Shown one piece after another: positions 1 through 64,000 of a DNA stretch of 64,000 nucleotides. The DNA is from a virus. The notes beneath the pieces are model-generated. The model had not been told where the DNA came from, searched no databases, and saw nothing but the letters and a program-made list of their open reading frames with translations. Position 1 is the stretch's first letter, and each line of letters opens with the position of its first letter. Location of the stretch: positions 21,102 through 85,101 of the IMG/VR virus record IMGVR_UViG_3300036859_000973. The stretch is one strand, 5' to 3'. Made by a program: the position numbers and the translations under genes.

Positions 1-2
1 TC

Positions 3-218
3 CGATGGACCGTCGTGGCCAGCGGGGAGAACACGGATCTCATCCGCGTCCACATCGAGGGGCGCAATCCCGTGGACATCCAATCCGGCGAGTCCAGGAC
101 CATCGACTTCCTCTTCGTCCCCGGAGAGCCCGGCGACGTGCCGCGCACCCCCAGGGTCCACTTCTTGAGCGCAGGCCTCTTGCAGGAGTTTGAACTCCAG
201 GACGAGGTGCCGCTATGA
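3..218 (+). CDS. C-terminal fragment of a late (structural-module) protein
   Basis: The reading frame is open from the window edge and ends at a TGA at 216-218, so only the last 71 codons are seen. A GTG at 15 is the first possible internal start, but the frame continues upstream in register (Arg-Trp-Thr-Val before it), so the gene most likely begins outside the window. The fragment is rich in beta-formers, with phrases such as DIQSGESRTIDFLF that read like an immunoglobulin-like or virion surface domain. Its stop overlaps the ATG of the next gene (CTATGA), so the two are translationally coupled. No family is recognised. Confidence 0.55.
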   Translation, partial: RWTVVASGENTDLIRVHIEGRNPVDIQSGESRTIDFLFVPGEPGDVPRTPRVHFLSAGLLQEFELQDEVPL

Positions 219-1402
219 CGCGCCTCGGCGGCCGCGGCATGAGCGGGCGCATGGGGGGTGGCGGTGGCGCAGGCGGGACGGGAGGCGCCCCTCCCCCGTC
301 GCCGCCCACGGTCGAGGGCACGACGGACCTCGTCAACGTGCAGTTCGACCTGATGTTCGATGCTCTCGACGTCGCAACCGACCTGCCGAACCTCCAGGCG
401 GTGTCGCAGATCACGGCATTGGAGGCCGACATCGACTTCCCCAACGTGCAGGCCGACGTGCGGATGGACCTCGACGGGATCTTCGATCTCCCGGACGTGC
501 GGTTCGACGTCGTGTTCAACAGCCTCGACGTCGCCACGGACCTTCCCAACGCGCAGGCTGACATCGCGCTCACGGAACTCGTCGTCGAGAGCGACATGCC
601 GAACGCGCAGGCGGACGTCGCGCTCACGGAGATCGAGACGGCCACGGATCTTCCGAACGCGCAGGCCGATGTGGCCCTCACGACGCTGGAGTCGTCGATC
701 GACCTGCCCAACGTCCAACTCGACGTCGTGTTCAACGCCCTCGACGTGGCGACGGACTTCCCGAACGTCCAGGCCGACATCGCGTTCAACGCGCTCGAAG
801 CCTCGTCGGATTTCAAGAACGTCCAGGCGAAGACCAATGCTCTGACGGTGGAGATGCAGCAGAACCTCGCGGAGAAGGACAGCTTCGTGCCCGTCGCCAC
901 GACACTCGGAGCCTGCAACGATGATGGGAACAAGGACACGCAGGACCTCTTCGTGAGCGCCGCGGCGCTCCAGAACGATGCGCGAGCCTACATGGCGTGG
1001 GACCTCTCGGGCCTGCCGACCGGGATCAGCGACGCCACGCTCATTCCCACGCTGCGGCTCAAGCCAAGCATCAACGGCAACCTCGTGGGCGTCAACCGCA
1101 CGTTCCAGCACATCGCCAACGCTGGCGAGGGGTGGGACGAGACGACCATCAAGTGCAGCACGACCCCTGCCGGCACAGACTTCCAGACGGCAACCCAGCC
1201 CACCGGAACGGCAGACTGGGCCGTCGTCCTCGACGAGGATGCCTCCATCCGCATCGCCGCGCGCATGGGTGTGGGCTTCTACACGGTCGTCGTGCGCGAC
1301 TCGCAGGTCGGGGGGGCGTCCTCGACGTTCGAGAGCAAGGACCAGGGTACGAACGACGACCTGGGCCCGCGGCTGACCATCCAGTTCGACATCGCTGTGT
1401 GA
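215..1402 (+). CDS. Virion surface/fibre-like protein: 18-residue repeats plus DNRLRE-type domain
   Basis: This 395-residue protein has three visible parts. Residues 1-35 form a Gly/Pro-rich leader. Residues about 36-215 hold roughly ten copies of an 18-residue unit beginning D-[LFM]-P-N-[VAL]-Q, with alternating hydrophobic residues suggestive of a beta-helix or extended shaft. Residues about 225-395 resemble a DNRLRE/CBM96-like beta-sandwich (SFVPVATT at its start, RAYMAWDLSGLP, WDETTIKC, FESKDQGTNDDLGPRLTI at its end), a domain often found on cell-surface and virion proteins and linked to carbohydrate binding. ATG 215 overlaps the preceding stop. The position upstream of the neck genes fits a capsid decoration or fibre protein. 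The role in adsorption is inferred. Confidence 0.6.
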   Translation: MTRLGGRGMSGRMGGGGGAGGTGGAPPPSPPTVEGTTDLVNVQFDLMFDALDVATDLPNLQAVSQITALEADIDFPNVQADVRMDLDGIFDLPDVRFDVVFNSLDVATDLPNAQADIALTELVVESDMPNAQADVALTEIETATDLPNAQADVALTTLESSIDLPNVQLDVVFNALDVATDFPNVQADIAFNALEASSDFKNVQAKTNALTVEMQQNLAEKDSFVPVATTLGACNDDGNKDTQDLFVSAAALQNDARAYMAWDLSGLPTGISDATLIPTLRLKPSINGNLVGVNRTFQHIANAGEGWDETTIKCSTTPAGTDFQTATQPTGTADWAVVLDEDASIRIAARMGVGFYTVVVRDSQVGGASSTFESKDQGTNDDLGPRLTIQFDIAV

Positions 1403-1407
1403 CCAAC

Positions 1408-1896
1408 ATGGAAGTGAACATCCCCCTCAAGATCCGCAGCTACACCCACGTCTGGACTGAGGTCATCTTCAACGGCGTGCCGCCGACCACGCCCCTGGAC
1501 GAGTGCGTCCGCAGCTTCAACGAGCGCCACCGCGAGCTATGGCTCCAGGAGGGCAAGCCGACGCCCCGGCCGGCCAGGATCATCGCGCAGCAGGAAAACG
1601 CCTACTGCCGGGCCGACGAGTGCCAGCATCCCCACCATGATGGTCCCTGCATGGAACTGGTGCGCACACCAGAGGGCGAGGCGCGGTGCTGGTGCGAGAA
1701 CGAGGAGGTGCCGGCCCATGTCGGCCTCGTCCTCTCCGCCTATGCGAACCTCAAGCGCGGAGACAAACTGTTGGTGGCTAAGAACTGGCAGCACCTCCTG
1801 GGAGAGGAAGTGCTGTACCTCGGCAACGGCAGGATCCGCGTCGATGTCACGCTTCGGACGAGCAGGATGAAGAAGAACGGGGGATGCTGCGGATGA
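1408..1896 (+). CDS. Hypothetical Cys-rich protein
   Basis: The ATG at 1408 lies 5 nt after the upstream stop. The same frame is open further upstream but that part is a shadow of the previous gene. The product is 162 residues with a Cys/His cluster around residues 69-95 (pattern C-x4-C-x-H-x2-H, then C, then C-W-C), which could bind zinc. It ends with a basic, Cys-containing tail (KKNGGCCG). No family is recognised. It sits between a virion surface protein and another Cys-rich protein, and its stop overlaps the next ATG (ATGA), so the two are probably co-translated. Confidence 0.6.
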   Translation: MEVNIPLKIRSYTHVWTEVIFNGVPPTTPLDECVRSFNERHRELWLQEGKPTPRPARIIAQQENAYCRADECQHPHHDGPCMELVRTPEGEARCWCENEEVPAHVGLVLSAYANLKRGDKLLVAKNWQHLLGEEVLYLGNGRIRVDVTLRTSRMKKNGGCCG

Positions 1897-2366
1897 CGTG
1901 CTCGGAGTGCAACGACACGCGGTCGATCATGGTCTTCGGCGCCGACGGCGCCCAGATGCTTCCCTGCGAGGCATGCTACGACACGCCCGAGGCCGTCGCC
2001 GCGCGCGAGCAGGGCCCGCTCTGCGTCTGCGGCTGCCCGAAGGCGCCGCGGCACGGGGGCTACACCAGTCCCGTGGCGTCCTCGGTCACTGGCATCGTGG
2101 GCACGGATGTCGGTGTTGACGTCTCCGCGACCGTGGAGATCATCACGACGCCCGAGGAGATCCCCACTCCAGAGGGCCCCTACGAGATGGCTCTCCGCGA
2201 GGTCAACGAGGAGGTCCGTCTCAGCGAGTGGCGCGGCGACGCGCCCGAGGAGACGGCCGCTTTCGAGAGGGAGCGCGAGCGCCTCAAGTCGCTGACGGCG
2301 GCGCGGCCTGGATGGACTGCGGGCTGCACCGAGCACGCGGACTGCATGAGCTTCCGGGAGGCCTGA
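1893..2366 (+). CDS. Hypothetical zinc-binding protein
   Basis: The 157-residue product begins MTCSECNDT and has CxxC (residues 3-6), CxxC (C-E-A-C, about 26-29) and C-V-C-G-C near residue 45, an arrangement typical of a small zinc ribbon. The rest is acidic and helical, ending C-x5-C. I chose ATG 1893 because it makes a 4-nt ATGA overlap with the preceding stop, the coupling seen throughout this genome. An in-frame ATG at 1884 is the alternative. Function is unknown. Confidence 0.6.
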   Translation: MTCSECNDTRSIMVFGADGAQMLPCEACYDTPEAVAAREQGPLCVCGCPKAPRHGGYTSPVASSVTGIVGTDVGVDVSATVEIITTPEEIPTPEGPYEMALREVNEEVRLSEWRGDAPEETAAFERERERLKSLTAARPGWTAGCTEHADCMSFREA

Positions 2367-2397
2367 TCTCATCTCGAACCTCACGTCCACTCAAGGC

Positions 2398-3222
2398 TTG
2401 GAGTTCATCTTCTCGCGTGCGTTCAACATCAACGGCCCGCCCGGCAAGCTCAGCGGCGTCTGCGTCAGCGACACCGCCAGCGTCCTGACGGCAGCCCAAA
2501 CGACGGTGACGGGGACGACCGTCCACGCCAAGGCCTTCGAGACCACGCCGACGCGGGCTGCGCAGACCTCCACATGCAAGACGCTCTACGGCACGGGCGA
2601 CGCCAACTTCGTCCACAAGGTCATCACGCTCGTCGGCGGCACCGCCTCGCTCCCAGACACGTCTTCGCCCGTTCCGGGTTTCTACGGTGGCATCGACTCG
2701 CTCCAGAGCGTCGGCATCTCGAAGACGTCCTCGTTCTCCCTGCGCCACATCGTCAACCAGACCTTCGTGAACATCGGCACGGGCGGCAACCTCTGGGTCA
2801 ATCAGGCCCTCCAACTGCTCATCGACAACCTGTACGACATCTCGCCCCTGAACGCCTCGAAGTTCCTCTCGATGGGGTTCGACGACGGAGCGAGCGCCTA
2901 CGTCGCTGCCGACACGACGTTCACGGGCGCGACAGCGGCGATCAGCATCCTATTCGACGCCACGCCCACGGGCGCGACGGGCGGCGGCACGCCCGTGACC
3001 GTGACGGCCATCGGCACGATCCCGAAGGGCGGCGCGGGCAACAACATGAACGCGAAGTCCATCAAGCGCATGAACATCAACACCCAGGTCGGGACCGTCG
3101 CGCAGACCGCAGGCGCGATCAGCGGCCTCGGGCCGGGCGTGAGCTTTACCGCAAACCCCATCAGAAAGGAACTGGACTACTCGCTCAAGTGGACCGTCGT
3201 GAGCACGGCCAGCAGCGCGTGA
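2398..3222 (+). CDS. Hypothetical structural protein
   Basis: A 274-residue, Ser/Thr/Gly/Ala-rich protein with many short beta-like segments and no Cys clusters in the C-terminal half, as expected for a virion component. The first NTG codon is TTG 2398. The frame stays open upstream to about 2371 without an ATG or GTG, so the true start is uncertain. It is followed by a compact series of small genes and the neck proteins. It could be a capsid accessory or neck protein. I do not recognise a family. Confidence 0.6.
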   Translation: MEFIFSRAFNINGPPGKLSGVCVSDTASVLTAAQTTVTGTTVHAKAFETTPTRAAQTSTCKTLYGTGDANFVHKVITLVGGTASLPDTSSPVPGFYGGIDSLQSVGISKTSSFSLRHIVNQTFVNIGTGGNLWVNQALQLLIDNLYDISPLNASKFLSMGFDDGASAYVAADTTFTGATAAISILFDATPTGATGGGTPVTVTAIGTIPKGGAGNNMNAKSIKRMNINTQVGTVAQTAGAISGLGPGVSFTANPIRKELDYSLKWTVVSTASSA

Positions 3223-3227
3223 GGGCC

Positions 3228-3395
3228 ATGACCGTGACCTTGACGCGGGTCGAGACGTGGCAGGCCCAGTCGCAGGCAGAATACGACGTGCTCTCCGCGC
3301 GCGCACAGGAACTCCAGGCGAACCTCTTCGACGTCGATCTCGATCCCAACAACCTCAAGGTCGTCGTCACGTTCACCAAGGACTACGAGGTGTGA
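3228..3395 (+). CDS. Small hypothetical protein (55 aa)
   Basis: ATG 3228 follows the previous stop with the spacing TGA-GGGCC-ATG, where the GGG would serve as ribosome-binding site. The 55-residue product begins MTVTLTRVETWQ, has a short helical middle, and ends in a beta-like strand (KVVVTFTKDYEV). The next gene starts 4 nt after its stop in the same TGAGGGC-ATG arrangement. It looks like a small virion or assembly protein. No family is recognised. Confidence 0.5.
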   Translation: MTVTLTRVETWQAQSQAEYDVLSARAQELQANLFDVDLDPNNLKVVVTFTKDYEV

Positions 3396-3399
3396 GGGC

Positions 3400-3786
3400 A
3401 TGGGCGCTGGCGTCGGACGGTGGAAGGTCGGCACCGATGCCGACGTCACGGCGCGGTTCATCGACGACGAGGGCGAGATCATCACAGGCACGGCCACCGT
3501 CAAGATCACGCGCCGGAACCCCACCGTCGAGTACCTCCAGTCCGATCTCACGACCTGGGGGGCTACGCCGGTGAGCCACGCCGCCAGCTACATCGCGGCT
3601 GTCGGATGGACGCTCGTGCTCGACGTCCCGCTCAGCGCCGACGGGTTCTACGTCACGGCCGAGCTTACGCACAGCGACCCCGACGTGGTGCCGTGGATCG
3701 AGACGAACTTCGTGACCCAGCAGGACGAGGACGACGTCGAGGTGCAGCAAGCTCCCGTCGAGCCCGCCCTCGTATTTGAGGACTGA
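3400..3786 (+). CDS. Hypothetical structural protein with Ig-like character
   Basis: The 128-residue product has alternating strands (DADVTARFIDDEGEIITG, then WTLVLDVPLSADGFYVTAEL) reminiscent of a small beta-sandwich, and an acidic C-terminal tail. It starts at an ATG just after TGAGGGC. It lies between a 55-residue gene and the connector gene, so a head or neck accessory role is likely, but this is inferred from position only. Confidence 0.55.
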   Translation: MGAGVGRWKVGTDADVTARFIDDEGEIITGTATVKITRRNPTVEYLQSDLTTWGATPVSHAASYIAAVGWTLVLDVPLSADGFYVTAELTHSDPDVVPWIETNFVTQQDEDDVEVQQAPVEPALVFED

Positions 3787-3841
3787 GTCGTTTCCGGATG
3801 GCTTATGTTGGACCGCCGACGTAGAGCGACGGGAGAAGGCG

Positions 3842-4972
3842 ATGGTTTCAGAGCCCTTCGTTGACAACGTCCCCGCCAACGCCTTCATCATCCCGAGGGG
3901 CCGCATCGACTTCCTCAAGACGGCGCTCAAGAGCGGGTCGAGCCTCCTCGCGCCCGACACCGACGCCTTCGCCTACATCGACCTCGTCAGGATCTTCGAC
4001 CCGGACGACAACGATGTCACGGCAGACTGGGAGACGATCGCGCTCGATCCCGACGACGATGATGACATCTACGACGACACCCACGCGAAGTACGTCGGAA
4101 ACGCCTCGAAGCGCACCGTCACCGACGGTGTCACGAACAACGGGTCGCCAACGCTGACGAGCGCCACGGCGGCCTTCGTCGCAGGCTCCGACGTCGGCAA
4201 GGCCGTGGTCGGCGCCGGCATCCCCGGGGGCACGACGATCTCCGCCGTCGTGAGCGCCACCCAGGCCACGATGTCGGCCAACGCCACAGCGACCGCGACA
4301 GGCCTCACCGTGGTCATCGGCACGCCGAACATCGGCCTCTTCCACAACGGCGGCGGCCGGATGGCCCAGAAGATCAAGGCCCCCGACGACGCGGAGGTCA
4401 CGACATCCTCCACCACGCGCCTATGGAAGGTGACGTGGCGCGTCAAGAAGAACGACAGCTTCATCGAGAACTCGGAGAACTTCAACGTCGCCGAGGCCGG
4501 CGTCCTCGTCTTCAACGTGGACGTCGTGACCGTCGCCGAGGTCGAGCGCGGCATTGTCACGAACCTCACCGACCCCGAGATCGAGGACATCATCGTCGAG
4601 GCCACCGACCAGATCGAAGGCCTCCTGGACGCCTGCGGCATCGACGTGGACGGCTTCACCGAGATCCCGCCCCTCGTGCGCAACGGGATCATCAAGTGGT
4701 CGCGCGGGCTCATCTTCCAACGCGACTCCCTCGCGACGGGAGGCCAGATCATCCGCGTGAAGGAAGGCCCCGTCGAAGTCGGCTACTCCAGCACGAGCGT
4801 CCGCACGAGCATCTCCGACTACTTCGACGAGGCGCGGATCGACATCGCGACGTACTGCAAGCGCCACGGCCCGCTCAAGCGCCCGCGGCTCAGGGTCACG
4901 CGGCAGCTACCGGGAGACGGGGCCTTCGTGCTTGATGGAGAGATCGATACCGCGATCACCCTCGGGCGGTGA
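3842..4972 (+). CDS. Head-tail connector (gp6-like) with N-terminal extra domain
   Basis: The protein has 376 residues from ATG 3842, which is preceded by a good ribosome-binding site (GGGAGAAGGCG). The ORF is open further upstream but without such a site. The C-terminal third (roughly LTDPEIEDIIVEATDQIEGLL to the end) resembles gp6/HK97-type head-tail connector proteins: a helical bundle containing IPPLVRNGIIKWSRGL, then a tail. The N-terminal two-thirds contain a Gly/Thr/Ala-rich beta domain (around residues 100-165) not usual in that family. The connector would dock on the portal and contact the tail. Family assignment is by pattern only. Confidence 0.55.
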   Translation: MVSEPFVDNVPANAFIIPRGRIDFLKTALKSGSSLLAPDTDAFAYIDLVRIFDPDDNDVTADWETIALDPDDDDDIYDDTHAKYVGNASKRTVTDGVTNNGSPTLTSATAAFVAGSDVGKAVVGAGIPGGTTISAVVSATQATMSANATATATGLTVVIGTPNIGLFHNGGGRMAQKIKAPDDAEVTTSSTTRLWKVTWRVKKNDSFIENSENFNVAEAGVLVFNVDVVTVAEVERGIVTNLTDPEIEDIIVEATDQIEGLLDACGIDVDGFTEIPPLVRNGIIKWSRGLIFQRDSLATGGQIIRVKEGPVEVGYSSTSVRTSISDYFDEARIDIATYCKRHGPLKRPRLRVTRQLPGDGAFVLDGEIDTAITLGR

Positions 4973-4976
4973 GGCG

Positions 4977-5357
4977 GTGCCGTCCTCCGATCCGTGGGAC
5001 TTTTTCGACTTCGTCCACAAGATCGAGCGCGTCGCCGTCACCAAGATGACCGTGGATCAGGCCACGGGCGCTGTCGTCGCTCCGACGACCGTCGTGACGG
5101 TGATCTCCGGCCACGTCTCCTTCGATCCCGAGGAACTCAACGTCCGCGAGCGCTCGGGCATCGCCGAGCGCGGCGACGCGCTCCTGTGGACGGAGACCAC
5201 GCTGGCCATCGGGGACAACGTCAACATCTACCTGGACAGCACGAACACGGTCTTCGACGCCTTCCAGGTCATCGGCGTGCAGCGTCACGACGTCCTCTAC
5301 ACCCACGTCAGCACCCCGAACCGGAAGGAGTACGTCCTGCGCCGGAGGGCATCCTGA
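4977..5357 (+). CDS. Head closure-like / neck protein
   Basis: The GTG at 4977 lies 4 nt after the previous stop (TGA-GGCG-GTG), matching neighbouring junctions. ATG 4932 in the same frame would need a 41-nt overlap and is less likely. The 126-residue protein contains a beta-barrel-like stretch (ISGHVSFDPEELNVRERSG, GDALLWTETTLAIGDNVNIYL, FQVIGVQRHDVLY) as seen in SPP1 gp16 / HK97-type head-closure proteins, and sits exactly where such a gene is expected, between connector and tail-completion genes. Assignment is tentative. Confidence 0.45.
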   Translation: MPSSDPWDFFDFVHKIERVAVTKMTVDQATGAVVAPTTVVTVISGHVSFDPEELNVRERSGIAERGDALLWTETTLAIGDNVNIYLDSTNTVFDAFQVIGVQRHDVLYTHVSTPNRKEYVLRRRAS

Positions 5358-5962
5358 TGCCACCCCGCGCGACGATCCGGCGCGGGCGCAACATCACGAT
5401 CCTGGACTTCGACAACACGCCGCGCCTCCTCGCGGTGCTGCCGTTCCTCAAGGTCGCTGCCGTCGAGATGGGCGCTGCGGCGCTCAAGCGCGAGATGGAG
5501 AAGATCTTCGCGACGCAGGGCGGCGACGACCCGTGGGGGCCGAACAGCGACCTCACGATCCGCTGGAAGGGCCACAACCGCATCATGCAGGGCCGCACGG
5601 GATCGCTCTCGGATCGCATCGACATCCGGATCGGCAGCGCCGAGATCCCGCCGGTCGAGCGCCCCCACGAGCAACGCCTCATCGGGTGGTTCGACGAGCC
5701 GCACCCGGACTCGGCGACAGGGCTCACCGTGGGCGAGGTCGCGATGGCACACGAGTTCGGCGTCCTCTCCGGCGAGAACCTGCCGCGCCACAGCGGCCAG
5801 GGCAGCGACCCCATCTTCGGCATGACGGGGCGCCGCGGCACCGCCATGGACATCCCGCCGCGCCCGTGGGCGAGCGCCGCGGCCGACGGTCAAGGCGACG
5901 AGATCCTGGCGAAGATGGAAAGCGGCATCCTTTTCGGCGTCCGGGGGGTGCTCCTCTCGTGA
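5357..5962 (+). CDS. Phage virion morphogenesis / tail completion-like protein
   Basis: The 201-residue product starts at ATG 5357, which shares its first base with the preceding TGA. The C-terminal signature IPPRPWASAAADGQGDEILAKM resembles the IPxRPFL-type motif near the end of Mu gpG-like virion morphogenesis (tail completion) proteins. The region GRTGSLSDRIDIRIGS also fits that family. Such proteins act at the head-tail joint. It is followed without a gap by a 40-codon ORF. Confidence 0.55.
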   Translation: MPPRATIRRGRNITILDFDNTPRLLAVLPFLKVAAVEMGAAALKREMEKIFATQGGDDPWGPNSDLTIRWKGHNRIMQGRTGSLSDRIDIRIGSAEIPPVERPHEQRLIGWFDEPHPDSATGLTVGEVAMAHEFGVLSGENLPRHSGQGSDPIFGMTGRRGTAMDIPPRPWASAAADGQGDEILAKMESGILFGVRGVLLS

Positions 5963-6081
5963 GCTACTGGGCTGTGATGCGCGGCAAGGAGCCCCTCGGG
6001 CTCTTCGTCCTCCAGTCCGACGCCGAGCGCGCCGTCGTGCGCGTGTGGGGCGGCGACGGCTCCGTCCTGGAGGTTGCATGA
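5959..6081 (+). CDS. Tiny hypothetical protein (40 aa)
   Basis: A GTG start at 5959 overlaps the stop of the previous gene by 4 nt (GTGA), and its own stop overlaps the ATG of the next gene by 4 nt (ATGA). The 40-residue product (beginning with an aromatic-rich SYWAVMRGKEPLGLFVLQ) has a beta-strand character and no Cys. The double coupling is the main reason to accept it as a gene. No function is recognised. Confidence 0.45.
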   Translation: MSYWAVMRGKEPLGLFVLQSDAERAVVRVWGGDGSVLEVA

Positions 6082-6959
6082 GCGAGGAGGTCATCGACAT
6101 CGTCGCCGGCCTCGTCAAGCTCCTCCCGGAGACGTTCACCATCGCCAACGGCGACGTCATCGGCGACGATGGCAGCGGTGTGAAGGCCTTCGATGCCGAG
6201 GAGGACGTCGCGCGCCCCGCGTACCCGTACATCACGGTCCAGCGGCTTCCGCAGCCGCGGATCTCCCAGTTCAACGAGTTCTTCGAGGCCAAGGTCAAGC
6301 TGGTCGATCAGACGGACCGGCTCTACGCGGGCGCGACGCCAGGCGATGGCGCGGTGGGCGAGGCCGCGCTCGGCGAGCCCGTCACGCCCGAGGGCGCGAC
6401 GCCGACGATCTACCCGCTCTCGCAGAAGGACGTGAGCAGCATCGTGGCCGTCGAGGCCTCCGTGGGCGGCAGCTACGTCACCCTCGCGTCCTCGAACTAC
6501 CAGATCGTCGAGCTTGAGGGCTACACGACGGGCAGCGCCATCGAGTTCACCGGGGCGGCGCCGGACGCCGGCACGACGTTCACCGTTTCCTACAAGCACA
6601 AGCTTTACCAGGTGACGAACGCGAACCAGGTCCGCCACACCCTGCGCCTGTTCGTCTGGTGCGGCCCGCTCGCGCCCGGCGCGCGCGGCGCGACCGTGTT
6701 CTACCCCAAGTCCAGGCTCGCCGAGCAGCTTTCCCAGGCCGTCCTGGGCGCGCTGGCGCGCGTGCAGGGGCAAGCTCTCGACAGCGGCAACACGGCCAAG
6801 ATCGGCGCCGCGGCGAGCATCGGCACGATCCCCACGGACCAGGCCGAGTCCTTCATGCGGGCCGCCATCGACGTCCTCGTCCACCAGCACCAGCGCGTCG
6901 TGATCCTGGAAGCCGAAGCTGTCGGCCGCATCGTGGCGGCGCCGGAAGCGACCGTCTGA
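6078..6959 (+). CDS. Putative tail terminator / neck protein
   Basis: The 293-residue protein lies directly before the sheath gene, the usual place for a tail terminator or tail-completion protein in contractile phages. Residues about 110-195 form an extra Ig-like insertion (SSNYQIVELEGYTTGSAIEF, then AGTTFTVSYKHKLY) whose last strand resembles a segment in the sheath protein (GAGFVVTYKSHD). Start ATG 6078 overlaps the previous stop and is preceded by GGAGG. The terminator role is inferred from order. Confidence 0.45.
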   Translation: MSEEVIDIVAGLVKLLPETFTIANGDVIGDDGSGVKAFDAEEDVARPAYPYITVQRLPQPRISQFNEFFEAKVKLVDQTDRLYAGATPGDGAVGEAALGEPVTPEGATPTIYPLSQKDVSSIVAVEASVGGSYVTLASSNYQIVELEGYTTGSAIEFTGAAPDAGTTFTVSYKHKLYQVTNANQVRHTLRLFVWCGPLAPGARGATVFYPKSRLAEQLSQAVLGALARVQGQALDSGNTAKIGAAASIGTIPTDQAESFMRAAIDVLVHQHQRVVILEAEAVGRIVAAPEATV

Positions 6960-7027
6960 GCCCGCCAGAAGCAAATCGCCGACTTCAAGTACCTCGGTGA
7001 AGCCTTTCGCCACCGGAGCGGACAGCT

Positions 7028-8401
7028 TTGGCGGCCGTGGACTTCGTCATCACGACGACCAACCTGGATGCCAAGGGCAGCGGGCGCCGCGGCGCGCGCA
7101 TCCTTGCCCTCGTGGCCCCCTTGGAGGCCCTGGGCGGTTCCGAGTCGGCCAACGTCGTCAAGCGCGTGATCCGCGTGGCCGACGCCGAGGAGTTCTTCGG
7201 CGTGGGATCGAAGCTCGCCCTCGGCGCGAAGGCCGCCATCAACTCGGGTGCGCGCCCCATCTTCGAGGTCGCCGCTGACGACCTCGCGGGCTCGCCGTTC
7301 ACGGAGACGTTCGGCACGGGTGGCGCCATCACGACCGGCACGCTCACTGCGGCCAACCTCCCGCTCACCGAGATCACGGCCGCGTCGCGCGATGGCTCGA
7401 ACATCCTGGCCGGCGTGAAGTTCACGTCGAAGGACCCCGCGACCGTCTCGCCAGCGCCCGCCGCAGCCGAGGTCTTCATCAACCCGAAGACGGGAGCGTT
7501 CAAGCTGGGTACGGCGACCACGGGGGCCGGCGCGGGCTTCGTCGTCACCTACAAGAGCCACGACTGGCAGGCCGCGTTCAACGTGCTCGCCCTGGAGGAC
7601 TACGAGATCCTCGCGCCCGCGGGCTTCCAATTCACGGCGCAGAACTTCGGCATCTACGACAAGTTCCTCACCGAGGCCGAGGACCGCTTCAAGCTGGTCT
7701 GCGGCGGCCTCGCGGACGGCGTGGCCGTCACCGATGTCGGGGACGCCACGGCGAACTCGATCTTCGACGTGGCCGACATCGGCACTAAGCCGCGCCTCAA
7801 CCTGCTGGCGGCGTTCTACGCCAGCGGCGACGACCTCACGTCCGCGTGGGCGGGCGACCGCGTGGCCGACGTGGCCAACGGCACGTCCAAGATGCAGCCA
7901 GCGCCCGAGGGCGTCACCTACGACGACTCGTACCTCGAAGATGACTTCGGCGCCGAGGAGAGCCCCGCCGCCGGCACCTGGCACGCCGCGGGCGTCAACG
8001 CCGTCATCAAGAACGAGTTCGGCGCCTTCGAGGTCACGAACGACCGCAGCCGCACGCCCTACACCGACTTCCAGAAGTTCTGGAGCACCACGCGCAACAT
8101 CCGCGCCGTGAACGTGCGCGTCGAGGGCGACCTCATCAACGCGCGCCGGCGCAGCAGCGTCGCCATCCCCTTCACGCAGGGTGGCATGGAGATCATCCGC
8201 GGCGTGATCGAGAACTCGCTCAGCAGCTTGCTCGGCCAGGGTCTCATCGCGCCCGAGCCAGCGCCGGTGGTCATCGTGCCCAACGTCGAGGAGGTGGACG
8301 CCACCGACCGCGCGAACCGCGTGGTGACGGGCGTCGAATACACCTACCGCCTGCCCGGCCAGGTCCATCTCGTGAAGATCGTCGCCAACGTGTCCATCTG
8401 A
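7028..8401 (+). CDS. Contractile tail sheath protein
   Basis: The 457-residue protein has the layout of phage tail sheath proteins: an N-terminal part with GSESANVVKRVIRVADAEEF and a subdomain with GAKAAINSGARPIFEV, a variable insertion, and a conserved C-terminal domain (FQKFWSTTRNIRAVNVRVEGDL and the final DRANRVVTGVEYTYRLPG). Assembled hexamers surround the tube and contract during genome delivery. The best start is TTG 7028; GTG 7037 is the alternative. The tube gene follows directly. Together they show that the virus has a contractile tail. Confidence 0.8.
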   Translation: MAAVDFVITTTNLDAKGSGRRGARILALVAPLEALGGSESANVVKRVIRVADAEEFFGVGSKLALGAKAAINSGARPIFEVAADDLAGSPFTETFGTGGAITTGTLTAANLPLTEITAASRDGSNILAGVKFTSKDPATVSPAPAAAEVFINPKTGAFKLGTATTGAGAGFVVTYKSHDWQAAFNVLALEDYEILAPAGFQFTAQNFGIYDKFLTEAEDRFKLVCGGLADGVAVTDVGDATANSIFDVADIGTKPRLNLLAAFYASGDDLTSAWAGDRVADVANGTSKMQPAPEGVTYDDSYLEDDFGAEESPAAGTWHAAGVNAVIKNEFGAFEVTNDRSRTPYTDFQKFWSTTRNIRAVNVRVEGDLINARRRSSVAIPFTQGGMEIIRGVIENSLSSLLGQGLIAPEPAPVVIVPNVEEVDATDRANRVVTGVEYTYRLPGQVHLVKIVANVSI

Positions 8402-8420
8402 GGATCTCTGAGGTCTCATC

Positions 8421-8843
8421 ATGTCCAACTGGGAACCAAGCGACTGGGACCTTCTCGTGGCAGAGGAGATCGTCAGCGAGCCCGGGGACAAGCTTCGCGG
8501 GTGGAAACCGAACGGCGAGCCTTCCCCGATCGAGGGGCCCGGTGGCGTGTGGTACGGCTTCAACACGCAGAAGGGCGCCAACGGCGTCCGCTTCCAGATC
8601 ACCGTCAAGAGTTCCTCGACGCACCTGAAGAAGCTCTACGATGCCGCCAAGGAGATGCGCGAGGTCCCGATCTACGCCGTGCTGGCGCGCAACATCGGCA
8701 CCTACCCGCCGAACTACCCGAAGCGTATCGGCGCGAAGCGGTGCGTCCTGGCCCCCGGCGAGGGCATGGCCGGCACCAGCGAGGCCGGCGACGTCACATT
8801 CGACGTGCTCGGTATTGATCCCGTCATCGAGGTTATTGGCTGA
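8421..8843 (+). CDS. Tail tube protein
   Basis: A 140-residue protein immediately downstream of the sheath gene. It has the beta-sandwich pattern of tube proteins, with GVRFQITVKSSSTHLKKLYD, a central loop, and a final strand GDVTFDVLGIDPVIEVIG. The ATG at 8421 stands 19 nt after the sheath stop. Tube hexamers form the inner channel and their number follows the length of the tape measure. Position and length support the call. Confidence 0.75.
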   Translation: MSNWEPSDWDLLVAEEIVSEPGDKLRGWKPNGEPSPIEGPGGVWYGFNTQKGANGVRFQITVKSSSTHLKKLYDAAKEMREVPIYAVLARNIGTYPPNYPKRIGAKRCVLAPGEGMAGTSEAGDVTFDVLGIDPVIEVIG

Positions 8844-8895
8844 GCGGCGCCGATTTCGTCTCCTTGATGGGGCGGCGCCGTCCTAGCCTCGATCC

Positions 8896-9672
8896 ATGGC
8901 CGACTCACCTGCCTCCCAGGTCCAGCCACCTCCCACGGAGGAGGAGCTTCGCGCCGTCGAGGCGCTGTTCGTCGAGAGCAACGAGCCCCTTGTCGGCACG
9001 CTCGATGACGCCTTCATCCACGACGACGAGATCGACGAGGTCCTCGTCCCGACGGGGCGCCATCGCGACGGGCAGCAAGTGGCCATCGTGGTCAAGGTGC
9101 GCGATCCAGGCGTGAGTTCCCAGGCCGTCGCCCTCGAACTCGCCGATCCGAAGGAGAAGGAGCTTGCGACGCTCCGACTCTGGCGCGCGTGCGTCGTGGA
9201 GCCGCGCGAGATCGCGCGCAGCTACGTCCACGAGGAGGCCAAGGACGCGGACGTGCGCGCGTGGGAGGCAGCCGAGGCTGCGTGGCAGAAGGCCGCCGAG
9301 GACAAGCGCGGCCCGCGGCCGAAGCGTCCCTTCTGCTTCGAGGACACCACGACCGCGTTCCGCGGCTTCCTCACCATCGAGCTTCAGTTGAAGCTGGGGA
9401 TCGACGCGGATTTTACGCAACGCCTCCTCCGCAAGACGGTGTCCAAGGAGGCAGTCCATCGGGCGATCAAATCGTACACGAAGTCGCTGCCGCCTACCGG
9501 CTCGATCCGGAGGAAGTTGCACGACGAGCGCGAGTCCGCCCGCGCTGGCTCGCCGACGCCTACCTCTGGCTCCGCATCCGTCACGGACGAGAGCGCGCCG
9601 AACGGTTCATCGACACCACCTACGCCGTCGCCAGCGGCTTCGGCGGGAAGTTCCAACACCCCGAACTCCTGA
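8896..9672 (+). CDS. Tail assembly chaperone, short form (zero frame)
   Basis: The 258-residue reading frame lies between tube and tape measure, the canonical place for tail assembly chaperones. The first about 195 residues look authentic: acidic N-terminus, then EPREIARSYVHEEAKDADVR, then DTTTAFRGFLTIELQLKLG. From about nucleotide 9480 the frame degenerates into low-complexity Ser/Pro/Thr-rich sequence and codons lose their G/C third-position preference, while the -1 frame becomes well-formed to 9788. Chaperones of this kind normally exist in a short form and a frameshifted long form. The short form would end at 9672. Confidence 0.65.
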   Translation: MADSPASQVQPPPTEEELRAVEALFVESNEPLVGTLDDAFIHDDEIDEVLVPTGRHRDGQQVAIVVKVRDPGVSSQAVALELADPKEKELATLRLWRACVVEPREIARSYVHEEAKDADVRAWEAAEAAWQKAAEDKRGPRPKRPFCFEDTTTAFRGFLTIELQLKLGIDADFTQRLLRKTVSKEAVHRAIKSYTKSLPPTGSIRRKLHDERESARAGSPTPTSGSASVTDESAPNGSSTPPTPSPAASAGSSNTPNS

Positions 9673-9788
9673 AGGAGGTCACACCGCGCATGACCGAACT
9701 GCAACGCCACCTCGCCGCGAAGGGCACGGCCAGCGAGAAGCCCGGCTACAGGCCGACGATCGACGGCGGCTTCGAGATCCGGTTCTGA
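9468..9788 (+). CDS. Tail assembly chaperone, frameshifted C-terminal extension (-1 frame)
   Basis: The -1 frame carries a convincing protein segment (AAYRLDPEEVARRARVRPRW, then AERFIDTTYAVASGFGGKF, then PELLKEVTPRMTELQRHLAA) but no ATG, GTG or TTG that could start it before ATG 9690. It is therefore probably translated by a shift from the frame of the upstream ORF, giving a product of about 297 residues. The exact left boundary is not known; 9468 is approximate. A run of four T at 9411-9414 and the AAA at 9470-9472 are possible slip sites, but neither is a classical heptamer. A sequencing indel would also explain the pattern. Confidence 0.5.
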   Translation, partial: QIVHEVAAAYRLDPEEVARRARVRPRWLADAYLWLRIRHGRERAERFIDTTYAVASGFGGKFQHPELLKEVTPRMTELQRHLAAKGTASEKPGYRPTIDGGFEIRF

Positions 9789-9792
9789 GACG

Positions 9793-10614
9793 ATGGTCGC
9801 CGCGCTCTCCGAGGAGAGGCAACTGGCCATCTGCGGTGCCTACCTTGGGGGTTTCGGGGCCGCGAGGGCTGGTGCCCTCGTCGGGGCTTCAAAGTGCGCA
9901 GCCGAGGGCGCGATCAGGAGACACGGAATCTCCATGCGCACGGCGGAACAGGCGTCACGAAGGTACGATCTCGACGAGCACTTCTTCGACTCCATCGACA
10001 CGGAGGAGAAGGCGTACTGGCTTGGCTTCGTCGTGGCCGACGGGTACATCACGCCTGCCGGCTCGATCAAGCTGGGGTTGCAGGAGAGAGACAGGAGTCA
10101 CATCGAGAAGTTCCGTGCCGCGCTGAAGAGCGACATGTCGATCAGATCGTACAACTACGGCGACCCCTATGCCATAATGGAGGTGCGGAGCAAGACGATG
10201 TTCGCTGCGTTGCAGCGTCTTGGTGTCGCGTGCCTGAAACCGAAGAGGGCGGTTCCGGATGTCCGGGAGGACTTGCTCCGTCACTACTGGCGCGGGGCGT
10301 TCGATGCCGATGGAACCCTCACGAACTATCCGAAGTGCAGCCGATACAAGGACACGATCTACGTCTATGATTCATGGGGGGCTCAATTCACAGGAAACTT
10401 GAGTGCTGTTATGGCGTTTGAGAGGTTCGTAGGGGAAAATACTGGATTGAGAGCGCACGTTGGAAGCTACAAGGACGGGAGCAACAGGGCCACTTATGGC
10501 AACAAAGGCGCTTCAATTGTGGCTTCATTGTTGTATAACGGATGCAATTATTTCCTCGATAGGAAGAAGGTGCTTGCTGAGAGGATTTCTCTTTGTTTCT
10601 CGGAGGAATCCTGA
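9793..10614 (+). CDS. Free-standing LAGLIDADG homing endonuclease
   Basis: The 273-residue protein shows two LAGLIDADG-type motifs: EEKAYWLGFVVADGYI near residue 75 and HYWRGAFDADGTL near residue 165, both with the catalytic acidic residue. The N-terminus resembles a small helix-turn-helix (AAEGAIRRHGI). The gene sits between the chaperone and tape measure genes, where no other function is expected. The 3' half is clearly AT-richer than its surroundings, as expected for a recently acquired selfish gene. It ends with GGAGGAATCCTGATG, which supplies the ribosome-binding site and start of the tape measure gene. Confidence 0.8.
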   Translation: MVAALSEERQLAICGAYLGGFGAARAGALVGASKCAAEGAIRRHGISMRTAEQASRRYDLDEHFFDSIDTEEKAYWLGFVVADGYITPAGSIKLGLQERDRSHIEKFRAALKSDMSIRSYNYGDPYAIMEVRSKTMFAALQRLGVACLKPKRAVPDVREDLLRHYWRGAFDADGTLTNYPKCSRYKDTIYVYDSWGAQFTGNLSAVMAFERFVGENTGLRAHVGSYKDGSNRATYGNKGASIVASLLYNGCNYFLDRKKVLAERISLCFSEES

Positions 10615-12674
10615 TGGTCATCTTCGCTGGCGCTGGAGCATTGAGGACATTAGTGCTTGCATTGAGACTTGACGATGGGGGCCTCACGCGCGACCTCCGT
10701 CGCAGCGGCGCAGGCGTCAGCCTCTTCACGCGCGGCGTCGGCAACGCGGACCGTTCCCTCTTCGCGCTCCAGACCCAGCTTGCGATCACGGCCGTCACGG
10801 CGGGCGTCTTCACGGCCGCGATGGGCTCCGCCTTCGCGAGCTTCGAGCGCGAGATCACGCTGGGCGCCATCGCCGACGGCGCGGAGGGAGCCGCCGACCG
10901 GTTCAAGACGCTCTCGGCCGAGGCGTTGACGCTGAGCCGCCGCTTCGCCCGCAGCCCGCAGGACATGGCGGTGCTGATCCGCAGCATCCAGGAACTCGGC
11001 ATCTCGACCGACGCTTCCGCCGACTCGCTGGCCCGCGCCGCGATCCAGCTTGGCCTGATCGGCGGCGTCCCGGCCGACGAGGCCGCCAAGACCATCTTCC
11101 GTCTCACGCGCCTCACGACGCGCGCGGGCGAGAGCTTCGAGGACAACCTCACGCAGGGCGCCGAGGGCACGGCCAACGCCATCCTGCGCGTCGGCCAGCA
11201 GACGGCCGCTGGAACGCGCGGCCTTGAGGACTTCCTCCGCAAGTTCGCCACCATCGGCCTTGCTTCCCGTTTCTCGCGTGCCGAGGTCATCGCGCTCGCC
11301 GGCGCCTTCGCCGACCTCGACGAGAGCACCCGCGAGGTCTCGACGAGCTTCATCCAGACGCTCTTCGGCAGCGACATCCCCGAGCGGGCGCGCGCCATCG
11401 CAGAGGCGATCGGCGAGCCCGTCGAGAAGCTCGAAGACCTGCGCCGCGATCGCCCCTTCGAGCTTCTGCTCCGTCTCGCGCAGCACTTCCGCCGCGTCGA
11501 GGCATCCGGGGGCAACCTGGCCCAGGAGTTCCGCCGCCTCGGCATCGACCAGGTCCGCTACATCCGGCAGGCCACCGCGCTCACGGCGCAGGTCGAGATC
11601 CTGCCGCGCTTGCTCGAAACCGCCAGCGAGGCCACGAAGGACTCCAGCGAGTTGAACAACCAGGCCGCGATCGTCCTCGACACGACGGCGGAGCGCTGGA
11701 ACGCGCTCAAGGCGTCCGTGCAGCGCTTCGCCATCGCGGCCGGCGGGACCCTGAAGCCGCTCCTCGTGACGCTCACGGGCCTCCTGACGGGCCTGGCGGA
11801 CGCGCTGGAGCGGAACCGCGCCCTTGCGGCCGCCTTCGCGTTCGGCACGCTGGCCGTCACGATCCGGTCCCTCAGAGGCCTCATCGCCACGATGGGCGGA
11901 GCGAGCGGCCTCCTGGGCTTCGCCGGCCTCGGTGGAGTGGCGGGCGGCTTCCGTGCCGGCAGGCTCGCCGTGGGGGCTGGCGGTCTTGGCCGCACGGCCC
12001 TGGGCTTCTCCGCGCTCGACCGCGCCCTCCTCGCTGGAGGGGCGGCCGGAGGCCTCGCACAGCCCGCCGGGCGGCTCGCGGGGCTCGGTGGCGGCCTCCT
12101 TGGCGCCCTCGTGCCTGGCGGTGCTGGCATCGCCGGGCGCCTCGCCACCTCCTCGCTCGGCCGCTTCGCCCTCATGGCCGGGCCCATCGGCCTCGCAGTG
12201 GGGCTCCTCGCGCTCCTGGGCCCGATGTTCGCCAGCCTCGGCCGCGCGCTCGCGGACGCAGGCAAGGCAGGCGGCCTCGCGGGCATCGCGTTCAAGACCC
12301 TCGCCATCATCATGAAGATCATCGAGACCGGCGCCAACCTCCTGAACAAGGCGTTCTCGCTCCTGCTCGACGCCATCAAGTTCGGGCTCAAGATCGTCGG
12401 CGACATCATCGGCGTGGACATCGTCGGCTCCATCAACGCGGGTCTCGACCAGATCATCGGCGGCCTCGACACGTTCAACGCGGGCATCGCCGGCACGCCA
12501 GCGCCCGAGGCCGGCGCTGCCGCTGCGGCTGCGCCCGCGGCGCAGACGAACCTCTACACGAGCATCAACCTCAACGAGGGCGGCGACGTGGCCTCGCGCA
12601 CAGTGCGCGACGTCGCAGCGTCGCACGCCTTCGGGCTGAACCGGCGCAGCCGGGTGGTGGTGGCCAGTGGCTAG
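10614..12674 (+). CDS. Tape measure protein
   Basis: The 686-residue, Ala/Gly/Leu-rich protein is mainly helical, with hydrophobic stretches in residues about 60-80 and 390-540 (GLLGFAGLGGVAG, GPIGLAVGLLALLGPMFASL), and lies after the tail chaperones. This is the classic appearance of a tape measure protein, which sets tail length and may enter the host membrane. ATG 10614 overlaps the endonuclease stop and has a strong GGAGG site. A TTG at 10641 could have been the start before the endonuclease gene was inserted. Its size suggests a tail near 100 nm by the usual rule of about 1.5 angstrom per residue. Confidence 0.75.
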   Translation: MVIFAGAGALRTLVLALRLDDGGLTRDLRRSGAGVSLFTRGVGNADRSLFALQTQLAITAVTAGVFTAAMGSAFASFEREITLGAIADGAEGAADRFKTLSAEALTLSRRFARSPQDMAVLIRSIQELGISTDASADSLARAAIQLGLIGGVPADEAAKTIFRLTRLTTRAGESFEDNLTQGAEGTANAILRVGQQTAAGTRGLEDFLRKFATIGLASRFSRAEVIALAGAFADLDESTREVSTSFIQTLFGSDIPERARAIAEAIGEPVEKLEDLRRDRPFELLLRLAQHFRRVEASGGNLAQEFRRLGIDQVRYIRQATALTAQVEILPRLLETASEATKDSSELNNQAAIVLDTTAERWNALKASVQRFAIAAGGTLKPLLVTLTGLLTGLADALERNRALAAAFAFGTLAVTIRSLRGLIATMGGASGLLGFAGLGGVAGGFRAGRLAVGAGGLGRTALGFSALDRALLAGGAAGGLAQPAGRLAGLGGGLLGALVPGGAGIAGRLATSSLGRFALMAGPIGLAVGLLALLGPMFASLGRALADAGKAGGLAGIAFKTLAIIMKIIETGANLLNKAFSLLLDAIKFGLKIVGDIIGVDIVGSINAGLDQIIGGLDTFNAGIAGTPAPEAGAAAAAAPAAQTNLYTSINLNEGGDVASRTVRDVAASHAFGLNRRSRVVVASG

Positions 12675-13494
12675 TCCCAAGGTGTTCTTCGCGGACCGCG
12701 AGACGGACGCCATCCACACCTTCGACCTGTGGAAGCAATCCGACTTCGAGGACCCTCTGGAGATCAGTGACCGTCCGGTCCAGGGAGCCGTTGCCCAGTT
12801 CCCGAGTGGCGAGTTCGGCCGCGCCCTCCCACCCACGCTGCGCCTCGACGTCCAGTTGGCCAAGATCACCACGTCCGGATCGGGCCGGAACGACTTCTTC
12901 CAGTCCGATCCCGTGCGTGGCCAGTTCCACCGCCTGCGCCAGTTGAAGGGGCGCCTCGTGGAGGTCACGACGCGCTACGTCGCGATGACTGGCGTCGTGG
13001 TGAACGTCCGTCTCGCTGATGACGGCAAGTACGACGAGTACGCCGTGGCCACCGTCGAGGTGCGCGCCCTCGGCTTCGCCGGCGATGGGGGCGTCGAGCT
13101 TGGCACGGTAGTCGTGCCACGCGCGGCCACCGATCCTGGTGTTGATCCCACCTTTGGCCCATTCATCACGCCAGAGCAACTCGAACAGCTTCGTGGGGCC
13201 ATGCCAGGCACGGGCCCGCACGACTGCTCGCGCCTGGAAACTGGCTTCGTCGCGGACACGTCCATGCTCGTCACCGACCACCTCTTCGGATTTGCCGGTC
13301 TGAAAGATCTTGCCCCCGTCTTCGAGGCCGCAGGGGCGGCAGCCGGCCCCTTCTTCATCGGCGGGGACGCCATTAACAGCCAAATCGACCAGGCGCTCGT
13401 GACGGCCGTGAGGTTTGCGGGCGAGACGTTCTTCTCGTTGCCAGAGGCGCTGACTGCCGCACTTCCGCATACCGAATACGGGGAGTGCAAGTGA
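12667..13494 (+). CDS. Tail/baseplate protein after the tape measure
   Basis: A 275-residue protein starting at GTG 12667, overlapping the tape measure stop by 8 nt. It has a beta-rich N-terminal half (EISDRPVQGAVAQFPSG, LPPTLRLDVQLAKITTSG, RGQFHRLRQLKGRLVEVTTR) resembling small baseplate hub-associated proteins that bridge the tube and the hub. The C-terminal half is helical. I cannot name the family. Gene order supports a role at the tail tip. Confidence 0.5.
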   Translation: MASPKVFFADRETDAIHTFDLWKQSDFEDPLEISDRPVQGAVAQFPSGEFGRALPPTLRLDVQLAKITTSGSGRNDFFQSDPVRGQFHRLRQLKGRLVEVTTRYVAMTGVVVNVRLADDGKYDEYAVATVEVRALGFAGDGGVELGTVVVPRAATDPGVDPTFGPFITPEQLEQLRGAMPGTGPHDCSRLETGFVADTSMLVTDHLFGFAGLKDLAPVFEAAGAAAGPFFIGGDAINSQIDQALVTAVRFAGETFFSLPEALTAALPHTEYGECK

Positions 13495-13495
13495 G

Positions 13496-13870
13496 ATGGC
13501 TTACGGCTTCGTCGTGAAGGGGAGTGCCCGCGTTATCCCGGCGGTCAAGATCGTGCGGCGGTCCACCGACTTCGCTGCGATCGTCCGCATCGCCGGCACG
13601 AGCTATCAATTCCTGTTCTCGTGGAACGGCCTTCACGGCTACTACTCGATGAAGATCGTGCGCGACGACAATCGCGTTCTCCTCCAGCGCTGGCCCGAGA
13701 CCGGCGAGTTCACCGACCCGATCAGGAACTTCAGTCTCAAGAATCCAGAGATGCCGGACGCGAGGATCGCCATCCTCGACACGACGGGCGAGAACGCGGC
13801 GCTGTCGCCAGCGAACTTCGGCGACACGCACTTCGTCGCCATCATGCTCGGTCGGGTGGTGCCGCTCTGA
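13496..13870 (+). CDS. Baseplate plug-like protein
   Basis: The 124-residue protein contains GTSYQFLFSWNGLHGYYSMKIV followed by RDDNRVLLQ, reminiscent of the small baseplate plug domain described for cyanophage Pam3-type myophages (a strand-rich domain around an FxWN...G.Y.M.I core). It sits between the tape measure/hub-associated gene and the hub protein, where such a plug is expected. ATG 13496 follows the previous stop by one nucleotide. Assignment is by motif memory and position. Confidence 0.5.
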   Translation: MAYGFVVKGSARVIPAVKIVRRSTDFAAIVRIAGTSYQFLFSWNGLHGYYSMKIVRDDNRVLLQRWPETGEFTDPIRNFSLKNPEMPDARIAILDTTGENAALSPANFGDTHFVAIMLGRVVPL

Positions 13871-13887
13871 CAAGGTTCTTCCAGCCG

Positions 13888-14898
13888 GTGGCGATCCTCA
13901 AGATCCAGCGGGCGTTCCAATCTACCTCGACGCGCGGCTTCGACGTCCCGCCGCTCGACGCCGAGATTGCCTACGTCTTCAACTGGCCCGCGCTCAGCTT
14001 CCAGGCCGTCGTCGATCAAGCAGCGTCCCGTGACGGCTTTGTCAAGAGCCTCGTCGCCGACATCTCGAACATCGACCCGGAGCTTGTGTGGAACCTCCGC
14101 GGCGGCGGCATCGTCGAACTCCACGCCGGCTACGAGGATGCCATCTCCGCCGACGAGCGCAGTCCCCCAACGGTGCGCCCGATCTTCGCGGGGATACTCG
14201 ACCTCGCGTACAACGTCGGCGAGGGGGGATCGAACATCCTCCACATCGAGGCTTCGAGCGCCGCGTCAAGATCGGAAGACGGTGTCTTCCCAGTCCACGT
14301 CCGTGCCGAGACCACGACGATCGGCGAGGCGATCCGCCTCCTGGCGCAGGCTGTCGGCGGGACGGCCATCCTGCCGCGGAGCGCGACGGGCGACGATCCC
14401 GACATCCCTGGGAACAAAGACCGCGTGCGGCTCAAGCCGCCGTACACCGCGACGCAGCCGGTCCGGCGCGAGATCGAACTCCTCGTCAGCGAGCTTACTA
14501 CCGCGACGGGGCTCGAACACACGCTCGTCATCTCCGACGAGGCTCCGTTCACCTACGTCATCGTCAACGAGCACGACCCCGGCGAGGAGATCGAGATCGA
14601 CATCGGCGAGGAGGGCGACACCATCACGCACGCCTCGCCCATGATCGTGCGCGGCGAGCCCGAGGGATTCCAGGGCCTCGGCGACGTGATCTCGGTCGGC
14701 GAGCTTGAGGAGCAGATGGCGACGCTCGGCTTCGACATCGACGGGGCCTTCGATCCGCGCTACGCCGTGGGGCTACGCATCACCGTCAACCGGAACCGCG
14801 TCCCGCAGGGCAGGATGCTCGTCGCGGAGCTTCGCAGCCAGGTCGGCGACCACTGGAGTTCCCACCTCACGGGGCCCTTCACGGAGGACATCGAATGA
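13888..14898 (+). CDS. Baseplate hub protein (gp27/gpD-like)
   Basis: A 336-residue protein in the usual place of the trimeric hub, directly before the spike gene. The N-terminal part (AYVFNWPALSFQAVVDQAAS, ELVWNLRGGGIVELHAGYED, RPIFAGILDLAYNVGEGGSN) fits the barrel domains of gp27/gpD-type hubs, with the phrase IFAGILD close to the usual hFxGhl motif. I use GTG 13888; CTG 13867, just after the previous gene, would add TRFFQP at the N-terminus and is plausible. Its stop overlaps the ATG of the spike gene. Confidence 0.6.
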   Translation: MAILKIQRAFQSTSTRGFDVPPLDAEIAYVFNWPALSFQAVVDQAASRDGFVKSLVADISNIDPELVWNLRGGGIVELHAGYEDAISADERSPPTVRPIFAGILDLAYNVGEGGSNILHIEASSAASRSEDGVFPVHVRAETTTIGEAIRLLAQAVGGTAILPRSATGDDPDIPGNKDRVRLKPPYTATQPVRREIELLVSELTTATGLEHTLVISDEAPFTYVIVNEHDPGEEIEIDIGEEGDTITHASPMIVRGEPEGFQGLGDVISVGELEEQMATLGFDIDGAFDPRYAVGLRITVNRNRVPQGRMLVAELRSQVGDHWSSHLTGPFTEDIE

Positions 14899-15563
14899 GG
14901 GGCTTCAAGGGCTTCCTCGGCCAGCGCCACGGCGACGTGCAGAACCGCGCCGCAGACGCGCTGAACTTCCGCGCCGCGATCCGGCGCGCCTGCGACGGCC
15001 TGCGCACGACGGAGCCGGCCGTCGTCCAGAGCTACGATGCGGCGCGGCAGCGCGTGAACGTCCGCCTGAAGAACTTCCCCTCCGCGCTCGCCATCGAGGA
15101 CGTGCCGATCCTGCGCGCCGGCGGGAGGTTCCGCGTCATCACGCCCCTCGCCGCTGGCGAGGTTGGCGCGCTCGTCTTCTCGGGCACCGACAGCCGCGGC
15201 AGCTATGCCACGGCCCTCGTCACGAAGGCCATCACGACCTTGTGCCACACGGGGCGCGGCTGCGTGTTCATCCCCGGCGCGATGCTCTCCGAGGACGCGA
15301 CCCCCACCATCTTCGACGCTGCGGCGACGTCGGAGCAGGCCGACAAGCTCGGGCCCGACGACGGAGGCATCTTCGATACGCTCACGGGAAGCTTCCTGAT
15401 GTTCAAGAGCAACGGCGACGTCGTGCTGAAGTGCGCCAAGTTCTACGTCGGAGGCGTCGCCGACGACGTTGTGGACTTCAAGGCGGCCGCGCGCACGGGT
15501 GACGCGGTCGCGGGGGCCGGCGCCATCACGGGCGGGTCGGCCGTCGTATTTATCGGAGACTGA
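14895..15563 (+). CDS. Baseplate spike (gpV/gp45-like, OB-fold)
   Basis: The 222-residue protein has the phrase PAVVQSYDAARQRVNVRLKN near residues 41-60, typical of the OB-fold domain of P2 gpV / Mu gp45-type spike proteins, then GEVGALVFSGTDSRGSY. The C-terminal part (FLMFKSNGDVVLKCAKFYVGG, then DAVAGAGAITGGSA) would form the beta-helical needle. The spike pierces the cell envelope at contraction. It overlaps the hub gene by 4 nt. Confidence 0.7.
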   Translation: MRGFKGFLGQRHGDVQNRAADALNFRAAIRRACDGLRTTEPAVVQSYDAARQRVNVRLKNFPSALAIEDVPILRAGGRFRVITPLAAGEVGALVFSGTDSRGSYATALVTKAITTLCHTGRGCVFIPGAMLSEDATPTIFDAAATSEQADKLGPDDGGIFDTLTGSFLMFKSNGDVVLKCAKFYVGGVADDVVDFKAAARTGDAVAGAGAITGGSAVVFIGD

Positions 15564-15569
15564 GAATCC

Positions 15570-16052
15570 ATGGCTGGAACGACCTACGGCGAGTGCTTCG
15601 AGGTGGACAAGGACGGCGACGCCGTCTTCGACTTCTTCCGCGGCCCGCCGCTGAGCGACGTGCTGGGCGCCGTGGGCGAGGGCGCCCTCGGCGAGAGTGT
15701 CCTCGACGTCTCGCTCGGGCCCGAGGTTCCGACCGGCTTCGCCATCGTCGAGGACGTCGAGGCCGTCGCCCAGGCGATCCGCCTCCGTCTCCAGACGCGG
15801 CGCGGCGAGGACCCCTTCGCCCCGGAGGTCGGGCTTCCGGTGCGCCAGATGGTGGGCAAGCTCGACCAGGACTTCATCGCTGGCCAGGTTCGCCGCGTGG
15901 TGCTCGCCGATCTGCGTGTCTCCGACGTCCAGAACGTCGAGACGGTCTTCGGCAACGACACGGACCGCGCCAACCGCGTCGTCACAGTCAGTTTCGATGT
16001 CCTTTTGAAGGACGGTAGGACGTTCACCCTCGTCGAAGCGTTGAGCGTCTGA
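15570..16052 (+). CDS. Baseplate wedge protein, gp25-like
   Basis: The 160-residue product contains the gp25/W signature in its second half: EDVEAVAQAIRLRLQTRRGE, then DPFAPEVGLPVRQMVGKLDQ, and a final strand set (RVVTVSFDVLLKDGRTFTLV). These proteins link the sheath to the baseplate wedges. The ATG at 15570 follows the spike gene by 6 nt. The position between spike and J-like genes is as in P2-like phages. Confidence 0.75.
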   Translation: MAGTTYGECFEVDKDGDAVFDFFRGPPLSDVLGAVGEGALGESVLDVSLGPEVPTGFAIVEDVEAVAQAIRLRLQTRRGEDPFAPEVGLPVRQMVGKLDQDFIAGQVRRVVLADLRVSDVQNVETVFGNDTDRANRVVTVSFDVLLKDGRTFTLVEALSV

Positions 16053-16059
16053 GGTGTCC

Positions 16060-16815
16060 ATGTCCTCGAACTTTCCAGGGTCGGCGGACGCCTATGGCGC
16101 CTCGGGCCTCCACAAGGTCAACTTCCTCGGGATCAGCGAGTTGACGACGGCGATCACCAGCGGTTCGACGACGTTCACCGTCGCGAGCGCCTCAACGGGG
16201 ACGACGTGGCCAGCCGACAACTTCGCCGTGCGCATCGGTGACGAGGACATCTTCGTCTCCTCGCGCACGGGGGCTGTCTGCACGATCGGGGCCCGCGCGC
16301 ACGACAACACGGCGCAGGCCGACCACGCGATCGGCGACGACGTCCGCGTGGTGATGGACTCCGACGCGCTCATGAAGATGAGCGACGCGATCATCGCGAT
16401 CGAGACGTACCTCCTCTCGGGCGGTACTGGTCTCAACGCGGCGGACAACGAGACGATCACGGGCGCGTGGACCTTCGACAACACCCTCACCATGGCCAAC
16501 GGCCGCAACATCGTCGTCGGCACGTCCACCGGCACGAAGATCGGTACGGCGACCGGCCAGAAGCTCGGGTTCTTCAATGCCGCCCCCGTCATCCAGCGCT
16601 CCGATTTCGGGGCCCTCACGGACAGCACCGGCCAGACACCCGACAACACCATCGAGAACGTGCCCGACCCGGCGGACACACCGGCAGACGCCGATGCGCT
16701 GCGCGACGACCTGGTGGCGAACACGCTGCCGGCCATCGAGCGGAACCTGAGCGACCTCGCCGACCAGATCAACGCGATCCGCACGGTCCTGCGCGACCTC
16801 GGATTTGTCGCCTGA
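16060..16815 (+). CDS. Virion structural protein, short-fibre-like
   Basis: A 251-residue protein with strand-rich sequence (STTFTVASASTGTTWPADNF) and the segment GRNIVVGTSTGTKIGTATGQ followed by KLGFFNAAPVIQRSD, a pattern often seen in phage fibre and appendage proteins. The C-terminal 60 residues are helical and may form a trimeric coiled coil. ATG 16060 is used; GTG 16054 is also in frame. It is placed within the baseplate gene set, so it is probably a baseplate appendage. Confidence 0.55.
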   Translation: MSSNFPGSADAYGASGLHKVNFLGISELTTAITSGSTTFTVASASTGTTWPADNFAVRIGDEDIFVSSRTGAVCTIGARAHDNTAQADHAIGDDVRVVMDSDALMKMSDAIIAIETYLLSGGTGLNAADNETITGAWTFDNTLTMANGRNIVVGTSTGTKIGTATGQKLGFFNAAPVIQRSDFGALTDSTGQTPDNTIENVPDPADTPADADALRDDLVANTLPAIERNLSDLADQINAIRTVLRDLGFVA

Positions 16816-16825
16816 GCGTGATTCC

Positions 16826-17287
16826 ATGGAAGCAACCCAAGAGCCTCCCAAGGCGGCCCCTGAGACCGCCTCGAAGTCCCTGACTCCCGACGGCGTCGCT
16901 GCCCTCCTCGAAGAGGAGAAGGCGCTGCTCGGCCGGCTCAACGTCGAGAACGTTCAGAAGATTGAACTCCTCAACGCCATGCGCGACGCCGGCAACGTGG
17001 AGATGACCAAACTCGACGGCGAGCGCGAGCGTCTTGAAGCCGAGCTTGAGGACGCCGTCGCCATGGAGGGCGTCGTCCCGCAGCAGGTCGTGGATGAGCA
17101 GCGGCGCCGCGTGAAGGCAGCCATCGAGGCGCACGCCAAGAAGGTCGAGGAGGTGCGCGAGGGCTGGAACAAGCGCATCACCGAGGCCATCGAGGACAGC
17201 AACGCCCACCGCAAGAAGATCCGCGAGTGCATCGGCCGCGTCCGGAACAAGGAGAACATCTACAAGATCATGGCCAAGAACAAGTGA
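16826..17287 (+). CDS. Coiled-coil protein in baseplate cluster
   Basis: The 153-residue product from ATG 16826 is almost entirely charged heptad-like helix (EEEKALLGRLNVENVQKIEL, then ERERLEAELEDAVAM and later KAAIEAHAKKVEEVREGW), with a basic C-terminus. No catalytic motif is visible. It lies between the appendage gene and the J-like wedge gene and may be a baseplate assembly factor or structural rod. Function is unknown. Confidence 0.55.
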   Translation: MEATQEPPKAAPETASKSLTPDGVAALLEEEKALLGRLNVENVQKIELLNAMRDAGNVEMTKLDGERERLEAELEDAVAMEGVVPQQVVDEQRRRVKAAIEAHAKKVEEVREGWNKRITEAIEDSNAHRKKIRECIGRVRNKENIYKIMAKNK

Positions 17288-17294
17288 GCCCCTC

Positions 17295-19397
17295 ATGCCC
17301 TTTGACGCGAGCGGATTCTGGGTCAAGCGCGGCGTCACGGACATCCTCCAGGCGATCAAGGACGCGCTGCGCGCCAAGCTCGGTCCGAACTTCGATCTCA
17401 CCGATGGCAGCCCTGCCTTGAAGTGGCTCCAGGCCTGGGGCGCCATGCCCCTGGCCGAGGTCGAGAACGACATGGACGACATCGTCCGCGAGGGCCGCTG
17501 GGCCGACTCGCGGAATCCGTGGGACATCTCCTTCATGTTCCCGCGGAAAGCCGCGGCGCGCGCCACGGGCGACGTCGGGATCAGCTTCAAGACCGTCCAG
17601 TCGTCGCCGGACCCGTACTTCGCGTCGGGCACGCTCACCTTCATCGACACCGCGGATCGCAGCTACGACCTGATCGACGACGTGGACCTGCCGACGAAGG
17701 CCCTCGACATCAACGAGACGGCCTCGTCCTCGGAGACCATCGACGGCACGACGACGCGCATCGCGCAGAAGTTCACGACCGCGGCGCGCGAGTTCCTCCA
17801 GGCCTTCGGCGTCAAGGTCACGGGCACGATCACGCTCACGGTGCGGATCGAGACGGACGTCGGCGGCGAGCCGAGCGGCACGCTGGCCCACGCCAACCTG
17901 GAGCGCACCGGCTGGTCGCCGACGTCCGGGAGCTTCGCGACCGAGGTCTTCACCAACGGGGCCTTCATCGACGATGGCATCTACTGGATCGTCTTCACGC
18001 GCACCGCCGGGTCCGGCACCTTCGATGGCGGGACGGGCGGCACAGCCAACCAGGTCAAGAAGTTCGCCTCGGGCGCGTGGTCGAACTCCTCGAACGTCGA
18101 GAACCTCAACATCGAGGTGATCCGCGGGGGCATCGCTAGCGTGCGTGCGCAGGTGGCTGGCGCGGCTGGCAACATCGACCCCGACTCGATCGACGACGTC
18201 TCGTTCCCAGGCGGCGCCACCATCGGCGAGCGCTGGGCCACGAACGTCGGGGAGTTCGGCAACCAGGACGCCTTCGACGGTGGCCAGGACGAGGAGACCA
18301 TCGCCCTCTACCGCACGCGCGTCCGCAACCGCCTCCACGCCAACCCGGAGTGCAGCCTCGATGGCCTCATCGCGGCCGTGGACGACGGCGTGGATGGCGT
18401 CGAGAGCGTCAGTGGCCAGGAGAACACCGACGACACCGGCAGCACGATCAACAAGGTCTTCGACAGCAACCAGACCGGCACGGCCTCGGAGACCATCGAT
18501 GGGACGACCACGAAGATTGCCCAGAAGTTCGTCACCACCGAGGAGCGCTTCGTCCAGCACGCCAACGCGAAGCTCGCGTCGGACACCTCCCTCATCTGCA
18601 AGGTACGCATCGAGACCGATACCGCAGGCAGCCCCTCCGGGGCGCTGGCCAACGCCTACTTCGAGAAGACGAACTTCGACTTCGATGGCACGAACCTCTC
18701 GACGGTCACGTTCGACAACGGCGCCTACCTTCCGGCCGGCACCTACTGGCTCGTCTTCGAGCGCACTAGTGGCAGCGGCACCTTCGATGGTGGCACCGGT
18801 GGAACGGCCGACCAGGTGAAGAACAACGACGGGACGTGGGCCCTCGACGCCAACGTCGAGAACCTCAACTCCGAGGTCCTCGGAGGCATCCCGCCCCACG
18901 GCGCGCGCATCTACGTCGATGGGGGCGACGCCGATGCCATCGCCCAGGAGCTATGGGAGTCGCACAGCACTGGCACCACGCTGGACGGCGTGGACTCCGG
19001 CACGGCCAAGGACCGCAACAACGCCGACCAGACGGTGCGCTTCGAGCGGCCGACCATCGTCCCGATCTACATCGACATCACCATCACGAAGACCGACGAC
19101 TTCTCCGGCGACGAGGACACGATCCGCGACGAGATCGTGGACTACATCGGCGGCCTCGACACGGGTGGGACCAGCCATCCAGGCCTCGCCGTGGACTTCG
19201 ACGTCATCCGGAACAAGCTCATCACGCGCGTCCTGTCGCTGACGGGCCTCGTGAACATCACGAGCCTCAAGCTCGACACCGTGGACCCGCCCGTTGCCAC
19301 CACGGGCGACATCGGCATCGCCGTGGGCGAGAAGGCCAAGATCGAGGACATCGCCGCCGACGTGGACGTGACCTTGGTTCTGGCGAGCGGGGTGTAG
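17295..19397 (+). CDS. Baseplate J-like protein with two inserted homologous beta domains
   Basis: The 700-residue protein has the N- and C-terminal parts of P2 gpJ/Mu gp47-type wedge proteins: an N-terminal helix region with FDLTDGSPALKWLQAW, the central GGIASVRAQVAGAAGNI and PGGATIGERWATNVGEFGNQ, QDEETIALYRTRVRNRLHAN, and a C-terminal domain with DDFSGDEDTIRDEIVDYIGG. Two homologous domains of about 130 residues, at about 143-275 and 395-530, interrupt it. Both run SETIDGTTT[RK]IAQKF ... VRIETD ... YW[IL]VF.RT.GSGTFDGGTGG. They resemble carbohydrate-binding beta-sandwiches. The insertions are unusual for the family. Confidence 0.75.
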   Translation: MPFDASGFWVKRGVTDILQAIKDALRAKLGPNFDLTDGSPALKWLQAWGAMPLAEVENDMDDIVREGRWADSRNPWDISFMFPRKAAARATGDVGISFKTVQSSPDPYFASGTLTFIDTADRSYDLIDDVDLPTKALDINETASSSETIDGTTTRIAQKFTTAAREFLQAFGVKVTGTITLTVRIETDVGGEPSGTLAHANLERTGWSPTSGSFATEVFTNGAFIDDGIYWIVFTRTAGSGTFDGGTGGTANQVKKFASGAWSNSSNVENLNIEVIRGGIASVRAQVAGAAGNIDPDSIDDVSFPGGATIGERWATNVGEFGNQDAFDGGQDEETIALYRTRVRNRLHANPECSLDGLIAAVDDGVDGVESVSGQENTDDTGSTINKVFDSNQTGTASETIDGTTTKIAQKFVTTEERFVQHANAKLASDTSLICKVRIETDTAGSPSGALANAYFEKTNFDFDGTNLSTVTFDNGAYLPAGTYWLVFERTSGSGTFDGGTGGTADQVKNNDGTWALDANVENLNSEVLGGIPPHGARIYVDGGDADAIAQELWESHSTGTTLDGVDSGTAKDRNNADQTVRFERPTIVPIYIDITITKTDDFSGDEDTIRDEIVDYIGGLDTGGTSHPGLAVDFDVIRNKLITRVLSLTGLVNITSLKLDTVDPPVATTGDIGIAVGEKAKIEDIAADVDVTLVLASGV

Positions 19398-19399
19398 GG

Positions 19400-19999
19400 A
19401 TGGGCCTCACGACGGCCCACCTCCTGCGGCGGCTGACGACGGCGTACTACAAGCGCTCCGGTGGGAACAACGAGAAGCTCGCCGACATCTTCCGCCAGGG
19501 CTACTGGGAAGGCATCGAGGACGACCTCGCGACGTTGCGCACCGAGAGCATGCTGCTCACGATGACCGACGTCGAGATCATCGAGCTATGGCAGCGCCAG
19601 TGGATCGACGTCGCGCCGCGGCCGGACGAGAGCCTCGCCAGCTACCGGCTGCGCGTCAAGGGCGCCCTCGCGCGCAAGGTCGCTGGGACGCACCCCAACG
19701 CGATCATGGAAGTCGTCGAGGGCATGATCGACGGCGAGCTTGGCGACGTGACCATCGTGGAGAACGAGGACTTCGACACGGGGAACTTCCGGCGGGCCTA
19801 CTTCTACCTCCAATTCCCCGTCGAGCGGCTCACAAGCCAGGGCTTCACGGACGCCGAGATCACGCAGGCCCTCGCCGACATCGAGGAGGTCGTGAACCAG
19901 CTTGCCGCTGCGGGCGTCCTCGGCGAGATCAAGGTCCAGGGCGGCGCCGAGTGGGACTCTGGCATGTGGGACACCGCCGGCGACGTGTGGGGCTCCTAG
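19400..19999 (+). CDS. Tail protein I-like / baseplate periphery protein
   Basis: A 199-residue protein directly after the J-like gene, where P2 gpI / YmfQ-type proteins sit. The segment WIDVAPRPDESLASYRLRVK followed by GALARKVAGTHPNAIMEVVE fits that group, in which the region tolerates degenerate helices. It would connect the wedge to tail fibres. ATG 19400 lies 3 nt after the J-like stop in GTGTAGGGATG. Confidence 0.6.
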   Translation: MGLTTAHLLRRLTTAYYKRSGGNNEKLADIFRQGYWEGIEDDLATLRTESMLLTMTDVEIIELWQRQWIDVAPRPDESLASYRLRVKGALARKVAGTHPNAIMEVVEGMIDGELGDVTIVENEDFDTGNFRRAYFYLQFPVERLTSQGFTDAEITQALADIEEVVNQLAAAGVLGEIKVQGGAEWDSGMWDTAGDVWGS

Positions 20000-20061
20000 G
20001 CGGCTTCAAAGCGAAGGACCTTTAGGCCTGCCGTCGCGATAGCCGGACTGGCGAGACGGCG

Positions 20062-22752
20062 ATGGCGTTCACACCGCACCCGTTGACTGCGACGACCATC
20101 AGTTCGTCGGACATGGCTAGGCACCTCGACGACCTGGCCAGCTTCCGGAACCGGTGGGTCTCTGGCTACGCCGAGACGCACTCCGCCGTGTCGCTCAACG
20201 TCACGATCGACACCGGTGTCGCCATCATCGGGGGCCGCCGCGTCGGCGTGGCGACCGATGCCAGCGTGGTCGCGGCGCTCCAACCCAGCGACACGAACCA
20301 CCTCTTCCTGAAGTCCGACGGCACGCTCTTCGTGGACCAGACTGGCGCTGGCCCGTCGGGCGAGTCGTTCAAGCTCTACGAGTTCGTCACCGACGGCAGC
20401 GGCGTCACGTCGGTCGTGGATTTCCGCGTGGACGACGTCGGCATCGACGCAACGCTCAACGTCGAGAAGGTCGTCGCGGACGGCAGCGACCCCGGCCTCG
20501 TGGGCGGCTACGCGCTCCTGGAGCAGACGCAGCCCTACCTGCGCTTCAAGGACGGCGCCAACATCAAGCGCCTGTGGTTCCGCTCGAACAAGATCCAAGT
20601 CACGGACGACGCCGGCGCGACGCTCACGGACGACCTCGGCAACATCACGCTCACGGGAACTGCCGGGAGCATCTTCTTCGCGGGCGCGACGGGCAGTGCC
20701 ACGGAGGACAACGCCAACCTCTTCTGGGACAACACGAACAACCGCCTCGGCATCGGCACAGCGACCCCGCAGTTCACCATCGACATCGCGGGTCAGGTGC
20801 GCATCCGCTCGGCGAACGCCCTCTCCTTCGGTGGCACGGGCGCAGCCGACAACGACGTCTCGCTCTCTCGCGGCGCCGCGGACCGTCTCGACCTGGCTAG
20901 CGGCGACAGCCTGCTCATCGCCACCGATGGCAGCACGGGCGCGCTCAAGTTCGGCGCCGCAGCCGATGTGGGGCTCTTCCGTGGTGCCGCGGACCGCCTC
21001 GACCTGGCGACGGGCGACTCGTTCAACATCGTCAGCGGATCGTTCCTCATCGGCGACACGGCGGTCTTCGAGAGCGACCGCGACCTGGCCGTCAGCCTGA
21101 TCCCGAACGCGAACAACACGCTGGCCCTCGGGTCCACGACGCGGAACTTCAGCGGCCTCTTCATCTCCTTCGCAGAGGGCAGCGTCCCGTACATCGGCGC
21201 GAGCGGGCAGCTTTCCCAGAACAACCTTGCCCTCAACTGGGACAACGCCAACAAGAAGCTCCAGCTTGGCGACGGCACGACCCTCGACGTGACGCTGTAC
21301 CGCAGTGCCGCGAACGTGCTCAAGACCGACGACTCGCTCACCGTCGCCATCGACCTTGACGTCACGGGCACCGTCAAGATCGGCGCGACGACGGTCTTCG
21401 AGGCAGACCGCGACTTCGCCATCGACTTGCTGCCGAACGCCGACAACGCCCTCGACCTCGGCAGCGCCGCGAAGCGGTTCGCCGAGGTCAACGGGGTCAT
21501 CGTCCAGGTCTTCGCCGCCGCGAGCGATGCGAACCCGATCGTCAAGCTCAGCAGCAACACCATCGAGATGGGCGCCGGCGGGGCCAGCGCCGTGGACGTG
21601 CGCCTCTTCCGCGGGGCCGCGGATCGCATGGACCTCGCCACTGGCGACTCGTTCAACCTCGTCTCCGGCTCGCTGATCTTCGTTGCCGGCGCCAACCAGG
21701 CCGCCCTGAGCCGCGGTGCCAACGACCGCCTCGACCTCGCCAGCGGGGACAGCTTCAACATCGTCAGCGGCTCGCTGCTCTTCGCCGCGACCGCCGTCAT
21801 CGACAGCAGCCGCAACCTCGTGGGCATCAACGCCGTTGCGCAGGCCCTCTCGCCCGACGCCACGGGTACGCGCGACCTCGGCACGACGTCGCTGAAGTAC
21901 CGCGACGTCTTCGCCGTCAAGGTCAAGGGTCTCAGCGATGGCGCGGCCACGGGCGAGGCCATCGTGTACGGCCAGGCTGCCGGCGGCGACCTGGGCGGGA
22001 CGTATCCGAATCCGACCGTACCTGCTGCGGCGTCATACGCCAACAAAGATACCAGCGCGGTTCCGGGTACTGGTGACATCTTGTGGCAAGGACCAATTCT
22101 TGCGGTGTCTGCAAATCCATCCAACAATGGTGGCGCGACACTGCCCGGTGCAATTTCTATCAATCATACATCTGGAACAACTCCTCGTAGGTTCTTCTTG
22201 ACAGGTCCCTTCTCGGCAGAGGCAGCGGGTAACTCGGCAGGCGTTCCTCTTGGGACAAAGTTCTATGCGAAGGGGATCTACAAGGAACATGCAGATACCA
22301 GGTTGGCAACTACTCACGAGAAGTTTGCAGTCGGTGTCATATTCGCTGCAGACAATGTCGATACCACTGTTTTTGCCAATCAAACGGAGACCACCCGCGA
22401 TGATCGTGCCACGGTGGCTGTAGTGGTCGATGCAACGGACGAAAGTATTCAGTCATACAATACCGCAGAAGCTGGAAATGCTGCGTACACAGACAGCACC
22501 TTTGATGCCGCCCTCGCAAGTGGAACTGAGTTCGAGATCATTGTTGAAGTTCCAACCGGAGCTAACAGCGACGATGACGTCTTGGTCACGATCAAGATCA
22601 GGGATAGTGGAGGTACGATGCGCACGATCTTCAGCGCAGCCGTCCCGGCATCTACCTCGGCCACTGCAAATCGGGCAGTCTTTCCAATCATCTTGATTAA
22701 CCAGGCGGCAACAGTTTACAATCTCTTTGGCAAGCTGGAGAAGGCGGCCTGA
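20062..22752 (+). CDS. Long tail fibre protein
   Basis: The 896-residue protein begins with a probable baseplate-attachment region (about residues 1-110), followed by a shaft with at least four copies of an RGA[AN]DR[LM]DLA[ST]GDS[FL] unit and related LGSTTRNF/LGSAAKRF/LGTTSLKY strands, typical of trimeric fibres that begin units with 'DLGSs..rw'. After GDLGGTYPNPTVP (about residue 645) the final 240 residues switch to a different, AT-richer coding style and form the likely receptor-binding tip. It probably determines host range. A 62-nt gap with a possible promoter precedes it. Confidence 0.75.
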   Translation: MAFTPHPLTATTISSSDMARHLDDLASFRNRWVSGYAETHSAVSLNVTIDTGVAIIGGRRVGVATDASVVAALQPSDTNHLFLKSDGTLFVDQTGAGPSGESFKLYEFVTDGSGVTSVVDFRVDDVGIDATLNVEKVVADGSDPGLVGGYALLEQTQPYLRFKDGANIKRLWFRSNKIQVTDDAGATLTDDLGNITLTGTAGSIFFAGATGSATEDNANLFWDNTNNRLGIGTATPQFTIDIAGQVRIRSANALSFGGTGAADNDVSLSRGAADRLDLASGDSLLIATDGSTGALKFGAAADVGLFRGAADRLDLATGDSFNIVSGSFLIGDTAVFESDRDLAVSLIPNANNTLALGSTTRNFSGLFISFAEGSVPYIGASGQLSQNNLALNWDNANKKLQLGDGTTLDVTLYRSAANVLKTDDSLTVAIDLDVTGTVKIGATTVFEADRDFAIDLLPNADNALDLGSAAKRFAEVNGVIVQVFAAASDANPIVKLSSNTIEMGAGGASAVDVRLFRGAADRMDLATGDSFNLVSGSLIFVAGANQAALSRGANDRLDLASGDSFNIVSGSLLFAATAVIDSSRNLVGINAVAQALSPDATGTRDLGTTSLKYRDVFAVKVKGLSDGAATGEAIVYGQAAGGDLGGTYPNPTVPAAASYANKDTSAVPGTGDILWQGPILAVSANPSNNGGATLPGAISINHTSGTTPRRFFLTGPFSAEAAGNSAGVPLGTKFYAKGIYKEHADTRLATTHEKFAVGVIFAADNVDTTVFANQTETTRDDRATVAVVVDATDESIQSYNTAEAGNAAYTDSTFDAALASGTEFEIIVEVPTGANSDDDVLVTIKIRDSGGTMRTIFSAAVPASTSATANRAVFPIILINQAATVYNLFGKLEKAA

Positions 22753-22754
22753 GG

Positions 22755-23081
22755 ATGACCTGGACCGAGGATGAGGGCCGGCGCATCGAGACGCTCGTGG
22801 CCAACGCCGAGGCGAACGCCCGTGCCCTCCTGCGGATCGAGCAGTCCGTGATCGGCTATCCTGGAATCGGTGGTGGTCTCATCTCTGACATGCGCGACGT
22901 GGAGCAGCGCCTCGCGGTGCTGGAGCGGTCCTCGTTCACGGCATCGGACATCGAAGGCATCGAGGAGCGCCTCGGCGAGATCGAGAAGAAGATGTACGTC
23001 GCGAGCGCCGCCTACGGGGCGGGTTCGGCCATCGCCATCTTCGTGGTGGCGGAGATCATCCTGCGCCTGGTCCCGATCTAG
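22755..23081 (+). CDS. Coiled-coil protein with C-terminal membrane segment
   Basis: The 108-residue product has a long charged helix (residues about 5-85) followed by one hydrophobic segment near the C-terminus (AIAIFVVAEIILRLV). It starts 3 nt after the fibre stop. A protein anchored by a C-terminal membrane helix at the end of the tail operon could be part of a lysis or envelope-attachment function, but no lysis family is recognised. Confidence 0.55.
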   Translation: MTWTEDEGRRIETLVANAEANARALLRIEQSVIGYPGIGGGLISDMRDVEQRLAVLERSSFTASDIEGIEERLGEIEKKMYVASAAYGAGSAIAIFVVAEIILRLVPI

Positions 23082-23130
23082 TACGGGAACAACGCTGTGT
23101 GGAGGGGCGAGTCTTTCAGTACGGGCGTGC

Positions 23131-23277
23131 ATGCTCCCCACGATGTGGGACGACGGGGAGCTTCAGGTCATCCAGAGGCTGGAGCGCATCGAGGATGCCA
23201 CCACGCGGCGCATCGAGCGACTCATGGACGAACTCGTCCACAGCCGGGGCGAGATCCTGGCGTGGCCGCCCGCCTAG
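23131..23277 (+). CDS. Tiny coiled-coil protein (48 aa)
   Basis: A 48-residue ORF from ATG 23131 (a second ATG at 23143 is possible) with an amphipathic helix (DGELQVIQRLERIEDATTRR) like the preceding gene's coil. It has no strong ribosome-binding site. Its stop lies immediately upstream of a TATA-like box. It may be a real small gene or chance; I rate it about even. Confidence 0.4.
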   Translation: MLPTMWDDGELQVIQRLERIEDATTRRIERLMDELVHSRGEILAWPPA

Positions 23278-23278
23278 C

Positions 23279-23380
23279 GGCTTATAAAGCGGGCTCAGTT
23301 CGGGCGCATAGTTCACGTCACGCACTGAGCGCGCGTCAACTTCGGAACGGTTAAGTCTCTCTGGACCAGGTTCCGGGCCC
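23279..23380 (+). promoter_or_regulatory. Intergenic promoter with TATA box before 23381 gene
   Basis: The sequence CTTATAAAG at about 23281-23289 matches an archaeal TATA box. It lies roughly 95 nt upstream of ATG 23381, so there would be a leader of about 70 nt that contains no recognisable ribosome-binding site near its start. The rest of the gap shows nothing else obvious. Confidence 0.5.
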
Positions 23381-23656
23381 ATGCCAACAGCCTCCGCATC
23401 CGCGAACGTCAAGGTCAAGACGGCCGGCGGAGGCGTCGCCAGCGTCTTCGACTGGCGCGTCGGCGAGGACACGGTGGACAAGCTCGTGCCGACGGGCATC
23501 GCTTGGGCGGGCCTGATCATCGGCTTCCTCATCCCGCTGATCGAGGAACTCGCCGCGCAGCAACTCATCGAACTGACCCCGGGCGTGCAAGCCCTGGTGC
23601 AGTCGCTGACCGTTCTCTATGTAGGGTTCCACGCGCGCGGCAGCCTGCGGGCCTGA
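23381..23656 (+). CDS. Small membrane protein, possible holin-like
   Basis: The 91-residue product has a polar N-terminus (about 35 residues) and one clear hydrophobic segment (IAWAGLIIGFLIPLIEELAA), followed by a second less hydrophobic helix (ALVQSLTVLYVGF). It has its own TATA box and is the last plus-strand gene of the late module, facing the minus-strand replication operon. Size and position resemble a holin, but no family motif supports this, and archaeal lysis proteins are poorly known. Confidence 0.5.
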   Translation: MPTASASANVKVKTAGGGVASVFDWRVGEDTVDKLVPTGIAWAGLIIGFLIPLIEELAAQQLIELTPGVQALVQSLTVLYVGFHARGSLRA

Positions 23657-23658
23657 GC

Positions 23659-23853
23659 CTACTTCGCCAGCCGGGCGAGGATGCGCTCCAGGCGCGCGAG
23701 GCGCTCCTCGACCGTCAGGTGGTGGTATGCCGGCGTGGGGATCTCCCAGCGGTCAGGGACAACGTGGTCCTCGACGGCGAGGTCGCACTCGGGCGCGATC
23801 GAGAGTTCCATGGCGTCGATGCGTTGGATTGTCTGCTCAGTGTTTCCTGCCAT
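23659..23853 (-). CDS. Small hypothetical protein (64 aa)
   Basis: The 64-residue product is acidic in the first half (MELSIAPECDLAVEDHVVP) and ends in an amphipathic helix (TVEERLARLERILARL). Its ATG at 23853 overlaps the end of the intein-containing nuclease gene by 17 nt. It is the last gene of the minus-strand replication operon and converges on the late module 3 nt away. Function unknown. Confidence 0.5.
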   Translation of the reverse strand: MAGNTEQTIQRIDAMELSIAPECDLAVEDHVVPDRWEIPTPAYHHLTVEERLARLERILARLAK

Positions 23854-25702
23854 CGGGTTCTTCCTCCTTGATGCCCAGTAGCTCGCGCGAGATCCGCGCG
23901 CAGCGGCGGAGCGAGATCAACTGCGCGCGCCCACCGGCGCCGCCCTTCCCGTCCTTGGCCGGCGGGCCCACGTCGATCATCGGCCAGCGGCCGAGGTGGA
24001 GGGCCTCCTCCAGCATCTTCCAATCCACCTCGCGCTCCGCCTTCACGCCGAAGGTCTCGCCATCCTTGGTGGGCCGCGTGACGTTGACGCCCGAGAGGCT
24101 GTCCAGGAGCCGCTGCCTCGGTGGCAGGCCCGTGGCCCACACGCGCGCCGGCTTGGGCGCCATCTCGGGATCGGCCTCGATGCGGCGCAGGATCTCCACG
24201 GTGTACGCGGGCCCGAACGACACGATGACCCAGAAGTTCTTCGAGATGCGGGCCAGGTGCTTCAGGGCTTGCGAGCGCGTGGCCTGCCAGCCGCGGAGGC
24301 GCTCGTTCCAGGCGTCGTTGGACTCCCCCCCGATTGGCTCCAGCTTGTCGTCGGTGAGCATGTCGATGGGGTCGAACTCGATGATGAGACCGTGGACGTA
24401 GGAAAGCTGGCGGTCGAGCTTGCCAGGGTCCTCCTTGTTGCGCCACGTCGCGACGTAGTCGCCCCAGGTGTTGTGAGTGACGATGAACCTCTCCGCGACG
24501 TAGAGACCATCTTTGTTGGCGACACGGATGCAAACTGCCTCGGCATCGCCCAATAGCTTCACGTTTTTGATCGAGCGCTTAACTGAGTGGGAACGGCGCC
24601 CTCTTTGTTTTTGGGAGTCTTGCTTGCGTGTTGTCCTGAACGGCTGCACCCAGGATGGATACTTAACAGAAATTGTCCAGTTTTTGCGCCCGGTTTTCTT
24701 GTTCCCTTTGTAGGTGTATTGACTGTTGGTCCTGCTGTTGCACCACACGACGCATCCTAGACTCTCTGCCAGATGTATGAAGTCCTCCGTCAGCTTTGGA
24801 CTTGTTGTGCCATATTTTACCGAGGTACGATCGCGACAGGCCCATCCATCGGTGTCCATCATTCCTTGGAGAAGGGCCACCCGTTGCTCTACGCTCCCAA
24901 ACAGATAGGTCTCTGGAATGAACTTCTCCCATGCACGATGGCCCGAGAGACCGAGTTTTCGTAGAGCAATGAGGTAGGGGTGGCGTTCACCGTATCCGGG
25001 TGAGCCGCTGATCCTCCATGTGATTCCTCTCTTGTCTGGAACAAGGCGAAGACCATCTGGCAGTAGGGCCCTGACGTTCTCAACCAATTCGGCGTCTCCT
25101 TTGGTGAATGTGACATCATCGCCAGTTAGACATCCATCTCCTAGCAAGACGCCAAGGACATATGGATGGATGGGGAGGTTTTTGCTTGAAAATTGCACAG
25201 GTTCCACGATGGGCAGGTGCCAACGATAACCACCGTGCCTCCACCTGACACTGTTGGCAATTTCCTTGAGGGGAATTGTTCTCCATGTACCGCCCGACTG
25301 TCTAACGGTCCAGAGGTGTTCTTCGGTACAACGTGTCTTGGCTCCATCCGTGAGCAGGACTTCGTAGATCGGAACCTTGCCTTGTGGGAAAACTCCAGTG
25401 ATTGTCGTAGGATTTCCGTCGGAACCGATGACGCGGTCGCCAACAGAGAGCTTCCCGATGGGAATCCATCCATCTGGCGTCAGGATCGGGGTGTCGATCG
25501 GATGCGCCTTGCGCTCGAAGCGGATCTCCAGCTTCGCATGGTGGTTCGCGGGTCGAGGGTCCTCGACGATCACAAGGAAGTCATACCTAAAAGGCGAACC
25601 GTCGTGGTCCTCCTCCTCGATGTCGAGATTCCAGATCTCGTCGCACTCCTGCTTGAAGATGGGCTCGTCGCGCGCCTCGCGCTCGTCCACGATGACTGTC
25701 AC
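23837..25702 (-). CDS. ERCC4-family (XPF/Mus81/Hef-like) nuclease with intein
   Basis: The 621-residue precursor is a 275-residue host protein plus a 346-residue intein. The N-terminal extein has VDERE (residues 5-9) and YDFLVIVE, the C-terminal extein continues with TWGDYVATW, so splicing restores ERK-TWGD, i.e. the ERKxxxD catalytic motif of ERCC4 nucleases. Further along are RQLSYVHGLIIEF and, near the end, LPPRQRLLDSLSGVN, which may be a reduced helix-hairpin-helix region. Such enzymes cut branched DNA during replication and recombination. The GTG start at 25702 overlaps the previous stop by 4 nt. Confidence 0.75.
   Translation of the reverse strand: MTVIVDEREARDEPIFKQECDEIWNLDIEEEDHDGSPFRYDFLVIVEDPRPANHHAKLEIRFERKAHPIDTPILTPDGWIPIGKLSVGDRVIGSDGNPTTITGVFPQGKVPIYEVLLTDGAKTRCTEEHLWTVRQSGGTWRTIPLKEIANSVRWRHGGYRWHLPIVEPVQFSSKNLPIHPYVLGVLLGDGCLTGDDVTFTKGDAELVENVRALLPDGLRLVPDKRGITWRISGSPGYGERHPYLIALRKLGLSGHRAWEKFIPETYLFGSVEQRVALLQGMMDTDGWACRDRTSVKYGTTSPKLTEDFIHLAESLGCVVWCNSRTNSQYTYKGNKKTGRKNWTISVKYPSWVQPFRTTRKQDSQKQRGRRSHSVKRSIKNVKLLGDAEAVCIRVANKDGLYVAERFIVTHNTWGDYVATWRNKEDPGKLDRQLSYVHGLIIEFDPIDMLTDDKLEPIGGESNDAWNERLRGWQATRSQALKHLARISKNFWVIVSFGPAYTVEILRRIEADPEMAPKPARVWATGLPPRQRLLDSLSGVNVTRPTKDGETFGVKAEREVDWKMLEEALHLGRWPMIDVGPPAKDGKGGAGGRAQLISLRRCARISRELLGIKEEEPDGRKH
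24470..25507 (-). other. Intein with LAGLIDADG endonuclease, class 3 signature, Ala at position 1
   Basis: This in-frame segment encodes 346 residues (66-411 of the precursor). It starts with Ala (AHPIDTPILTPDGW), not Cys or Ser, and ends VTHN followed by Thr. The block B region TEEHLW has Trp at the B:12 position (intein residue 66), block F has Cys at F:4 (EAVCIRV, residue 326), and Thr precedes the final His-Asn (residue 344): the Trp-Cys-Thr set of class 3 inteins, in which the block F Cys acts first. Two intact LAGLIDADG motifs (LGVLLGDGCL, LLQGMMDTDG) predict homing activity. The DNA is AT-richer than its host gene. Confidence 0.85.
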
Positions 25703-25932
25703 GTCTTGGCCTCCGGGACCAGTTGGTCCTCCAACGGACGCTGGAGGATCAGGACGGCCCCGTCGCGCTCGAAGGCGGCGACGCGCGTGATGAGGACGTC
25801 GAGGCGAGCCCGCGCCGTTGCCGCGTCGTCCTCGATCTGGCGCAGGATGTCGCGCTGCGCGGCGATCTCGTCGGCGAGCTTGTCCACCGCCTTCGCGAGC
25901 GCCTTCAGGGCCTTGGCGTGCTCGTCAATCAA
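25699..25932 (-). CDS. Coiled-coil hypothetical protein
   Basis: The 77-residue product is a continuous helix (AKALKALAKAVDKLADEIAA then DILRQIEDDAATARARLDVL) ending in a short tail. I choose TTG 25932 because it forms a 4-nt TTGA overlap with the upstream stop, the junction type used throughout; ATG 25962 would overlap by 34 nt. It is followed by a GTGA overlap into the ERCC4 nuclease gene, so it may be a partner of that enzyme. This is inference. Confidence 0.5.
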   Translation of the reverse strand: MIDEHAKALKALAKAVDKLADEIAAQRDILRQIEDDAATARARLDVLITRVAAFERDGAVLILQRPLEDQLVPEAKT

Positions 25933-26096
25933 GCCAGGATCACCATCTTCTTCATGCACCAACCGCAGCCGAGCGTCGGCGCCTCCATCTGGCTCGTCGT
26001 GTAGAGCAGCGTCGTTGGGCGCTGCTCGGTACGGTTGCCCGGACAGTGTGGCGTCACGCAGCCGTACTTGACGGTGCCGTTCACGAGCACAGACAT
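25929..26096 (-). CDS. Small zinc-finger protein (55 aa)
   Basis: From ATG 26096 the 55-residue product carries YGCVTPHCPGN (C-x4-C) and LGCGWCMKKM (C-x2-C), a compact four-cysteine zinc-binding pattern. The longer ORF upstream of this ATG is Arg/Pro/Gly-rich and looks non-coding. It is coupled to the coiled-coil gene downstream. A nucleic-acid or protein-binding adaptor is plausible. No family is recognised. Confidence 0.55.
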   Translation of the reverse strand: MSVLVNGTVKYGCVTPHCPGNRTEQRPTTLLYTTSQMEAPTLGCGWCMKKMVILA

Positions 26097-26211
26097 CGGT
26101 TCACCTACCTGGGGCGCGCGCCCGGATGCGGCGGCGGAGGGATACACACATGGCCACCCGAGGGTTTCCACGAATGAGCCGCCGCCTGGGCCGCCGGGCG
26201 CACGTCCGGTC

Positions 26212-26550
26212 TTACTTCTTCTCCTCGGCCTTCGCGGCGCCCTTCGGCTCGCGCATGGGGATGCCAAGCTCCTTGTGGATCTCGTCGAGCACGCTCAGGA
26301 ACTCGGTCTCGATCGCCTCGACGCGCGTGCTGGCGTCGGCCCTGGCGGCCCTCAGGAGCCCGCGGAGCGCGACGAGCTTCGGCTCCAGGATCTCCATGGC
26401 CTTGGCCTCCATCGCCTTGTCGGCCGCGGCCTTGGCGACCTTGATGGAGAAATCCCCGCCCAGGTCGGTCTTGCCGCTGATGTAGGTCGTGTCGTCGCGC
26501 GTCTGGATCTTCAGTTCCGTGGCCCCAAACTCAGTCCTCGTGTGGTTCAC
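26212..26550 (-). CDS. Hypothetical protein in recombination operon
   Basis: GTG 26550 makes a 4-nt GTGA overlap with the Sak4-like gene. The 112-residue product has a beta-rich N-terminal part (ATELKIQTRDDTTYISGKTD) and a long helical C-terminal part (ARADASTRVEAIETEFLSVL) with a Lys/Glu-rich end. Tight coupling to a recombination ATPase suggests a partner or ssDNA-binding helper, but no family is seen. A 115-nt gap without clear features follows before the next gene. Confidence 0.55.
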   Translation of the reverse strand: MNHTRTEFGATELKIQTRDDTTYISGKTDLGGDFSIKVAKAAADKAMEAKAMEILEPKLVALRGLLRAARADASTRVEAIETEFLSVLDEIHKELGIPMREPKGAAKAEEKK

Positions 26551-27743
26551 GCTCCTGCTGGTTGCTTCTCTGCGACGGCGATGGCGGTGTCCATCGCCGC
26601 GTCCTTTGGCAGCGCCTCGAAGAAGACGCTGATGTCCCTGTCCGTGATGTCGCGCCGCTGTCCCGGCGGGAAGAGGGCGAGCTTCGAGTCCATGACTTCG
26701 ACCCAGAAGTGGTCGTTGGACTCCCCCTTCCGCGTCTCGCTCTCCCGCGTGTGGTCGAACTTGAGACGCGCGTGGTAGTTCCGTGCGATGTCGCTCGCCG
26801 CTCCCGATGCCAGCCACTTCGGAGGCACGATGTCCTTCGTGATCCTGGTCTTGTGCCGTCCATCGGGGCCGGTCTCGCCGGTCTCCTCGACCGTGGTGCG
26901 CTCCTCGTCGCCGTAGCCGCTGAGCGCGAAGAAGCCCTTGGCGACGCGGCGGGCCTTGGCCTCGATGAGCTTGCAGTTCCGCGCGCGCGACTCGTACACG
27001 CCGAGCGCGTTCTTGCCGAGGTCGCTGTTCTTGGCCGCAGGATCGAAGCCGAAGTCGTGGCGGCCCTTCGTGACGCCGACGTTCTCCCAGAGGGCTTGGA
27101 AGTGGTCGAGGATCACCGACCATCCGTCGTTGCGCTGCTCGATCTTCTCCAGGAGCGCCATCGTCGTGCCGATGACGACCTCGCCGGTGACGGTGTTGTT
27201 CGGGTCGAAGCCGTCGTAGATCTTCTTGACGGTGCCATCGGGCAGCTTCTTGAAGTGGCGCCGGCACGGCTCGGCGAGCTTGATCTTGTGCTTGGCCTTG
27301 AGTTGGTCGTAGGTCATCCCGAGTTCGCTGGCCCGCTTCTCCAGAGCCTCGCGCGTCGTCTCGTCGAAGGAGATGACGTAGGTCCAGTGGCCCTCGGGTG
27401 GGATCGGCAAGCCCAGGATCAGGTTGCACGACTTTCCTGATCCCTTTGGTCCCTCGACGATGAGCCCGATGGCGCGCGAGACCTCGATGTTGGCGGCCAT
27501 CTCGTCCTCGAATCCGATCTGGAGGCCGCCGTGGACGCGCAGGAGGCCGCTGACGCCCCTCTGCGGGCCCGCGGTGGGCGTCATGGCCGAGGGCAGGTCC
27601 TTGGCCTGCGCCGCCGCGGGCGCCGCCTGGGCCGCCTGCGACGCGCTGGCGATGGCGGGCTTGGGCGCGGGCGCTGACGGGGGCGCCTTCGGGACGTACA
27701 GCGCCGGCTTCTTGGCCTGCTTTGGTGCCTGTTCCTCGGCCAT
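26547..27743 (-). CDS. RecA-fold ATPase, Sak4-like
   Basis: The 398-residue protein has an Ala/Pro-rich linker (first about 60 residues), then a RecA-type core with a Walker A motif EGPKGSGKS (residues 97-105) and a Walker B-like strand WSVILDHFQAL. The domain layout fits the Sak4/RecA-like ATPases that viruses use for strand annealing or recombination. The ATG at 27743 has GAGG nine nt upstream; a GTG at 27752 is possible. It sits next to the RPA-like and primase genes. It may also be a DnaB/RadA relative; the exact family is uncertain. Confidence 0.6.
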   Translation of the reverse strand: MAEEQAPKQAKKPALYVPKAPPSAPAPKPAIASASQAAQAAPAAAQAKDLPSAMTPTAGPQRGVSGLLRVHGGLQIGFEDEMAANIEVSRAIGLIVEGPKGSGKSCNLILGLPIPPEGHWTYVISFDETTREALEKRASELGMTYDQLKAKHKIKLAEPCRRHFKKLPDGTVKKIYDGFDPNNTVTGEVVIGTTMALLEKIEQRNDGWSVILDHFQALWENVGVTKGRHDFGFDPAAKNSDLGKNALGVYESRARNCKLIEAKARRVAKGFFALSGYGDEERTTVEETGETGPDGRHKTRITKDIVPPKWLASGAASDIARNYHARLKFDHTRESETRKGESNDHFWVEVMDSKLALFPPGQRRDITDRDISVFFEALPKDAAMDTAIAVAEKQPAGA

Positions 27744-27753
27744 GATGCACACC

Positions 27754-29082
27754 TCAGATCTTCGTCGGGTCGGTCAGCGGTGCCGCGGGCGTCGCCCCGA
27801 ACTCTTCCAGGTCCAGTTGCTTCGCCGCGAGCGCGAAGGGGTCGTCCTCCGCGAGCCTGCGGCCACCGATCTGGTTGAGGAACACCACGAAGGCGCCCTC
27901 GTTGTTCACGCGGTGTTCCCCGGCCTTTGTGGTGTAGTGGTGCTCGACGCAGTCCATCCACGGCGTCTTGCCCTGCTCCGTTGCGAGTACCATGAACTTC
28001 CACTCGCGCCGCCCCGTGTCCTTGTCCACCTCCTCGACGATGTCGTACACGTTGTAGTTCCCGATCCTCACGAAGAGTGGCTGCTCTACGGTGCCATCGG
28101 GGCGTTCGACCGTGTAGTCCTTCAGCACGAGGGCCTTCAGCTTCGTAGCATCGGGCGCAGTCTGGCGCGTCTCGCGGATCAGGCCCTTGGCCGAGAGATC
28201 AGCGATGGCCTCTGTCGCCACGCCCTCGTCGAAGTCCTTGACGCTCTTCGGGTGGAAGAGGCCGAGCTTTCCGTACACGGCGATGGGCTCGCCGTGCAGG
28301 ACGTCGCGGAACTCCTCGCGCATCTGGCGGATGCTGTCCTCCTCGCCCATGTTGAACTGGATGTTGAAGGTCTCGCAGACCTGGTCGATGGGCAACTTGA
28401 GGCTCATGGCGACGCCGCGCGCGTCGCGCGCGATGGACTTCAGGACCGGCACCTTGCTGAAGCCGCCGGGGCCGAAGAAGCTGACATCCTCGCGCTCGCC
28501 GATGGTCAGCGTGGCGAAGACCATGTTCTTGCCGCTCTCGCCGAACATCGTGCCGCGGGCGTCAGCGCCGATGGAGCGCGTGTTCTTGGCGCGCTCGACG
28601 GCGCCGCCGATCGAGACGTCGGGCACCATGGCGTCATGGTCGTGCGGCATCGCCTTCGTGGTCTTGGGGATCACGACGACGTCCTCGGTGCCGAGGTAGA
28701 TGTCCTCGCGGATGTTCACCGGGCCGGCGCTGATGCGCTGCATGACGCCGGCGCCGTCCAGGGGCGGGGCGCCCCAGAGCGTGAGCACCGTGCTGTCGGC
28801 GAGGAGCACGCGCGGCTGGTGGCCCACGACGGTGGTCTTCCGCGTCGTCTTGTCGAACTGGCGGTTCGGGGCGTTGTCGATGAAGAACGCCGGCACGCCC
28901 TCGACCTGCTTCATCTTGTAGCGCAGGCCCTTCTTGAGCACGACGCCGGTGTCCTTGAACGTCGTGAAGGCCGTGTTGAACTCCTTCGTCTTCTTGAGAT
29001 CCTGGATCGTCTTCACGCCGTAGGCCTCGCAGGCCTTGGCGATGATCTCCTTCGGGGTCAGATTCAGTTCGTCGTCTGCCAT
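27754..29082 (-). CDS. Putative RPA-like single-stranded DNA-binding protein
   Basis: The 442-residue protein contains a stretch near residues 90-125 (PRVLLADSTVLTLWG, then VNIREDIYLGTEDVVVIP) that resembles an OB-fold of RPA-type proteins, where a strand with 'DxT..ltlWg' is common. It has no Cys-rich zinc motif. It lies between the primase and Sak4-like genes, exactly where an SSB is useful. No Walker motif or nuclease motif is visible. The call is tentative; another replication accessory role is possible. Confidence 0.4.
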   Translation of the reverse strand: MADDELNLTPKEIIAKACEAYGVKTIQDLKKTKEFNTAFTTFKDTGVVLKKGLRYKMKQVEGVPAFFIDNAPNRQFDKTTRKTTVVGHQPRVLLADSTVLTLWGAPPLDGAGVMQRISAGPVNIREDIYLGTEDVVVIPKTTKAMPHDHDAMVPDVSIGGAVERAKNTRSIGADARGTMFGESGKNMVFATLTIGEREDVSFFGPGGFSKVPVLKSIARDARGVAMSLKLPIDQVCETFNIQFNMGEEDSIRQMREEFRDVLHGEPIAVYGKLGLFHPKSVKDFDEGVATEAIADLSAKGLIRETRQTAPDATKLKALVLKDYTVERPDGTVEQPLFVRIGNYNVYDIVEEVDKDTGRREWKFMVLATEQGKTPWMDCVEHHYTTKAGEHRVNNEGAFVVFLNQIGGRRLAEDDPFALAAKQLDLEEFGATPAAPLTDPTKI

Positions 29083-29086
29083 GTTG

Positions 29087-29908
29087 CTACCGTCCTGTCG
29101 GGCATTGTTCGCACGTCATGTCTAGGCCCACGGTCGATTCCGGTCCCGGGAGGCACTGCGGCCCCCGGGGGCACCGGCCGAAGGTCACGGCCACGGTCGC
29201 GTGGAGCGCTCCCGGCGGCCACTCCGCGATCGGGAGCCGCGTCGGGATCACCACGCCAGCCTGCTTGTACGCCTCGTCACGATCGAGCGGGAGCCTGCGG
29301 TAAGGGCCTGGGCCGAAAGTCCACAGGGTCTTGCGGCGCCCCTTCTTGGCTGCGCCGAACTCGCGCACCTGCCGCGCCTCGTAGTTCGGCGCGACGCACA
29401 CGGGATCGACGATGACGCCGCCGTCGGCGAGGGATTGTTCGAGACCGAGCCGCTCGTTGCAGGCTCCTACAACCGTGTCTGCGAAGGCCTTCCGGTCAAG
29501 GCCGTTGGGGTGGAGGAACGTTTCGGTATGGGTGCCAACCCCACCAGTTAATGCCCCCCAGTATTCCAGTCGAAATCCATGGGGCGCCATCCACGCGGCC
29601 CACTCGTTGAGGACATCCCACAACATGTGGGTGTCGCGCACAGTACGATCCCAAGCGGTATGATCGCCGACGTCGAAGACCACTTGGTTGGCAAGGACGC
29701 AGCGAAGTTGGTATGCGATCTCGGTGGGGCTCTCGATGTGCCGCCACTGGCGCGGGTGGCCCGCGGCGTCGGCATCGCCGACCCGGATGCGCGGCGGGCC
29801 CGGCGTGCCCTCGGGCCGGCTGAAGAACTCCTCGGCGAGGAGAGCTTCGGCGAGCGCCGTGCGATGGGCCTCGAAGATTACGTCGCTGCGGAAGCCGAAG
29901 CGGGTCAT
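29087..29908 (-). CDS. Archaeo-eukaryotic primase-like protein (PriS-related)
   Basis: The 273-residue protein shows the motif order of archaeo-eukaryotic primases: QVVFDVGDH (residues 76-83, candidate hDxxD metal site), YWGALTGGVGTHTETF (117-131, matching the SGGxGxHh motif), and a DPVCVAP...R.FGAAKKGRRKT region (168-194) in place of the usual hD...R.GS.h.K. It ends with a C-x3-C and later C-x2-C zinc pattern (CPRGPQC, CEQC). It lies between clamp and RPA-like genes, so it probably primes viral replication. The catalytic residues are not aligned with certainty. Confidence 0.6.
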   Translation of the reverse strand: MTRFGFRSDVIFEAHRTALAEALLAEEFFSRPEGTPGPPRIRVGDADAAGHPRQWRHIESPTEIAYQLRCVLANQVVFDVGDHTAWDRTVRDTHMLWDVLNEWAAWMAPHGFRLEYWGALTGGVGTHTETFLHPNGLDRKAFADTVVGACNERLGLEQSLADGGVIVDPVCVAPNYEARQVREFGAAKKGRRKTLWTFGPGPYRRLPLDRDEAYKQAGVVIPTRLPIAEWPPGALHATVAVTFGRCPRGPQCLPGPESTVGLDMTCEQCPTGR

Positions 29909-29909
29909 C

Positions 29910-30707
29910 TCAGGCCTCCTCCACCCGTGGCGCGATGAGTCCTAGGAATCGGAGATGCTCGTCGGCGTAGCGAAAGGCGATCGGCACGTCGTTGCCGAAG
30001 AGGATCTCGATCTGGCGCTGCGGGAAGCAGGCCACCATCTGGTTGAGCACGTCAATCCCGAGACACGTCCGGATTCCCTCGATCTCCTTCGGGACGCCAT
30101 CGGCGCCCGGCAGCGGCACGACATCGTCCATGTCGATGGTAGCACCCGTGCCGAGGGAGTCGTCCTTGGACTCGATGACCAGCTTGCCGTCCTTGACGGT
30201 GAAGATGATGAGGCTCGCGCGGTCGCGGCTCTCCGTGCCGAGCTTCTCGGCCGTCGTCGCGAGGAGCTTGATCTGCTTGGCGTCGAGCCGCGTCATGGCA
30301 CGCAGATCGAGCTTCTCGATGGGCGGGATGTTCTTGATGTTGGGGCCGTAGGCGTCGAGGGGGCGCTCGACGCGCACGCGACCGCAGCGCATGACCATCT
30401 TCTTGCCGTGATCCATGAAGACGGAGACGTCGTCCTCGATGCCCAGCTTGCGCACGCTCTCCAGGAACGTGGCGGCGTGCGACAGCGGGACGTAGAAATC
30501 CGTTCCTTCCGGCGGGCCGATCCACTCGAACTCCTTGAACGCGCCGCGCGCCATCTCGACGCTGATGAGCATCACGCTGGCGTGGTCGCTGAGCGCCGTG
30601 CGGATTCCCTTGTCGTCCACGCGGACGGCTGCGACGTCGTGGAGCTTCGACGCGAGAACGAAGGCTTCCTCGAATCGGAAGGCGGGCGCGATGAGCGACA
30701 GGGGCAT
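29910..30707 (-). CDS. pcn: PCNA-type DNA sliding clamp
   Basis: The 265-residue product has the two-domain length and pattern of archaeal PCNA. It begins with a strand/helix like that of clamps (FRFEEAFVLASKLHDVAAVR), continues AVRVDDKGIRTALSDHASVM, has the central connecting region, and ends FRYADEHLRFLGLIAPRVEE, matching the C-terminal APRIEE signature. It would encircle DNA as a trimer and tether polymerase, nuclease and ligase. The gene begins at ATG 30707 behind an operator-type promoter. No polymerase gene is in this window, so the clamp may serve a polymerase encoded elsewhere or by the host. Confidence 0.85.
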   Translation of the reverse strand: MPLSLIAPAFRFEEAFVLASKLHDVAAVRVDDKGIRTALSDHASVMLISVEMARGAFKEFEWIGPPEGTDFYVPLSHAATFLESVRKLGIEDDVSVFMDHGKKMVMRCGRVRVERPLDAYGPNIKNIPPIEKLDLRAMTRLDAKQIKLLATTAEKLGTESRDRASLIIFTVKDGKLVIESKDDSLGTGATIDMDDVVPLPGADGVPKEIEGIRTCLGIDVLNQMVACFPQRQIEILFGNDVPIAFRYADEHLRFLGLIAPRVEEA

Positions 30708-30720
30708 GTGCGTGTATCCC

Positions 30721-30752
30721 GGACCTACATACGTTGTCCAAGTGTATAAAGG
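30721..30752 (-). promoter_or_regulatory. Promoter with operator half-site for the clamp operon
   Basis: On the minus strand a TATA box TTTATACA (plus positions 30743-30750) is followed by the operator TGGACAACGTATGTA (plus 30726-30740). Transcription would start near 30720, so the operator covers the region between the TATA box and the start point. The half-site ends in TGGACAA, as at 45600 and 55969, rather than in the symmetric form found at 35450. Confidence 0.65.
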
Positions 30753-30778
30753 CTTCGTCTCGACCGGAAGTGAAGGCC

Positions 30779-32527
30779 TCACTGGGCGCGTCGCTCGCGG
30801 CGGTGGACCTTGACCTCGCGTCTGACGGCAGCCTTGATCCGGTTGAAGCCGAGGCGACACGCATCGGCCCTATCGTCGTGAAACCGTCCTTCTGCCGTGA
30901 ACATGAGGAACTCTTGGATCGTGTCCTTGTCCTCGTATTCGAGGAGGAACTCGCCCCGCATCATGGCCTGGAGCAGGCCGCTCTCGACGAGGGCCGTGTC
31001 CTTGTCGGCTTGACCCTTCTCGACGAGGAGCGGCAGGATCTCCTTGGATTGCTGGTGGACTTGCTGGGCGTAGGCCTCCTGGAAGCCGATGCCCTCCGTC
31101 ACGACGTTGGCTGGCTGGCGTATCCACGGGTGGCGATAGAGCGACTCCATCATCTTGCACACCTCGGGGAAGTCCCAGCGCGAGGCGCGCACGCGCGCGT
31201 ACACCTTCTTGTCCCTCGTGCGCACGAGCATCGCGACGGCGGTGCGGTCGTGGCGGCGCTTCTTGCCGATGGCGTGGTCCCAGGCGTGGATCTCCATGAC
31301 GACGTCGTCCGGCTTCGGCGGCGGCACGATGGAGACGCTGTTGTATTCGCTGGGCTTGCCCACGAGCGCGGCGTCCGAACTCCAGAAGCGCAACATCTCC
31401 TTCGTGACGCGCTGCTGCGACGGCGGCACGAAGAAGAGCATCTGCTGGGTCGTGAAGGAGACGGCATCGCGGAGGTACTTCTCGTGCAAGAGCCACTCGA
31501 CGCTGCGGTGGACCCCCCATTCGACGTAGTGCTCCTTCGTGCCGGGGCAGTTGCCGGTGCCGAGCAGGCACGGCCAGAGCGCCTCCAGGCTCCGTCCCTT
31601 CTCGGTCATCGTGACCCACGTCCGCTCGCCGCTCTCGTTGAGGATCTCCTCGAAGTCGCCCTGCGCCTCCTCGGAGCCCATGGTCGGGAAGCGGCTCAGG
31701 GCAGGGCGCTTCACGACGTAGAAGCCCCCCTTGGCGAGACGATCGTTGGTGTCGTCCTCGTACTGCGGCGTGCAGAGGCTCCACACCGTTGCGCCGGGAT
31801 CGAGCGTGCCGAACAGGGTGTTCTGGCACCACTCGTACTGGACGTTGCGGAGATGCTGCGTGCGCGAGTTCTTCGGCGTCACGATGTCGTCGAGCTTGGT
31901 CTTCTTGGGGTGGAGGCCTTGGAGCGCGCCACCGACGCCGATGGCCAGGATCGTCGGGTTCTTGCCGATGCTGCCGGCAGCGGGGATCACGATCTTGTCG
32001 CCCGCCCACGTCGTCGAGAGTTCATGGAGCGTCTCGCCCTTCGGGCCGTGGAAGGCCGCGTCGATGAGGCGCCCTTGGCCGCCCGAGTCGATCGTGTTGC
32101 GCACCGCGTTCATGGTGAGCGTGGCGGCGTCGGCCGTCTCCTGGACGATCAACTCGCGCGGGTCGCGGTACTTGCTGTCGGGGAGGATGGCGTAGCAGAC
32201 GTCGTGGACCGTGTCAGCGATGGCATACGTCTCCGACTTCGAGTGCGAACGCGGCAGCATCACGACGACGTTGTCGCGACCGCGGACTTCGCGATCGACG
32301 TTGATCATGAATGGCACGACGTCCTTGCCAAGGAAGATGTGTGCGAAGAGCAGGACGTTGTCCTCGCATAGGACGGTGGCGCGAGCCACGCCGTCCTGCT
32401 GCTTCTCGACGCGCTCGCTGAGCAGGCCATCCATCAGCTTGTCGTAGTCGGCGTGGCCGATGAGGCCGTGGCGGACCGCGGCTGGGATGCGGCGGATTTC
32501 TGGGAGATCGGTCGGATGCTGGATCAT
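30779..32527 (-). CDS. terL: Terminase large subunit
   Basis: The 582-residue protein starts at ATG 32527 after AAGGGGGAGAGCCC. It has an ATPase part with a Walker A-like motif LPRSHSKSET (residues 91-100), a Walker B candidate KLDDIVT (211-217) followed by a coupling region with WSLCTPQYEDD, and a C-terminal nuclease part with HAWDHAIGKKRRHDRTA and a terminal FHDDRADA Asp cluster. These are terminase features; the enzyme packages DNA and cuts concatemers. It is on the opposite strand to the structural module, within the replication operon, which is unusual for tailed viruses. Confidence 0.8.
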   Translation of the reverse strand: MIQHPTDLPEIRRIPAAVRHGLIGHADYDKLMDGLLSERVEKQQDGVARATVLCEDNVLLFAHIFLGKDVVPFMINVDREVRGRDNVVVMLPRSHSKSETYAIADTVHDVCYAILPDSKYRDPRELIVQETADAATLTMNAVRNTIDSGGQGRLIDAAFHGPKGETLHELSTTWAGDKIVIPAAGSIGKNPTILAIGVGGALQGLHPKKTKLDDIVTPKNSRTQHLRNVQYEWCQNTLFGTLDPGATVWSLCTPQYEDDTNDRLAKGGFYVVKRPALSRFPTMGSEEAQGDFEEILNESGERTWVTMTEKGRSLEALWPCLLGTGNCPGTKEHYVEWGVHRSVEWLLHEKYLRDAVSFTTQQMLFFVPPSQQRVTKEMLRFWSSDAALVGKPSEYNSVSIVPPPKPDDVVMEIHAWDHAIGKKRRHDRTAVAMLVRTRDKKVYARVRASRWDFPEVCKMMESLYRHPWIRQPANVVTEGIGFQEAYAQQVHQQSKEILPLLVEKGQADKDTALVESGLLQAMMRGEFLLEYEDKDTIQEFLMFTAEGRFHDDRADACRLGFNRIKAAVRREVKVHRRERRAQ

Positions 32528-32739
32528 GGGCTCTCCCCCTTGCTGGTGCGGCGACGATGGGGATAGCGCTGCCTTGGCCACCCCAACACATCGCGCAGCG
32601 CGTTTGCCTCCGCTGCAAGCTCGGTTTGGATGAGCGCGAGCGGCGCGTTGACTTGCACAAGCGCTGGTTCGTAGAGGGCCAAGCGCTCATCGTCCTCGAT
32701 GCGCCGCAGTTTCTCGGCTACTTCCGTTTCCGTCATCAT
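32524..32739 (-). CDS. Small helical protein next to TerL (71 aa)
   Basis: This gene starts at one of two adjacent ATGs (32739 or 32736) and overlaps TerL by 4 nt. The 71-residue product is helical and acidic at the front (TETEVAEKLRRIEDDERLAL) and strongly basic at the end (RQRYPHRRRTSKGES). Direct coupling to TerL is compatible with a small terminase partner, but it is shorter than known small subunits. The name is only a suggestion. Confidence 0.5.
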   Translation of the reverse strand: MMTETEVAEKLRRIEDDERLALYEPALVQVNAPLALIQTELAAEANALRDVLGWPRQRYPHRRRTSKGESP

Positions 32740-32891
32740 GGTTTCGTGTCTCCCGTCCCACTGGCTCGCGTAGCAGCCCGCAGTCCGGCGTGGCTGCCGT
32801 GGACGGGGCAGGGCGCGCAGGTGCTTGTGGCCTTGACGTTGCAGGTGCAGGTTGTCCACGCGGCGAGCGCGCAGGGTCCTGGGTCGCACAT
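32736..32891 (-). CDS. Cys-rich microprotein (51 aa)
   Basis: ATG 32891 is preceded by GGGAAGGAGGGAGCG, a strong ribosome-binding site. The 51-residue product has seven cysteines arranged C-x4-C, C-x-C and C-x2-C (MCDPGPC, TCTCNVK, CAPCPVHGSH), probably a zinc or metal-binding knuckle. It ends with ATRASGTGDTKP, a C-terminal tail nearly identical to those of neighbouring unrelated genes. The stop overlaps the next start. Confidence 0.5.
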   Translation of the reverse strand: MCDPGPCALAAWTTCTCNVKATSTCAPCPVHGSHAGLRAATRASGTGDTKP

Positions 32892-33092
32892 CTACGCTCC
32901 CTCCTTCCCGCTGGCGCTGAAAGCTCCCACGCCGCGCCGTGCCTGCATCATTGGAGAATCGTATAGCGCGCCCGTGGCCGTGTTCTCCGCGTAGATGAAC
33001 CGCGAGCCGCACTCCGGGCACGGCGGATCGGGAGGCCCATAGTCCAGCCACTCGAAACGGCAATCGTCGCAAGTTAGCGACCAGTCGCTCAT
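32892..33092 (-). CDS. Zinc-ribbon protein (66 aa)
   Basis: From ATG 33092 the 66-residue product has LTCDDCRFEW and PPCPECGSRFIY, two C-x2-C knuckles 18 residues apart, a textbook zinc ribbon. The C-terminal part is short and ends SASGKEGA. It is coupled by ATGA to the upstream gene and abuts the next gene (its stop ends at 32892; the next ATG is at 32891). The role may be nucleic-acid binding or an adaptor to host enzymes. No family name is possible. Confidence 0.65.
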   Translation of the reverse strand: MSDWSLTCDDCRFEWLDYGPPDPPCPECGSRFIYAENTATGALYDSPMMQARRGVGAFSASGKEGA

Positions 33093-33319
33093 GGCGACCC
33101 TCCCGTCCCGCTGGCGCGCTCGATGGGGCGCGGCGCATCGTTGTGGCGCAGGACGCCCAGCATCTTGACCGCGTAGCGCGGCGGATTCTGGACCATCACG
33201 CCTGTGAAGCGGGAGGCGTAGTAGCTGGTCTTGCCGAGCGTCAGGAGCATGAACGGTTCGTCGCGCCACCACGCGACGAGCCATCCACGCGGTAGCTTCA
33301 GGTTCCGTGTCACGCTCAT
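33089..33319 (-). CDS. Hypothetical protein (76 aa)
   Basis: The 76-residue product is aromatic- and Arg-rich (RGWLVAWWRDEPFMLLTLGK, YYASRFTGVMV), suggesting a small folded domain of strands. It ends PIERASGTGGSP. Start and stop both use ATGA-type overlaps. No Cys, no motif of known function. It belongs to the run of seven tiny genes between UDG and TerL. Confidence 0.55.
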   Translation of the reverse strand: MSVTRNLKLPRGWLVAWWRDEPFMLLTLGKTSYYASRFTGVMVQNPPRYAVKMLGVLRHNDAPRPIERASGTGGSP

Positions 33320-33552
33320 GGCTTCGTCCCTCCGCTCCCGCTGGCTCGCGGCGGGCAACACGGCTCGTCCGGCGCGGTGCTCCTCACCCGATGTGTTTCG
33401 CAGTAGTACCACCCTCTCTCGGAGAGACTCGGCCGAACCCGGCAGGGCTCCACGCTCACCGCCTCCGCCTCGACTTCCTCTGCATCCGCTCTCCTGGGGC
33501 GTTGTTCCACCACCACACCTCGCAACCCTGCCAGGGATCGCACATCGCTCAT
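33316..33552 (-). CDS. Small Cys-containing protein (78 aa)
   Basis: The 78-residue product has C-x13-C near its centre (EPCRVRPSLSERGWYYCETH) and CC near its end (DEPCCPP), which could form a zinc site, then RASGSGGTKP. It starts at ATG 33552 and ends with an ATGA overlap into the next gene. The phrase YYCETHRVRSTAPDEPCCP is characteristic of small phage zinc proteins. Function is unknown. Confidence 0.55.
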   Translation of the reverse strand: MSDVRSLAGLRGVVVEQRPRRADAEEVEAEAVSVEPCRVRPSLSERGWYYCETHRVRSTAPDEPCCPPRASGSGGTKP

Positions 33553-33692
33553 CGCCTCCGCTCGGAACGGTCGCGTAGCTGCCACATCGGGATGGGCGCA
33601 TATCCGGGCCAGGGCGCCTTCGTCACGAGGCGGGACTCCATGGTCGGCGGCTCCCAGCCGCGACGCCGCCAGCGGCGGTCATCGTCGCTCAT
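33549..33692 (-). CDS. Tiny basic protein (47 aa)
   Basis: ATG 33692 opens a 47-residue ORF with a very basic N-terminal part (RRWRRRGWEPP) and a basic C-terminus (RDRSERRR). It lies between two coupled genes with ATGA on both sides, which is the main support. It could bind nucleic acid. It is too short for any family assignment. Confidence 0.45.
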   Translation of the reverse strand: MSDDDRRWRRRGWEPPTMESRLVTKAPWPGYAPIPMWQLRDRSERRR

Positions 33693-33805
33693 GGCGTCTT
33701 CCCCCTCCCGTTGGAACGCTCGCGGGATGAAGAACCACGAACGACTCCGAGGCGACCGTTCGCCGCGGCCGCGTCCCCGCGAGGGGGTGGGGATTGGAAC
33801 ATCAT
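33689..33805 (-). CDS. Tiny hypothetical protein (38 aa)
   Basis: The ORF starts at ATG 33805, overlapping the UDG stop by 4 nt (ATGATG), and ends by ATGA overlap with the next gene. The 38-residue product is Arg/Ser/Gly-rich and ends SRERSNGRGKTP, which resembles the RASGSGGTKP tails of its neighbours. It may be a vestige whose 3' end has been kept for its ribosome-binding site. Confidence 0.35.
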   Translation of the reverse strand: MMFQSPPPRGDAAAANGRLGVVRGSSSRERSNGRGKTP

Positions 33806-34350
33806 GCCGTCAACTCCAAATTGGACCGGAGCCTGGCAACGTAGGGCGTCCAGTCCTTGCCCGTCCTCAAAAACCAGGAGGGGTGAGGAACGAGGAAGGT
33901 GGGCTGGTCGAGCCCTCCGAAGTGATCCGTGGCGTGTTCTGCGACGCGACCGACGGCCACGATGGCGCGCGGTTCGGAGAGCCGGACGATCTCGTTGAGC
34001 CACGGCCGGCACGCGCTGATCTCGCTGACACGGGGCGCACGGAAGTGGGCATCTGCGAGGTCGCGCGGCATGCAGGCCACGGCGTTGCAGAGAAGCCAGC
34101 CGTCGGCCGCGAGGCCGAGATAGCCATCGAGCCACGTCTGGAGAAGCTTCCCGGCACGTCCGATGAAGGGCTCGCCGGCCTTGATCTCGTCCGGGCCCGG
34201 CGCCTCGCCGACGAAGAGAACAATTCCCTTGCGGAACGAACCACGCCATGGCGCGTGCAGGCCTGGCATATGGCCAAGGAGACAGCGCGTGCAGACGAGG
34301 ATCTCTTGACGGAGGTTCTCGACTTCGAGCGCCCACGAGGCATCGGTCAC
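33802..34350 (-). CDS. Uracil-DNA glycosylase, family 4-like (Fe-S type)
   Basis: The 182-residue protein has motif A GEAPGPDE (residues 49-56), PFIGRAGKLL (61-70), a SWF-type motif B VPHPSWFL (154-161), and cysteines at about 20, 23, 93 and 114 that fit the 4Fe-4S cluster of family 4 enzymes. It removes uracil from DNA that arises by cytosine deamination, or that is misincorporated in viral DNA. It overlaps the upstream RecB-like nuclease gene by 4 nt. This fits an archaeal virus that protects its own genome. Confidence 0.8.
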   Translation of the reverse strand: MTDASWALEVENLRQEILVCTRCLLGHMPGLHAPWRGSFRKGIVLFVGEAPGPDEIKAGEPFIGRAGKLLQTWLDGYLGLAADGWLLCNAVACMPRDLADAHFRAPRVSEISACRPWLNEIVRLSEPRAIVAVGRVAEHATDHFGGLDQPTFLVPHPSWFLRTGKDWTPYVARLRSNLELTA

Positions 34351-35438
34351 GCCTCGACCTCTGCGACCCCGCGGACGAGTGGGTAGCGATAGGGCTTCTT
34401 TGTTCTGATGAATCCATCGAGCCCCGCCTCGCGCAGCGCCTTGATGTCGGCGTACTGGTCGTTGTCGCGGTTCACGACGGTCGCGGTCCAGCCGCCGGCG
34501 ACGCCCTGCTTCTTGGCTTGCTTGTCCTGGATCTCGATGCAGATCAGTTCGCCGATGCGGCGCTTCTCGTCGATGGCCTCGTCGGCGATCTTGGCGAGCT
34601 TGTGGTACGCCGCGAGGTTCGTGGCGAGGTCGCCCGTTCCATCGGCAAGCTCCTCGAAGTCACGCAGGTACTCGGTCGGGTGCTCCTTGTCCCACGCGGC
34701 CGCGATCTCGGGATCGTCGGCCTCGACCGCGGACGCGATGGCCATCGCCTTGCTGACGTAGAAGTCGAGGATCTCCTGGACCTGCTCCATCGTCATCGGG
34801 AACTCGCGGATGATGGTGGGGTCGCCGCCGCGCTCTCCGTTGTTGCCGTCGAGCGGCTGGTCCGGCACGACGACCACGACGACGCCATCGGGGACGTAGC
34901 TGCGGAGCCAGTCGAAGTGGGCCGTCTGGTCCGGATGCCACGCAGCGACGGGGAAGACGTACACCTCGCGATCCGGGCGCTCGGAGAAGGCGGCGTGGGC
35001 CTCCCACCACATCGCCGCGAGCCCGAGCATGGCCTGGCGCTTGGCGCTCTCGATCTTCGCCGTCGAGGGCGTGCCGTGCGACTTGTGCTCTTGGACGACG
35101 ACCTTGTCGTCCACGACAGAGACGGCGTCGGGATGGATCACGAGCCGCCAGCCGGCGACGGAGAGTCCGATCTCGGCGTGGACCTCGGAGCAGTCCGCGT
35201 CGGCGAGGCTGCCGCCGGCCAGCGTGTTGCCCTTGTAGCTCCAGAACTTGTTGCCGGACGTCGGTGCCACCTCGCCCCGCTTCTGTGCGAGGATGCGCAG
35301 CGCGTAGTCCGCGGCCGTGAGCTTCACGATGGTCGAGCCGCCGATGTAGCGACCTTCCCACTCAGGCTGGTGGACGTTCCCGGTTGGACGATGCCTAGCT
35401 CTGATCCGGTCGGCGACGGTCTTGACGGACATCGACAT
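34347..35438 (-). CDS. RecB/Cas4-like PD-(D/E)XK nuclease
   Basis: The 363-residue protein shows the PD-(D/E)XK core: an upstream Glu (SEVHAEIGLSVAG), HPDAVSVVDDKVVVQEHKS (the D...ExK motif, about residues 102-120), and the following helix with a Gln (KRQAMLG). This is the RecB/Cas4/lambda-exonuclease fold used to resect DNA ends. The Cys residues that hold the Fe-S cluster of Cas4 are not present, so it is more likely a viral exonuclease than a true Cas4. It is the first gene after an operator promoter and is coupled to UDG. Confidence 0.7.
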   Translation of the reverse strand: MSMSVKTVADRIRARHRPTGNVHQPEWEGRYIGGSTIVKLTAADYALRILAQKRGEVAPTSGNKFWSYKGNTLAGGSLADADCSEVHAEIGLSVAGWRLVIHPDAVSVVDDKVVVQEHKSHGTPSTAKIESAKRQAMLGLAAMWWEAHAAFSERPDREVYVFPVAAWHPDQTAHFDWLRSYVPDGVVVVVVPDQPLDGNNGERGGDPTIIREFPMTMEQVQEILDFYVSKAMAIASAVEADDPEIAAAWDKEHPTEYLRDFEELADGTGDLATNLAAYHKLAKIADEAIDEKRRIGELICIEIQDKQAKKQGVAGGWTATVVNRDNDQYADIKALREAGLDGFIRTKKPYRYPLVRGVAEVEA

Positions 35439-35446
35439 CCTTCATC

Positions 35447-35476
35447 ACCTACATACGTTGTATGTATATTTAAGGA
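35447..35476 (-). promoter_or_regulatory. Operator palindrome and TATA box for the nuclease operon
   Basis: The perfect 17-bp palindrome TACATACGTTGTATGTA is at 35450-35466 and touches a TATA-like element (minus strand CCTTAAATATA, plus 35464-35474). It lies 12 nt before the ATG at 35438, so a bound protein would cover the transcription start. It is the most complete copy of the motif shared with the other operons. Confidence 0.7.
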
Positions 35477-36882
35477 CTCGCGTGGGGGGGATCTTCAAAG
35501 CTGGGGGGGACCAATCCAAGTTCCTCCAGAAGCTCATGGGCAGCAATCAAATACCTCGGGGCAACTCGTGTGACGAGCCCAGATTTCTCCATGGCGTGGA
35601 TATGGTTATATGCTGTCGAACGACTGCGACGTCCTTTTTGTTCTAGCCAGCTTACCAGGTCGCGCTGTGTGAAACCATTTTTTCTCTTGTCTGGTTCCTC
35701 CATGATGAACGATTGGAGCAAGTCATGATCGCCCGTGGTCTTTGGCTCGCTTCCCCCTTCAACATTGTATTTCTGGAAGAGAGCACTAATGTAATTCTCC
35801 GAAAGGAGACACGCGAGCTTCGCGTCTTCATCCTCATACTCAAGCTTCTCGATGTATTGCCCCTCCGTGAGTTTGCTGACTACGCGGCTGACGGCCGCTG
35901 CGGTGACAAGCTGGGCGATCCTTCCGTAGTCGCGTAGCGTGCGCAGCGTGCTCGTCGGCACGCCGATGTCGTCTTCGAGTTCTCTGTATGGTCCGTCGTG
36001 GACTTGCTGGACGATCTGGATGAGGTCCTTGGGTGGATAGGGGACGATCTCGAAGTTGGTGAGCCAGGCGATCTCGTTGAACTTCCTGATCGATGGTTGC
36101 AGCGAACTCACCCTGCCTGGGCCGTTCCACCACGTTGTTCTGGCCTGGATGCGGTTCGAGTTCCATGCCGCTGGGACCACGCGGCTGCTCAGGCCGCTCT
36201 CTTCCATGGTCTCGCGGACGCTGGACGCGAGCGGGCGGCTGCAACCGATGAAGGAGGCGTTGGTCCGGTACTGGAGGATGCCCTCGTTGGCGTCGAAGAC
36301 GATCTTGAACCGTTCCATGATCTCGCGTTGGGCATCGGTGGACTGGATGCCTACGAGCTTGGCAAGCGCAACGACGATGTCTCCTTCCTCGAAAGCGCGG
36401 TTGAGGTGCTCGCCCTTGTCCTTCGACGCTGGTCCGTGGCCGAGGAAGTCCATGAACTCGCTGCAATACCAGAAGTCGGCCCTCGGGAGCCACGGGACAC
36501 CAAGACGATCGCCGGTAGCTGTGCCGCGCGCGCGCTCCCAACCAGTGCCACTCTCCAGGGAGTAGTACGTCGGGCCGATGTAGTCGGACGGCGCGGAGAG
36601 GATGTCGCAGGCACCGATGTAGTCGCGCAGGAAGGCCTTGCTGCCGGTGCTCTTCCCGTCGCCGATCGGTCCGAGGATCATCATGTGGCGACGCAGGCGG
36701 GCGCGAGGGTTGTCGCTGTAAGTACCACGCTTCAGGCAAGCCAGGAGGTAGGTGATCTCCATCTCCGTGTACCAGACGCTGCCGGCGTCGCCGTACTCCT
36801 CGCGCCCGGCGCGCTCGACCTCGAAGAAGATGGGCGTGGCCACAACGCGGCTGATAGGCGGCGCCTCAATCCATTTTTCCAT
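35470..36882 (-). CDS. MCM-like AAA+ replicative helicase with C-terminal winged helix
   Basis: The 470-residue protein has an AAA+ core with Walker A GPIGDGKST (residues 71-79), a Walker B-type region WYCSEFMDFL (138-147) followed by HLNRAFEEGDIVVALAKL, an MCM-like (DEFDKM ... HEAMEQ.T.SIAKAG) helix-2 pattern, a sensor-like NASFIGCSRP, and GLSSRVV resembling the arginine-finger area LLSRFD. The C-terminal 100 residues contain a winged-helix (FTQRDLVSWLEQKGRRSRST). It lacks most of the N-terminal OB/zinc domain of host MCM, so it is a reduced viral homologue. It faces the putative origin. Confidence 0.65.
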   Translation of the reverse strand: MEKWIEAPPISRVVATPIFFEVERAGREEYGDAGSVWYTEMEITYLLACLKRGTYSDNPRARLRRHMMILGPIGDGKSTGSKAFLRDYIGACDILSAPSDYIGPTYYSLESGTGWERARGTATGDRLGVPWLPRADFWYCSEFMDFLGHGPASKDKGEHLNRAFEEGDIVVALAKLVGIQSTDAQREIMERFKIVFDANEGILQYRTNASFIGCSRPLASSVRETMEESGLSSRVVPAAWNSNRIQARTTWWNGPGRVSSLQPSIRKFNEIAWLTNFEIVPYPPKDLIQIVQQVHDGPYRELEDDIGVPTSTLRTLRDYGRIAQLVTAAAVSRVVSKLTEGQYIEKLEYEDEDAKLACLLSENYISALFQKYNVEGGSEPKTTGDHDLLQSFIMEEPDKRKNGFTQRDLVSWLEQKGRRSRSTAYNHIHAMEKSGLVTRVAPRYLIAAHELLEELGLVPPSFEDPPHASP

Positions 36883-37235
36883 TTTGTATCATTCGAGTAG
36901 TGCGCCTGGAAAACGGTTTTTCTCCAGATGAAACGATAAATGTCTGAGGTAGGTTACCTGAGGCGATTTTCCATTTATTCCAAGGCCCTCTAAGGGGGTG
37001 CTAAAAGGTGGACGAAGGCCAAGGCAGATCGACAGCTACATAAGGACGGACGTAGGTAAGAGAGTACCTTAGAGAGAGCTATCTTTCTAGGACGCTACCT
37101 TCTCTATGGACCCCCTTAGTCTCATCCCCTCACCCACCTCCTTGTCCATCCTTTAGCACCCCCTTAGAGGGCCTTGGAATAAATGGAAATCCAATCCCTC
37201 TGTGTTTAAATAGCATCGTTCCCCCTCTTCTTCCG
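36883..37235. other. Intergenic region with long inverted repeat: probable origin of replication
   Basis: The 353-nt gap between divergent genes has no ORF. It contains two perfect 36-nt inverted arms at 36970-37005 and 37152-37187 (core TCCATTTATTCCAAGG and its complement, flanked by partially matching bases), separated by 146 nt of AT-richer sequence with short GGTA/TACC dyads (36947-36962; 37050-37070). A TATA-like box for the left gene lies near 36934-36943, and TTTAAATA for the right gene at about 37204-37211. A pair of inverted elements flanking an AT-rich segment, next to an MCM-like gene, resembles archaeal origins. Confidence 0.55.
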
Positions 37236-37847
37236 ATGGGCGATCCGATCCCCGTCGATGTCCTGCACGCACCCGACGCGATCGTGCCGACGGACCACCC
37301 CATCGACCAGCATCCCGACCGCGACGCGGTGATCCACGCCATCGGGCTCTACCTCCTGGAGCCCAAGGCCACCAAGCCGACGTGGCGCATCTTCGTGGGG
37401 GCGCTGCGCACCGAGTTCCCCGACCTCGCGCTCGACGCCACCGAGGAGCGGGCCATCGCCCAGGTCCAGGCCTACGCGCGCAAGGTCGCGCGCGTCGTCG
37501 TGCTCTCGGGCGAGTTCTTCCGCAAGGCCCTCATCGAAGCCGGCATCGACCTGAACACGCTGAAGCACAAGGCGGACATCGCCCAGAAGCTCCAGGCCGA
37601 GTTCGAGGCCGTCATCGCCGATCGCAGCACCGACGCCAAGGGTCGCCCGAACATCCGTCCCATCGACCGCGCCACGCTCGGCCGGGCCGCTCTTGAGGCG
37701 TGGAACGACTTCGAGGAGACGGCAGAGCGCGCGGGGATGCTCGCGCCGCGCCACGTCAAGGTGGACACGACCCACGTCGAGATCGATGTGGCCGCGCTCC
37801 GCGCGCAGCACAAGGACAGCTATGCCGATCGGGTACGGGTCCGCTGA
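37236..37847 (+). CDS. Hypothetical protein, lone plus-strand gene
   Basis: The 203-residue protein has a Pro-rich N-terminus, then a helical DNA-binding-like region (KPTWRIFVGALRTEFPDLAL, TEERAIAQVQAYARKVARVV) and a C-terminal acidic stretch. It is the only plus-strand gene between two large minus-strand operons and has its own TATA box (TTTAAATA, 37204-37211). It might be an origin-binding protein or terminase small subunit, but neither is supported by a motif I recognise. Confidence 0.55.
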   Translation: MGDPIPVDVLHAPDAIVPTDHPIDQHPDRDAVIHAIGLYLLEPKATKPTWRIFVGALRTEFPDLALDATEERAIAQVQAYARKVARVVVLSGEFFRKALIEAGIDLNTLKHKADIAQKLQAEFEAVIADRSTDAKGRPNIRPIDRATLGRAALEAWNDFEETAERAGMLAPRHVKVDTTHVEIDVAALRAQHKDSYADRVRVR

Positions 37848-37906
37848 ACCCGATGCGACGAGTGCGCCCGCGTAACCGTTAAGTGCGTGCGATCCCCATC
37901 CAGGGA

Positions 37907-37994
37907 TTGCCGGTTTCGTCGCGGCTTCCGGCAAGCAGCTTCGGGTGGGATGCACAGACGAAACCCGCCGGACGGCAACCCGGCGGGCTTCATT
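37907..37994. terminator. Convergent transcription terminator hairpins
   Basis: Between the plus-strand gene and the minus-strand operon there are nested dyads: TTGCCGG (37907-37913) with CCGGCAA (37928-37934), and CCCGCCGG (37964-37971) with CCGGCGGG (37980-37987) followed by CTTCATTTT. A GGTTTCGTC (37912-37920)/GACGAAACC (37958-37966) pair links them. The T-run after the second stem fits termination of the plus-strand transcript. Nothing else is seen in the 142-nt gap. Confidence 0.5.
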
Positions 37995-38346
37995 TTCCTT
38001 CGCAGATCGGGCACGCCATGTGGACGCGCCCGTCCTCCAACCTCGTGACCCAGCCACCGGCGCAGCCGCGCGGGCACGGCTCGAAGCTCACGGGCACGAG
38101 GGAGTCGAGCGCGACCGCATCGACCGCGACGACCTGTGTCGGGACGACCTTGGCCTTGATCCTGGGTTGCCGCAGGATCGACGGAGGTGCGTCCTCGCGC
38201 TCCGCCTCGTGGCGCCGCCCCGGGATCACGATGGGCCGCGTCAGGACGGCCCACAGCAGCGCGACGAACAGCACCGGGATGATGAGGCCCGTCACGGTGA
38301 GCACGACGACGGCTCCGAGCACCGCGGCGGGCCAGAGGTCGGTCAC
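37990..38346 (-). CDS. Membrane protein with C-terminal zinc knuckle
   Basis: GTG 38346 overlaps the helicase stop by 4 nt (GTGA). The 118-residue product has a hydrophobic N-terminal segment of two close helices (AAVLGAVVVLTVTGLIIPVL, VALLWAVL), then a basic linker and a C-terminal CPRGCAGGW ... MACPICEGK zinc-binding pattern. It may be a small sensor or host-interaction factor at the membrane. No family is recognised. Confidence 0.6.
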   Translation of the reverse strand: MTDLWPAAVLGAVVVLTVTGLIIPVLFVALLWAVLTRPIVIPGRRHEAEREDAPPSILRQPRIKAKVVPTQVVAVDAVALDSLVPVSFEPCPRGCAGGWVTRLEDGRVHMACPICEGK

Positions 38347-41177
38347 GCGCCCCCCATCAGTCGCTCGGCGACGGCGTCCATGATGTTCGCCTCGATCTCG
38401 CCATCGGCTCCGTCGTGGACGGCGGCGGACTCCTTCTGCTTCTCCACGAGCACGCCCCAGATGTGCTCGTCGATGCTGCCCTCGCCGAGGAAGTACCAGG
38501 ACGTCAGGCCGTGCGGATCGTTCTGGCGCGCGTAGCAGCGCCCCTCGGCTTGGATGAAATGTGCGGTGGGTGTCCACCAGAGCGATAGGGTCGCCATGTG
38601 CGACGCCGCGGTCATCGTGTATTGCTCCCCGCCGGCCAGGAGCGATCCGATGAGCTTGCGGCACGACGGATCAACCTGGAAACGGTCCACGTTCTTCTGC
38701 GCCGCGGCGCCCATGCCGCCGCGCACGATGGCGGAGTCCGGGAACGCCTCGACGAGCTTCGACATCGCATCCTCGTGATGGGCCCAGACGACGATCTTCT
38801 GGTCGCTCGACGGTGGGAAGTTGTCGTTCAACCACTCGATGACGCCGGCGACCTTGCCGATCTCCGTGAGATGGCGCAGCTTGTTCAGGCGCACCAGCTT
38901 CTCGGCGCGCATGGCGCCACTCGGGTCCTTGCCGTGAGCCACGAGCCACTGGACGATGTCCTCCTCGGCGGCGCGGTACTCGGCCTCGTTCGTGAGCGGC
39001 AGCGGGATCACGTTGCGCTGGAGCGGCGGAAGCTCGCCGAAGACCTCCTCCTTCGTGCGCCGCACCATGCACGTTGATCTCAAGCGCATGTGCAGGCCCT
39101 TCAGGTCGCGCACGCCCTTGCCGCCGAGGCGGTCCTGGCGCTGCCGGCCATAGGTGAAGCGGAATTGCGTCGGCCCGCCGAACTCGTTGATCCATCCCAG
39201 TACCGTGAGCGGCACGACGAGATCCTCCGCGGTGTTCACCACGGGGTTCGCCGTCAGGCCGACGCGCAGCGGGACGTCCTGGCTCAACGCGAGCGCGGCC
39301 TCGGCGCGGAGCGTGTTCCTGTTGCGGACCGAGTGGATCTCGTCGAAGACGACGGCGCGCGGCTTCAGCGCGCGGAGCGCGTCGATGTGTTTGTGAAGCA
39401 AATTATACGAGACCAGGTAGCAGTCGGCGCCCGTGGGAATCGTGCCCTTGCCCTCGACCACGACGACGCTGCGGCCGGGCAGCCAAGCCTTCATCCCGAG
39501 CGGATCGTAGCCCATGATGTGGCGCTTCCAGTGCTGCTTGCCGTTGCCGCGCACGACGAAGATCGCCGGCCATGCCCCGAGGGCGTGGGGGATCGCCATG
39601 CCCTGCTGCGTGTTGTGCGTCAAGATGCAGTGCTCAGTCGCATAGAGGGCGTCTGGCGCATCCACGGCGATGCACACGGATTCGGCATCCTCAACGTATT
39701 CGATAGATTGAACAACCCGGCGGGGAGCAGCAGATCTCCCAGGTGAATATCGAGACGCCCTTCGTGGCAGGGTAAATGGTGGAATCTCCGCTGGCAGTCG
39801 GATGCGAACTTGGTAGTCCGTAGGTTTTGATTCGTGTGAGCGATCGTATGCCCGCACGCTGGCTACTCCACCAAGACCCTCGACCAATTCTTGGACGTTT
39901 CCTGCTAGACGGGCGCTGATCGTATGATAATTGATTTTGTTTCCCGTCTTGGAGATACTTCCGTCACCATCCATCAGGCCGTGAAGCAAGGCGATACGAT
40001 CATTTGGCGTGGCTCTCAGATAAGCAATGGGGATGTGTTTCTCTCGGCTTAGAACATCAAGGTCCAGTGATCTAATGGCATTGATGATGCCAGAAAATCC
40101 TGCGCGGATCACATTATCATATTTGTTCTCGCTGCTTGCGACAATTCCCTCCTTCTTGAGCCTAGTCTTGATGAATGACCAATTCCACTTGGCTGTAGAG
40201 AGTTGTGGTGTGCCACTGGCGAGGTGCCCATTTGCAATGAGCTGTCCTAGAAAATATGGTGGGATTGGCAGGTTGCCCCTCTGCTTGTTGAAGATCACCG
40301 GTTTCTTGAGCATTGGCAAATGCAACTGAGTCTTGCTCAAATCGAGCTTTGTGCTCTTACGAGTGCCACTTTTCCACTTCATCTCAAGAATGGGTCGTGT
40401 CCTCATCTGTTCGGTGGTCAGGACGATTTCTTTCCATCTGCGTCCGCCGCAGTGGTATCTCATCGTCCATAGGTGATCTGGGCCGGCTTCGACCGAGGAA
40501 CCGTCGCTGAACTTCACCCGATAGCTAGGTTTTGTTCCCTGTGGGAAGATGGCGAGGACGTTCGCAGGTTTTCCGTTGGAACCAATGACGTTGTCTCCAA
40601 CTTTGAGAGAGCCGATGGTGCGCCATCCGCTCGATGTGAGGACATTTGTATTCGTCCTATGACATTTTCCGAGGCCGGTCTCGTCACCGATCAGGACGCC
40701 GATCGTCTTCTTCTCCGGCAGCTTCACAGGATCAACGACGTCGCCGCCAACCTCGTGGCCGGCGAGTCGCATAGCGAAGGCTACGCTCGCAGCTTGGTAC
40801 GGCCGCAGGTCCATCCGCATCCCAGACACCTGGAAGTGCGCCTCGGGCAGCGCGCTGGCGGTCCGCGTCGCCTCGGCGCGCTTGAGCACACCATCCGCAA
40901 GCTCGCGCGCCTCGTCGCCCCAGCGGTACGCGAACTTCTGGGTGAACTTGATGAGTTCGAGCACCTCGCTGAAGCTGGCGCCGACGAGCCATGTCTTCGA
41001 CTCATTGTCCCACGCCGGGCGCGGCCTGGGCCAGACGCGCACGGCCTCCGCGAAGGCGATGTCGTACTCGCCCTCGATGGCAAAGCCTTCGCCGCGGCGG
41101 TGGATCGTGCCGGTGCCGAACTTCCGCGTGGCGGTCGGGACGACGCCACCTTTCGGCTTCAGGTTGTAGAGGCCCAT
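38343..41177 (-). CDS. HARP/SNF2-type ATP-dependent helicase with intein
   Basis: The 944-residue precursor is a 593-residue helicase plus a 351-residue intein. The N-terminal 110 residues resemble a HARP domain (RVWPRPRPAWDNESKTWLVG). The helicase has VLIGDETGLGK|TQQGMAIPH (Walker A, split), a DEAH-type box FDEIHSV, GLTANPV, and, at the C-terminus, HFIQAEGRCYARQ (motif VI). HARP-SNF2 proteins anneal or remodel DNA. Such helicases are frequent in phages as repair or transcription-coupled enzymes. It is the first gene of the right-hand module, behind no clear operator. Confidence 0.75.
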   Translation of the reverse strand: MGLYNLKPKGGVVPTATRKFGTGTIHRRGEGFAIEGEYDIAFAEAVRVWPRPRPAWDNESKTWLVGASFSEVLELIKFTQKFAYRWGDEARELADGVLKRAEATRTASALPEAHFQVSGMRMDLRPYQAASVAFAMRLAGHEVGGDVVDPVKLPEKKTIGVLIGDETGLGKCHRTNTNVLTSSGWRTIGSLKVGDNVIGSNGKPANVLAIFPQGTKPSYRVKFSDGSSVEAGPDHLWTMRYHCGGRRWKEIVLTTEQMRTRPILEMKWKSGTRKSTKLDLSKTQLHLPMLKKPVIFNKQRGNLPIPPYFLGQLIANGHLASGTPQLSTAKWNWSFIKTRLKKEGIVASSENKYDNVIRAGFSGIINAIRSLDLDVLSREKHIPIAYLRATPNDRIALLHGLMDGDGSISKTGNKINYHTISARLAGNVQELVEGLGGVASVRAYDRSHESKPTDYQVRIRLPAEIPPFTLPRRASRYSPGRSAAPRRVVQSIEYVEDAESVCIAVDAPDALYATEHCILTHNTQQGMAIPHALGAWPAIFVVRGNGKQHWKRHIMGYDPLGMKAWLPGRSVVVVEGKGTIPTGADCYLVSYNLLHKHIDALRALKPRAVVFDEIHSVRNRNTLRAEAALALSQDVPLRVGLTANPVVNTAEDLVVPLTVLGWINEFGGPTQFRFTYGRQRQDRLGGKGVRDLKGLHMRLRSTCMVRRTKEEVFGELPPLQRNVIPLPLTNEAEYRAAEEDIVQWLVAHGKDPSGAMRAEKLVRLNKLRHLTEIGKVAGVIEWLNDNFPPSSDQKIVVWAHHEDAMSKLVEAFPDSAIVRGGMGAAAQKNVDRFQVDPSCRKLIGSLLAGGEQYTMTAASHMATLSLWWTPTAHFIQAEGRCYARQNDPHGLTSWYFLGEGSIDEHIWGVLVEKQKESAAVHDGADGEIEANIMDAVAERLMGGA
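39612..40664 (-). other. Intein with LAGLIDADG endonuclease, class 3 signature, Cys at position 1
   Basis: This segment encodes 351 residues (172-522 of the precursor) inserted exactly between the Lys and Thr of the Walker A motif. It starts CHRTNTNVLTSSGW, ends LTHN, followed by Thr. GPDHLW supplies Trp at residue 66 (B:12), ESVCIAV the Cys (331, F:4) and LTHN the Thr (349): the class 3 Trp-Cys-Thr set, here with Cys at position 1. A first LAGLIDADG-type motif reads LGQLIANGHL, with Asn where the Asp is expected, so cleavage activity may be weak or lost. The second, LLHGLMDGDG, is intact. It is clearly related to the intein at 24470-25507. Confidence 0.85.
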
Positions 41178-41178
41178 G

Positions 41179-41604
41179 TCAATACACGATCAGCTTGAGT
41201 TCGCCTGCCGACGTCGCGCGTGCGTGGATCTCCGAGCCGCACGGAGCGTCGATGCTGCGGAAGTCCATCGCCTCGCCGCGGCGGTCGTAGAGCATCCCGC
41301 CGAAGGAGACCATGCTGCCGTCGCAGCGCACCGTGCTCTCGACGTAGGTCCCCCAACCAGCCTCGACGTCGGCGACTCTGCCGCCCAGCTTCTCGTCGTT
41401 GCTGTTGAAGGTCGCCACGGAGAACTTCACGCGGCTGTCGTAGTCGTTGTAGAACGTGACATCCACCGTCGTCGGCCCCGCTGGCGGTGGTGGCGGCGGT
41501 GACGCCGGCGCCGGTGCCACGGACGGGCCCGGCGCAGCGTGCTGCTTTGGCACGACGCATCCGGCCATGACGATGGCCAGCGCCAGCACCACGAAGAGCT
41601 TCAT
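41179..41604 (-). CDS. Putative secreted lipoprotein
   Basis: From ATG 41604 the 141-residue product has a signal peptide (KLFVVLALAIVMAGC) with a lipobox-type MAGC at residues 14-17, then a Pro-rich spacer (PAPASPPPPPPAGP) and a beta-rich domain (TTVDVTFYNDYDSRVKFSVA, VESTVRCDGSMVSF). Upstream codons of the ORF are an overlapping shadow. It is likely exported and may change the cell surface, perhaps to exclude superinfection. That role is inferred. A lipobox is known in archaea as well as bacteria. Confidence 0.65.
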   Translation of the reverse strand: MKLFVVLALAIVMAGCVVPKQHAAPGPSVAPAPASPPPPPPAGPTTVDVTFYNDYDSRVKFSVATFNSNDEKLGGRVADVEAGWGTYVESTVRCDGSMVSFGGMLYDRRGEAMDFRSIDAPCGSEIHARATSAGELKLIVY

Positions 41605-42134
41605 GCTGGCTCCTGCGCCGTCACGGGACGGCAGACGTTGGAGGAGTGCTCGGTCACGCAGTCGATCTCGAAGAGTGCGCCCCACGCGCGCAGCAGCCGC
41701 TCAAGCTCGCCGCGGCGGCGTAGGTGCTCCGCCACGCCGAGCCGCGTCGGCGTCCGGATCTCGGCGTGGTTCGCCCACAGCCAGAAGCACCCGAGGTCGA
41801 GGAACGGGCCGGAGAGGTCCTTGACCATGTGCTGCTTGGCCTCGGCGCGTTCCAATGCCTGGAGCGCCTTCACGAAGTCCGGGTCCGGCACCTTCTTGGT
41901 CCGCAACTCGATGCGGGCTGGCGCCGAGTTGTCCTCGACCTCGACGGTGCCGCCGATGGCGCGGATCGCCTCGACGAGATCGGCCATGTAGGCGCCGCCG
42001 ATCCGGATGCGCTTGCCGCCGTGGAGGAGCCAGTACCTCGTGTCGGGCTCGATGGGTTCTTCCTCGACGTCCATGCCGACGACCGTCGGCGGCATGATCG
42101 AGTACCTCGCCACCAAAGCTTGCTCTTTCGTCAT
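41601..42134 (-). CDS. Hypothetical protein (177 aa)
   Basis: The product from ATG 42134 begins MTKEQALVARYSIMPPTVVG and contains helical and strand segments (RIRIGGAYMADLVEAIRAIG, AEAKQHMVKDLSGPFLDLGC) but no recognised motif. Its ATG overlaps the previous stop by 4 nt, and its stop overlaps the lipoprotein start (ATGA). It may be a cytoplasmic partner of the genes around it. No family is recognised. Confidence 0.55.
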   Translation of the reverse strand: MTKEQALVARYSIMPPTVVGMDVEEEPIEPDTRYWLLHGGKRIRIGGAYMADLVEAIRAIGGTVEVEDNSAPARIELRTKKVPDPDFVKALQALERAEAKQHMVKDLSGPFLDLGCFWLWANHAEIRTPTRLGVAEHLRRRGELERLLRAWGALFEIDCVTEHSSNVCRPVTAQEPA

Positions 42135-42340
42135 GGGTTCACCTTGCTGTGCTTGCTGCATGTCCTGAAGTAGTATCCTTGCCCGTTGGGGGGCAGCACC
42201 TCAAGCGTGCACTCGGGACAGAGGGCGCAGTCCTCGGCCTCTCGCCGCTCGCCGCGCCACGTCGCCTTGGCCTGCTCGATGTCGGCCTGCTCCTGCTCGC
42301 GCGCGCGGAGCCAGAAACTCCAACGGCGCCAGAAGCTCAT
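42131..42340 (-). CDS. Small zinc-finger protein (69 aa)
   Basis: From ATG 42340 the 69-residue product is basic and aromatic at the front (SFWRRWSFWLRARE), then has CALCPECTLEV, a C-x2-C-x2-C set, and later CSKHS, giving a zinc site. It overlaps its neighbours by ATGA. The type fits a nucleic-acid or protein adaptor. No family name. Confidence 0.55.
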   Translation of the reverse strand: MSFWRRWSFWLRAREQEQADIEQAKATWRGERREAEDCALCPECTLEVLPPNGQGYYFRTCSKHSKVNP

Positions 42341-43257
42341 GCGGCCTTCCTCCGGCGGCGCGGCGAGGGCTTCTTCCCCTGGCGGGCCATCTCCTTGGCG
42401 CACTCGCCCTCGTCGTCGCGGTAGTCGGCCTTGTGGCTTTCCATCTCCCTCGCGAAGTCCACCTTGTCGTCGGGATCGCCGAGGTCCATGCCGCAGTCCG
42501 GGCAGCCCGGCCGCGGCGGGATCGGGGCCACATCCCACGCGCCGGTGGCCAGCGACTCAAGCATCTTCGGGAAGGCACGGGTGCCGTAGGTCAGCATGTA
42601 CGAACCCCATGCCGCGTTCAGATCGCGCAGCCGGCGCTGGATCGCGCGGACGGCCTCGACGTTCTCGATCGTGGCCGGCAGCACGAGGGTCGTCCGGACG
42701 CTCATGCCCTTGCGTCGCGCCTCGCGCTCCTCGCGCGACTCGTGGGTGGAGTCCTTGGCCCAGCGGTCGTTGCTGACGTGTCTCCCGGTGCGCTCCCAGC
42801 GGCCCGTCCATGGGCGATCGAGCGGGTCCATCCCCTCCTTGTCGGCCGCAGCCAGCGCTTCGGCGATGGACTCGGGTGGCTCCTCCTCGCCGAAGCGAAG
42901 CTCCATGTTCTGGCTCAGCTTGGTGTCGCCACGCGAGGCCCGGGCCTCGAAGCTGACGTTGAGCACGAGTTCAGGGTTCGGGAAGTCTGAGCGCGACCAC
43001 CGTTCGCCGACCTGGACGATCATCCACGGGGACCACTCGACGACGGCCCACCCCTCCAGGTGCGTGCGCGCCCTCTTCTCCAATTCCGGAAGGGCGGGCC
43101 CCTGGATCTTGAGTTCGGACTCCTCGTGGACGATGCCGAACCTGACGGCGCCCTCGCTGTCCCGCATCATGCGGACGTCCAGCGTGTACCGCTTCCCGTT
43201 CACGTTCATCTCGATCTCGTCGATCTTCTTGCCATCCGCCCTCGTGCGCGACCTCAT
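42337..43257 (-). CDS. Hypothetical protein with C-terminal CPDCG knuckle (306 aa)
   Basis: From ATG 43257 this 306-residue product has a strand-rich N-terminal part (KRYTLDVRMMRDSEGAVRFG), an extended acidic middle with Trp/Arg motifs, and a C-terminal CPDCGMDLGD pair of Cys with a basic end (KKPSPRRRRKAA). It is the largest gene of the cluster 41-46 kb and is coupled to both neighbours. The sequence suggests a DNA-associated or processing protein, but I cannot name it. Confidence 0.55.
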   Translation of the reverse strand: MRSRTRADGKKIDEIEMNVNGKRYTLDVRMMRDSEGAVRFGIVHEESELKIQGPALPELEKRARTHLEGWAVVEWSPWMIVQVGERWSRSDFPNPELVLNVSFEARASRGDTKLSQNMELRFGEEEPPESIAEALAAADKEGMDPLDRPWTGRWERTGRHVSNDRWAKDSTHESREEREARRKGMSVRTTLVLPATIENVEAVRAIQRRLRDLNAAWGSYMLTYGTRAFPKMLESLATGAWDVAPIPPRPGCPDCGMDLGDPDDKVDFAREMESHKADYRDDEGECAKEMARQGKKPSPRRRRKAA

Positions 43258-43712
43258 GCGTTCCGCCTCTCGTGCTCCCCTTCGATCCAGGCCTCGGCGC
43301 TGTTCCGCAGATCGCGCTCGTGCTCGGCTTGCCGCGCCTCCTCCTCGCGCTCCGCGGCCTCGCGTTCGGCGTCGGAGGCGCCGGCAGCGGCCTCGGTCTC
43401 GGCACGCGCCTGCTCGATCCTCTCCATCGCGGCCTCGACGGCGGGCCAGTCCGTCTCCGGCACCATCGCCGGCCACGGCTGGCCACCGGGCTTCATCCCC
43501 ATGTCGCGGCGGGAGAACCCATCCACCGTCAGGATGGGCACGCCCCACCAGCGGATCGAGAGTCCGAAGCTCGGGCCCTCGGCCGTCAAGGCGTTGTACC
43601 AGCCGACGATCTGGCCGCGCGTGCCGACCGGCACGTCGGCATAGGCGACGGTGTTCCGCCACCACGTTCCGGCCAGCGCCTCCGCCTCTTCCCTCGTGTA
43701 GTATTCTGTCAT
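43254..43712 (-). CDS. Hypothetical protein (152 aa)
   Basis: The 152-residue product starts at ATG 43712 with an aromatic, strand-rich N-terminal part (VPVGTRGQIVGWYNALTAEG, LSIRWWGVPIL) and ends in a long Glu/Ala-rich coiled coil (ARAETEAAAGASDAEREAAE). It is coupled by ATGA to its neighbours. No domain is recognised. Confidence 0.55.
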   Translation of the reverse strand: MTEYYTREEAEALAGTWWRNTVAYADVPVGTRGQIVGWYNALTAEGPSFGLSIRWWGVPILTVDGFSRRDMGMKPGGQPWPAMVPETDWPAVEAAMERIEQARAETEAAAGASDAEREAAEREEEARQAEHERDLRNSAEAWIEGEHERRNA

Positions 43713-44101
43713 GGCCCAACCCCCAACGGGTCCTTGGCGCCCGCGTGCGCGAAGATCACGTCGCGCGGGTGCGTCACGGGCTTCTCCGAGTCCTTTGAGC
43801 AAAGCGTACAGACGTACTCGCCGCAGCACGCGCAGCGTGGCATCCCCTCGGCGTCGGACCACTGCCAGCCCGCCATGCCGTAGGAGCGTAGCTCCAGCAG
43901 CAGGCCGCGGCGCAGGCCTTCCTCCAGCAGCAGCGCGATGGCGTCGCCGTTCATGCGGGTCCCGACGAGGTAGTCACCACTGCCTTTCTGCTCGGCAAGG
44001 ATCTGCTCGGCGAAGGTGCTAGACATCAGGCGATGGAGCGTCTCGGCGGAGGGAAACCTGTTCAGCGTGATTCCGATGCTGGGTCGCAGCGTGCGGCTCA
44101 T
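43709..44101 (-). CDS. Hypothetical Cys-rich protein (130 aa)
   Basis: The 130-residue product from ATG 44101 has a helical N-terminal half (LHRLMSSTFAEQILAEQKGS) and then a four-Cys motif MPRCACCGEYVCTLCSKD, a likely zinc-binding site, followed by a short tail. It belongs to the ATGA-linked accessory operon. No function is recognised. Confidence 0.6.
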   Translation of the reverse strand: MSRTLRPSIGITLNRFPSAETLHRLMSSTFAEQILAEQKGSGDYLVGTRMNGDAIALLLEEGLRRGLLLELRSYGMAGWQWSDAEGMPRCACCGEYVCTLCSKDSEKPVTHPRDVIFAHAGAKDPLGVGP

Positions 44102-44277
44102 CGGGACTTCACCTTCTCCGAGGCGTTGATGTGGTAGTCGATCTTGCCGTCTCCGCGTACATGGACGACGATTCCCTCGACCTTCATGCCGTGCTCGTCG
44201 TAGAACGCGGTGAGCTTCTGCTCGAACGTCCGGCCCGTGGCACGGACCGGCGGCGGGTCGCCACTGATCTTAACCAT
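44098..44277 (-). CDS. Small hypothetical protein (59 aa)
   Basis: ATG 44277 starts a 59-residue product with alternating charged and hydrophobic residues (VKISGDPPPVRATGRTFEQK, MKVEGIVVHVRGDGKIDYHI). It falls below the usual ORF-size limit but is coupled at both ends (ATGA), and its codon usage matches its neighbours. The beta-like pattern suggests a small folded protein. No family is recognised. Confidence 0.5.
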   Translation of the reverse strand: MVKISGDPPPVRATGRTFEQKLTAFYDEHGMKVEGIVVHVRGDGKIDYHINASEKVKSR

Positions 44278-44602
44278 ACGGCTTCACCTCCGCGGTCTCC
44301 TGGCACTCCGGGTGCATGTCCGAATGATAGTCCTGCACGTCGCCCGCGTCCTCGTCGCCGAAGGCCTCGTCCGAGAACCCGCACGCCTCGCACGACACCG
44401 ACAGCGCCGGAAGCTGCTTGCCGCTCCCGCGGCAGCGCACCTTCTTCGTGGCGAACACGAACGGTCCGACGGTCTCGATCACGACGTCGCGCTCATGCGG
44501 CATGATCTTCCCGTCGGTCGAGACGTCGATCGCGTCGGTCTCCTGACCGCACGTCGGGCACTTCGCGCGGATCGTGCGGTGCTCGATGCGGAGCGCGTCC
44601 AT
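44270..44602 (-). CDS. Zinc-binding protein (110 aa)
   Basis: From ATG 44602 the product has CPTCGQETD (residues 15-23), then two further Cys sites (KKVRCRGSG; SVSCEACGFSDEAFGDE). Two zinc-binding modules are probable. The front half is basic (RTIRAKCPTCG). It is coupled to a Cys-rich microprotein upstream. It could act as transcription or adaptor protein, but this is inferred. Confidence 0.6.
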   Translation of the reverse strand: MDALRIEHRTIRAKCPTCGQETDAIDVSTDGKIMPHERDVVIETVGPFVFATKKVRCRGSGKQLPALSVSCEACGFSDEAFGDEDAGDVQDYHSDMHPECQETAEVKPYG

Positions 44603-44604
44603 CG

Positions 44605-44769
44605 TCACGCCCTCCCGACGCCGAGCGGGCGGCTTGGGTCCTGGGTCACGATGGCGACGAACATCCCGCGGCAGCCGAAGCAGATGTGTTCCCCGGGCCG
44701 GAGCCTCATGCCCGTCGCCGGGCGGACGCGGTTCGAGCCACACATCGGGCAGAACGCGACGACGGTCAC
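44605..44769 (-). CDS. Zinc-ribbon microprotein (54 aa)
   Basis: GTG 44769 starts a 54-residue ORF with CPMCGSNRV and ICFGCRGMFVAIVT, two C-x2-C knuckles 20 residues apart: a complete small zinc ribbon. It was found by reading the sequence because it is shorter than 60 codons. Its stop lies two nt before the next ATG. Zinc ribbons of this type often bind nucleic acids or act as subunits. Confidence 0.6.
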   Translation of the reverse strand: MTVVAFCPMCGSNRVRPATGMRLRPGEHICFGCRGMFVAIVTQDPSRPLGVGRA

Positions 44770-44771
44770 AG

Positions 44772-44993
44772 CTAGCCACCCCACTGTCGCCGTGCGGCCT
44801 CGCGCGTGGCCCTCCGAACCGCCGGGCTGTGCGGGTCCACGGCATCGGGCCCGAAGCGGACCTTATGATCGTCGGCGTGCTCGCTGCACAGCTTGAAGGC
44901 GGGCCACGGCGGGCCGGCTCCGGCCAGGGCGGGCGCGTGATAGGGATTCCCGTCGGCCTCGCGCTCGCAGCCTGGAACCTGGCAGCGCTGCAC
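44772..44993 (-). CDS. Zinc-finger protein (73 aa)
   Basis: The 73-residue product begins MQRCQVPGCEREADG and continues with LCSEHADDH, giving a C-x4-C ... C-x2-H metal-binding pattern common in small phage zinc proteins. The tail is Arg-rich (VRRATREAARRQW). It is adjacent to the next gene without a gap. Function unknown. Confidence 0.6.
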   Translation of the reverse strand: MQRCQVPGCEREADGNPYHAPALAGAGPPWPAFKLCSEHADDHKVRFGPDAVDPHSPAVRRATREAARRQWGG

Positions 44994-45326
44994 TCAGAGC
45001 CCCCCGAGCGTGATCATCTTCCCGCCGGCGGCGCAGCCGGGGCAGCGTCCGCCGGCCCAGAGGTGGGTCGCGTGCGCATCCGTCCGAGCGCACGGTCCGT
45101 AGCCTGTCCCGATGCCTTTGCGCTTGCGGCGGCGCTCCAGCGCGCTCTCGCGGGCGAGCACGGCCCCGCGGAGGATGCCGATACCCACCTTCTCGGCGGC
45201 CTCGACCTCGCGCATGGCCCACTCCACGTCGCCATGGGGATGCTCGCCGGGCGAGGCTAGCTCCAGGTACTCCAAGCACGCGCGGCGCAGGCGGCGTAGT
45301 AGCTCGCGGCGTTCGCGGTCAGTCAT
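44994..45326 (-). CDS. Hypothetical helical protein with zinc knuckle (110 aa)
   Basis: ATG 45326 starts a 110-residue product that is helical and Arg-rich (ERRELLRRLRRACLEYLELA) and has a C-terminal GRCPGCAAGGKM. The knuckle resembles a short zinc site with CGPCAR earlier in the chain. It is coupled by ATGA to the gene above. No family is recognised. Confidence 0.55.
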   Translation of the reverse strand: MTDRERRELLRRLRRACLEYLELASPGEHPHGDVEWAMREVEAAEKVGIGILRGAVLARESALERRRKRKGIGTGYGPCARTDAHATHLWAGGRCPGCAAGGKMITLGGL

Positions 45327-45562
45327 TCGTCCGCCTCCCGCGGGGTGCAGCGTGCGCAGGCCTGGCTCATGTCGGTCAGGTCGCTCCCGCTCCAGTCCTC
45401 TTGCGTCGGCTCGCCGTCGCGACCGAGATCGCGGATCGTCCACGTCCCGCTGTAGAAGCGTCCGTGCTCGCAGCGGCCGGTGTGCTTGATGCTCCACGCG
45501 CGCGGCCCGAGATCGGGCCGTTGTCGTGGTGCGGCGTCGTCACCCTGAGGCTTCCATGGCAT
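45323..45562 (-). CDS. Small Cys-containing protein, first gene of operon (79 aa)
   Basis: ATG 45562 has the GAGGGAAACGC leader sequence 3 nt upstream and lies behind operator copies at 45600 and 45656. The 79-residue product includes GRCEHGRFYSGTW and MSQACARCTPREA, a possible zinc-binding protein. As the first gene of an operator-controlled operon it is a candidate early protein. No family is recognised. Confidence 0.55.
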   Translation of the reverse strand: MPWKPQGDDAAPRQRPDLGPRAWSIKHTGRCEHGRFYSGTWTIRDLGRDGEPTQEDWSGSDLTDMSQACARCTPREADE

Positions 45563-45594
45563 GTCGCGTTTCCCTCTGCCGGATCGCTCACCGG

Positions 45595-45676
45595 CAAGGT
45601 ACATACGTTGTCCAACAGCATCTAACCTTCTGACATTGAGTTGTGCATCAATGCACACATACGTTGTATGTAGGAG
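45595..45676 (-). promoter_or_regulatory. Two operator copies upstream of the 45.3-45.6 kb operon
   Basis: One half-type copy, TACATACGTTGTCCA, is at 45600-45614, and a near-complete palindrome, CACATACGTTGTATGTA, is at 45656-45672. A possible TATA-like AAGGTTAGAT (minus strand; plus about 45631-45640) lies between them. Two binding sites 56 bp apart may allow cooperative or looped repression. The gap is about 190 nt and holds nothing else that I recognise. Confidence 0.6.
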
Positions 45677-45754
45677 AGCCAGGCGGCGGGTGGGGAGGGA
45701 AACGCGCTGCATTAACGCGAGAGTCCCACCCGCCGTTCCTGGGGTCATTTGGAA

Positions 45755-45910
45755 TCATCCTCTCATGGCGAGGCGCGCGCCGTGGACGGCGCGGAGTCCA
45801 TCCACCTTCAGCTTGCCACCGCTCGGACCGATGCACGGCTCATCCGGCGCCGCGTCGCAAAAGGAGCAGCGGTAACGTTGGAGATCGTGGAGCGTCGCGC
45901 GGGTGCTCAT
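45755..45910 (-). CDS. PC-type zinc-finger microprotein (51 aa)
   Basis: From ATG 45910 the 51-residue product contains CSFCDAAPDEPCIGPSGG and ends with a basic-histidine region (LRAVHGARLAMRG): a C-x2-C-x6-C...H pattern. The same layout occurs at 54059-54721 and 59450-59992. It is coupled to the upstream gene by ATGA. Likely a small nucleic-acid or protein-binding module; the function is unknown. Confidence 0.6.
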   Translation of the reverse strand: MSTRATLHDLQRYRCSFCDAAPDEPCIGPSGGKLKVDGLRAVHGARLAMRG

Positions 45911-46251
45911 GCGCCCTCCGGCTCGATCTGCACACCCAGCTTCGCAAGCTCGCGCTCGGCGACGCGCGCGACGTCCTTGCATCTGCGAAGCTCCTTCTCT
46001 GCCGTGAGGACGTCCTCCTGGGCGCTCTTGTAGAAGGCGAGCCAGGCATCGAGCGGCGTCTCCCGGAGGTAGCCGACCCTGACCTTGCGGGCGTGGCCAG
46101 TCGCCTCTGGCCGCCCCCGATTGTCGCTCTCGTCCACCCACAGGTCGCCGCTCGGCGTCTGCTTCGCGATCAGCACGGAGAACAGCTTGGGATGGTCGCC
46201 GTAGCGACTGGACACGACGTACATGGTCCGCGGGAACGACGACGGCTCCAT
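45907..46251 (-). CDS. Hypothetical protein (114 aa)
   Basis: The 114-residue product starts MEPSSFPRTMYVVSSRYG and has a strand-rich front half and a helical C-terminal half (LTAEKELRRCKDVARVAERE). It overlaps its downstream neighbour by ATGA and is separated by 5 nt from the upstream gene. No domain is recognised. Confidence 0.5.
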   Translation of the reverse strand: MEPSSFPRTMYVVSSRYGDHPKLFSVLIAKQTPSGDLWVDESDNRGRPEATGHARKVRVGYLRETPLDAWLAFYKSAQEDVLTAEKELRRCKDVARVAERELAKLGVQIEPEGA

Positions 46252-46256
46252 CTAGC

Positions 46257-46799
46257 TCACCACCCCGCCGCGGCTTCGCGTAGCTTGGCCAGGCCAGCGT
46301 CGCCGAGCCCGGCGCGGAGCTTGAGGGCAAGCTCCAGGCAGGTCCGATAGATGGCCTCGCCCTTGCGGCTGTCGGGATCGAAGCCGAGGTCGGCAGCCCA
46401 CTCCTCGAAGGTCGCGCAGTCCAGCACGCTCGCGTCCATGGCCAGCGACGAGAGCACGTCCAGCGGATCGGGCTTGAGCGGGCGCGTCTTGACGAAGTTG
46501 CCCATGCCACGCCACGCGAAGCCTGTTTCGCACTCCTGCTTGATGGCCTCGTGTCGGTCCACGGAGTTGGAGGCTCCAAGGCTTGGGTCCTTGTAGCTCG
46601 GCGCGTGGCCACAGCCGGCGGAGAAGTCCGTGGCCAGCACCAAGCGCCCTTCGCGCAGCACGCTCACGCGCCAGTTGAGCGACGGGTCCTTCTCGCCCGC
46701 GTTGCGCGAGCGCGACCACGGGACGAAGTCCGCCTCAACGGTCAGCCCTAGCTCGGCGACCACGGCGCGGAAGGCCTCGGCCTCGGAGCGTTCGGTCAC
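46257..46799 (-). CDS. Hypothetical phage-type protein (180 aa)
   Basis: The 180-residue product begins MTERSEAEAFRAVVAELGLT (start at GTG 46799), has a strand-rich front (VPWSRSRNAGEKDPSLNWRV), and a helical end with FEEWAADLGFDPDSRKGEAI. The phrase 'FEEWAADLGFDPDSRKGE' is a pattern seen in many small phage proteins of unknown function. GTG overlaps the previous stop as GTGTGA. No role can be assigned. Confidence 0.55.
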   Translation of the reverse strand: MTERSEAEAFRAVVAELGLTVEADFVPWSRSRNAGEKDPSLNWRVSVLREGRLVLATDFSAGCGHAPSYKDPSLGASNSVDRHEAIKQECETGFAWRGMGNFVKTRPLKPDPLDVLSSLAMDASVLDCATFEEWAADLGFDPDSRKGEAIYRTCLELALKLRAGLGDAGLAKLREAAAGW

Positions 46800-47071
46800 A
46801 CTTTCACCCCGGCATCATTCAGCGCGGCCTCGGCGTTGCGAAGGTCCGGACCTGAATCTTGTCCTGCGAAGTTATCCTCGCACCATTGGACAAGCTCGGC
46901 CAGCGCATCGCGCAGCGCGGGCGCGGCAGCGATGAGGCGAGCGTTGGCTTCGGCTTCAGGACGCTCCGAGTAAGCCAGGGCTAGTGGTTCGTCGTCGGGG
47001 CCGACCACCTCGCAAACGTCCGGGTTCTGTTCGTTGATGCTCCACGGTCCCGGCGTCGGCTGCGCGCTCAC
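46796..47071 (-). CDS. Ea22-like phage protein (91 aa)
   Basis: The GTG at 47071 gives a 91-residue product with PTPGPWSINEQNPDVCEVVG and EANARLIAAAPALRDALAEL, the signature of small Ead/Ea22-like phage proteins of unknown function, often in early regions. The GTGA overlap with the 32-codon gene upstream supports the start. It probably acts early in infection, but its role is not known in any phage that I can name. Confidence 0.6.
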   Translation of the reverse strand: MSAQPTPGPWSINEQNPDVCEVVGPDDEPLALAYSERPEAEANARLIAAAPALRDALAELVQWCEDNFAGQDSGPDLRNAEAALNDAGVKV

Positions 47072-47166
47072 CGCGACCGCCCCCAGGTGCAGCCCTTCGG
47101 CGCCGCATAGGCGCCGGGCTCCTCGATCTTCACGGCTTGGACCGTCCAGAGGCAGAGCTTCAGCAT
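47068..47166 (-). CDS. Microprotein (32 aa)
   Basis: A 32-codon ORF (ATG 47166; MLKLCLWTVQAVKIEEPGAY) lies between two coupled genes. The 3' end overlaps the GTG of the Ea22-like gene (GTGA) and its start follows the next gene's stop by 3 nt. Small size leaves real doubt, but conserved coupling suggests it is translated. Confidence 0.35.
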   Translation of the reverse strand: MLKLCLWTVQAVKIEEPGAYAAPKGCTWGRSR

Positions 47167-47169
47167 GGC

Positions 47170-47802
47170 TCACGCCTCCTTGTCGTCGGCCTGGGCCTTC
47201 GCCTCGATGGCCTCGGCCACGGCCAGCAGCGCGACCACGGTGCGGGCGCGGTCCTCGCGCCAGCCGCTCCCGGTACCGGGTTGGCCCAGGCCATTCCGTG
47301 CGTCCTCGAAGGCGCGCACCACGTCCTCCGCGTACGAGTGCAGCCGGTCCACAGTGTCGCGCCTGGCGCCCGCCAGGAGCATGGCCCGGCCCTCGGGCGA
47401 CGCGGCCCACCTGTTGACGGCGTTCTCCAGCGTCGGCCGCACGGCCTCCTGCGCCGCGTGCGTGCCGTTCTTGAGCCAGTCCAGGCCCTGCACCGTCCAC
47501 CATCCCGGCTCCGCCTTGATGGCCTCGGGCCCGGGCAGCTTGAGGAACCCGAACAGGCGACACTCCTTGCCGCGCACGATCCACGGCGCGGTGGTGGCCT
47601 TCTGCGCTTCCGTCGGGTTGTAGCTCGGCACGTCGGCGCACGAAACCCCGATGAAGCCGCCCGTTACCCACAGCCGCAGCGCGGGCTGCTTGGTCGCGAG
47701 GTTCGCAGGCAGCACGGCCTCCGGCATGTCGGGCACTTCGATGCGCGCCAGCTTGCGCGCGTCGGCTTCCAGTTGCTCCAGCATCTTGAGACGGTCGCTC
47801 AT
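47170..47802 (-). CDS. Hypothetical protein, first gene of operon (210 aa)
   Basis: ATG 47802 is directly preceded by the GAGGGAAACGC leader and by an operator promoter at 47867-47896. The 210-residue product has a helical front (SDRLKMLEQLEADARKLARI), a middle with a Trp-rich stretch (PGWWTVQGLDWLKNG), and a helical end. No domain is recognised. Its placement under the operator makes it a likely early protein. Confidence 0.55.
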   Translation of the reverse strand: MSDRLKMLEQLEADARKLARIEVPDMPEAVLPANLATKQPALRLWVTGGFIGVSCADVPSYNPTEAQKATTAPWIVRGKECRLFGFLKLPGPEAIKAEPGWWTVQGLDWLKNGTHAAQEAVRPTLENAVNRWAASPEGRAMLLAGARRDTVDRLHSYAEDVVRAFEDARNGLGQPGTGSGWREDRARTVVALLAVAEAIEAKAQADDKEA

Positions 47803-47863
47803 GCGTTTCCCTCATGCCCCGGTTCCGGCGGGGCGTCCGCGCGGATCGGCTCCGCGTGGCCCT

Positions 47864-47897
47864 TGAGACTACATACACCGTATGTAGTCATAAAGGT
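47864..47897 (-). promoter_or_regulatory. Operator palindrome and TATA box
   Basis: The palindrome TACATACACCGTATGTA is at 47870-47886, extended by matching arms to 47867-47889 (10-bp arms around ACC). A TATA-like CCTTTATGAC (minus strand) lies at 47887-47896, directly beside the operator, as at 35450 and 52487. It drives the gene at 47802. Confidence 0.65.
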
Positions 47898-47909
47898 TTG
47901 CAGCAAGGC

Positions 47910-48248
47910 CTATCGCCCCCATGGCGATGGCCGCGGCGGGGGCGGTGGCTCCGCGGTGGCGTTGCCGCTGCCGCTGACGGCGACGGGCGGAGCCGCGGCC
48001 TCGGGGCAGCCCGGAGCCCGCGCGAGCGCCGGCACCCATCGGACTTGCCATTCGCCCGTCGTCTGGTTATAGTCGTAATGATCCTCCACCATCGGGCAAC
48101 GCGGCCCGCCCATCAGCGGCAGCGCCACGCGGTTGGCGCCGACGTTGGCGCCGAGGGCGCCGTCTGCGCCGGTGAAGTCCAGCGTCACCCACGCGAAGGT
48201 GACGGTCCAGCCGACGATAAGCAGGGTCGCGATGATCGGGCTGCTCAT
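47910..48248 (-). CDS. Membrane-anchored protein with Pro-rich tail (112 aa)
   Basis: The 112-residue product has one N-terminal hydrophobic segment (IATLLIVGWTVTFAWVTLDF) with a short positive-poor front, then a strand-rich outer part (HYDYNQTTGEWQVRWVP) and a Pro-rich tail (AEPPPPPRPSPWGR). The likely topology is outside-facing. It overlaps the next gene by ATGA. A role at the envelope is inferred. Confidence 0.55.
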   Translation of the reverse strand: MSSPIIATLLIVGWTVTFAWVTLDFTGADGALGANVGANRVALPLMGGPRCPMVEDHYDYNQTTGEWQVRWVPALARAPGCPEAAAPPVAVSGSGNATAEPPPPPRPSPWGR

Positions 48249-48736
48249 GGCTCGGCCTCCAGGGATTCAGCGTATTGGAGGGCGTCCAGCGCCCCCATGT
48301 CGTCGTCGCCGTCCGGTTCTTCCTCGGCCACGTCGCCGCACGCGCACGTCCCGCGACCGTGGCATTTGCCCATGCACTTACGGCAGGTGCATTGCCGCCT
48401 TCCGTTCAGGCACCGCGCATCGCACCGGCCCCCGCCCTTGCCCGGCTCGGGCTCGCGGTACTTGATGAACCGCACGGGCGCCATGGCGAAGCACGCCCCG
48501 CACTGACCCCACCGGCGGTGCCCATCCGGGTCGCCCTCGCCGCTCGGCATCAGCACCACGCGGGCGGCGCTCATGCCGTCGTCGGTGTGGCCACCGTAGC
48601 GGGCCTCACGCTCGCGGCGCCGGTACGTCAGCGGGCGCACGGGCCCGTGGGCCGCGCAGTCCGCCCACGCCAGCAAGCCCCCGGGAGTGCGGAAGGGCTC
48701 ACGGTCGCGCGCGGCCAGCGTCGGGGCCCACGTCAT
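48245..48736 (-). CDS. Hypothetical protein with C-terminal Cys cluster (163 aa)
   Basis: From ATG 48736 the product ends in a dense metal-binding motif: CDARCLNGRRQCTCRKCMGK followed by CHGRGTCACGD. At least nine cysteines suggest a two-metal zinc module. The front half is Arg/Gly-rich. It is at a junction that carries the repeated GGTGGGCGCATGA sequence. The function is unknown. Confidence 0.6.
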   Translation of the reverse strand: MTWAPTLAARDREPFRTPGGLLAWADCAAHGPVRPLTYRRREREARYGGHTDDGMSAARVVLMPSGEGDPDGHRRWGQCGACFAMAPVRFIKYREPEPGKGGGRCDARCLNGRRQCTCRKCMGKCHGRGTCACGDVAEEEPDGDDDMGALDALQYAESLEAEP

Positions 48737-49059
48737 GCGCCCACCGCCCCGCAAAGGTCGCACCGCTGGCCGACGCGCGCGGCGCAGCCCGGGTCCGCAT
48801 CGTGCAACAGCACGCGCCCGGCGGGCTCAGCGCGGAATAGGGCCAGCGCCGGCTCTTGGATCAGGCCCGAGTCCAGGAGCTTGTCCACAAGCTCCTGGGC
48901 CCGTTCCAGTGGCACGCCGGACACGCCTAGCTCGCCCCAGCCAAGGAACGGGCCCCACGCCGAAGGCCGCATCCCGCGGCGCCACTCGGTGTGCTTGCCG
49001 GGCTCGCCGAGCGCGATGGCGCGCAGCACGGCGCGGGCCTCGGGGTCAAGGGGTTCCAT
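48733..49059 (-). CDS. Hypothetical protein with small HTH-like region (108 aa)
   Basis: The product begins MEPLDPEARAVLRAIALGEP and continues with a helical middle (LERAQELVDKLLDSGLIQEP, winged-helix-like), ending in a CDLCG knuckle. The fragment 'AQELVDKLLDSGLI' resembles an HTH recognition segment, but the similarity is weak. The stop overlaps the next start inside the repeated GGTGGGCGC junction. Confidence 0.5.
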   Translation of the reverse strand: MEPLDPEARAVLRAIALGEPGKHTEWRRGMRPSAWGPFLGWGELGVSGVPLERAQELVDKLLDSGLIQEPALALFRAEPAGRVLLHDADPGCAARVGQRCDLCGAVGA

Positions 49060-50022
49060 TCAAGCACCCTCCAGGTTGAAGGCTTGGTCCGCGCCCTTGC
49101 CTTCGGCCGGGTCATCGCCGGCCCCCTCGGGCGCCGGAAGGAAGGCCTCCACGCGGCCGCGCTCGGAGGTTGTCCGCCATGCGCTTACCTCGGCGCCGGG
49201 CCAGGCCTTCTTGATCCGCGCGACGGGCGAGGGCTCGCCGGTGAGGCCGCCCCAACAGTAGCGGCCCTCTTCAAAGACGGCGGGCTTCAGCGCGGGCTGC
49301 CACGTCAGCCGGCCGCCCTCCATCCCGCGAGGGAGCAGCACGCGCACATAGCCGCGCGTGGTGCCGCCCAGCACGTCGGCGGCGATGGCCTCCAGGGCCT
49401 CGAAGCCCAGAGGCTCGCCCTCGGTATCGTCGCCACTGAGAAACGGCATGGGCGGATAGAAGGCCCCGGGCTTGTGGTCGGCGCTGTGCGAAATGCCCCG
49501 CCGGTCGCCGGTGTCCTCGCCCAGGCACTTGTAGCGCGCGCCCGTCGCCGGATCAACGGGCCCGTATTCGCCCGGCACGCTCCCCGGCGGCGGGCCGAAC
49601 CTCTTCCCGCCCAGGTACACCTGATGAAGCTCGGCGTGGGGCGCCATGCTTACCCAGAGGTGGGATGGCGCTTGCGTCCTCGGCTCAGCCGGCGCGCTCG
49701 GCACGGTCCCCGGCAGCGCAGCGCAGCGCGCGGCTTCCGTCCCGCCGATGATGCGGGGCAGCCGGCCCGCCAGGCCCGCGGCGTCGGTGCCATGCTTGGC
49801 CGCGCGCTCGGCGATGCGCTGCGCCGCGGTCGCGCCGTCCGCGCCGCCATCCCATGGCCACAGCCGCGCCCGCGCCGCGTCGGCGGTGCCCTCATAGGCC
49901 CACACCAAGCGCGCCTCGCGCTTGTAGAAGTCCAGCGCCGAGGGCGGGACGGCCTTCGCCTTGCGGTCGCGCGGCATCAGGGCCAGATAGACGATTTTCC
50001 CCAGGCGGCGCTCGCCGGTCAT
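49060..50022 (-). CDS. Hypothetical protein (320 aa)
   Basis: The 320-residue product has a basic start (MPRDRKAKAVPPSALDFYKR), an Ala-rich middle, and a region with CW and DAxxR patterns but no known motif. It contains GEPSPVARIKKAWPGAEVSA and ends in an acidic tail. It is one of the larger genes of this accessory stretch and is coupled to both neighbours. Could be a DNA-modifying enzyme or structural protein; no evidence points to one. Confidence 0.5.
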   Translation of the reverse strand: MTGERRLGKIVYLALMPRDRKAKAVPPSALDFYKREARLVWAYEGTADAARARLWPWDGGADGATAAQRIAERAAKHGTDAAGLAGRLPRIIGGTEAARCAALPGTVPSAPAEPRTQAPSHLWVSMAPHAELHQVYLGGKRFGPPPGSVPGEYGPVDPATGARYKCLGEDTGDRRGISHSADHKPGAFYPPMPFLSGDDTEGEPLGFEALEAIAADVLGGTTRGYVRVLLPRGMEGGRLTWQPALKPAVFEEGRYCWGGLTGEPSPVARIKKAWPGAEVSAWRTTSERGRVEAFLPAPEGAGDDPAEGKGADQAFNLEGA

Positions 50023-50327
50023 GCCAGCACGCTCCCCGCGTCGCGCCCATCAGGCGCGGGAAGGTCCCATTCCGGGCGCAGCCGGCCGGTGAAGTCCTCG
50101 GCTTCTAGCAAGAACGGCACGCGCTGGCCCAGCGGCGTCAGCACTTCCAGCGCATCGCCGATGAACGGGCGGCCCCCGTCGCGACGGCGCGCGAGCGCGC
50201 GCAGCACCGCGCGCGCCATGGCCTCGGTGCTTGCGAACGGGCCGGGGAGCGCGCGGTCCAGCGACACGGGCTCGCCGGCCATATCCACGGTCGCGCCGCG
50301 GAGCCGGCACGGCCAGGGCTCAGACAT
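50019..50327 (-). CDS. Hypothetical protein (102 aa)
   Basis: ATG 50327 overlaps the end of the upstream gene by 8 nt (ATGTCTGA). The 102-residue product has MSEPWPCRLRGATVDMAGEP and a strand-rich C-terminal half (VLTPLGQRVPFLLEAEDFTG). The ATGA overlap with the downstream start supports it. No domain is recognised. Confidence 0.5.
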   Translation of the reverse strand: MSEPWPCRLRGATVDMAGEPVSLDRALPGPFASTEAMARAVLRALARRRDGGRPFIGDALEVLTPLGQRVPFLLEAEDFTGRLRPEWDLPAPDGRDAGSVLA

Positions 50328-51123
50328 CGGCCGCACCCCCGCGGAAGCCGAGCGTTCCCGCCATGCCGGCGGCGTCGCCCTTGATGGCGACCACGCGCGA
50401 GCCTTCGGGCATGGCGGCGTGAATCTCGCAGGCCAGGTATTCCGTGTCGTCGCCGTCGGCGATGATGAATCCGCCGCACGGCCCGTCGCCCACGTCCTCG
50501 CCGTTGCCGTCGCGCAGCGTGAAGCCGTACACCTCGCCATGGTCCCAGGCGTTCCACAGCCCGAGGAACGTTTCAGCGTCGGCGCGGCGGGCCGCGACGG
50601 TCCGCGCGCCGATGTTCTCGGACGGCTCCTCCCAGACTAGGAACCCCTCGGCGTCCTCGGCGCCGTCGGCGATGGCCCAGGCGTCATAGGTGCGGCGCAG
50701 CGGCCACGCCAGCCCGACGCGGAGCTTTGCCATCAGCCAGCCCAGGGGCTTGAATCCCTCGGTCAGAAAGTCCGAGGGCTCCTCGGCGCGCACCTTGAAG
50801 CGGCGCTTGCCCGGCGAGTAGTGCCGGCTCCCCGTGCTTCCCGCGTGGTCGCGGTGGAGGCTATACAGCATCCATACGCCGTCGGCGTCGGCCGGCGACG
50901 TCGGCGACGGATCAATCCATAGCTCCAGCGTGAGGCTCAGCGCGCGCTCGGCCTCGGCGGCGATGGCCTCGGCGAGCTTCAGGCCCGCCGGGCTTGTCTC
51001 GCCGTTGGGGCCGACGTATGTTGAAAGCTCCAGCGGCGGGCGGAAGCTGAAGGGCTCGCCGGCCTTGGCCAGCGCCTCGGCGATGCGGCCCACGGCCGCG
51101 GGCGTCTTGACGGTTGGGCTCAT
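50320..51123 (-). CDS. Hypothetical protein (267 aa)
   Basis: ATG 51123 stands at a GGTGGGGCGCATGA junction. The 267-residue product is mainly helical in the first half (AVGRIAEALAKAGEPFSFRP, AEAIAAEAERALSLTLELWI), then has strand-rich and acidic segments (WLMAKLRVGLAWPLRRTYDA, GGFIIADGDDTEYLACEIHA). The regular pattern suggests a folded enzyme or scaffold, but no motif is recognised. Confidence 0.5.
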   Translation of the reverse strand: MSPTVKTPAAVGRIAEALAKAGEPFSFRPPLELSTYVGPNGETSPAGLKLAEAIAAEAERALSLTLELWIDPSPTSPADADGVWMLYSLHRDHAGSTGSRHYSPGKRRFKVRAEEPSDFLTEGFKPLGWLMAKLRVGLAWPLRRTYDAWAIADGAEDAEGFLVWEEPSENIGARTVAARRADAETFLGLWNAWDHGEVYGFTLRDGNGEDVGDGPCGGFIIADGDDTEYLACEIHAAMPEGSRVVAIKGDAAGMAGTLGFRGGAADV

Positions 51124-51488
51124 GCGCCCCACCCCCGGGCCAGCGCCTCGGCCTTCTCCCCGAGCGTCGCGCCGATGGCTTCCGCCGTGCCGGGCGGCGC
51201 CTCGGTCATGGTTTCGACCGGGCCCCACGCCATCACGTCCGGCACGTTCGACACGGCCAGGAGTGGAGCGGTCCATAGCTCGCCGCGATGCACCGCGTAG
51301 GCGGAGCCGCTGGGCGGATGGATCAGGACTTCGGCCAGCGCCATGGCCTCGTGCGCGCCGGCCAGCGCGGCCCCGGCGCAGCGGATCAGGTGGGCCTGGG
51401 CCGGGCTCGGGTTGGCGGGCGTGGCGTCGGGCGCCACGTCGCCGTTGGGCAGCGGCGCGCTGCACACCGGGCACGGGTTCGGATTCAT
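51120..51488 (-). CDS. Zinc-finger-containing hypothetical protein (122 aa)
   Basis: From ATG 51488 the product starts MNPNPCPVCSAPLPNG, a C-x2-C zinc knuckle in the first ten residues, with one more Cys near residue 37 (LIRCAGAALAGAHEA). The remainder is helical. The gene ends ARGWGA and its stop overlaps the next start in the shared junction motif. Function unknown. Confidence 0.55.
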   Translation of the reverse strand: MNPNPCPVCSAPLPNGDVAPDATPANPSPAQAHLIRCAGAALAGAHEAMALAEVLIHPPSGSAYAVHRGELWTAPLLAVSNVPDVMAWGPVETMTEAPPGTAEAIGATLGEKAEALARGWGA

Positions 51489-51679
51489 GCGCCCACCGCC
51501 AGCGCGGCGGCGCGGTACATGGCCGCGCGCTCCAGGTCCGCGGCGCCCCAGGTGCCCCACCCGTGGGCCAGCATCGCGGCCCCGGTGCGGTCCAGCACGT
51601 CCGCGAAATGTTCCAGCGTGTCCGCGTCCCAGTCCCGCACGCGCGGAGCGCGCCGGTAGGCGGCTTGAAGGAGGCTCAC
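51485..51679 (-). CDS. Small hypothetical protein (64 aa)
   Basis: GTG 51679 gives a 64-residue helical product (VSLLQAAYRRAPRVRDWDAD, TLEHFADVLDRTGAAMLAHG) ending in AVGA. The GTGA overlap with the upstream stop and the ATGA overlap with the downstream start both use the repeated junction sequence. No domain is recognised. Confidence 0.5.
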   Translation of the reverse strand: MSLLQAAYRRAPRVRDWDADTLEHFADVLDRTGAAMLAHGWGTWGAADLERAAMYRAAALAVGA

Positions 51680-52104
51680 GCGCCCACCCCCGCGGCAGCG
51701 GCCCGCGCACGCTCGCGCTCGCCACATACGCACAGCGACCCGTAGGCGTGCGGCCGCGCGAGGCTGCCGACGTTGCGGGACGCGATGGCCCCGCGCTTGG
51801 CCTTGTAGTCCTCGGCGCCGTTGAAGGCGGCCATGCCGGAGCGCACGCGCGCGGCGGGCGCCTTGGCATAGACCACGTTCAGGAAATGGAGGAACCCGTG
51901 AAAGCACGTCGCCGCGATGCGCGATAGCTCGCCGTCCTTGCGCTCGCGGAAGCCCACGCGCCGGTAGCGGTCGCCCACGGGCCGGAGCTTCACTTTGAAG
52001 CACGGCCCGCCGCGGCGCAGCGGGACGGGCTCCAGGTCCATGGCCACGCCGGCGGCCTTGGCCGCGGCGCGAAGCTGGGCCTCGGTCGCGCCCCACACCT
52101 TCAC
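51676..52104 (-). CDS. Hypothetical protein (142 aa)
   Basis: GTG 52104 starts a 142-residue product with a helical front (EAQLRAAAKAAGVAMDLEPV), then an Arg-rich middle (RPVGDRYRRVGFRERKDGEL) and a helix with HGFLHFLNVVYAKAP. It ends AAAAGVGA, like its neighbours. The stop again overlaps the next start. No function is recognised. Confidence 0.5.
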   Translation of the reverse strand: MKVWGATEAQLRAAAKAAGVAMDLEPVPLRRGGPCFKVKLRPVGDRYRRVGFRERKDGELSRIAATCFHGFLHFLNVVYAKAPAARVRSGMAAFNGAEDYKAKRGAIASRNVGSLARPHAYGSLCVCGERERARAAAAGVGA

Positions 52105-52319
52105 GCGCCCACCCCCGCGCGCAGCGTGCGGCCGGCGCGAAGCGCGGCGAGGGCCAGGCGCTCCCTCGCGCCGTCCATGTCCGCGCACGTCGCGGCGAAC
52201 GCCTCACGGTTCAGCGCGGCGAGCGTGGCCAGCGCGGCCAAGGCGAGGTCGCGGCCGGGGATGCGGTCTTGAGCGGGCTCCGTTGCGTGCGGGTCAAAGA
52301 CCCGTTCCAGCGATGCCAT
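52101..52319 (-). CDS. Small hypothetical protein, first gene of operon (72 aa)
   Basis: ATG 52319 follows the GAGGGAAACGC leader. The 72-residue product is helical, Ala-rich (LALAALATLAALNREAFAAT) and ends RTLRAGVGA. It begins an operon controlled by the operator at 52484-52506, about 165 nt upstream. The leader between the two contains a tRNA-like folded segment. Confidence 0.55.
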   Translation of the reverse strand: MASLERVFDPHATEPAQDRIPGRDLALAALATLAALNREAFAATCADMDGARERLALAALRAGRTLRAGVGA

Positions 52320-52335
52320 GTGCGTTTCCCTCTTT

Positions 52336-52461
52336 TGCGCGCCCCGTCCAACGGGGCGGACGGGCCGGCGCGGGGGATTGAACCCCGCCCGGCCCCGGCC
52401 GCGATGGGCTCGCGGCGGGCTTAGCCCTTCAACCCTCGGCCGCGGCGCCGGGTTCGGGGCC
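52336..52461 (-). other. Structured leader RNA with tRNA-like T-arm
   Basis: In the leader of the 52.1 kb operon the minus strand has CGGGG-TTCAATC-CCCCG (plus 52371-52387), a perfect 5-bp stem with the seven-nucleotide T-loop of tRNAs, flanked by GC-rich stems and a D-arm-like GGCCGAGGGTTGAAGGGC (plus about 52415-52435). The acceptor and anticodon arms do not pair properly and U33 is missing, so a functional tRNA is unlikely. It may be a decayed tRNA or an att-like remnant, or simply a stable leader hairpin. Confidence 0.3.
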
Positions 52462-52479
52462 GCGGTTCATCGGGCATGC

Positions 52480-52515
52480 TCGGGACTACATACGCTGTAT
52501 GTAGTCATTAAGGTT
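52480..52515 (-). promoter_or_regulatory. Operator palindrome and TATA-like box
   Basis: TACATACGCTGTATGTA lies at 52487-52503, extended to 52484-52506 with ten-bp arms around GCT, followed by CCTTAATGAC on the minus strand (52504-52513) as TATA-like element. It drives the operon that starts at 52319 and sits downstream of the UvrD helicase gene. It matches the sites at 35450 and 47870. Confidence 0.65.
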
Positions 52516-52520
52516 ATTGG

Positions 52521-54059
52521 TCAAACCTGAACGTCGCCATCCTCCGAAACGGACAATTCCCCCCAGAACCCCGGAAGCTGGCCCTGGAACGTCAGCCGGT
52601 CAAGGCTGCGTGTCACGGCAACGTAGGCTATTTTGTCCTCCTGATAAATGGGAGATTCGGGCGCGCTGCGCGGGTGGGGCATATTCTCGGGCGCGAGGAT
52701 GGCGACGTGCCGCGCCTCGGCGCCCTTCGCGCGATGCACCGACGAGAAGGTGACGGCCCGCGCGTCCGCGTCCTTGGCCTCGCCATCGACCACGAGGGAG
52801 CGGATACGGTCCGCCACGTCGCGCAGCGTGCGCGCGCCCTCGGCCGCGGCCACAAGGCACGCCGCGCGGTCCTCGGCATCGGCCAGGGCGTTGGCCGCGA
52901 AGCGGTGCCGCGCGAGGCGGGCCTCTTCCGCGCTAAGCCATGCGTTGGCCGCCTCGGCCAGGTCGCTCGGCCATCGCGCGCCGTGGTCGCGCTCCAGGGT
53001 CGCCATCAGGCGAAGGAGGCCCTCGGCGAGCCCTTGCGTGCCAAGCACGCGCGCGGCCACACCGTTGCGGATCAGGCGCAGCGCGCCCTTCAGGAGCGGG
53101 GCGTTGGTGCGCGATAGCGCGAGGTCGCCGGGCGCAAGCTCGGCGAGCGGATCCGCCACCACGCGCACGCTCCCCTCGGGTGCGCCCGGCCGGGCCTCAA
53201 AGGCCGGTACAAGGCGCTGGGCGAGCTTCGCGACGCGCACCGGGCAGCGCCACGAGACGGTGAGGGGATAGTCGCGCGTGAGGCCAAGCTCCGCGGCGAG
53301 CTTATCCATGGAGTCCGACGCGGCGCCGCGCCACGCATAGATAGCTTGGTTGGGGTCGCCCACCGCGATGCACGGGCCGCCGTCGGCGAGCGCGCGCTTG
53401 GCCAGCGCGATTTGAACCGGCGCCCAGTCCTGGGCCTCATCGGCCACGATGCCGGGCCGCGGTGCAACCTCCAGGCCCTCGGCGAGCGGGAGATAGAGCA
53501 TGTCGGCGAAGTCCACGCCGTAGCGGCGCCAGTCCTGGGCATCCATGGCGCGCGTGGTCCAACCGTCCATGATGGGCGCTTCCCAACCGTTCAGGTTGAT
53601 GCCGTGAAGGTCCGCCAGGTCCCGCGCCGTGGCTGGATCCGTCGGGTCCGCGTCGGGATAGCCGGCGCGCGCCAAATCCCAGAGGCGCGCGATGGGCCCG
53701 TAGGGCGGCGGCTGCCGGCGGCGCTCCGCGATGGGTTCAAGCGTCGGGCCCCAAATGAGGCGGAGCTTCGCGAAGCGGTCCTCATGGACCGGAAGCCGGC
53801 CGCGGCCCCATGCGCGCTGCAGCGCGCCGTAGCCTAGGCTGTGCGTGGTGCGGGCTTCCACGCCGGGCGGGACCTTCCGTTGAAGGTCCGTCGCATCGCG
53901 CTTGCCGAACGCCAGATAGGCCGTGCCGGCGGGCATGCCGGCCGCGCCGCGGGATACGGTCCACGTCTTTCCGCTGCCGGCCAGGGCGATGATGCGGGCC
54001 CGCTCGCCGCGCTTCATGGCGGCCCAAATGTCCGTTTGCTGGGCCGTTGGCTCGGGCAT
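52521..54059 (-). CDS. UvrD/Rep-family (superfamily 1) helicase
   Basis: The 512-residue protein shows all SF1 motifs: Walker A ALAGSGKT (about 25-32), a Q-like start QQTDIWAAM, Walker B ADEAQDWAPVQ, motif III VGDPNQAIYAWRGA, motif IV SWRCPVRV, motif V SSVHRAKGAEARHV, and motif VI YVAVTRSLDRL. It is shorter than host UvrD/Rep, with small 1B/2B domains. Such helicases unwind 3'-tailed duplexes, clear proteins and aid replication. It follows a helical gene and is the largest enzyme of the module. Confidence 0.8.
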   Translation of the reverse strand: MPEPTAQQTDIWAAMKRGERARIIALAGSGKTWTVSRGAAGMPAGTAYLAFGKRDATDLQRKVPPGVEARTTHSLGYGALQRAWGRGRLPVHEDRFAKLRLIWGPTLEPIAERRRQPPPYGPIARLWDLARAGYPDADPTDPATARDLADLHGINLNGWEAPIMDGWTTRAMDAQDWRRYGVDFADMLYLPLAEGLEVAPRPGIVADEAQDWAPVQIALAKRALADGGPCIAVGDPNQAIYAWRGAASDSMDKLAAELGLTRDYPLTVSWRCPVRVAKLAQRLVPAFEARPGAPEGSVRVVADPLAELAPGDLALSRTNAPLLKGALRLIRNGVAARVLGTQGLAEGLLRLMATLERDHGARWPSDLAEAANAWLSAEEARLARHRFAANALADAEDRAACLVAAAEGARTLRDVADRIRSLVVDGEAKDADARAVTFSSVHRAKGAEARHVAILAPENMPHPRSAPESPIYQEDKIAYVAVTRSLDRLTFQGQLPGFWGELSVSEDGDVQV

Positions 54060-54721
54060 CAGGCGGCCCCCACGGGCTCGGCCGGCTCGGCCTCGGCCGC
54101 GGGCCTCTGGCGCGCGCCCAGGGCCGCTAGGAGGGCTTTCAGGGCGGGGTCCGACCGTGGGGCCGGCCCACCACGCCCCGCGCGCAGCGGGGCCAGGGTG
54201 TGCGCCTTGCGCGGCCGCGCGGCGCGCCAGTCCCTCACGCGCGCATCATGGGCGGTTTCCTTGGCCAGGCCGGTCCGACCACGGCACGGCGCGCCAGGGT
54301 TCGCCCGACAGTCCCGGCACGGCACGGCCCGGGCCAGCTTGGCCACGCGCTCTAGGCGCTCCGCTTCGCGGCGCAGCCCGGCGAGGTTGCTTGGGGGCTC
54401 CATGTCCCATCGCGTGCGCGGCGGGATGGGCAAGCCCGCGCGGGCCAGGGCAGCCGGCGAGCCGGGCGCGGGCGGAGCGGCGCGCGGAAGGCGATAGGCG
54501 CGCATCATGTCCGGGCTGTGCCATGGCTCCTGCCCGGGCCAGGCTTCCCAGGCTAGGAGCGTGCGCCGGAAGGCGTCGCCCAGCGAACCGTGCCCGCCGC
54601 GGCGGATGGGTGCGCCGTGGTGGCGAGGTTCGGGCGCGCCATCGGCGCGGCTATCGTCAATCTCAAGCGCTGGCCCGCCGCGGATGGCGGCGCGGGCCTT
54701 CATGATGACGGTTCTTTCCAT
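54059..54721 (-). CDS. PC-type zinc-finger protein (220 aa), first gene of operon
   Basis: ATG 54721 follows a GAGGGAAACGC leader and an operator at 54746. The 220-residue product is Ala/Arg/Pro-rich with a metal-binding VPCRDCRANPGAPCRG (about residues 123-138), then AKETAHDARVRDW, giving C-x2-C-x6-C and H. The stop overlaps the UvrD helicase ATG, so the pair could act together. The N-terminal half has no recognised domain. Confidence 0.55.
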   Translation of the reverse strand: MERTVIMKARAAIRGGPALEIDDSRADGAPEPRHHGAPIRRGGHGSLGDAFRRTLLAWEAWPGQEPWHSPDMMRAYRLPRAAPPAPGSPAALARAGLPIPPRTRWDMEPPSNLAGLRREAERLERVAKLARAVPCRDCRANPGAPCRGRTGLAKETAHDARVRDWRAARPRKAHTLAPLRAGRGGPAPRSDPALKALLAALGARQRPAAEAEPAEPVGAA

Positions 54722-54739
54722 GTGCGTTTCCCTCTTGTG

Positions 54740-54772
54740 TCTGACTATATACTTTGTATTTAGCGTTTCTCT
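54740..54772 (-). promoter_or_regulatory. Diverged operator and TATA-like box
   Basis: TATATACTTTGTATTTA at 54746-54762 is a diverged member of the operator family (compare TACATACGTTGTATGTA). A minus-strand ACGCTAAATAC lies over it at about 54757-54767 and may be the TATA box. It precedes the gene at 54721. The remaining intergenic sequence to 54861 shows nothing else obvious. Confidence 0.45.
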
Positions 54773-54861
54773 GGGGCGCTACGCTTAGTTGCGGGCCGGT
54801 GGCGATGGCGCGCGGCCGCTTGACGTGCACGCGGGCCGCGCGACCACGGATCGACGGCCCT

Positions 54862-55287
54862 TCAGGCCTCCGGGCTGGCCTCCGACCGCGGGACTTCGCC
54901 GGCGGCGATGGCGCGCGCCTCGCGCAGCGCGATGGCCAGGCGGTCCGCAAGCACCGAATGGGCCAGGGCCCAGCGCGCACCGGTGGCGAGCATGTCGCGC
55001 GCGTCGGCGCGCCATGCGTCGAACCCGACGGTTTGCACGTCGAAACGGCCATCGGAAAGGCGCGCGCGAATCACCACATAGCCACCGGTCGGACCGTCGG
55101 CGCGATAGAGCCGCGCCAGGTAGGTGGGTTCATCGGACGGAAGGCCAACCTCGGCCGGTCGGAGGCGCGCTTCGGCATCGGGCCGGCGGCCCGTGGCCAT
55201 GTCATGCACAGCCAGCGAAAGCACGTCGGCGCGCGCCTCGGCGCGGTTCATTCGATCCAAGGCCTCGGCGATGGTCGGTCGCGGCAT
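54862..55287 (-). CDS. Hypothetical protein (141 aa)
   Basis: ATG 55287 is overlapped by the stop of the membrane microprotein upstream (TAATG). The 141-residue product has a helical front (TIAEALDRMNRAEARADVLS), a strand-rich middle (LSDGRFDVQTVGFDAW) and a helical end. No domain is recognised. It is followed by a 140-nt gap with the operator at 54746. Confidence 0.5.
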   Translation of the reverse strand: MPRPTIAEALDRMNRAEARADVLSLAVHDMATGRRPDAEARLRPAEVGLPSDEPTYLARLYRADGPTGGYVVIRARLSDGRFDVQTVGFDAWRADARDMLATGARWALAHSVLADRLAIALREARAIAAGEVPRSEASPEA

Positions 55288-55367
55288 TAGAAGGCCCCCA
55301 GCATGAAGGCCATGGCGACCCAGGGCGCGGCGCCCAGGGCGAGCATGGCGGTTTGCGTTGCGGACAT
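55287..55367 (-). CDS. Single-span membrane microprotein (26 aa)
   Basis: The 26-codon ORF (ATG 55367) encodes a continuous hydrophobic helix (SATQTAMLALGAAPWVAMAF) and ends in TAA that overlaps the next ATG (TAATG). It has the GAGGGAAACGC leader just before its start, the same translation leader as other first genes. The combination of leader and coupling supports expression. It may act on the membrane, for example as a small regulator or a lysis helper. Confidence 0.5.
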   Translation of the reverse strand: MSATQTAMLALGAAPWVAMAFMLGAF

Positions 55368-55464
55368 GGCGTTTCCCTCTTTGTCGGCGCGCCTTGCGGC
55401 GCGGCGGGCTTCCCGCGATGGCGCGCGCGTCGCGCCATTTCGGGCCGTGGCCAACGGCCCATCA

Positions 55465-55929
55465 TCAGGCGAGGTTCTCAGGGTCGAAGGCGTCCATGAG
55501 GGCCGCGAAATTGTCGCCCGGGTCGCGAGAGAAAGAGTAGTCTGCGACGATTTCCTCCGGGCTGTTGCCGCGCACGAAATAGACCCAGTGCGTGGCCTTG
55601 CCGTTCGTGAAGTCGAAGCGGCCTTCATCAAGGTTGAAGAGAAGCTCCATGAGGCCCTTCTTGTCTTGGTTGGCGACGGGCTCCGGGCCCGTGTCGGCAT
55701 CCAGCCATGCCACGGGCCGCCATCCACCGGCGGCGAGGGCGTCACACAGCGCGGCCACCACGGCGCGCTCCTTGCGACCATGGGCCGTTGGGATAACGCC
55801 ATAGCGCTCGGCCATGAGCTTGTCAATCTCCAAGCTCGGCACCTTGCCGTGCGTGCCTTGCGCTACCTCGCCTTGTGTTGCCGGGCCGTCCGCTCCTGTG
55901 GTCGCGTTCGCGTCTTGGGTCTTGGTCAT
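55465..55929 (-). CDS. Hypothetical protein, first gene of operon (154 aa)
   Basis: From ATG 55929 the 154-residue product begins MTKTQDANATTGADGPATQG, has a Lys/Arg-poor middle (HGRKERAVVAALCDALAAGG), then an acidic C-terminal half with WRPVAWLDADTGPEPVANQD. It lies behind a GAGGGAAACCTAGC variant of the leader and an operator half-site. No family is recognised. Confidence 0.5.
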   Translation of the reverse strand: MTKTQDANATTGADGPATQGEVAQGTHGKVPSLEIDKLMAERYGVIPTAHGRKERAVVAALCDALAAGGWRPVAWLDADTGPEPVANQDKKGLMELLFNLDEGRFDFTNGKATHWVYFVRGNSPEEIVADYSFSRDPGDNFAALMDAFDPENLA

Positions 55930-56285
55930 GCTAGGTTTCCCTCGGACATGCAAGGGCGCTATCTCCACTTATACTTTGTCCAAGCGTCCTTGGACACGTC
56001 CGGCCGTATGGGCGTCCTTGGACGCTCCGCCACGGTCCGCCTAGTAGGGTTCCAACGGAACCCTACTAGGCCGCGCGCCGCAGGCAAGGGCAAGGTCGCT
56101 CGGCCGCTCCCGTGGTCTTAGGCGACCGTCGGCCAAGTCTCTGGGATGGAACATCCCAGAGACGCCGGCCCGCGCGCGACGACGGGGGGTGGGGAGTATC
56201 CCCGGCCGTCGTGGCCACGGAGACGAACGGGTCCCATCCGAATGGAGTCGCTTGGGTCCCATCTGCGTGCCGCCGCGGGTCCCAT
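55930..56285 (-). promoter_or_regulatory. Regulatory intergenic region with operator half-site, dyads and direct repeats
   Basis: The 356-nt region has no convincing gene. It holds TTATACTTTGTCCA at 55969-55982 (operator half-site), two copies of GCGTCCTTGGAC at about 55984 and 56010, a perfect 15-bp dyad at about 56040-56071 (CCTAGTAGGGTTCC and its complement), a 12-bp dyad at 56137-56163 (GTCTCTGGGATG and complement), and three GGGTCCCATC repeats at 56229, 56254 and 56277. These are arranged like a control region or a second origin. The dyads could also terminate the upstream transcript. Confidence 0.5.
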
Positions 56286-56459
56286 CTACGCCGTGCGCAG
56301 CCGCGGCGTCGCGCCGTTGTGCAGCGTCTCGAAGTGCTCCACGATCGTCGCCAACCGCAACTCGTCCCCAAATTGCGCGCCGCATAGCTCGCACACCAAT
56401 GGGCCCGGCGGCCGCCGCCTATACCATGGCGGCACCCCTCTACGATCGCGCGTCACCAT
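56286..56459 (-). CDS. C2H2-type zinc-finger microprotein (57 aa)
   Basis: The ORF starts at ATG 56459, adjacent to the stop of the upstream gene (TAGATG), and encodes CELCGAQFGDELRL ... VEHFETLHNG: C-x2-C-x14-H-x4-H, a good C2H2 zinc-finger pattern. A basic stretch at the front (RDRRGVPPWYRRRPP) would help DNA binding. It was found by reading the minus strand, because it has only 57 codons. It could be a regulator of the nearby promoter region, but this is inference. Confidence 0.6.
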   Translation of the reverse strand: MVTRDRRGVPPWYRRRPPGPLVCELCGAQFGDELRLATIVEHFETLHNGATPRLRTA

Positions 56460-57200
56460 CTAGGCCGCCTCGACGAGGCCCTCGCGCGGCCAGCCATTCC
56501 CCGGCGTGCGCCGCAGGACCGCGAGGAACGGGTGCGCCCTGGGCCCCAAAATAGCGAAGGGCGTCGCGATGTAGCGCGGCGAGTTCTCCGCGGCCCACGT
56601 CAGGTCGCTCGCATCATCCATCCAGTACGCGACCCACGCCTCGTGCGCCGGCGCATCACAGGAGAAGCGCAGGTGGTGGTAGCGGTACGTCTGCCCGTCC
56701 AGCCAGATCACCGGGAAGCCGCCGACCGGCCGCGCCTCACACCCCGTCACATAGCACGTCGGCAGCGCCATCGAGCCAGGACTCTCGCGCATCAGCAGGC
56801 GGGTCATCGCCGGCATGACGCGCAGGCCGAAGTCCTTCCCGAGTCGCTTCGCCTCGTCGGCCACGGCTTCGACGGCCGTGAGGCGGTTCCCGAAGCCAGC
56901 GCTCTTGCGCAGCCCCTCCTGCACCAGCGCGATCAGCTTCTCGTTCCCGTGCGCCGGCTCGACGGTCACCCCCTCGACGCGCGCCATCTTCTCCTTCAGG
57001 GACGCCACGTTGTCCGAAAGCCCCGCAACAACGCCCTTCAGCGCGTGGACCTCGTCCAGGGACGGAGCAGGAGGTGGCTCCCTCGCGCGCTCCAGCGCCC
57101 CGATGCGGCGCGCCGCCTCGTCGGCCTTGACGTAGTCGTTCAGCAGTTCGCGCAGCGCGCCGTAGGTCACGACGTCGTCGTGCCGGTGCTTGTCGCCCAT
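56460..57200 (-). CDS. Coiled-coil protein with C-terminal Cys-containing domain (246 aa)
   Basis: ATG 57200 has a GAGGAGGG site 13 nt upstream. The 246-residue product has a helical front (YGALRELLNDYVKADEAARR, VAGLSDNVASLKEKMARVEG) and a folded C-terminal half with CYVTGCEARPVGGFPV and QTYRYHHLRFSCDAPAHEAW, which may bind a metal through two Cys and His. Family unknown. It is coupled to the C2H2 microprotein. Confidence 0.55.
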   Translation of the reverse strand: MGDKHRHDDVVTYGALRELLNDYVKADEAARRIGALERAREPPPAPSLDEVHALKGVVAGLSDNVASLKEKMARVEGVTVEPAHGNEKLIALVQEGLRKSAGFGNRLTAVEAVADEAKRLGKDFGLRVMPAMTRLLMRESPGSMALPTCYVTGCEARPVGGFPVIWLDGQTYRYHHLRFSCDAPAHEAWVAYWMDDASDLTWAAENSPRYIATPFAILGPRAHPFLAVLRRTPGNGWPREGLVEAA

Positions 57201-57225
57201 GGTGTGATGCCCTCCTCGTCGATCC

Positions 57226-57405
57226 TCACGCGCGCCACCGCCGCCATCGCCAGCGCCAGCCCCGCGCGTCGAGCGACTGCAGCGCCTCGCCGGCCAGCAC
57301 ATCGCGCAGCCACGGGATCGCGCCCGCGCGACGATACACGCGAGCGATCCGGCGCTTCGCGGTGATGACCGTCTCCAGCGAGCGCGGATCTGGCCGCGGC
57401 GTCAT
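57226..57405 (-). CDS. Small basic protein (59 aa)
   Basis: ATG 57405 overlaps the upstream stop (ATGA). The 59-residue product is strongly basic (RSLETVITAKRRIARVYRRA) and ends in a Trp/Arg run (ARGWRWRWRRWRA). It looks like a nucleic-acid-binding or membrane-active peptide. The gene is flanked by a ribosome-binding site for the next gene. Function unknown. Confidence 0.5.
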   Translation of the reverse strand: MTPRPDPRSLETVITAKRRIARVYRRAGAIPWLRDVLAGEALQSLDARGWRWRWRRWRA

Positions 57406-57536
57406 CCCCAGAATCCCCCCCACCACATGATGACGGACACGATGAGTTGCGCCGCGAACGTGACCAGGGGCGAGCGCGCCCCGAGGACGCCGATGGCGAT
57501 GAGCGCCAGAACCGCGATCCTCGGATCGAGGTTCAT
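57402..57536 (-). CDS. Two-span membrane microprotein (44 aa)
   Basis: ATG 57536 gives a 44-residue product with two hydrophobic stretches (IAVLALIAIGVLGA, LVTFAAQLIVSVIMWW). It overlaps the next start by ATGA. It could be a holin-like or membrane-modifying peptide. It is coupled to several unrelated small genes. Confidence 0.5.
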   Translation of the reverse strand: MNLDPRIAVLALIAIGVLGARSPLVTFAAQLIVSVIMWWGGFWG

Positions 57537-57697
57537 GGCTGCGGCCTCCGTCGAGGGGGGCTTGGCGGGAGGCGCAGGTCGGGAGGGAAGTCCGGCGTCT
57601 CGCGCGTGCCGGCGCTCTTGTGTCGGATGCCGCTGAAATCTGGACCGGCCCTCGATCGGCCCTGGCGGAACACGCGCGCCCGGAAGGACCCGCTCAT
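57533..57697 (-). CDS. Small basic Pro-rich protein (54 aa)
   Basis: From ATG 57697 the 54-residue product is basic and Pro/Arg-rich (FRARVFRQGRSRAGPDFSGI) and ends in PPRRRPQP. The overlap on both sides is the main evidence for a gene. It resembles no known family. The composition also fits an intrinsically disordered nucleic-acid-binding peptide. Confidence 0.4.
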   Translation of the reverse strand: MSGSFRARVFRQGRSRAGPDFSGIRHKSAGTRETPDFPPDLRLPPSPPRRRPQP

Positions 57698-58188
57698 GGC
57701 GGCGCCGCCTCCTTCCCGCTGACGCAGAAGTGTCTCGCAGACAGCGCGCCGCGTGCCTCCGTCTTGACGTTGAGGTACAGACCACAGTCGATGCACGGCA
57801 CGATCATGATCCCATTGACAAGCTCTTTCGGAACTCCCTCGGCCTTCCGGGCCCGCTCGCCCATGATGCGCGCCTCGTCCATGGCCGCGTCGCGATCGCG
57901 CTCGGCCTTCTCCAGGGCCAGGGCCAGGCCCTCCTTCACGCCGTGGGCCGCGATCACACGGGCGCCGATCATCTCGGCGGCCCGCTCCGGGTCGTCGGGC
58001 AGTCCAGTGAAGATCGCCGCGAGCGGCTTGTGCCACCGGTCGCGCTCCTCGCGCTCCCCGTCGCGGATGGCCTGCGCAACCTGCGGAACGAGGAACTCAA
58101 ACGTTGTCGTTGTTAGTATGCCCTCGCCGGCAGCGACTACGGGTTGGGTGACAGTCATGGCGGCAAGGGCGCGCTCCTCGGGCTTCAA
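57694..58188 (-). CDS. Hypothetical protein with zinc knuckle (164 aa)
   Basis: TTG 58188 makes a TTGA overlap with the upstream stop; ATG 58158 is the alternative. The product has a helical acidic middle (HKPLAAIFTGLPDDPERAAE, ALEKAERDRDAAMDEARIMG) and ends with PCIDCGLYL and HFCVSGK, suggesting a zinc site. It is coupled to its neighbours. No domain is recognised. Confidence 0.5.
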   Translation of the reverse strand: MKPEERALAAMTVTQPVVAAGEGILTTTTFEFLVPQVAQAIRDGEREERDRWHKPLAAIFTGLPDDPERAAEMIGARVIAAHGVKEGLALALEKAERDRDAAMDEARIMGERARKAEGVPKELVNGIMIVPCIDCGLYLNVKTEARGALSARHFCVSGKEAAPP

Positions 58189-58403
58189 GACGACACCTCC
58201 TGGAAAGCGCAGGCGCGGCCTTTCACCGCGGTCGCGAAGCTCTCGTCGAAACCGCGTATGTAGTCTTCGTGCGCTCCAGCCAGCGTGGCGCGCGATGGCG
58301 CGGGGCGGCCGGCACGCAGTTCGGCCGCGCAGATCCCGATCGTGTAGGCGCACGCCAGGCAGATGCGCCGGCCATCGTCGAGCGTGGCGATGAGGGCCTT
58401 CAT
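58185..58403 (-). CDS. Small Cys-containing protein (72 aa)
   Basis: The 72-residue product from ATG 58403 has ICLACAYTIGICAAELRAG near its front, with C-x2-C-x6-C, and a further Cys near the end (GRACAFQE). The pattern suggests a small metal-binding or disulfide protein. It overlaps its neighbours by ATGA/TTGA. No family is recognised. Confidence 0.55.
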   Translation of the reverse strand: MKALIATLDDGRRICLACAYTIGICAAELRAGRPAPSRATLAGAHEDYIRGFDESFATAVKGRACAFQEVSS

Positions 58404-58933
58404 CGTCCAGCCCCCCACGCTGCGACCTTCTCGCGCAGGCGCGCCTCGGAGTCGCGCACGGACGCGATCTGTTCCTCGGCCTCCCCCGCGGTAGCCAGAT
58501 CGAAGTTCTCGGCGATCCCGCCGGCGTGGAACATCGAGAGCAGGTAGTGGGCCTCGCGCGCGACCATCTCGGCGCTCTCGATCCGCTCCGCGTCGGCTAG
58601 GATCTTCGCCGCCCCGCGTTCCAGCATAGCCGCCGCACCAAGCTCGGTGTCGGTACGGCAGTGCGTCGTGTGGCCACCACCGCAGCCTTGCTGGCACGCG
58701 CGGAGCTTGAGGGTCATATGCATCATCGCTTCCGGGAGCGGGCCCGCGACATCGGGCTTCGAGTCGGACTCGATAAACCGGAGGGATTTGCGCTCCAACA
58801 GTCTTGGAAGTGGCAGGGGTGGGATCGGCTGCGGCTGGATCGGTTGGGCCGACAACCCCCTCACCCAGACGACGGCGGCGACGACCGTGAGGAAGCTGCA
58901 CACGAACAGGACGAGGCTCCACCAGTCGATCAT
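58400..58933 (-). CDS. Membrane-anchored coiled-coil protein (177 aa)
   Basis: The 177-residue product has an N-terminal hydrophobic anchor (IDWWSLVLFVCSFLTVVAAV), a Pro-rich spacer (IQPQPIPPLPLPRL), a CxxxC (RACQQGCGGGH), and a long helical C-terminal part (DAERIESAEMVAREAHYLLS). The shape resembles a small membrane-tethered structural or spanin-like protein, but archaea lack an outer membrane, so another role is likely. Confidence 0.55.
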   Translation of the reverse strand: MIDWWSLVLFVCSFLTVVAAVVWVRGLSAQPIQPQPIPPLPLPRLLERKSLRFIESDSKPDVAGPLPEAMMHMTLKLRACQQGCGGGHTTHCRTDTELGAAAMLERGAAKILADAERIESAEMVAREAHYLLSMFHAGGIAENFDLATAGEAEEQIASVRDSEARLREKVAAWGAGR

Positions 58934-59133
58934 CGTGCCTTCTCCTTCAGGAGCCGTTGTCCGTCGCGCACGAGGATCGCGAGGTCGCGGCGCGAGAGGT
59001 AGAACTTGAACGTCTCTCCGTCTGCCCGATCACGCAACGTGAACGCGAACGGCTCTGCCGCGACGGGCGGAGAGTGCTTGCCCTCGTCCTTCTGCCGCCT
59101 CCTGATCTTGACTTCTGGAACGTAGCTGACCAT
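58930..59133 (-). CDS. Small hypothetical protein (67 aa)
   Basis: The 67-residue product has a basic front (VPEVKIRRRQKDEGKHSPPV), a beta-like middle (PFAFTLRDRADGETFKFYLS) and a basic end. It overlaps the next gene by ATGA. Its composition suggests a small folded nucleic-acid-binding domain. No family is recognised. Confidence 0.5.
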   Translation of the reverse strand: MVSYVPEVKIRRRQKDEGKHSPPVAAEPFAFTLRDRADGETFKFYLSRRDLAILVRDGQRLLKEKAR

Positions 59134-59150
59134 CGGTTGTCACGACTCCC

Positions 59151-59453
59151 TCATACTGGTGGTGCTGTCGTGTTCTTTCCGGCACGGCATGGCGAGCCCT
59201 CGCGGTGGCCCAGCATCCGGTCCACGCGCCCCAGCAGGCACTTCGGCTCGGCGCCGCCAGGACAGATGGCCGCACCGCACGAGCAGAAGGTCTGGTCCCT
59301 GTTGTGCTCGAAGCACTCCTCTCCCTCGGTCGCCTCTTGTAGCAGCCGTTCCATGGCGACGTAGTAGGCGGCCCAGGATTCCGGCTCCTCGATCATGCGC
59401 TCCACGATCATCATCGCGCGTTGCCGGTCCTCGAAGCTCAGCTTCGCGCTCAT
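59151..59453 (-). CDS. Hypothetical protein with Cys cluster (100 aa)
   Basis: From ATG 59453 the 100-residue product begins MSAKLSFEDRQRAMMIVERM, has a helical front and a Cys-rich end (ECFEHNRDQTFCSCGAAICP), with C-x-C-x4-C, suggesting a zinc site. It overlaps the upstream gene by ATGA; a 17-nt gap follows to the next gene. The cluster resembles small phage zinc proteins. No name is possible. Confidence 0.5.
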   Translation of the reverse strand: MSAKLSFEDRQRAMMIVERMIEEPESWAAYYVAMERLLQEATEGEECFEHNRDQTFCSCGAAICPGGAEPKCLLGRVDRMLGHREGSPCRAGKNTTAPPV

Positions 59454-59992
59454 GCCACCCCCTCCAGCGGCTCGATGAGCTTCCACGCCATCTTCACGCG
59501 CCGCCAGTGGGCGCGCGCCCTCCTCTCGCCCTTCGACTGCGTGCACGGCCACCCCTTCAGCGCGCCGCACGTCGGGCAAACGAACGACTTCTCGGACAGC
59601 AGCGACACGGTGCGGCTCAACATCCGCTGCGACCGGCCCAAGGCGGCGTTGTCCAACGCCCCGCGCTCGCGAATCATCTCAAGGTGCAACAGGGCGTGCT
59701 CCGCGATCCGCGCCACCTCGATCCCGTTGTAGCTGGCGACGGCGCCGTGGGCGACCTCGCGGACGTGGGCGAGCGTGTCGGCTCCCAGCGACGGCGCCCC
59801 CGACGAGCAGGTCCGGCGGTGCTCCTCCAGCCACTCCACCGGAACGGCTGACCACCGCAGCGGCTCGCCTTTCTGGCGCTGGACCTCGGCCAGGAGCACC
59901 TCGCGGCCCTCGGGCGTGATCCCCCCGGCCCCGTCGAGGAGGCCCCCCTCTACTAGTAGTACGGCGGCCTCCGCCTCGGACAGGCGCTTCAT
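59450..59992 (-). CDS. PC-type zinc-finger protein (180 aa)
   Basis: From ATG 59992 the 180-residue product carries VCPTCGALKGWPCTQSKGE followed by RARAHWRRV near its end, the same C-x2-C-x6-C and H layout as the products at 45755 and 54059. The N-terminal 130 residues are helical (EGLLDGAGGITPEGREVLLA-like) without a known fold. It may bind nucleic acid through the zinc module. The ATGA overlaps join it to its neighbours. Confidence 0.6.
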   Translation of the reverse strand: MKRLSEAEAAVLLVEGGLLDGAGGITPEGREVLLAEVQRQKGEPLRWSAVPVEWLEEHRRTCSSGAPSLGADTLAHVREVAHGAVASYNGIEVARIAEHALLHLEMIRERGALDNAALGRSQRMLSRTVSLLSEKSFVCPTCGALKGWPCTQSKGERRARAHWRRVKMAWKLIEPLEGVA

Positions 59993-60333
59993 GGTCGCCA
60001 CCCCTGGGCCGCCATCCACTTCTTGACCTGTTCAAGTCCCTCGGGGCTCCAGGCCAGCGGGGCCCCGCCCTCCTCGGACCGTTCCAGGCAGACCAGGACC
60101 GTCCCGCCCGCTGTACCGTAGTAGTAGCCGCCGCTCCACGGCACCATGCCGATGGCGCCCAGGATCGCCTCGGCCACGTCGCGCTGGCCGGCGCGGACAG
60201 CCTCCACGATGGGCGCGAGGCCGGGATCGGCCACGTCCGGCTTCCTCTCCATGATCTCCTCGAACCGCGCGAGCCCGAGCGCCTCCGCGCCCTTGGCGAA
60301 GGCGATCTTGGCGTGCTCCTCGGCGGTCTTCAT
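59989..60333 (-). CDS. Hypothetical protein (114 aa)
   Basis: ATG 60333 starts a 114-residue product, helical at the front (EEHAKIAFAKGAEALGLARF) with a strand-rich end (GGYYYGTAGGTVLVCLERSE). A single Cys is present. It overlaps its neighbours by ATGA. No domain is recognised. Confidence 0.5.
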   Translation of the reverse strand: MKTAEEHAKIAFAKGAEALGLARFEEIMERKPDVADPGLAPIVEAVRAGQRDVAEAILGAIGMVPWSGGYYYGTAGGTVLVCLERSEEGGAPLAWSPEGLEQVKKWMAAQGWRP

Positions 60334-60707
60334 CGCGGGGCCTCCTTCACTGGCGCGATGCGGAAGACGAAGTCGGCGAAATCGTACTCCACTGAGGTGA
60401 AGTGGATGAAGGTGTCGGCGAGGCCGTCGCGCCGCTTCACCAGGACCCACTCCAACGTGCATCGGTACACGCCGGGCTCTGTCGGCAGCCCTCGCGCCCC
60501 GGACAGCGTGTCGGGGTCCTCGCCGAACTCGTTCGCTAGGAACTCTTCGTTCGTGACGAGCTTGCAGACGGGCTCATCCTGTCCATACTTGGGTGACATG
60601 CACGCGGCCTCGTGGACGTGGCCCTTGTCGGCGAAGGACAGGACGCGCACGATCGTCGCCGTTCCGCGCGGATAGGTCGAAATTGCCAGGATTGCGTCGA
60701 GTTTCAT
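60330..60707 (-). CDS. Hypothetical protein (125 aa)
   Basis: From ATG 60707 the 125-residue product has a strand-rich core (LDAILAISTYPRGTATIVRV, EPGVYRCTLEWVLVKRRDGL) and ends EYDFADFVFRIAPVKEAPR. The pattern suggests a compact beta fold. It overlaps both neighbours by ATGA. No family is recognised. Confidence 0.5.
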   Translation of the reverse strand: MKLDAILAISTYPRGTATIVRVLSFADKGHVHEAACMSPKYGQDEPVCKLVTNEEFLANEFGEDPDTLSGARGLPTEPGVYRCTLEWVLVKRRDGLADTFIHFTSVEYDFADFVFRIAPVKEAPR

Positions 60708-61138
60708 GCCCGTTTCCCCTCGTTCATCGCCTTTTGGGCCTGGAGGCAGATCTTGTCGTGTTTCCCTTGATACATCGGATTGTCGATGCCCACTCCACAC
60801 CAGCAATCACCGCGGCGGAGCCCCCAGATGATGGTTCTCGCCTCGTCAAGCTCCTGCATCGCCTTGGCCAGCAGGTACGCGCCCTCCTCGGGCAGGTCGC
60901 TGATGAGGCGGATCTCGGGCTTGCCGCCCGGATTCAAGACCAGCAACGGCTTCGCGCGCAACCAGCGGATCTCGGCGACGAGATCGGGAACGTCTGGTGC
61001 TAGTTTCAACGCGGCATCGCGTGGATCATCTGGTGAATCCATCACCGCGTAGAATCCAAAATCCTCGGCATGGTCTTCGGCAGTTTTCCAGATGGCCACC
61101 CGCGCCTCGATCTCCTTCAGCCGCTCCTCGGTCAGCAC
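60704..61138 (-). CDS. Hypothetical protein with C-terminal zinc site (144 aa)
   Basis: The 144-residue product has a helical front (TEERLKEIEARVAIWKTAED), an Asp-rich middle and a C-terminal CWCGVGIDNPMYQGKHDKIC with two further Cys, a zinc-binding pattern known from small phage proteins. It is adjacent to the next gene. The function is unknown. Confidence 0.55.
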   Translation of the reverse strand: MLTEERLKEIEARVAIWKTAEDHAEDFGFYAVMDSPDDPRDAALKLAPDVPDLVAEIRWLRAKPLLVLNPGGKPEIRLISDLPEEGAYLLAKAMQELDEARTIIWGLRRGDCWCGVGIDNPMYQGKHDKICLQAQKAMNEGKRA

Positions 61139-61642
61139 CTACGCCACCTCGGCCTGGATCGCCTTCACCGCGGCCATCAGCCGCTCGTTCCACCGTTCGT
61201 AGGGCTTCCGCTCGAAGCGAAGGTCGTCGCCGCTCCACGTCCGCAGCGTCGTGACGTCTCCCTCGCAGCGGAAGATCGGTTCCTGTGACTCGAACCGGAC
61301 CTCGCCGCCGGTCTGGCGCGCGATGGCGGTGAGGCGTCTTGTCGCCTCGTCCTGCTCGTTGCCATCCCACACCTTCCGTGACGCCGTCATCGTCGGCTCG
61401 CCGCGCTCGTTGATGTGGTACACCCACAGCTTCGCCCACGGCATGATGATGCTCTGCTTGTCCTGGAGTTCGGCCCACAGCCCCTCGCGCGGCCCCTTCG
61501 CCCAGCCGAGCGCCGGACACCACGTCCACGGCGACTGCGGCTCGCGCAGGTCCAACGCTGCGCCCCACGCGGCCGCGATGAGCGTGGCCATTTCCCACGG
61601 CTCCAGGCCGGGCGGCACCTCTAGATAGATGTAGTTGCCCAC
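61139..61642 (-). CDS. Hypothetical protein (167 aa)
   Basis: The 167-residue product begins with a strand-rich front (GNYIYLEVPPGLEPWEMATL) and contains Trp-rich segments (MPWAKLWVYHINERGEPTMT) and a helical basic end (FERKPYERWNERLMAAVKAI). It could be a DNA-binding or enzyme-like protein, but no motif is recognised. Confidence 0.5.
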   Translation of the reverse strand: MGNYIYLEVPPGLEPWEMATLIAAAWGAALDLREPQSPWTWCPALGWAKGPREGLWAELQDKQSIIMPWAKLWVYHINERGEPTMTASRKVWDGNEQDEATRRLTAIARQTGGEVRFESQEPIFRCEGDVTTLRTWSGDDLRFERKPYERWNERLMAAVKAIQAEVA

Positions 61643-61645
61643 GGG

Positions 61646-62086
61646 TCACGCCCCCGTCGCGCCGGCCTGCTTCAGGAGGTCCATCTCGTCCGACCGCTCT
61701 GCGTGCTCCTTCTCCGCGAACACGCACAGTGTCTCCATGGCCTCGACGACCTCCCGCGTTGCCCCCTGGCTGGTGGCCAGCCGCGCGAGGGTTATCAAGC
61801 ACTCCGGGTCGCGGTGCATCGGCTTCTCGTGCTGCATCGGGAAGTCCTTCAGTGCCACCCCATCCGACAGCGCCTTGCCGACCATGGCGTAGATCGCCAT
61901 CATCATCAACTTCGAGGCTCCGCAGCAGTAGTCCAAGTCCACGCCGCCCGTCGTCCCGGCCTGGACGCGCACGCCGAAGAGCATCCGCTGGAACCAGTAG
62001 AAGGTCCCGTCGTCGGCCTCGCGAAGCTGGAACGTGAACTGGTCCCACGGGTCGCGAGACGGGACCTCGTGGAACGTGCGGGTCAT
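61646..62086 (-). CDS. Hypothetical protein (146 aa)
   Basis: From ATG 62086 the 146-residue product has a strand-rich front (FTFQLREADDGTFYWFQRML) and a helical middle with DYCCGASKLMMMAIYAMV, then an acidic helical end. The paired Cys could bind a metal. It overlaps the upstream gene by ATGA. No domain is recognised. Confidence 0.5.
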   Translation of the reverse strand: MTRTFHEVPSRDPWDQFTFQLREADDGTFYWFQRMLFGVRVQAGTTGGVDLDYCCGASKLMMMAIYAMVGKALSDGVALKDFPMQHEKPMHRDPECLITLARLATSQGATREVVEAMETLCVFAEKEHAERSDEMDLLKQAGATGA

Positions 62087-62292
62087 CGTTGTTCCTCCTG
62101 ATTGGCCCAACGCCACCGGTCCATTTGCAGATCCTCTGCGGTCCTCGCTCGCAGAGTTGGGCCGGGCTCCGTGTTCCCGCACCCGCCGCACCACCATTCC
62201 TGAGGGAGTTGTGGTGGATACGAGAGGAGCATCGTTCCTGTTCCACGCAGGATCATCAGCTTGCCGCAAGGGCAGGGTTTGGTCTCGGTCAC
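62083..62292 (-). CDS. Zinc-ribbon protein (69 aa)
   Basis: GTG 62292 gives a 69-residue product with PCPCGKLMIL and WWCGGCGNTEP, two CxC/CxxC knuckles that form a zinc ribbon. The rest is basic and helical. It is coupled at both ends. Such ribbons can bind nucleic acids or RNA polymerase-like partners. No name is possible. Confidence 0.6.
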   Translation of the reverse strand: MTETKPCPCGKLMILRGTGTMLLSYPPQLPQEWWCGGCGNTEPGPTLRARTAEDLQMDRWRWANQEEQR

Positions 62293-62552
62293 GCCGTCGC
62301 CCCCAGGATCGTGTCGTACAACGCCACGTCGGCGACCACGCCGTCCTTCTCCGCGAGCCACACCACCGCAGCCCGCGCCGCCATCGCGTACTCTCGTGAC
62401 ACCGCCGAGAGCAGGCCGCGTTCCTGGCCCGGAACGTAGGCCCTCCAGATGGCGCGCCGCATCTCCGATGGCAGTGCCATCCAGTGCGCGTTACAAGCGA
62501 AGAGGCGCTGCGGAACCTCGACGCGGCAGCCGGTTGCATGGCAGTGGTGCAT
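62289..62552 (-). CDS. Phage-type small zinc protein (87 aa)
   Basis: The 87-residue product begins MHHCHATGCRVEVPQRLFAC and continues NAHWMALPSEMRRAIWRAYV, a pattern (C-x4-C, C-x2-HW, 'LP..mr.aiw..y') found in many small phage proteins of unknown function with a zinc site at the front. It overlaps the next start by ATGA/GTGA. The gene is probably early, but its role is not known. Confidence 0.6.
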   Translation of the reverse strand: MHHCHATGCRVEVPQRLFACNAHWMALPSEMRRAIWRAYVPGQERGLLSAVSREYAMAARAAVVWLAEKDGVVADVALYDTILGATA

Positions 62553-62915
62553 CTAAGGGCCCTCCCCCGGCCACGCGAACTCCGTCAGCAGCAGCCGCCT
62601 TCGGAAGCCACCGATCTGCTCGCGCTTCTCGCGCGCGATCGCTGCAACGGCTGGTAGCGACGTGCGGCGCGCCTCGCAGGTCATCAGCACGACTTCGAGC
62701 ACATCGGCAAGCTCCACGATGGCCCCGCTCTCCAGGAACTCCTCGGCCTCCTCGACGAGCTTCCGTCGCAGCCACAGGTCGAACTCGGCGTCGTCAACCA
62801 CGATGCGCGTGACGCTGTGGCACCCGTCGCGGGCGTGAAGCTCCGGCACCTTGTCGCGGATCAGCTTCGGCACCTTGACCGGGTGCCGCGGTGGCATCTG
62901 CGTGTAGTCGTTCAC
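62553..62915 (-). CDS. MazG-like nucleotide pyrophosphohydrolase
   Basis: The 120-residue product has the MazG-like core: VPKLIRDKVPELHARDGCHS, then LRRKLVEEAEEFLESGAIVE and LADVLEVVLMTCEA, i.e. the RDK...EEaeEf...ELaDvlE signature of these hydrolases. Such enzymes clear damaged nucleotides or affect the alarmone pool, a common theme in viruses. The GTG start overlaps the 30-codon gene upstream (GTGA). The fold is well supported by motif order. Confidence 0.7.
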   Translation of the reverse strand: MNDYTQMPPRHPVKVPKLIRDKVPELHARDGCHSVTRIVVDDAEFDLWLRRKLVEEAEEFLESGAIVELADVLEVVLMTCEARRTSLPAVAAIAREKREQIGGFRRRLLLTEFAWPGEGP

Positions 62916-63004
62916 GGGAGCACCTCACACTTGACCCACGCACGGAGTTCGGCCCGCTCGCCCCTCGTCAGCGCCAGCCGCGCGACGATCTTCTCGCGCT
63001 TCAT
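62912..63004 (-). CDS. Tiny basic peptide (30 aa)
   Basis: ATG 63004 opens a 30-codon ORF (MKREKIVARLALTRGERAEL) coupled to its neighbours on both sides (ATGA upstream and GTGA downstream). The product is basic and helical with one Cys. The double coupling is the only real support. Confidence 0.4.
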   Translation of the reverse strand: MKREKIVARLALTRGERAELRAWVKCEVLP

Positions 63005-63228
63005 AGCTTCGTCTCGATCTCCTCGATGGTGTTATTGCTGCGCAGTTCCGCACTGGATGACCGCAGCCATTCGATGAGCCAGTCCTCGACGAGACGGTTC
63101 TCCTTGGCGGCCCATGCTTCGAGGGCCTCGTTGTCCGCCTCGGCATCGCCGGTCTCTGCGGGCCGCGGCGGCACGACGATGTCGTCGGTCCACACCACGA
63201 TCTCGGCGACGACCCGGTAGCGGGTCAC
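63001..63228 (-). CDS. Small acidic protein (75 aa)
   Basis: GTG 63228 starts a 75-residue product with a strand-rich front (TRYRVVAEIVVWTDDIVVPP) and an acidic helical middle (EADNEALEAWAAKENRLVED). It overlaps the next gene by ATGA. The fold could be a small beta-alpha domain. No family is recognised. Confidence 0.5.
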   Translation of the reverse strand: MTRYRVVAEIVVWTDDIVVPPRPAETGDAEADNEALEAWAAKENRLVEDWLIEWLRSSSAELRSNNTIEEIETKL

Positions 63229-63356
63229 AGTTTCTTCCCCCCGCGAATCCACGCCAGATGGCGCCCGGAGCCGAACGTGAACATCCAGACGGTCATGAGG
63301 CTCCACTGGATGCCGTCGCAGTCCTTGGCCATCTCGGCCATGTCTTCCCCGCTCAT
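63225..63356 (-). CDS. Tiny hypothetical protein (43 aa)
   Basis: From ATG 63356 the 43-residue product is aromatic (IQWSLMTVWMFTFGSGRHLA) and basic at the end. It overlaps its downstream neighbour by 4 nt. The same frame is open upstream but that part is Arg/Pro-rich and lacks a good start. The assignment is uncertain because of its size. Confidence 0.4.
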   Translation of the reverse strand: MSGEDMAEMAKDCDGIQWSLMTVWMFTFGSGRHLAWIRGGKKL

Positions 63357-63412
63357 TCGTGTCAGCCGGATCGGTCCGATCCTCCGGTGTCGCCACGTCG
63401 CGCTGGGGGCTT

Positions 63413-63610
63413 TCAAGGACGCACGCCCCCGCGCCGTTCCTGGTCGCGGCGGCGATCCCACTCGGCCCGCTCGCGCGCGAACTCGCTCTCCGTGGCCTTC
63501 ACCGACTTGAGGATGGCTCGCACGCCGGCGATCATCATCGCGATCATCAGGAGGAACCCGGTGAGCACGCCGGCGGCGAAGACGGCGACGAGCGCGACCT
63601 CGTCGGTCAT
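63413..63610 (-). CDS. Single-span membrane protein (65 aa)
   Basis: From ATG 63610 the 65-residue product has one strong hydrophobic helix (VALVAVFAAGVLTGFLLMIA) and a basic, charged C-terminal half (ESEFARERAEWDRRRDQERR). Topology suggests a cytoplasmic tail. It overlaps its upstream neighbour by ATGA. No function is recognised. Confidence 0.55.
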   Translation of the reverse strand: MTDEVALVAVFAAGVLTGFLLMIAMMIAGVRAILKSVKATESEFARERAEWDRRRDQERRGGVRP

Positions 63611-63732
63611 CGCACCGCCTCCTCGGCCGTGACGATCCACGTCATCGGCTTCGTCGTGGGATCGAAGACGAGACGCTGGACGCGCAGGCCGCGCGACTCG
63701 AAGAGCTTCACGATGTCCATTTCGAGGCTCAT
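63607..63732 (-). CDS. Tiny hypothetical protein (41 aa)
   Basis: ATG 63732 starts a 41-codon ORF (MSLEMDIVKLFESRGLRVQR) ending in a strand-rich segment (MTWIVTAEEAVR). ATGA overlaps on both sides support it. It lies directly after the AbrB-like gene. No domain is recognised. Confidence 0.4.
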   Translation of the reverse strand: MSLEMDIVKLFESRGLRVQRLVFDPTTKPMTWIVTAEEAVR

Positions 63733-63887
63733 CGTTCCACCACCGTCACGATCATCACCCGCTTGCTCACGACCTCGACGTCGATCGGAGTCCCGCCGCG
63801 GAGGCCCATCTCGCGGACGACATCGGGGCCAAGGTAGATCCCCAGCTTGCCGCCGCCGACGTTCGTGACCTTGCGGCGCATCTTCAT
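63729..63887 (-). CDS. AbrB/SpoVT-like DNA-binding microprotein (52 aa)
   Basis: From ATG 63887 the 52-residue product contains KVTNVGGGKLGIYLGPDVVR, followed by EMGLRGGTPIDVEVVSKRVM, the swapped-hairpin pattern of AbrB/MazE-type regulators ('kvt..g.g.igiylp.dv...mgl..Gt.v.v'). Such proteins bind palindromic sites as dimers. It is the first gene of the last operon and stands next to a small palindrome at 63897-63907, so it may be autoregulatory. It is also the only clear DNA-binding regulator in the window that could bind the operator family. Confidence 0.65.
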   Translation of the reverse strand: MKMRRKVTNVGGGKLGIYLGPDVVREMGLRGGTPIDVEVVSKRVMIVTVVER

Positions 63888-64000
63888 GCAGGGGGCGTAC
63901 TATGTACGTCGCTATCAACCCATCGTCGCCGTTTCGGATGGAGCGCGGCGGGCGGGCGATTCCGCCACCCTTATCGGCTCCGCACGTCCATGGAGTCGCG
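63888..64000 (-). promoter_or_regulatory. Promoter region of the rightmost minus-strand operon
   Basis: The minus strand reads GTACATAGTAC (63897-63907), a perfect small dyad resembling the operator arm TACATAC, located 10 nt before ATG 63887. A TATA-like GTTGATAGC follows upstream. On the plus strand, CCTTATCGG lies near 63978, and an open frame begins at ATG 63937, but neither can be judged because the window ends here. Confidence 0.4.

Follow-up and report, generated by a model that had tools for sequence, protein, structure and literature searches.

The window considered here is a 64,000-nt stretch (bases 21102-85101) of an 85,101-bp virus contig from IMG/VR, and in its block between 45 and 56 kb every gene is directed leftward. 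Six of the genes in this block are preceded by a common short leader, GAGGGAAAC(GC), which is 9-11 letters long and in its full 11-mer form reads GAGGGAAACGC. As the first-pass annotation had described, five copies of GAGGGAAACGC stop 0-3 nt short of the ATGs at 45562, 47802, 52319, 54721 and 55367, and the ATG at 55929 follows GAGGGAAAC in the full variant GAGGGAAACCTAGC-ATG. The leaders are all on the minus strand, and together with the bases that separate them from the start codon they occupy 45563..45576 (GAGGGAAACGC plus GAC), 47803..47813 (GAGGGAAACGC alone), 52320..52332 and 54722..54734 (both GAGGGAAACGC plus AC), 55368..55379 (GAGGGAAACGC plus C) and 55930..55943 (the variant). The core ends 0-6 nt before the ATG at the six starts. 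The same annotation had spoken of a constant spacer, but the distances from GAGGG to ATG are 6, 7, 8, 8, 9 and 9 nt, and hence the spacers are alike in sequence and unequal in length. A possible, weak seventh member, GAGGGGAAACGGGC, is found at 60708..60721 (-) before the operon-internal ATG at 60707, and the leaders as a whole are restricted to 45-61 kb, which is the non-structural gene region. The gene at 55287-55367 (-) encodes only 26 aa; it is a hydrophobic ORF of leader type, and its stop codon overlaps the start of the following gene (TAATG), an arrangement that suggests translational coupling.

The genome that houses these leaders has a G+C content of 67% and is probably complete, since the contig ends in a 127-bp direct repeat (contig 1-127 and 84975-85101). 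Its matched products include a tail sheath, a baseplate wedge subunit, a tape measure protein, a head maturation protease and the large terminase, and the presence of products such as the tail sheath and baseplate wedge marks it as a contractile-tailed phage, which is otherwise unclassified. The head, tail and baseplate matches fall within the left arm and the first 20 kb of the window. Between these and the leader block, an SNF2-type helicase gene at 38343-41177 (-) is interrupted by an intein, with Hom_end-associated Hint and LAGLIDADG domains inside the helicase domain. No close relative emerged when UvrD, TerL, the SNF2 helicase and the tail sheath served as protein queries against IMG/VR, and the matches from the UvrD profile search of this resource were all at around 30% identity, without synteny and without the leader. 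Searches with leader and operator patterns returned matches that were due to chance or came from unrelated low-GC contigs, and none of the bacterial genomes (GTDB) or annotated phages was close to this phage.

How far removed from chance is such a short sequence? The exact 11-mer occurs six times in the window, is missing from the remainder of the 85,101-bp contig and is absent from 60 of 60 order-3 Markov genomes of like composition. If the shorter GAGGG(G)AAAC is sought on both strands, seven of its nine occurrences, including the one at 60707, stand 11-14 nt before a start predicted with our home-made gene finder. When two mismatches are allowed in the 11-mer there is no enrichment (30 found against 28.8 expected), so that only exact and near-exact copies count. 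The leaders share AAACGC, which represents conservation past the core that pairs with 16S rRNA, and the proteins encoded by the leader genes are not paralogues of one another, which leaves gene duplication unable to account for the common leader. The sample is small, at six starts; the leader is real, far from chance and tied to operon heads.

The features that accompany this conservation concern the accessibility of the start rather than the power of its pairing. GAGGG had initially been taken for a strong ribosome-binding site, an expectation that the energies do not support: the predicted duplex of the six leaders with the 3' end of 16S rRNA has an energy of -6.7 to -7.0 kcal/mol (around -6.9), against a median of -8.9 for the predicted starts of the genome. 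In terms of predicted pairing of the start region, five of the six leader genes belong to the genome's most open quartile. Four of the six leaders have a perfect 6-8-bp stem immediately upstream, at a distance of 0-8 nt from GAGGG. For 45562 this is the 6-bp hairpin TGCCGG-N8-CCGGCA, which abuts the leader (fold z -2.3), for 47802 the 6-bp hairpin GCCCCG-N7-CGGGGC at a distance of 2 nt, for 52319 the 8-bp hairpin CGCCCCGT-N3-ACGGGGCG at 7 nt and for 55367 the hairpin CGCGCC-N4-GGCGCG at 8 nt; the leader of 54721 has none. The same stem definition is satisfied by 4.2% of random positions, by 7 of 132 other starts and by 1 of 35 other starts whose gap is 45 nt or more, giving a binomial probability for the excess at leaders of about 1e-4 or lower with criteria that were set after the sites were viewed. 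As the whole regions upstream of the leaders exceed their dinucleotide shuffles only mildly in stability (z -0.9 to -2.3), the leader hairpins are suggestive, not proven.

Operator-like sites, which come in two forms, the palindrome TACATACnnnGTATGTA and a TTGGACAannGTATGTA-like sequence with the left half TTGGACA, lie further upstream. They are found at 45600..45616 (-) as TTGGACAACGTATGTA, 23 nt before the leader of 45562; at 47870..47886 as the palindrome TACATACACCGTATGTA, 56 nt before that of 47802; at 52487..52503 as the palindrome TACATACGCTGTATGTA, 154 nt before that of 52319; at 54746..54762 as TATATACTTTGTATTTA, with 2 mismatches, 11 nt before that of 54721; and at 55969..55985 (-) as CTTGGACAAAGTATAAG, about 25 nt before that of 55929. 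A further palindrome, CACATACGTTGTATGTA, is positioned between two operons at 45656..45672. Thus, between 45 and 56 kb, the operator-fronted heads at 45562, 47802, 52319, 54721 and 55929 all have a leader and none of the operon-internal genes does, while 55367, which begins 98 nt after the previous gene, has the leader and lacks the operator. The proposal of a shared translation-start leader at operon heads, with five of six leader genes behind operators, is in this way upheld, albeit with two operator forms at distances of 11-154 nt. The stronger proposal, that transcription and translation initiation are standardised together, stands only as far as these five linked genes, for the genes at 30707, 35432 and contig 8809 (window -12293) have operator-like sites 11-25 nt before them (30726, 35450 and contig 8780, window -12322, respectively) and no leader, 55367 stands without an operator, and the gap between operator and leader is variable. 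Its values of 11, 23, 25, 56 and 154 nt represent a 14-fold variation, which argues against the leader belonging to the promoter or to a fixed initial transcribed sequence. Where an operator-like site lies only 11-25 nt before the ATG, the spacing suggests very short or leaderless transcripts. Neither intrinsic terminators nor sigma-70 promoters were detected above chance on the relevant strand around the leaders. A stem-loop that resembles a tRNA T-arm (CGGGGTTCAATCCCCCG, ~52366-52382, -), within the long 5' region of 52319, was considered as a tRNA remnant and set aside, with Rfam and ARAGORN giving nothing above threshold.

The sixth exact copy, which the first-pass annotation had not mentioned, is at 45695..45705 on the plus strand and has no ORF. 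It forms part of an arm and the inner loop of a strong intergenic hairpin at 45680..45745 (-35.9 kcal/mol, z -5.5, with 0 of 200 shuffles as good), such that the hairpin carries the leader copy on its plus strand and an exact 11-nt complement of the leader on its minus strand; no T-run is present at either side. The copy is located some 22 nt past the operator palindrome at 45656, downstream of it in the plus direction, and the chance of a stray copy so near an operator is about 0.7%. It was rejected as the start of a plus-strand gene because no start codon follows it and because a genuine zinc-binding-type ORF (45755-45910) lies beyond it on the minus strand. The copy may represent a relict head or belong to an RNA, and its lack of a gene counts against reading the leader as an operon-head element.

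Elements of this general design have been described in cluster K mycobacteriophages, whose start-associated sequence (SAS) is a 13-bp asymmetric repeat found 3-9 nt before starts and conserved past the core that pairs with the ribosome. It is restricted to non-structural genes, frequently has an inverted repeat and a putative promoter upstream, and its effect on translation initiation is likewise putative (PMC3203893, PMC11373665). Several cluster K phages also have one gene-less SAS on the opposite strand (PMC3203893). The present leader shares the short asymmetric form, the Shine-Dalgarno core a few nucleotides before a start that is mostly ATG, the association with non-structural genes, the conservation in excess of 16S pairing and, with some cluster K genomes, the single gene-less copy on the opposite strand; its upstream features are likewise comparable with the inverted repeat and putative promoter that precede about half of SAS sites. 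The differences are that the sequence is unrelated, the SAS GGGATAGGAGCCC having no match in the window at up to 2 mismatches, and that there are 6-7 copies here, at operon heads only, as opposed to 11-19 for the SAS. The ESAS is a 17-bp imperfect inverted repeat of shared sequence beside the SAS, and the conclusion on its repeats was that they are not RNA hairpins; the present phage, by contrast, has a 17-bp operator palindrome 11-154 nt away plus a separate, adjoining hairpin that differs in sequence from leader to leader. Citrobacter phage Mordin has a 26-bp SAS-like repeat (PMC4611695), which is similarly upstream of starts, for 8 genes within a single arm of this myophage, but is longer and unrelated in sequence. 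A single leader also stands before many starts in Mesorhizobium phage Cp1R7A-A1 and in the IMG/VR contig L060, though in these it is at a near-fixed distance from a promoter-like sequence, unlike the gap of 11-154 nt seen here. With an SAS-like architecture and an unrelated sequence, the leader is probably of the same functional kind as the SAS; it does not belong to the cluster K family. We read it as a new example of an already described, poorly understood kind of element.

The leader is also not alone in its own genome. A second family, CCAGYGGGAnnGGAG, precedes the starts at 32739, ~32890, 33092 and 33319 and has no other occurrence in the contig; these four neighbouring starts fall within 32730-33350 (-), near terL. 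A third, GGTGGGCGC (48736-52113, -), abuts the starts at 48736, 51488, 51679 and 52104, which account for four of its six occurrences, and the genes concerned are operon-internal, with strong Shine-Dalgarno pairing and structured starts. Shared leaders are therefore a habit of this genome, with one family per gene group. To gauge their wider distribution, we took from each genome or segment the 9-mer that recurs at -25 to -1 of the most predicted genes and counted those genes. The count is 6 of 47 genes here (40-61.4 kb) and 18 of 75 in phage Pixie, the positive control, in which the known SAS was recovered. It is 11 of 92 in Cp1R7A-A1, where the SAS-like leader GTCAACGCAAACGGAG is common to eleven genes and has a promoter-like sequence upstream, and 3 of 69 in Sphingomonas phage MMDA13. 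The 41 other IMG/VR segments, each 17-21 kb long, have counts of 3 or fewer except for two with 8, two with 5 and three with 4; the sharing in one segment (L034) is related to repeat genes. These counts indicate that shared leaders are uncommon but recurrent among phages.

What, then, might the leader do? We consider that it acts as an open ribosome-entry element for operon heads, a putative function to which we assign a probability of roughly two in three. Each leader would provide GAGG, a Shine-Dalgarno core of 4 bp, together with an A-rich spacer that is unpaired, before the first ATG of its cluster, and the GC-rich hairpin found 0-8 nt upstream in four of the six cases seems to hold the leader free of pairing. 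At 67% G+C most starts would be buried in structure, and the leader would allow de novo ribosome loading at the operon's first gene, with the downstream genes reached via strong Shine-Dalgarno sequences and stop-start overlaps. We infer that ribosomes use the leader in this manner, and AAACGC may have a role beyond keeping the site open.

It is this AAACGC, unneeded for pairing with 16S rRNA, that would suit a leader serving as an RNA target, in which GAGGGAAACGC would be recognised by an antisense RNA, or by an RNA-binding protein of phage or host, and the leader genes would be switched together. The minus-strand RNA of the very stable hairpin at 45680-45745 carries an exact 11-nt complement, and AGGGA within the leader also matches the ANGGA core of CsrA sites. 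Yet no candidate regulator was found and the complement is partly paired within its own hairpin, and we view this explanation as unlikely. Its most specific version, that the minus-strand hairpin RNA is a phage small RNA pairing with all the leaders and co-setting translation at operon heads, with the operators as the matching transcriptional control, is very improbable.

Descent instead of function could account for the identity of the leaders if an operator plus leader cassette had recently been copied around the genome, leaving 45695 as a relict. A 37-nt operator stretch is indeed 86% alike at 47862 and 52479, and the orphan copy is also beside an operator. However, the intervals between operator and leader, 11-154 nt in length, are unrelated in sequence, operators occur elsewhere without the leader and the downstream proteins are unrelated, making such copying distinctly doubtful, more so than an RNA target. 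Least probable of all is that ordinary Shine-Dalgarno sequences with A-rich spacers have converged with no special meaning. GAGG is the commonest core type here, with 67 predicted starts having it within 20 nt upstream, but a GAAAC continuation is confined to the leader genes and the continuations at the other GAGG starts are nearly all different. The exact identity over 9-11 nt thus disfavours this explanation, as does the finding that one 9-mer at six genes exceeds 39 of the 41 other phage segments (~21 kb).

Since 2011 start-associated leaders have posed a puzzle, as in-depth study has been limited to a single phage cluster. The present phage represents an independent case, its leader being unrelated in sequence, and a simple 9-mer screen was sufficient to find more in other phages; judged by their sequences, the independent leaders of unrelated phages point to convergence. 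To the known picture this genome adds the upstream hairpins at four of six leaders, the gene-less copy within a hairpin by an operator and two further leader families. The screen offers a computational route to the purpose of shared leaders, and to the question of whether phages may use them to tune the translation of their operon heads as a group.
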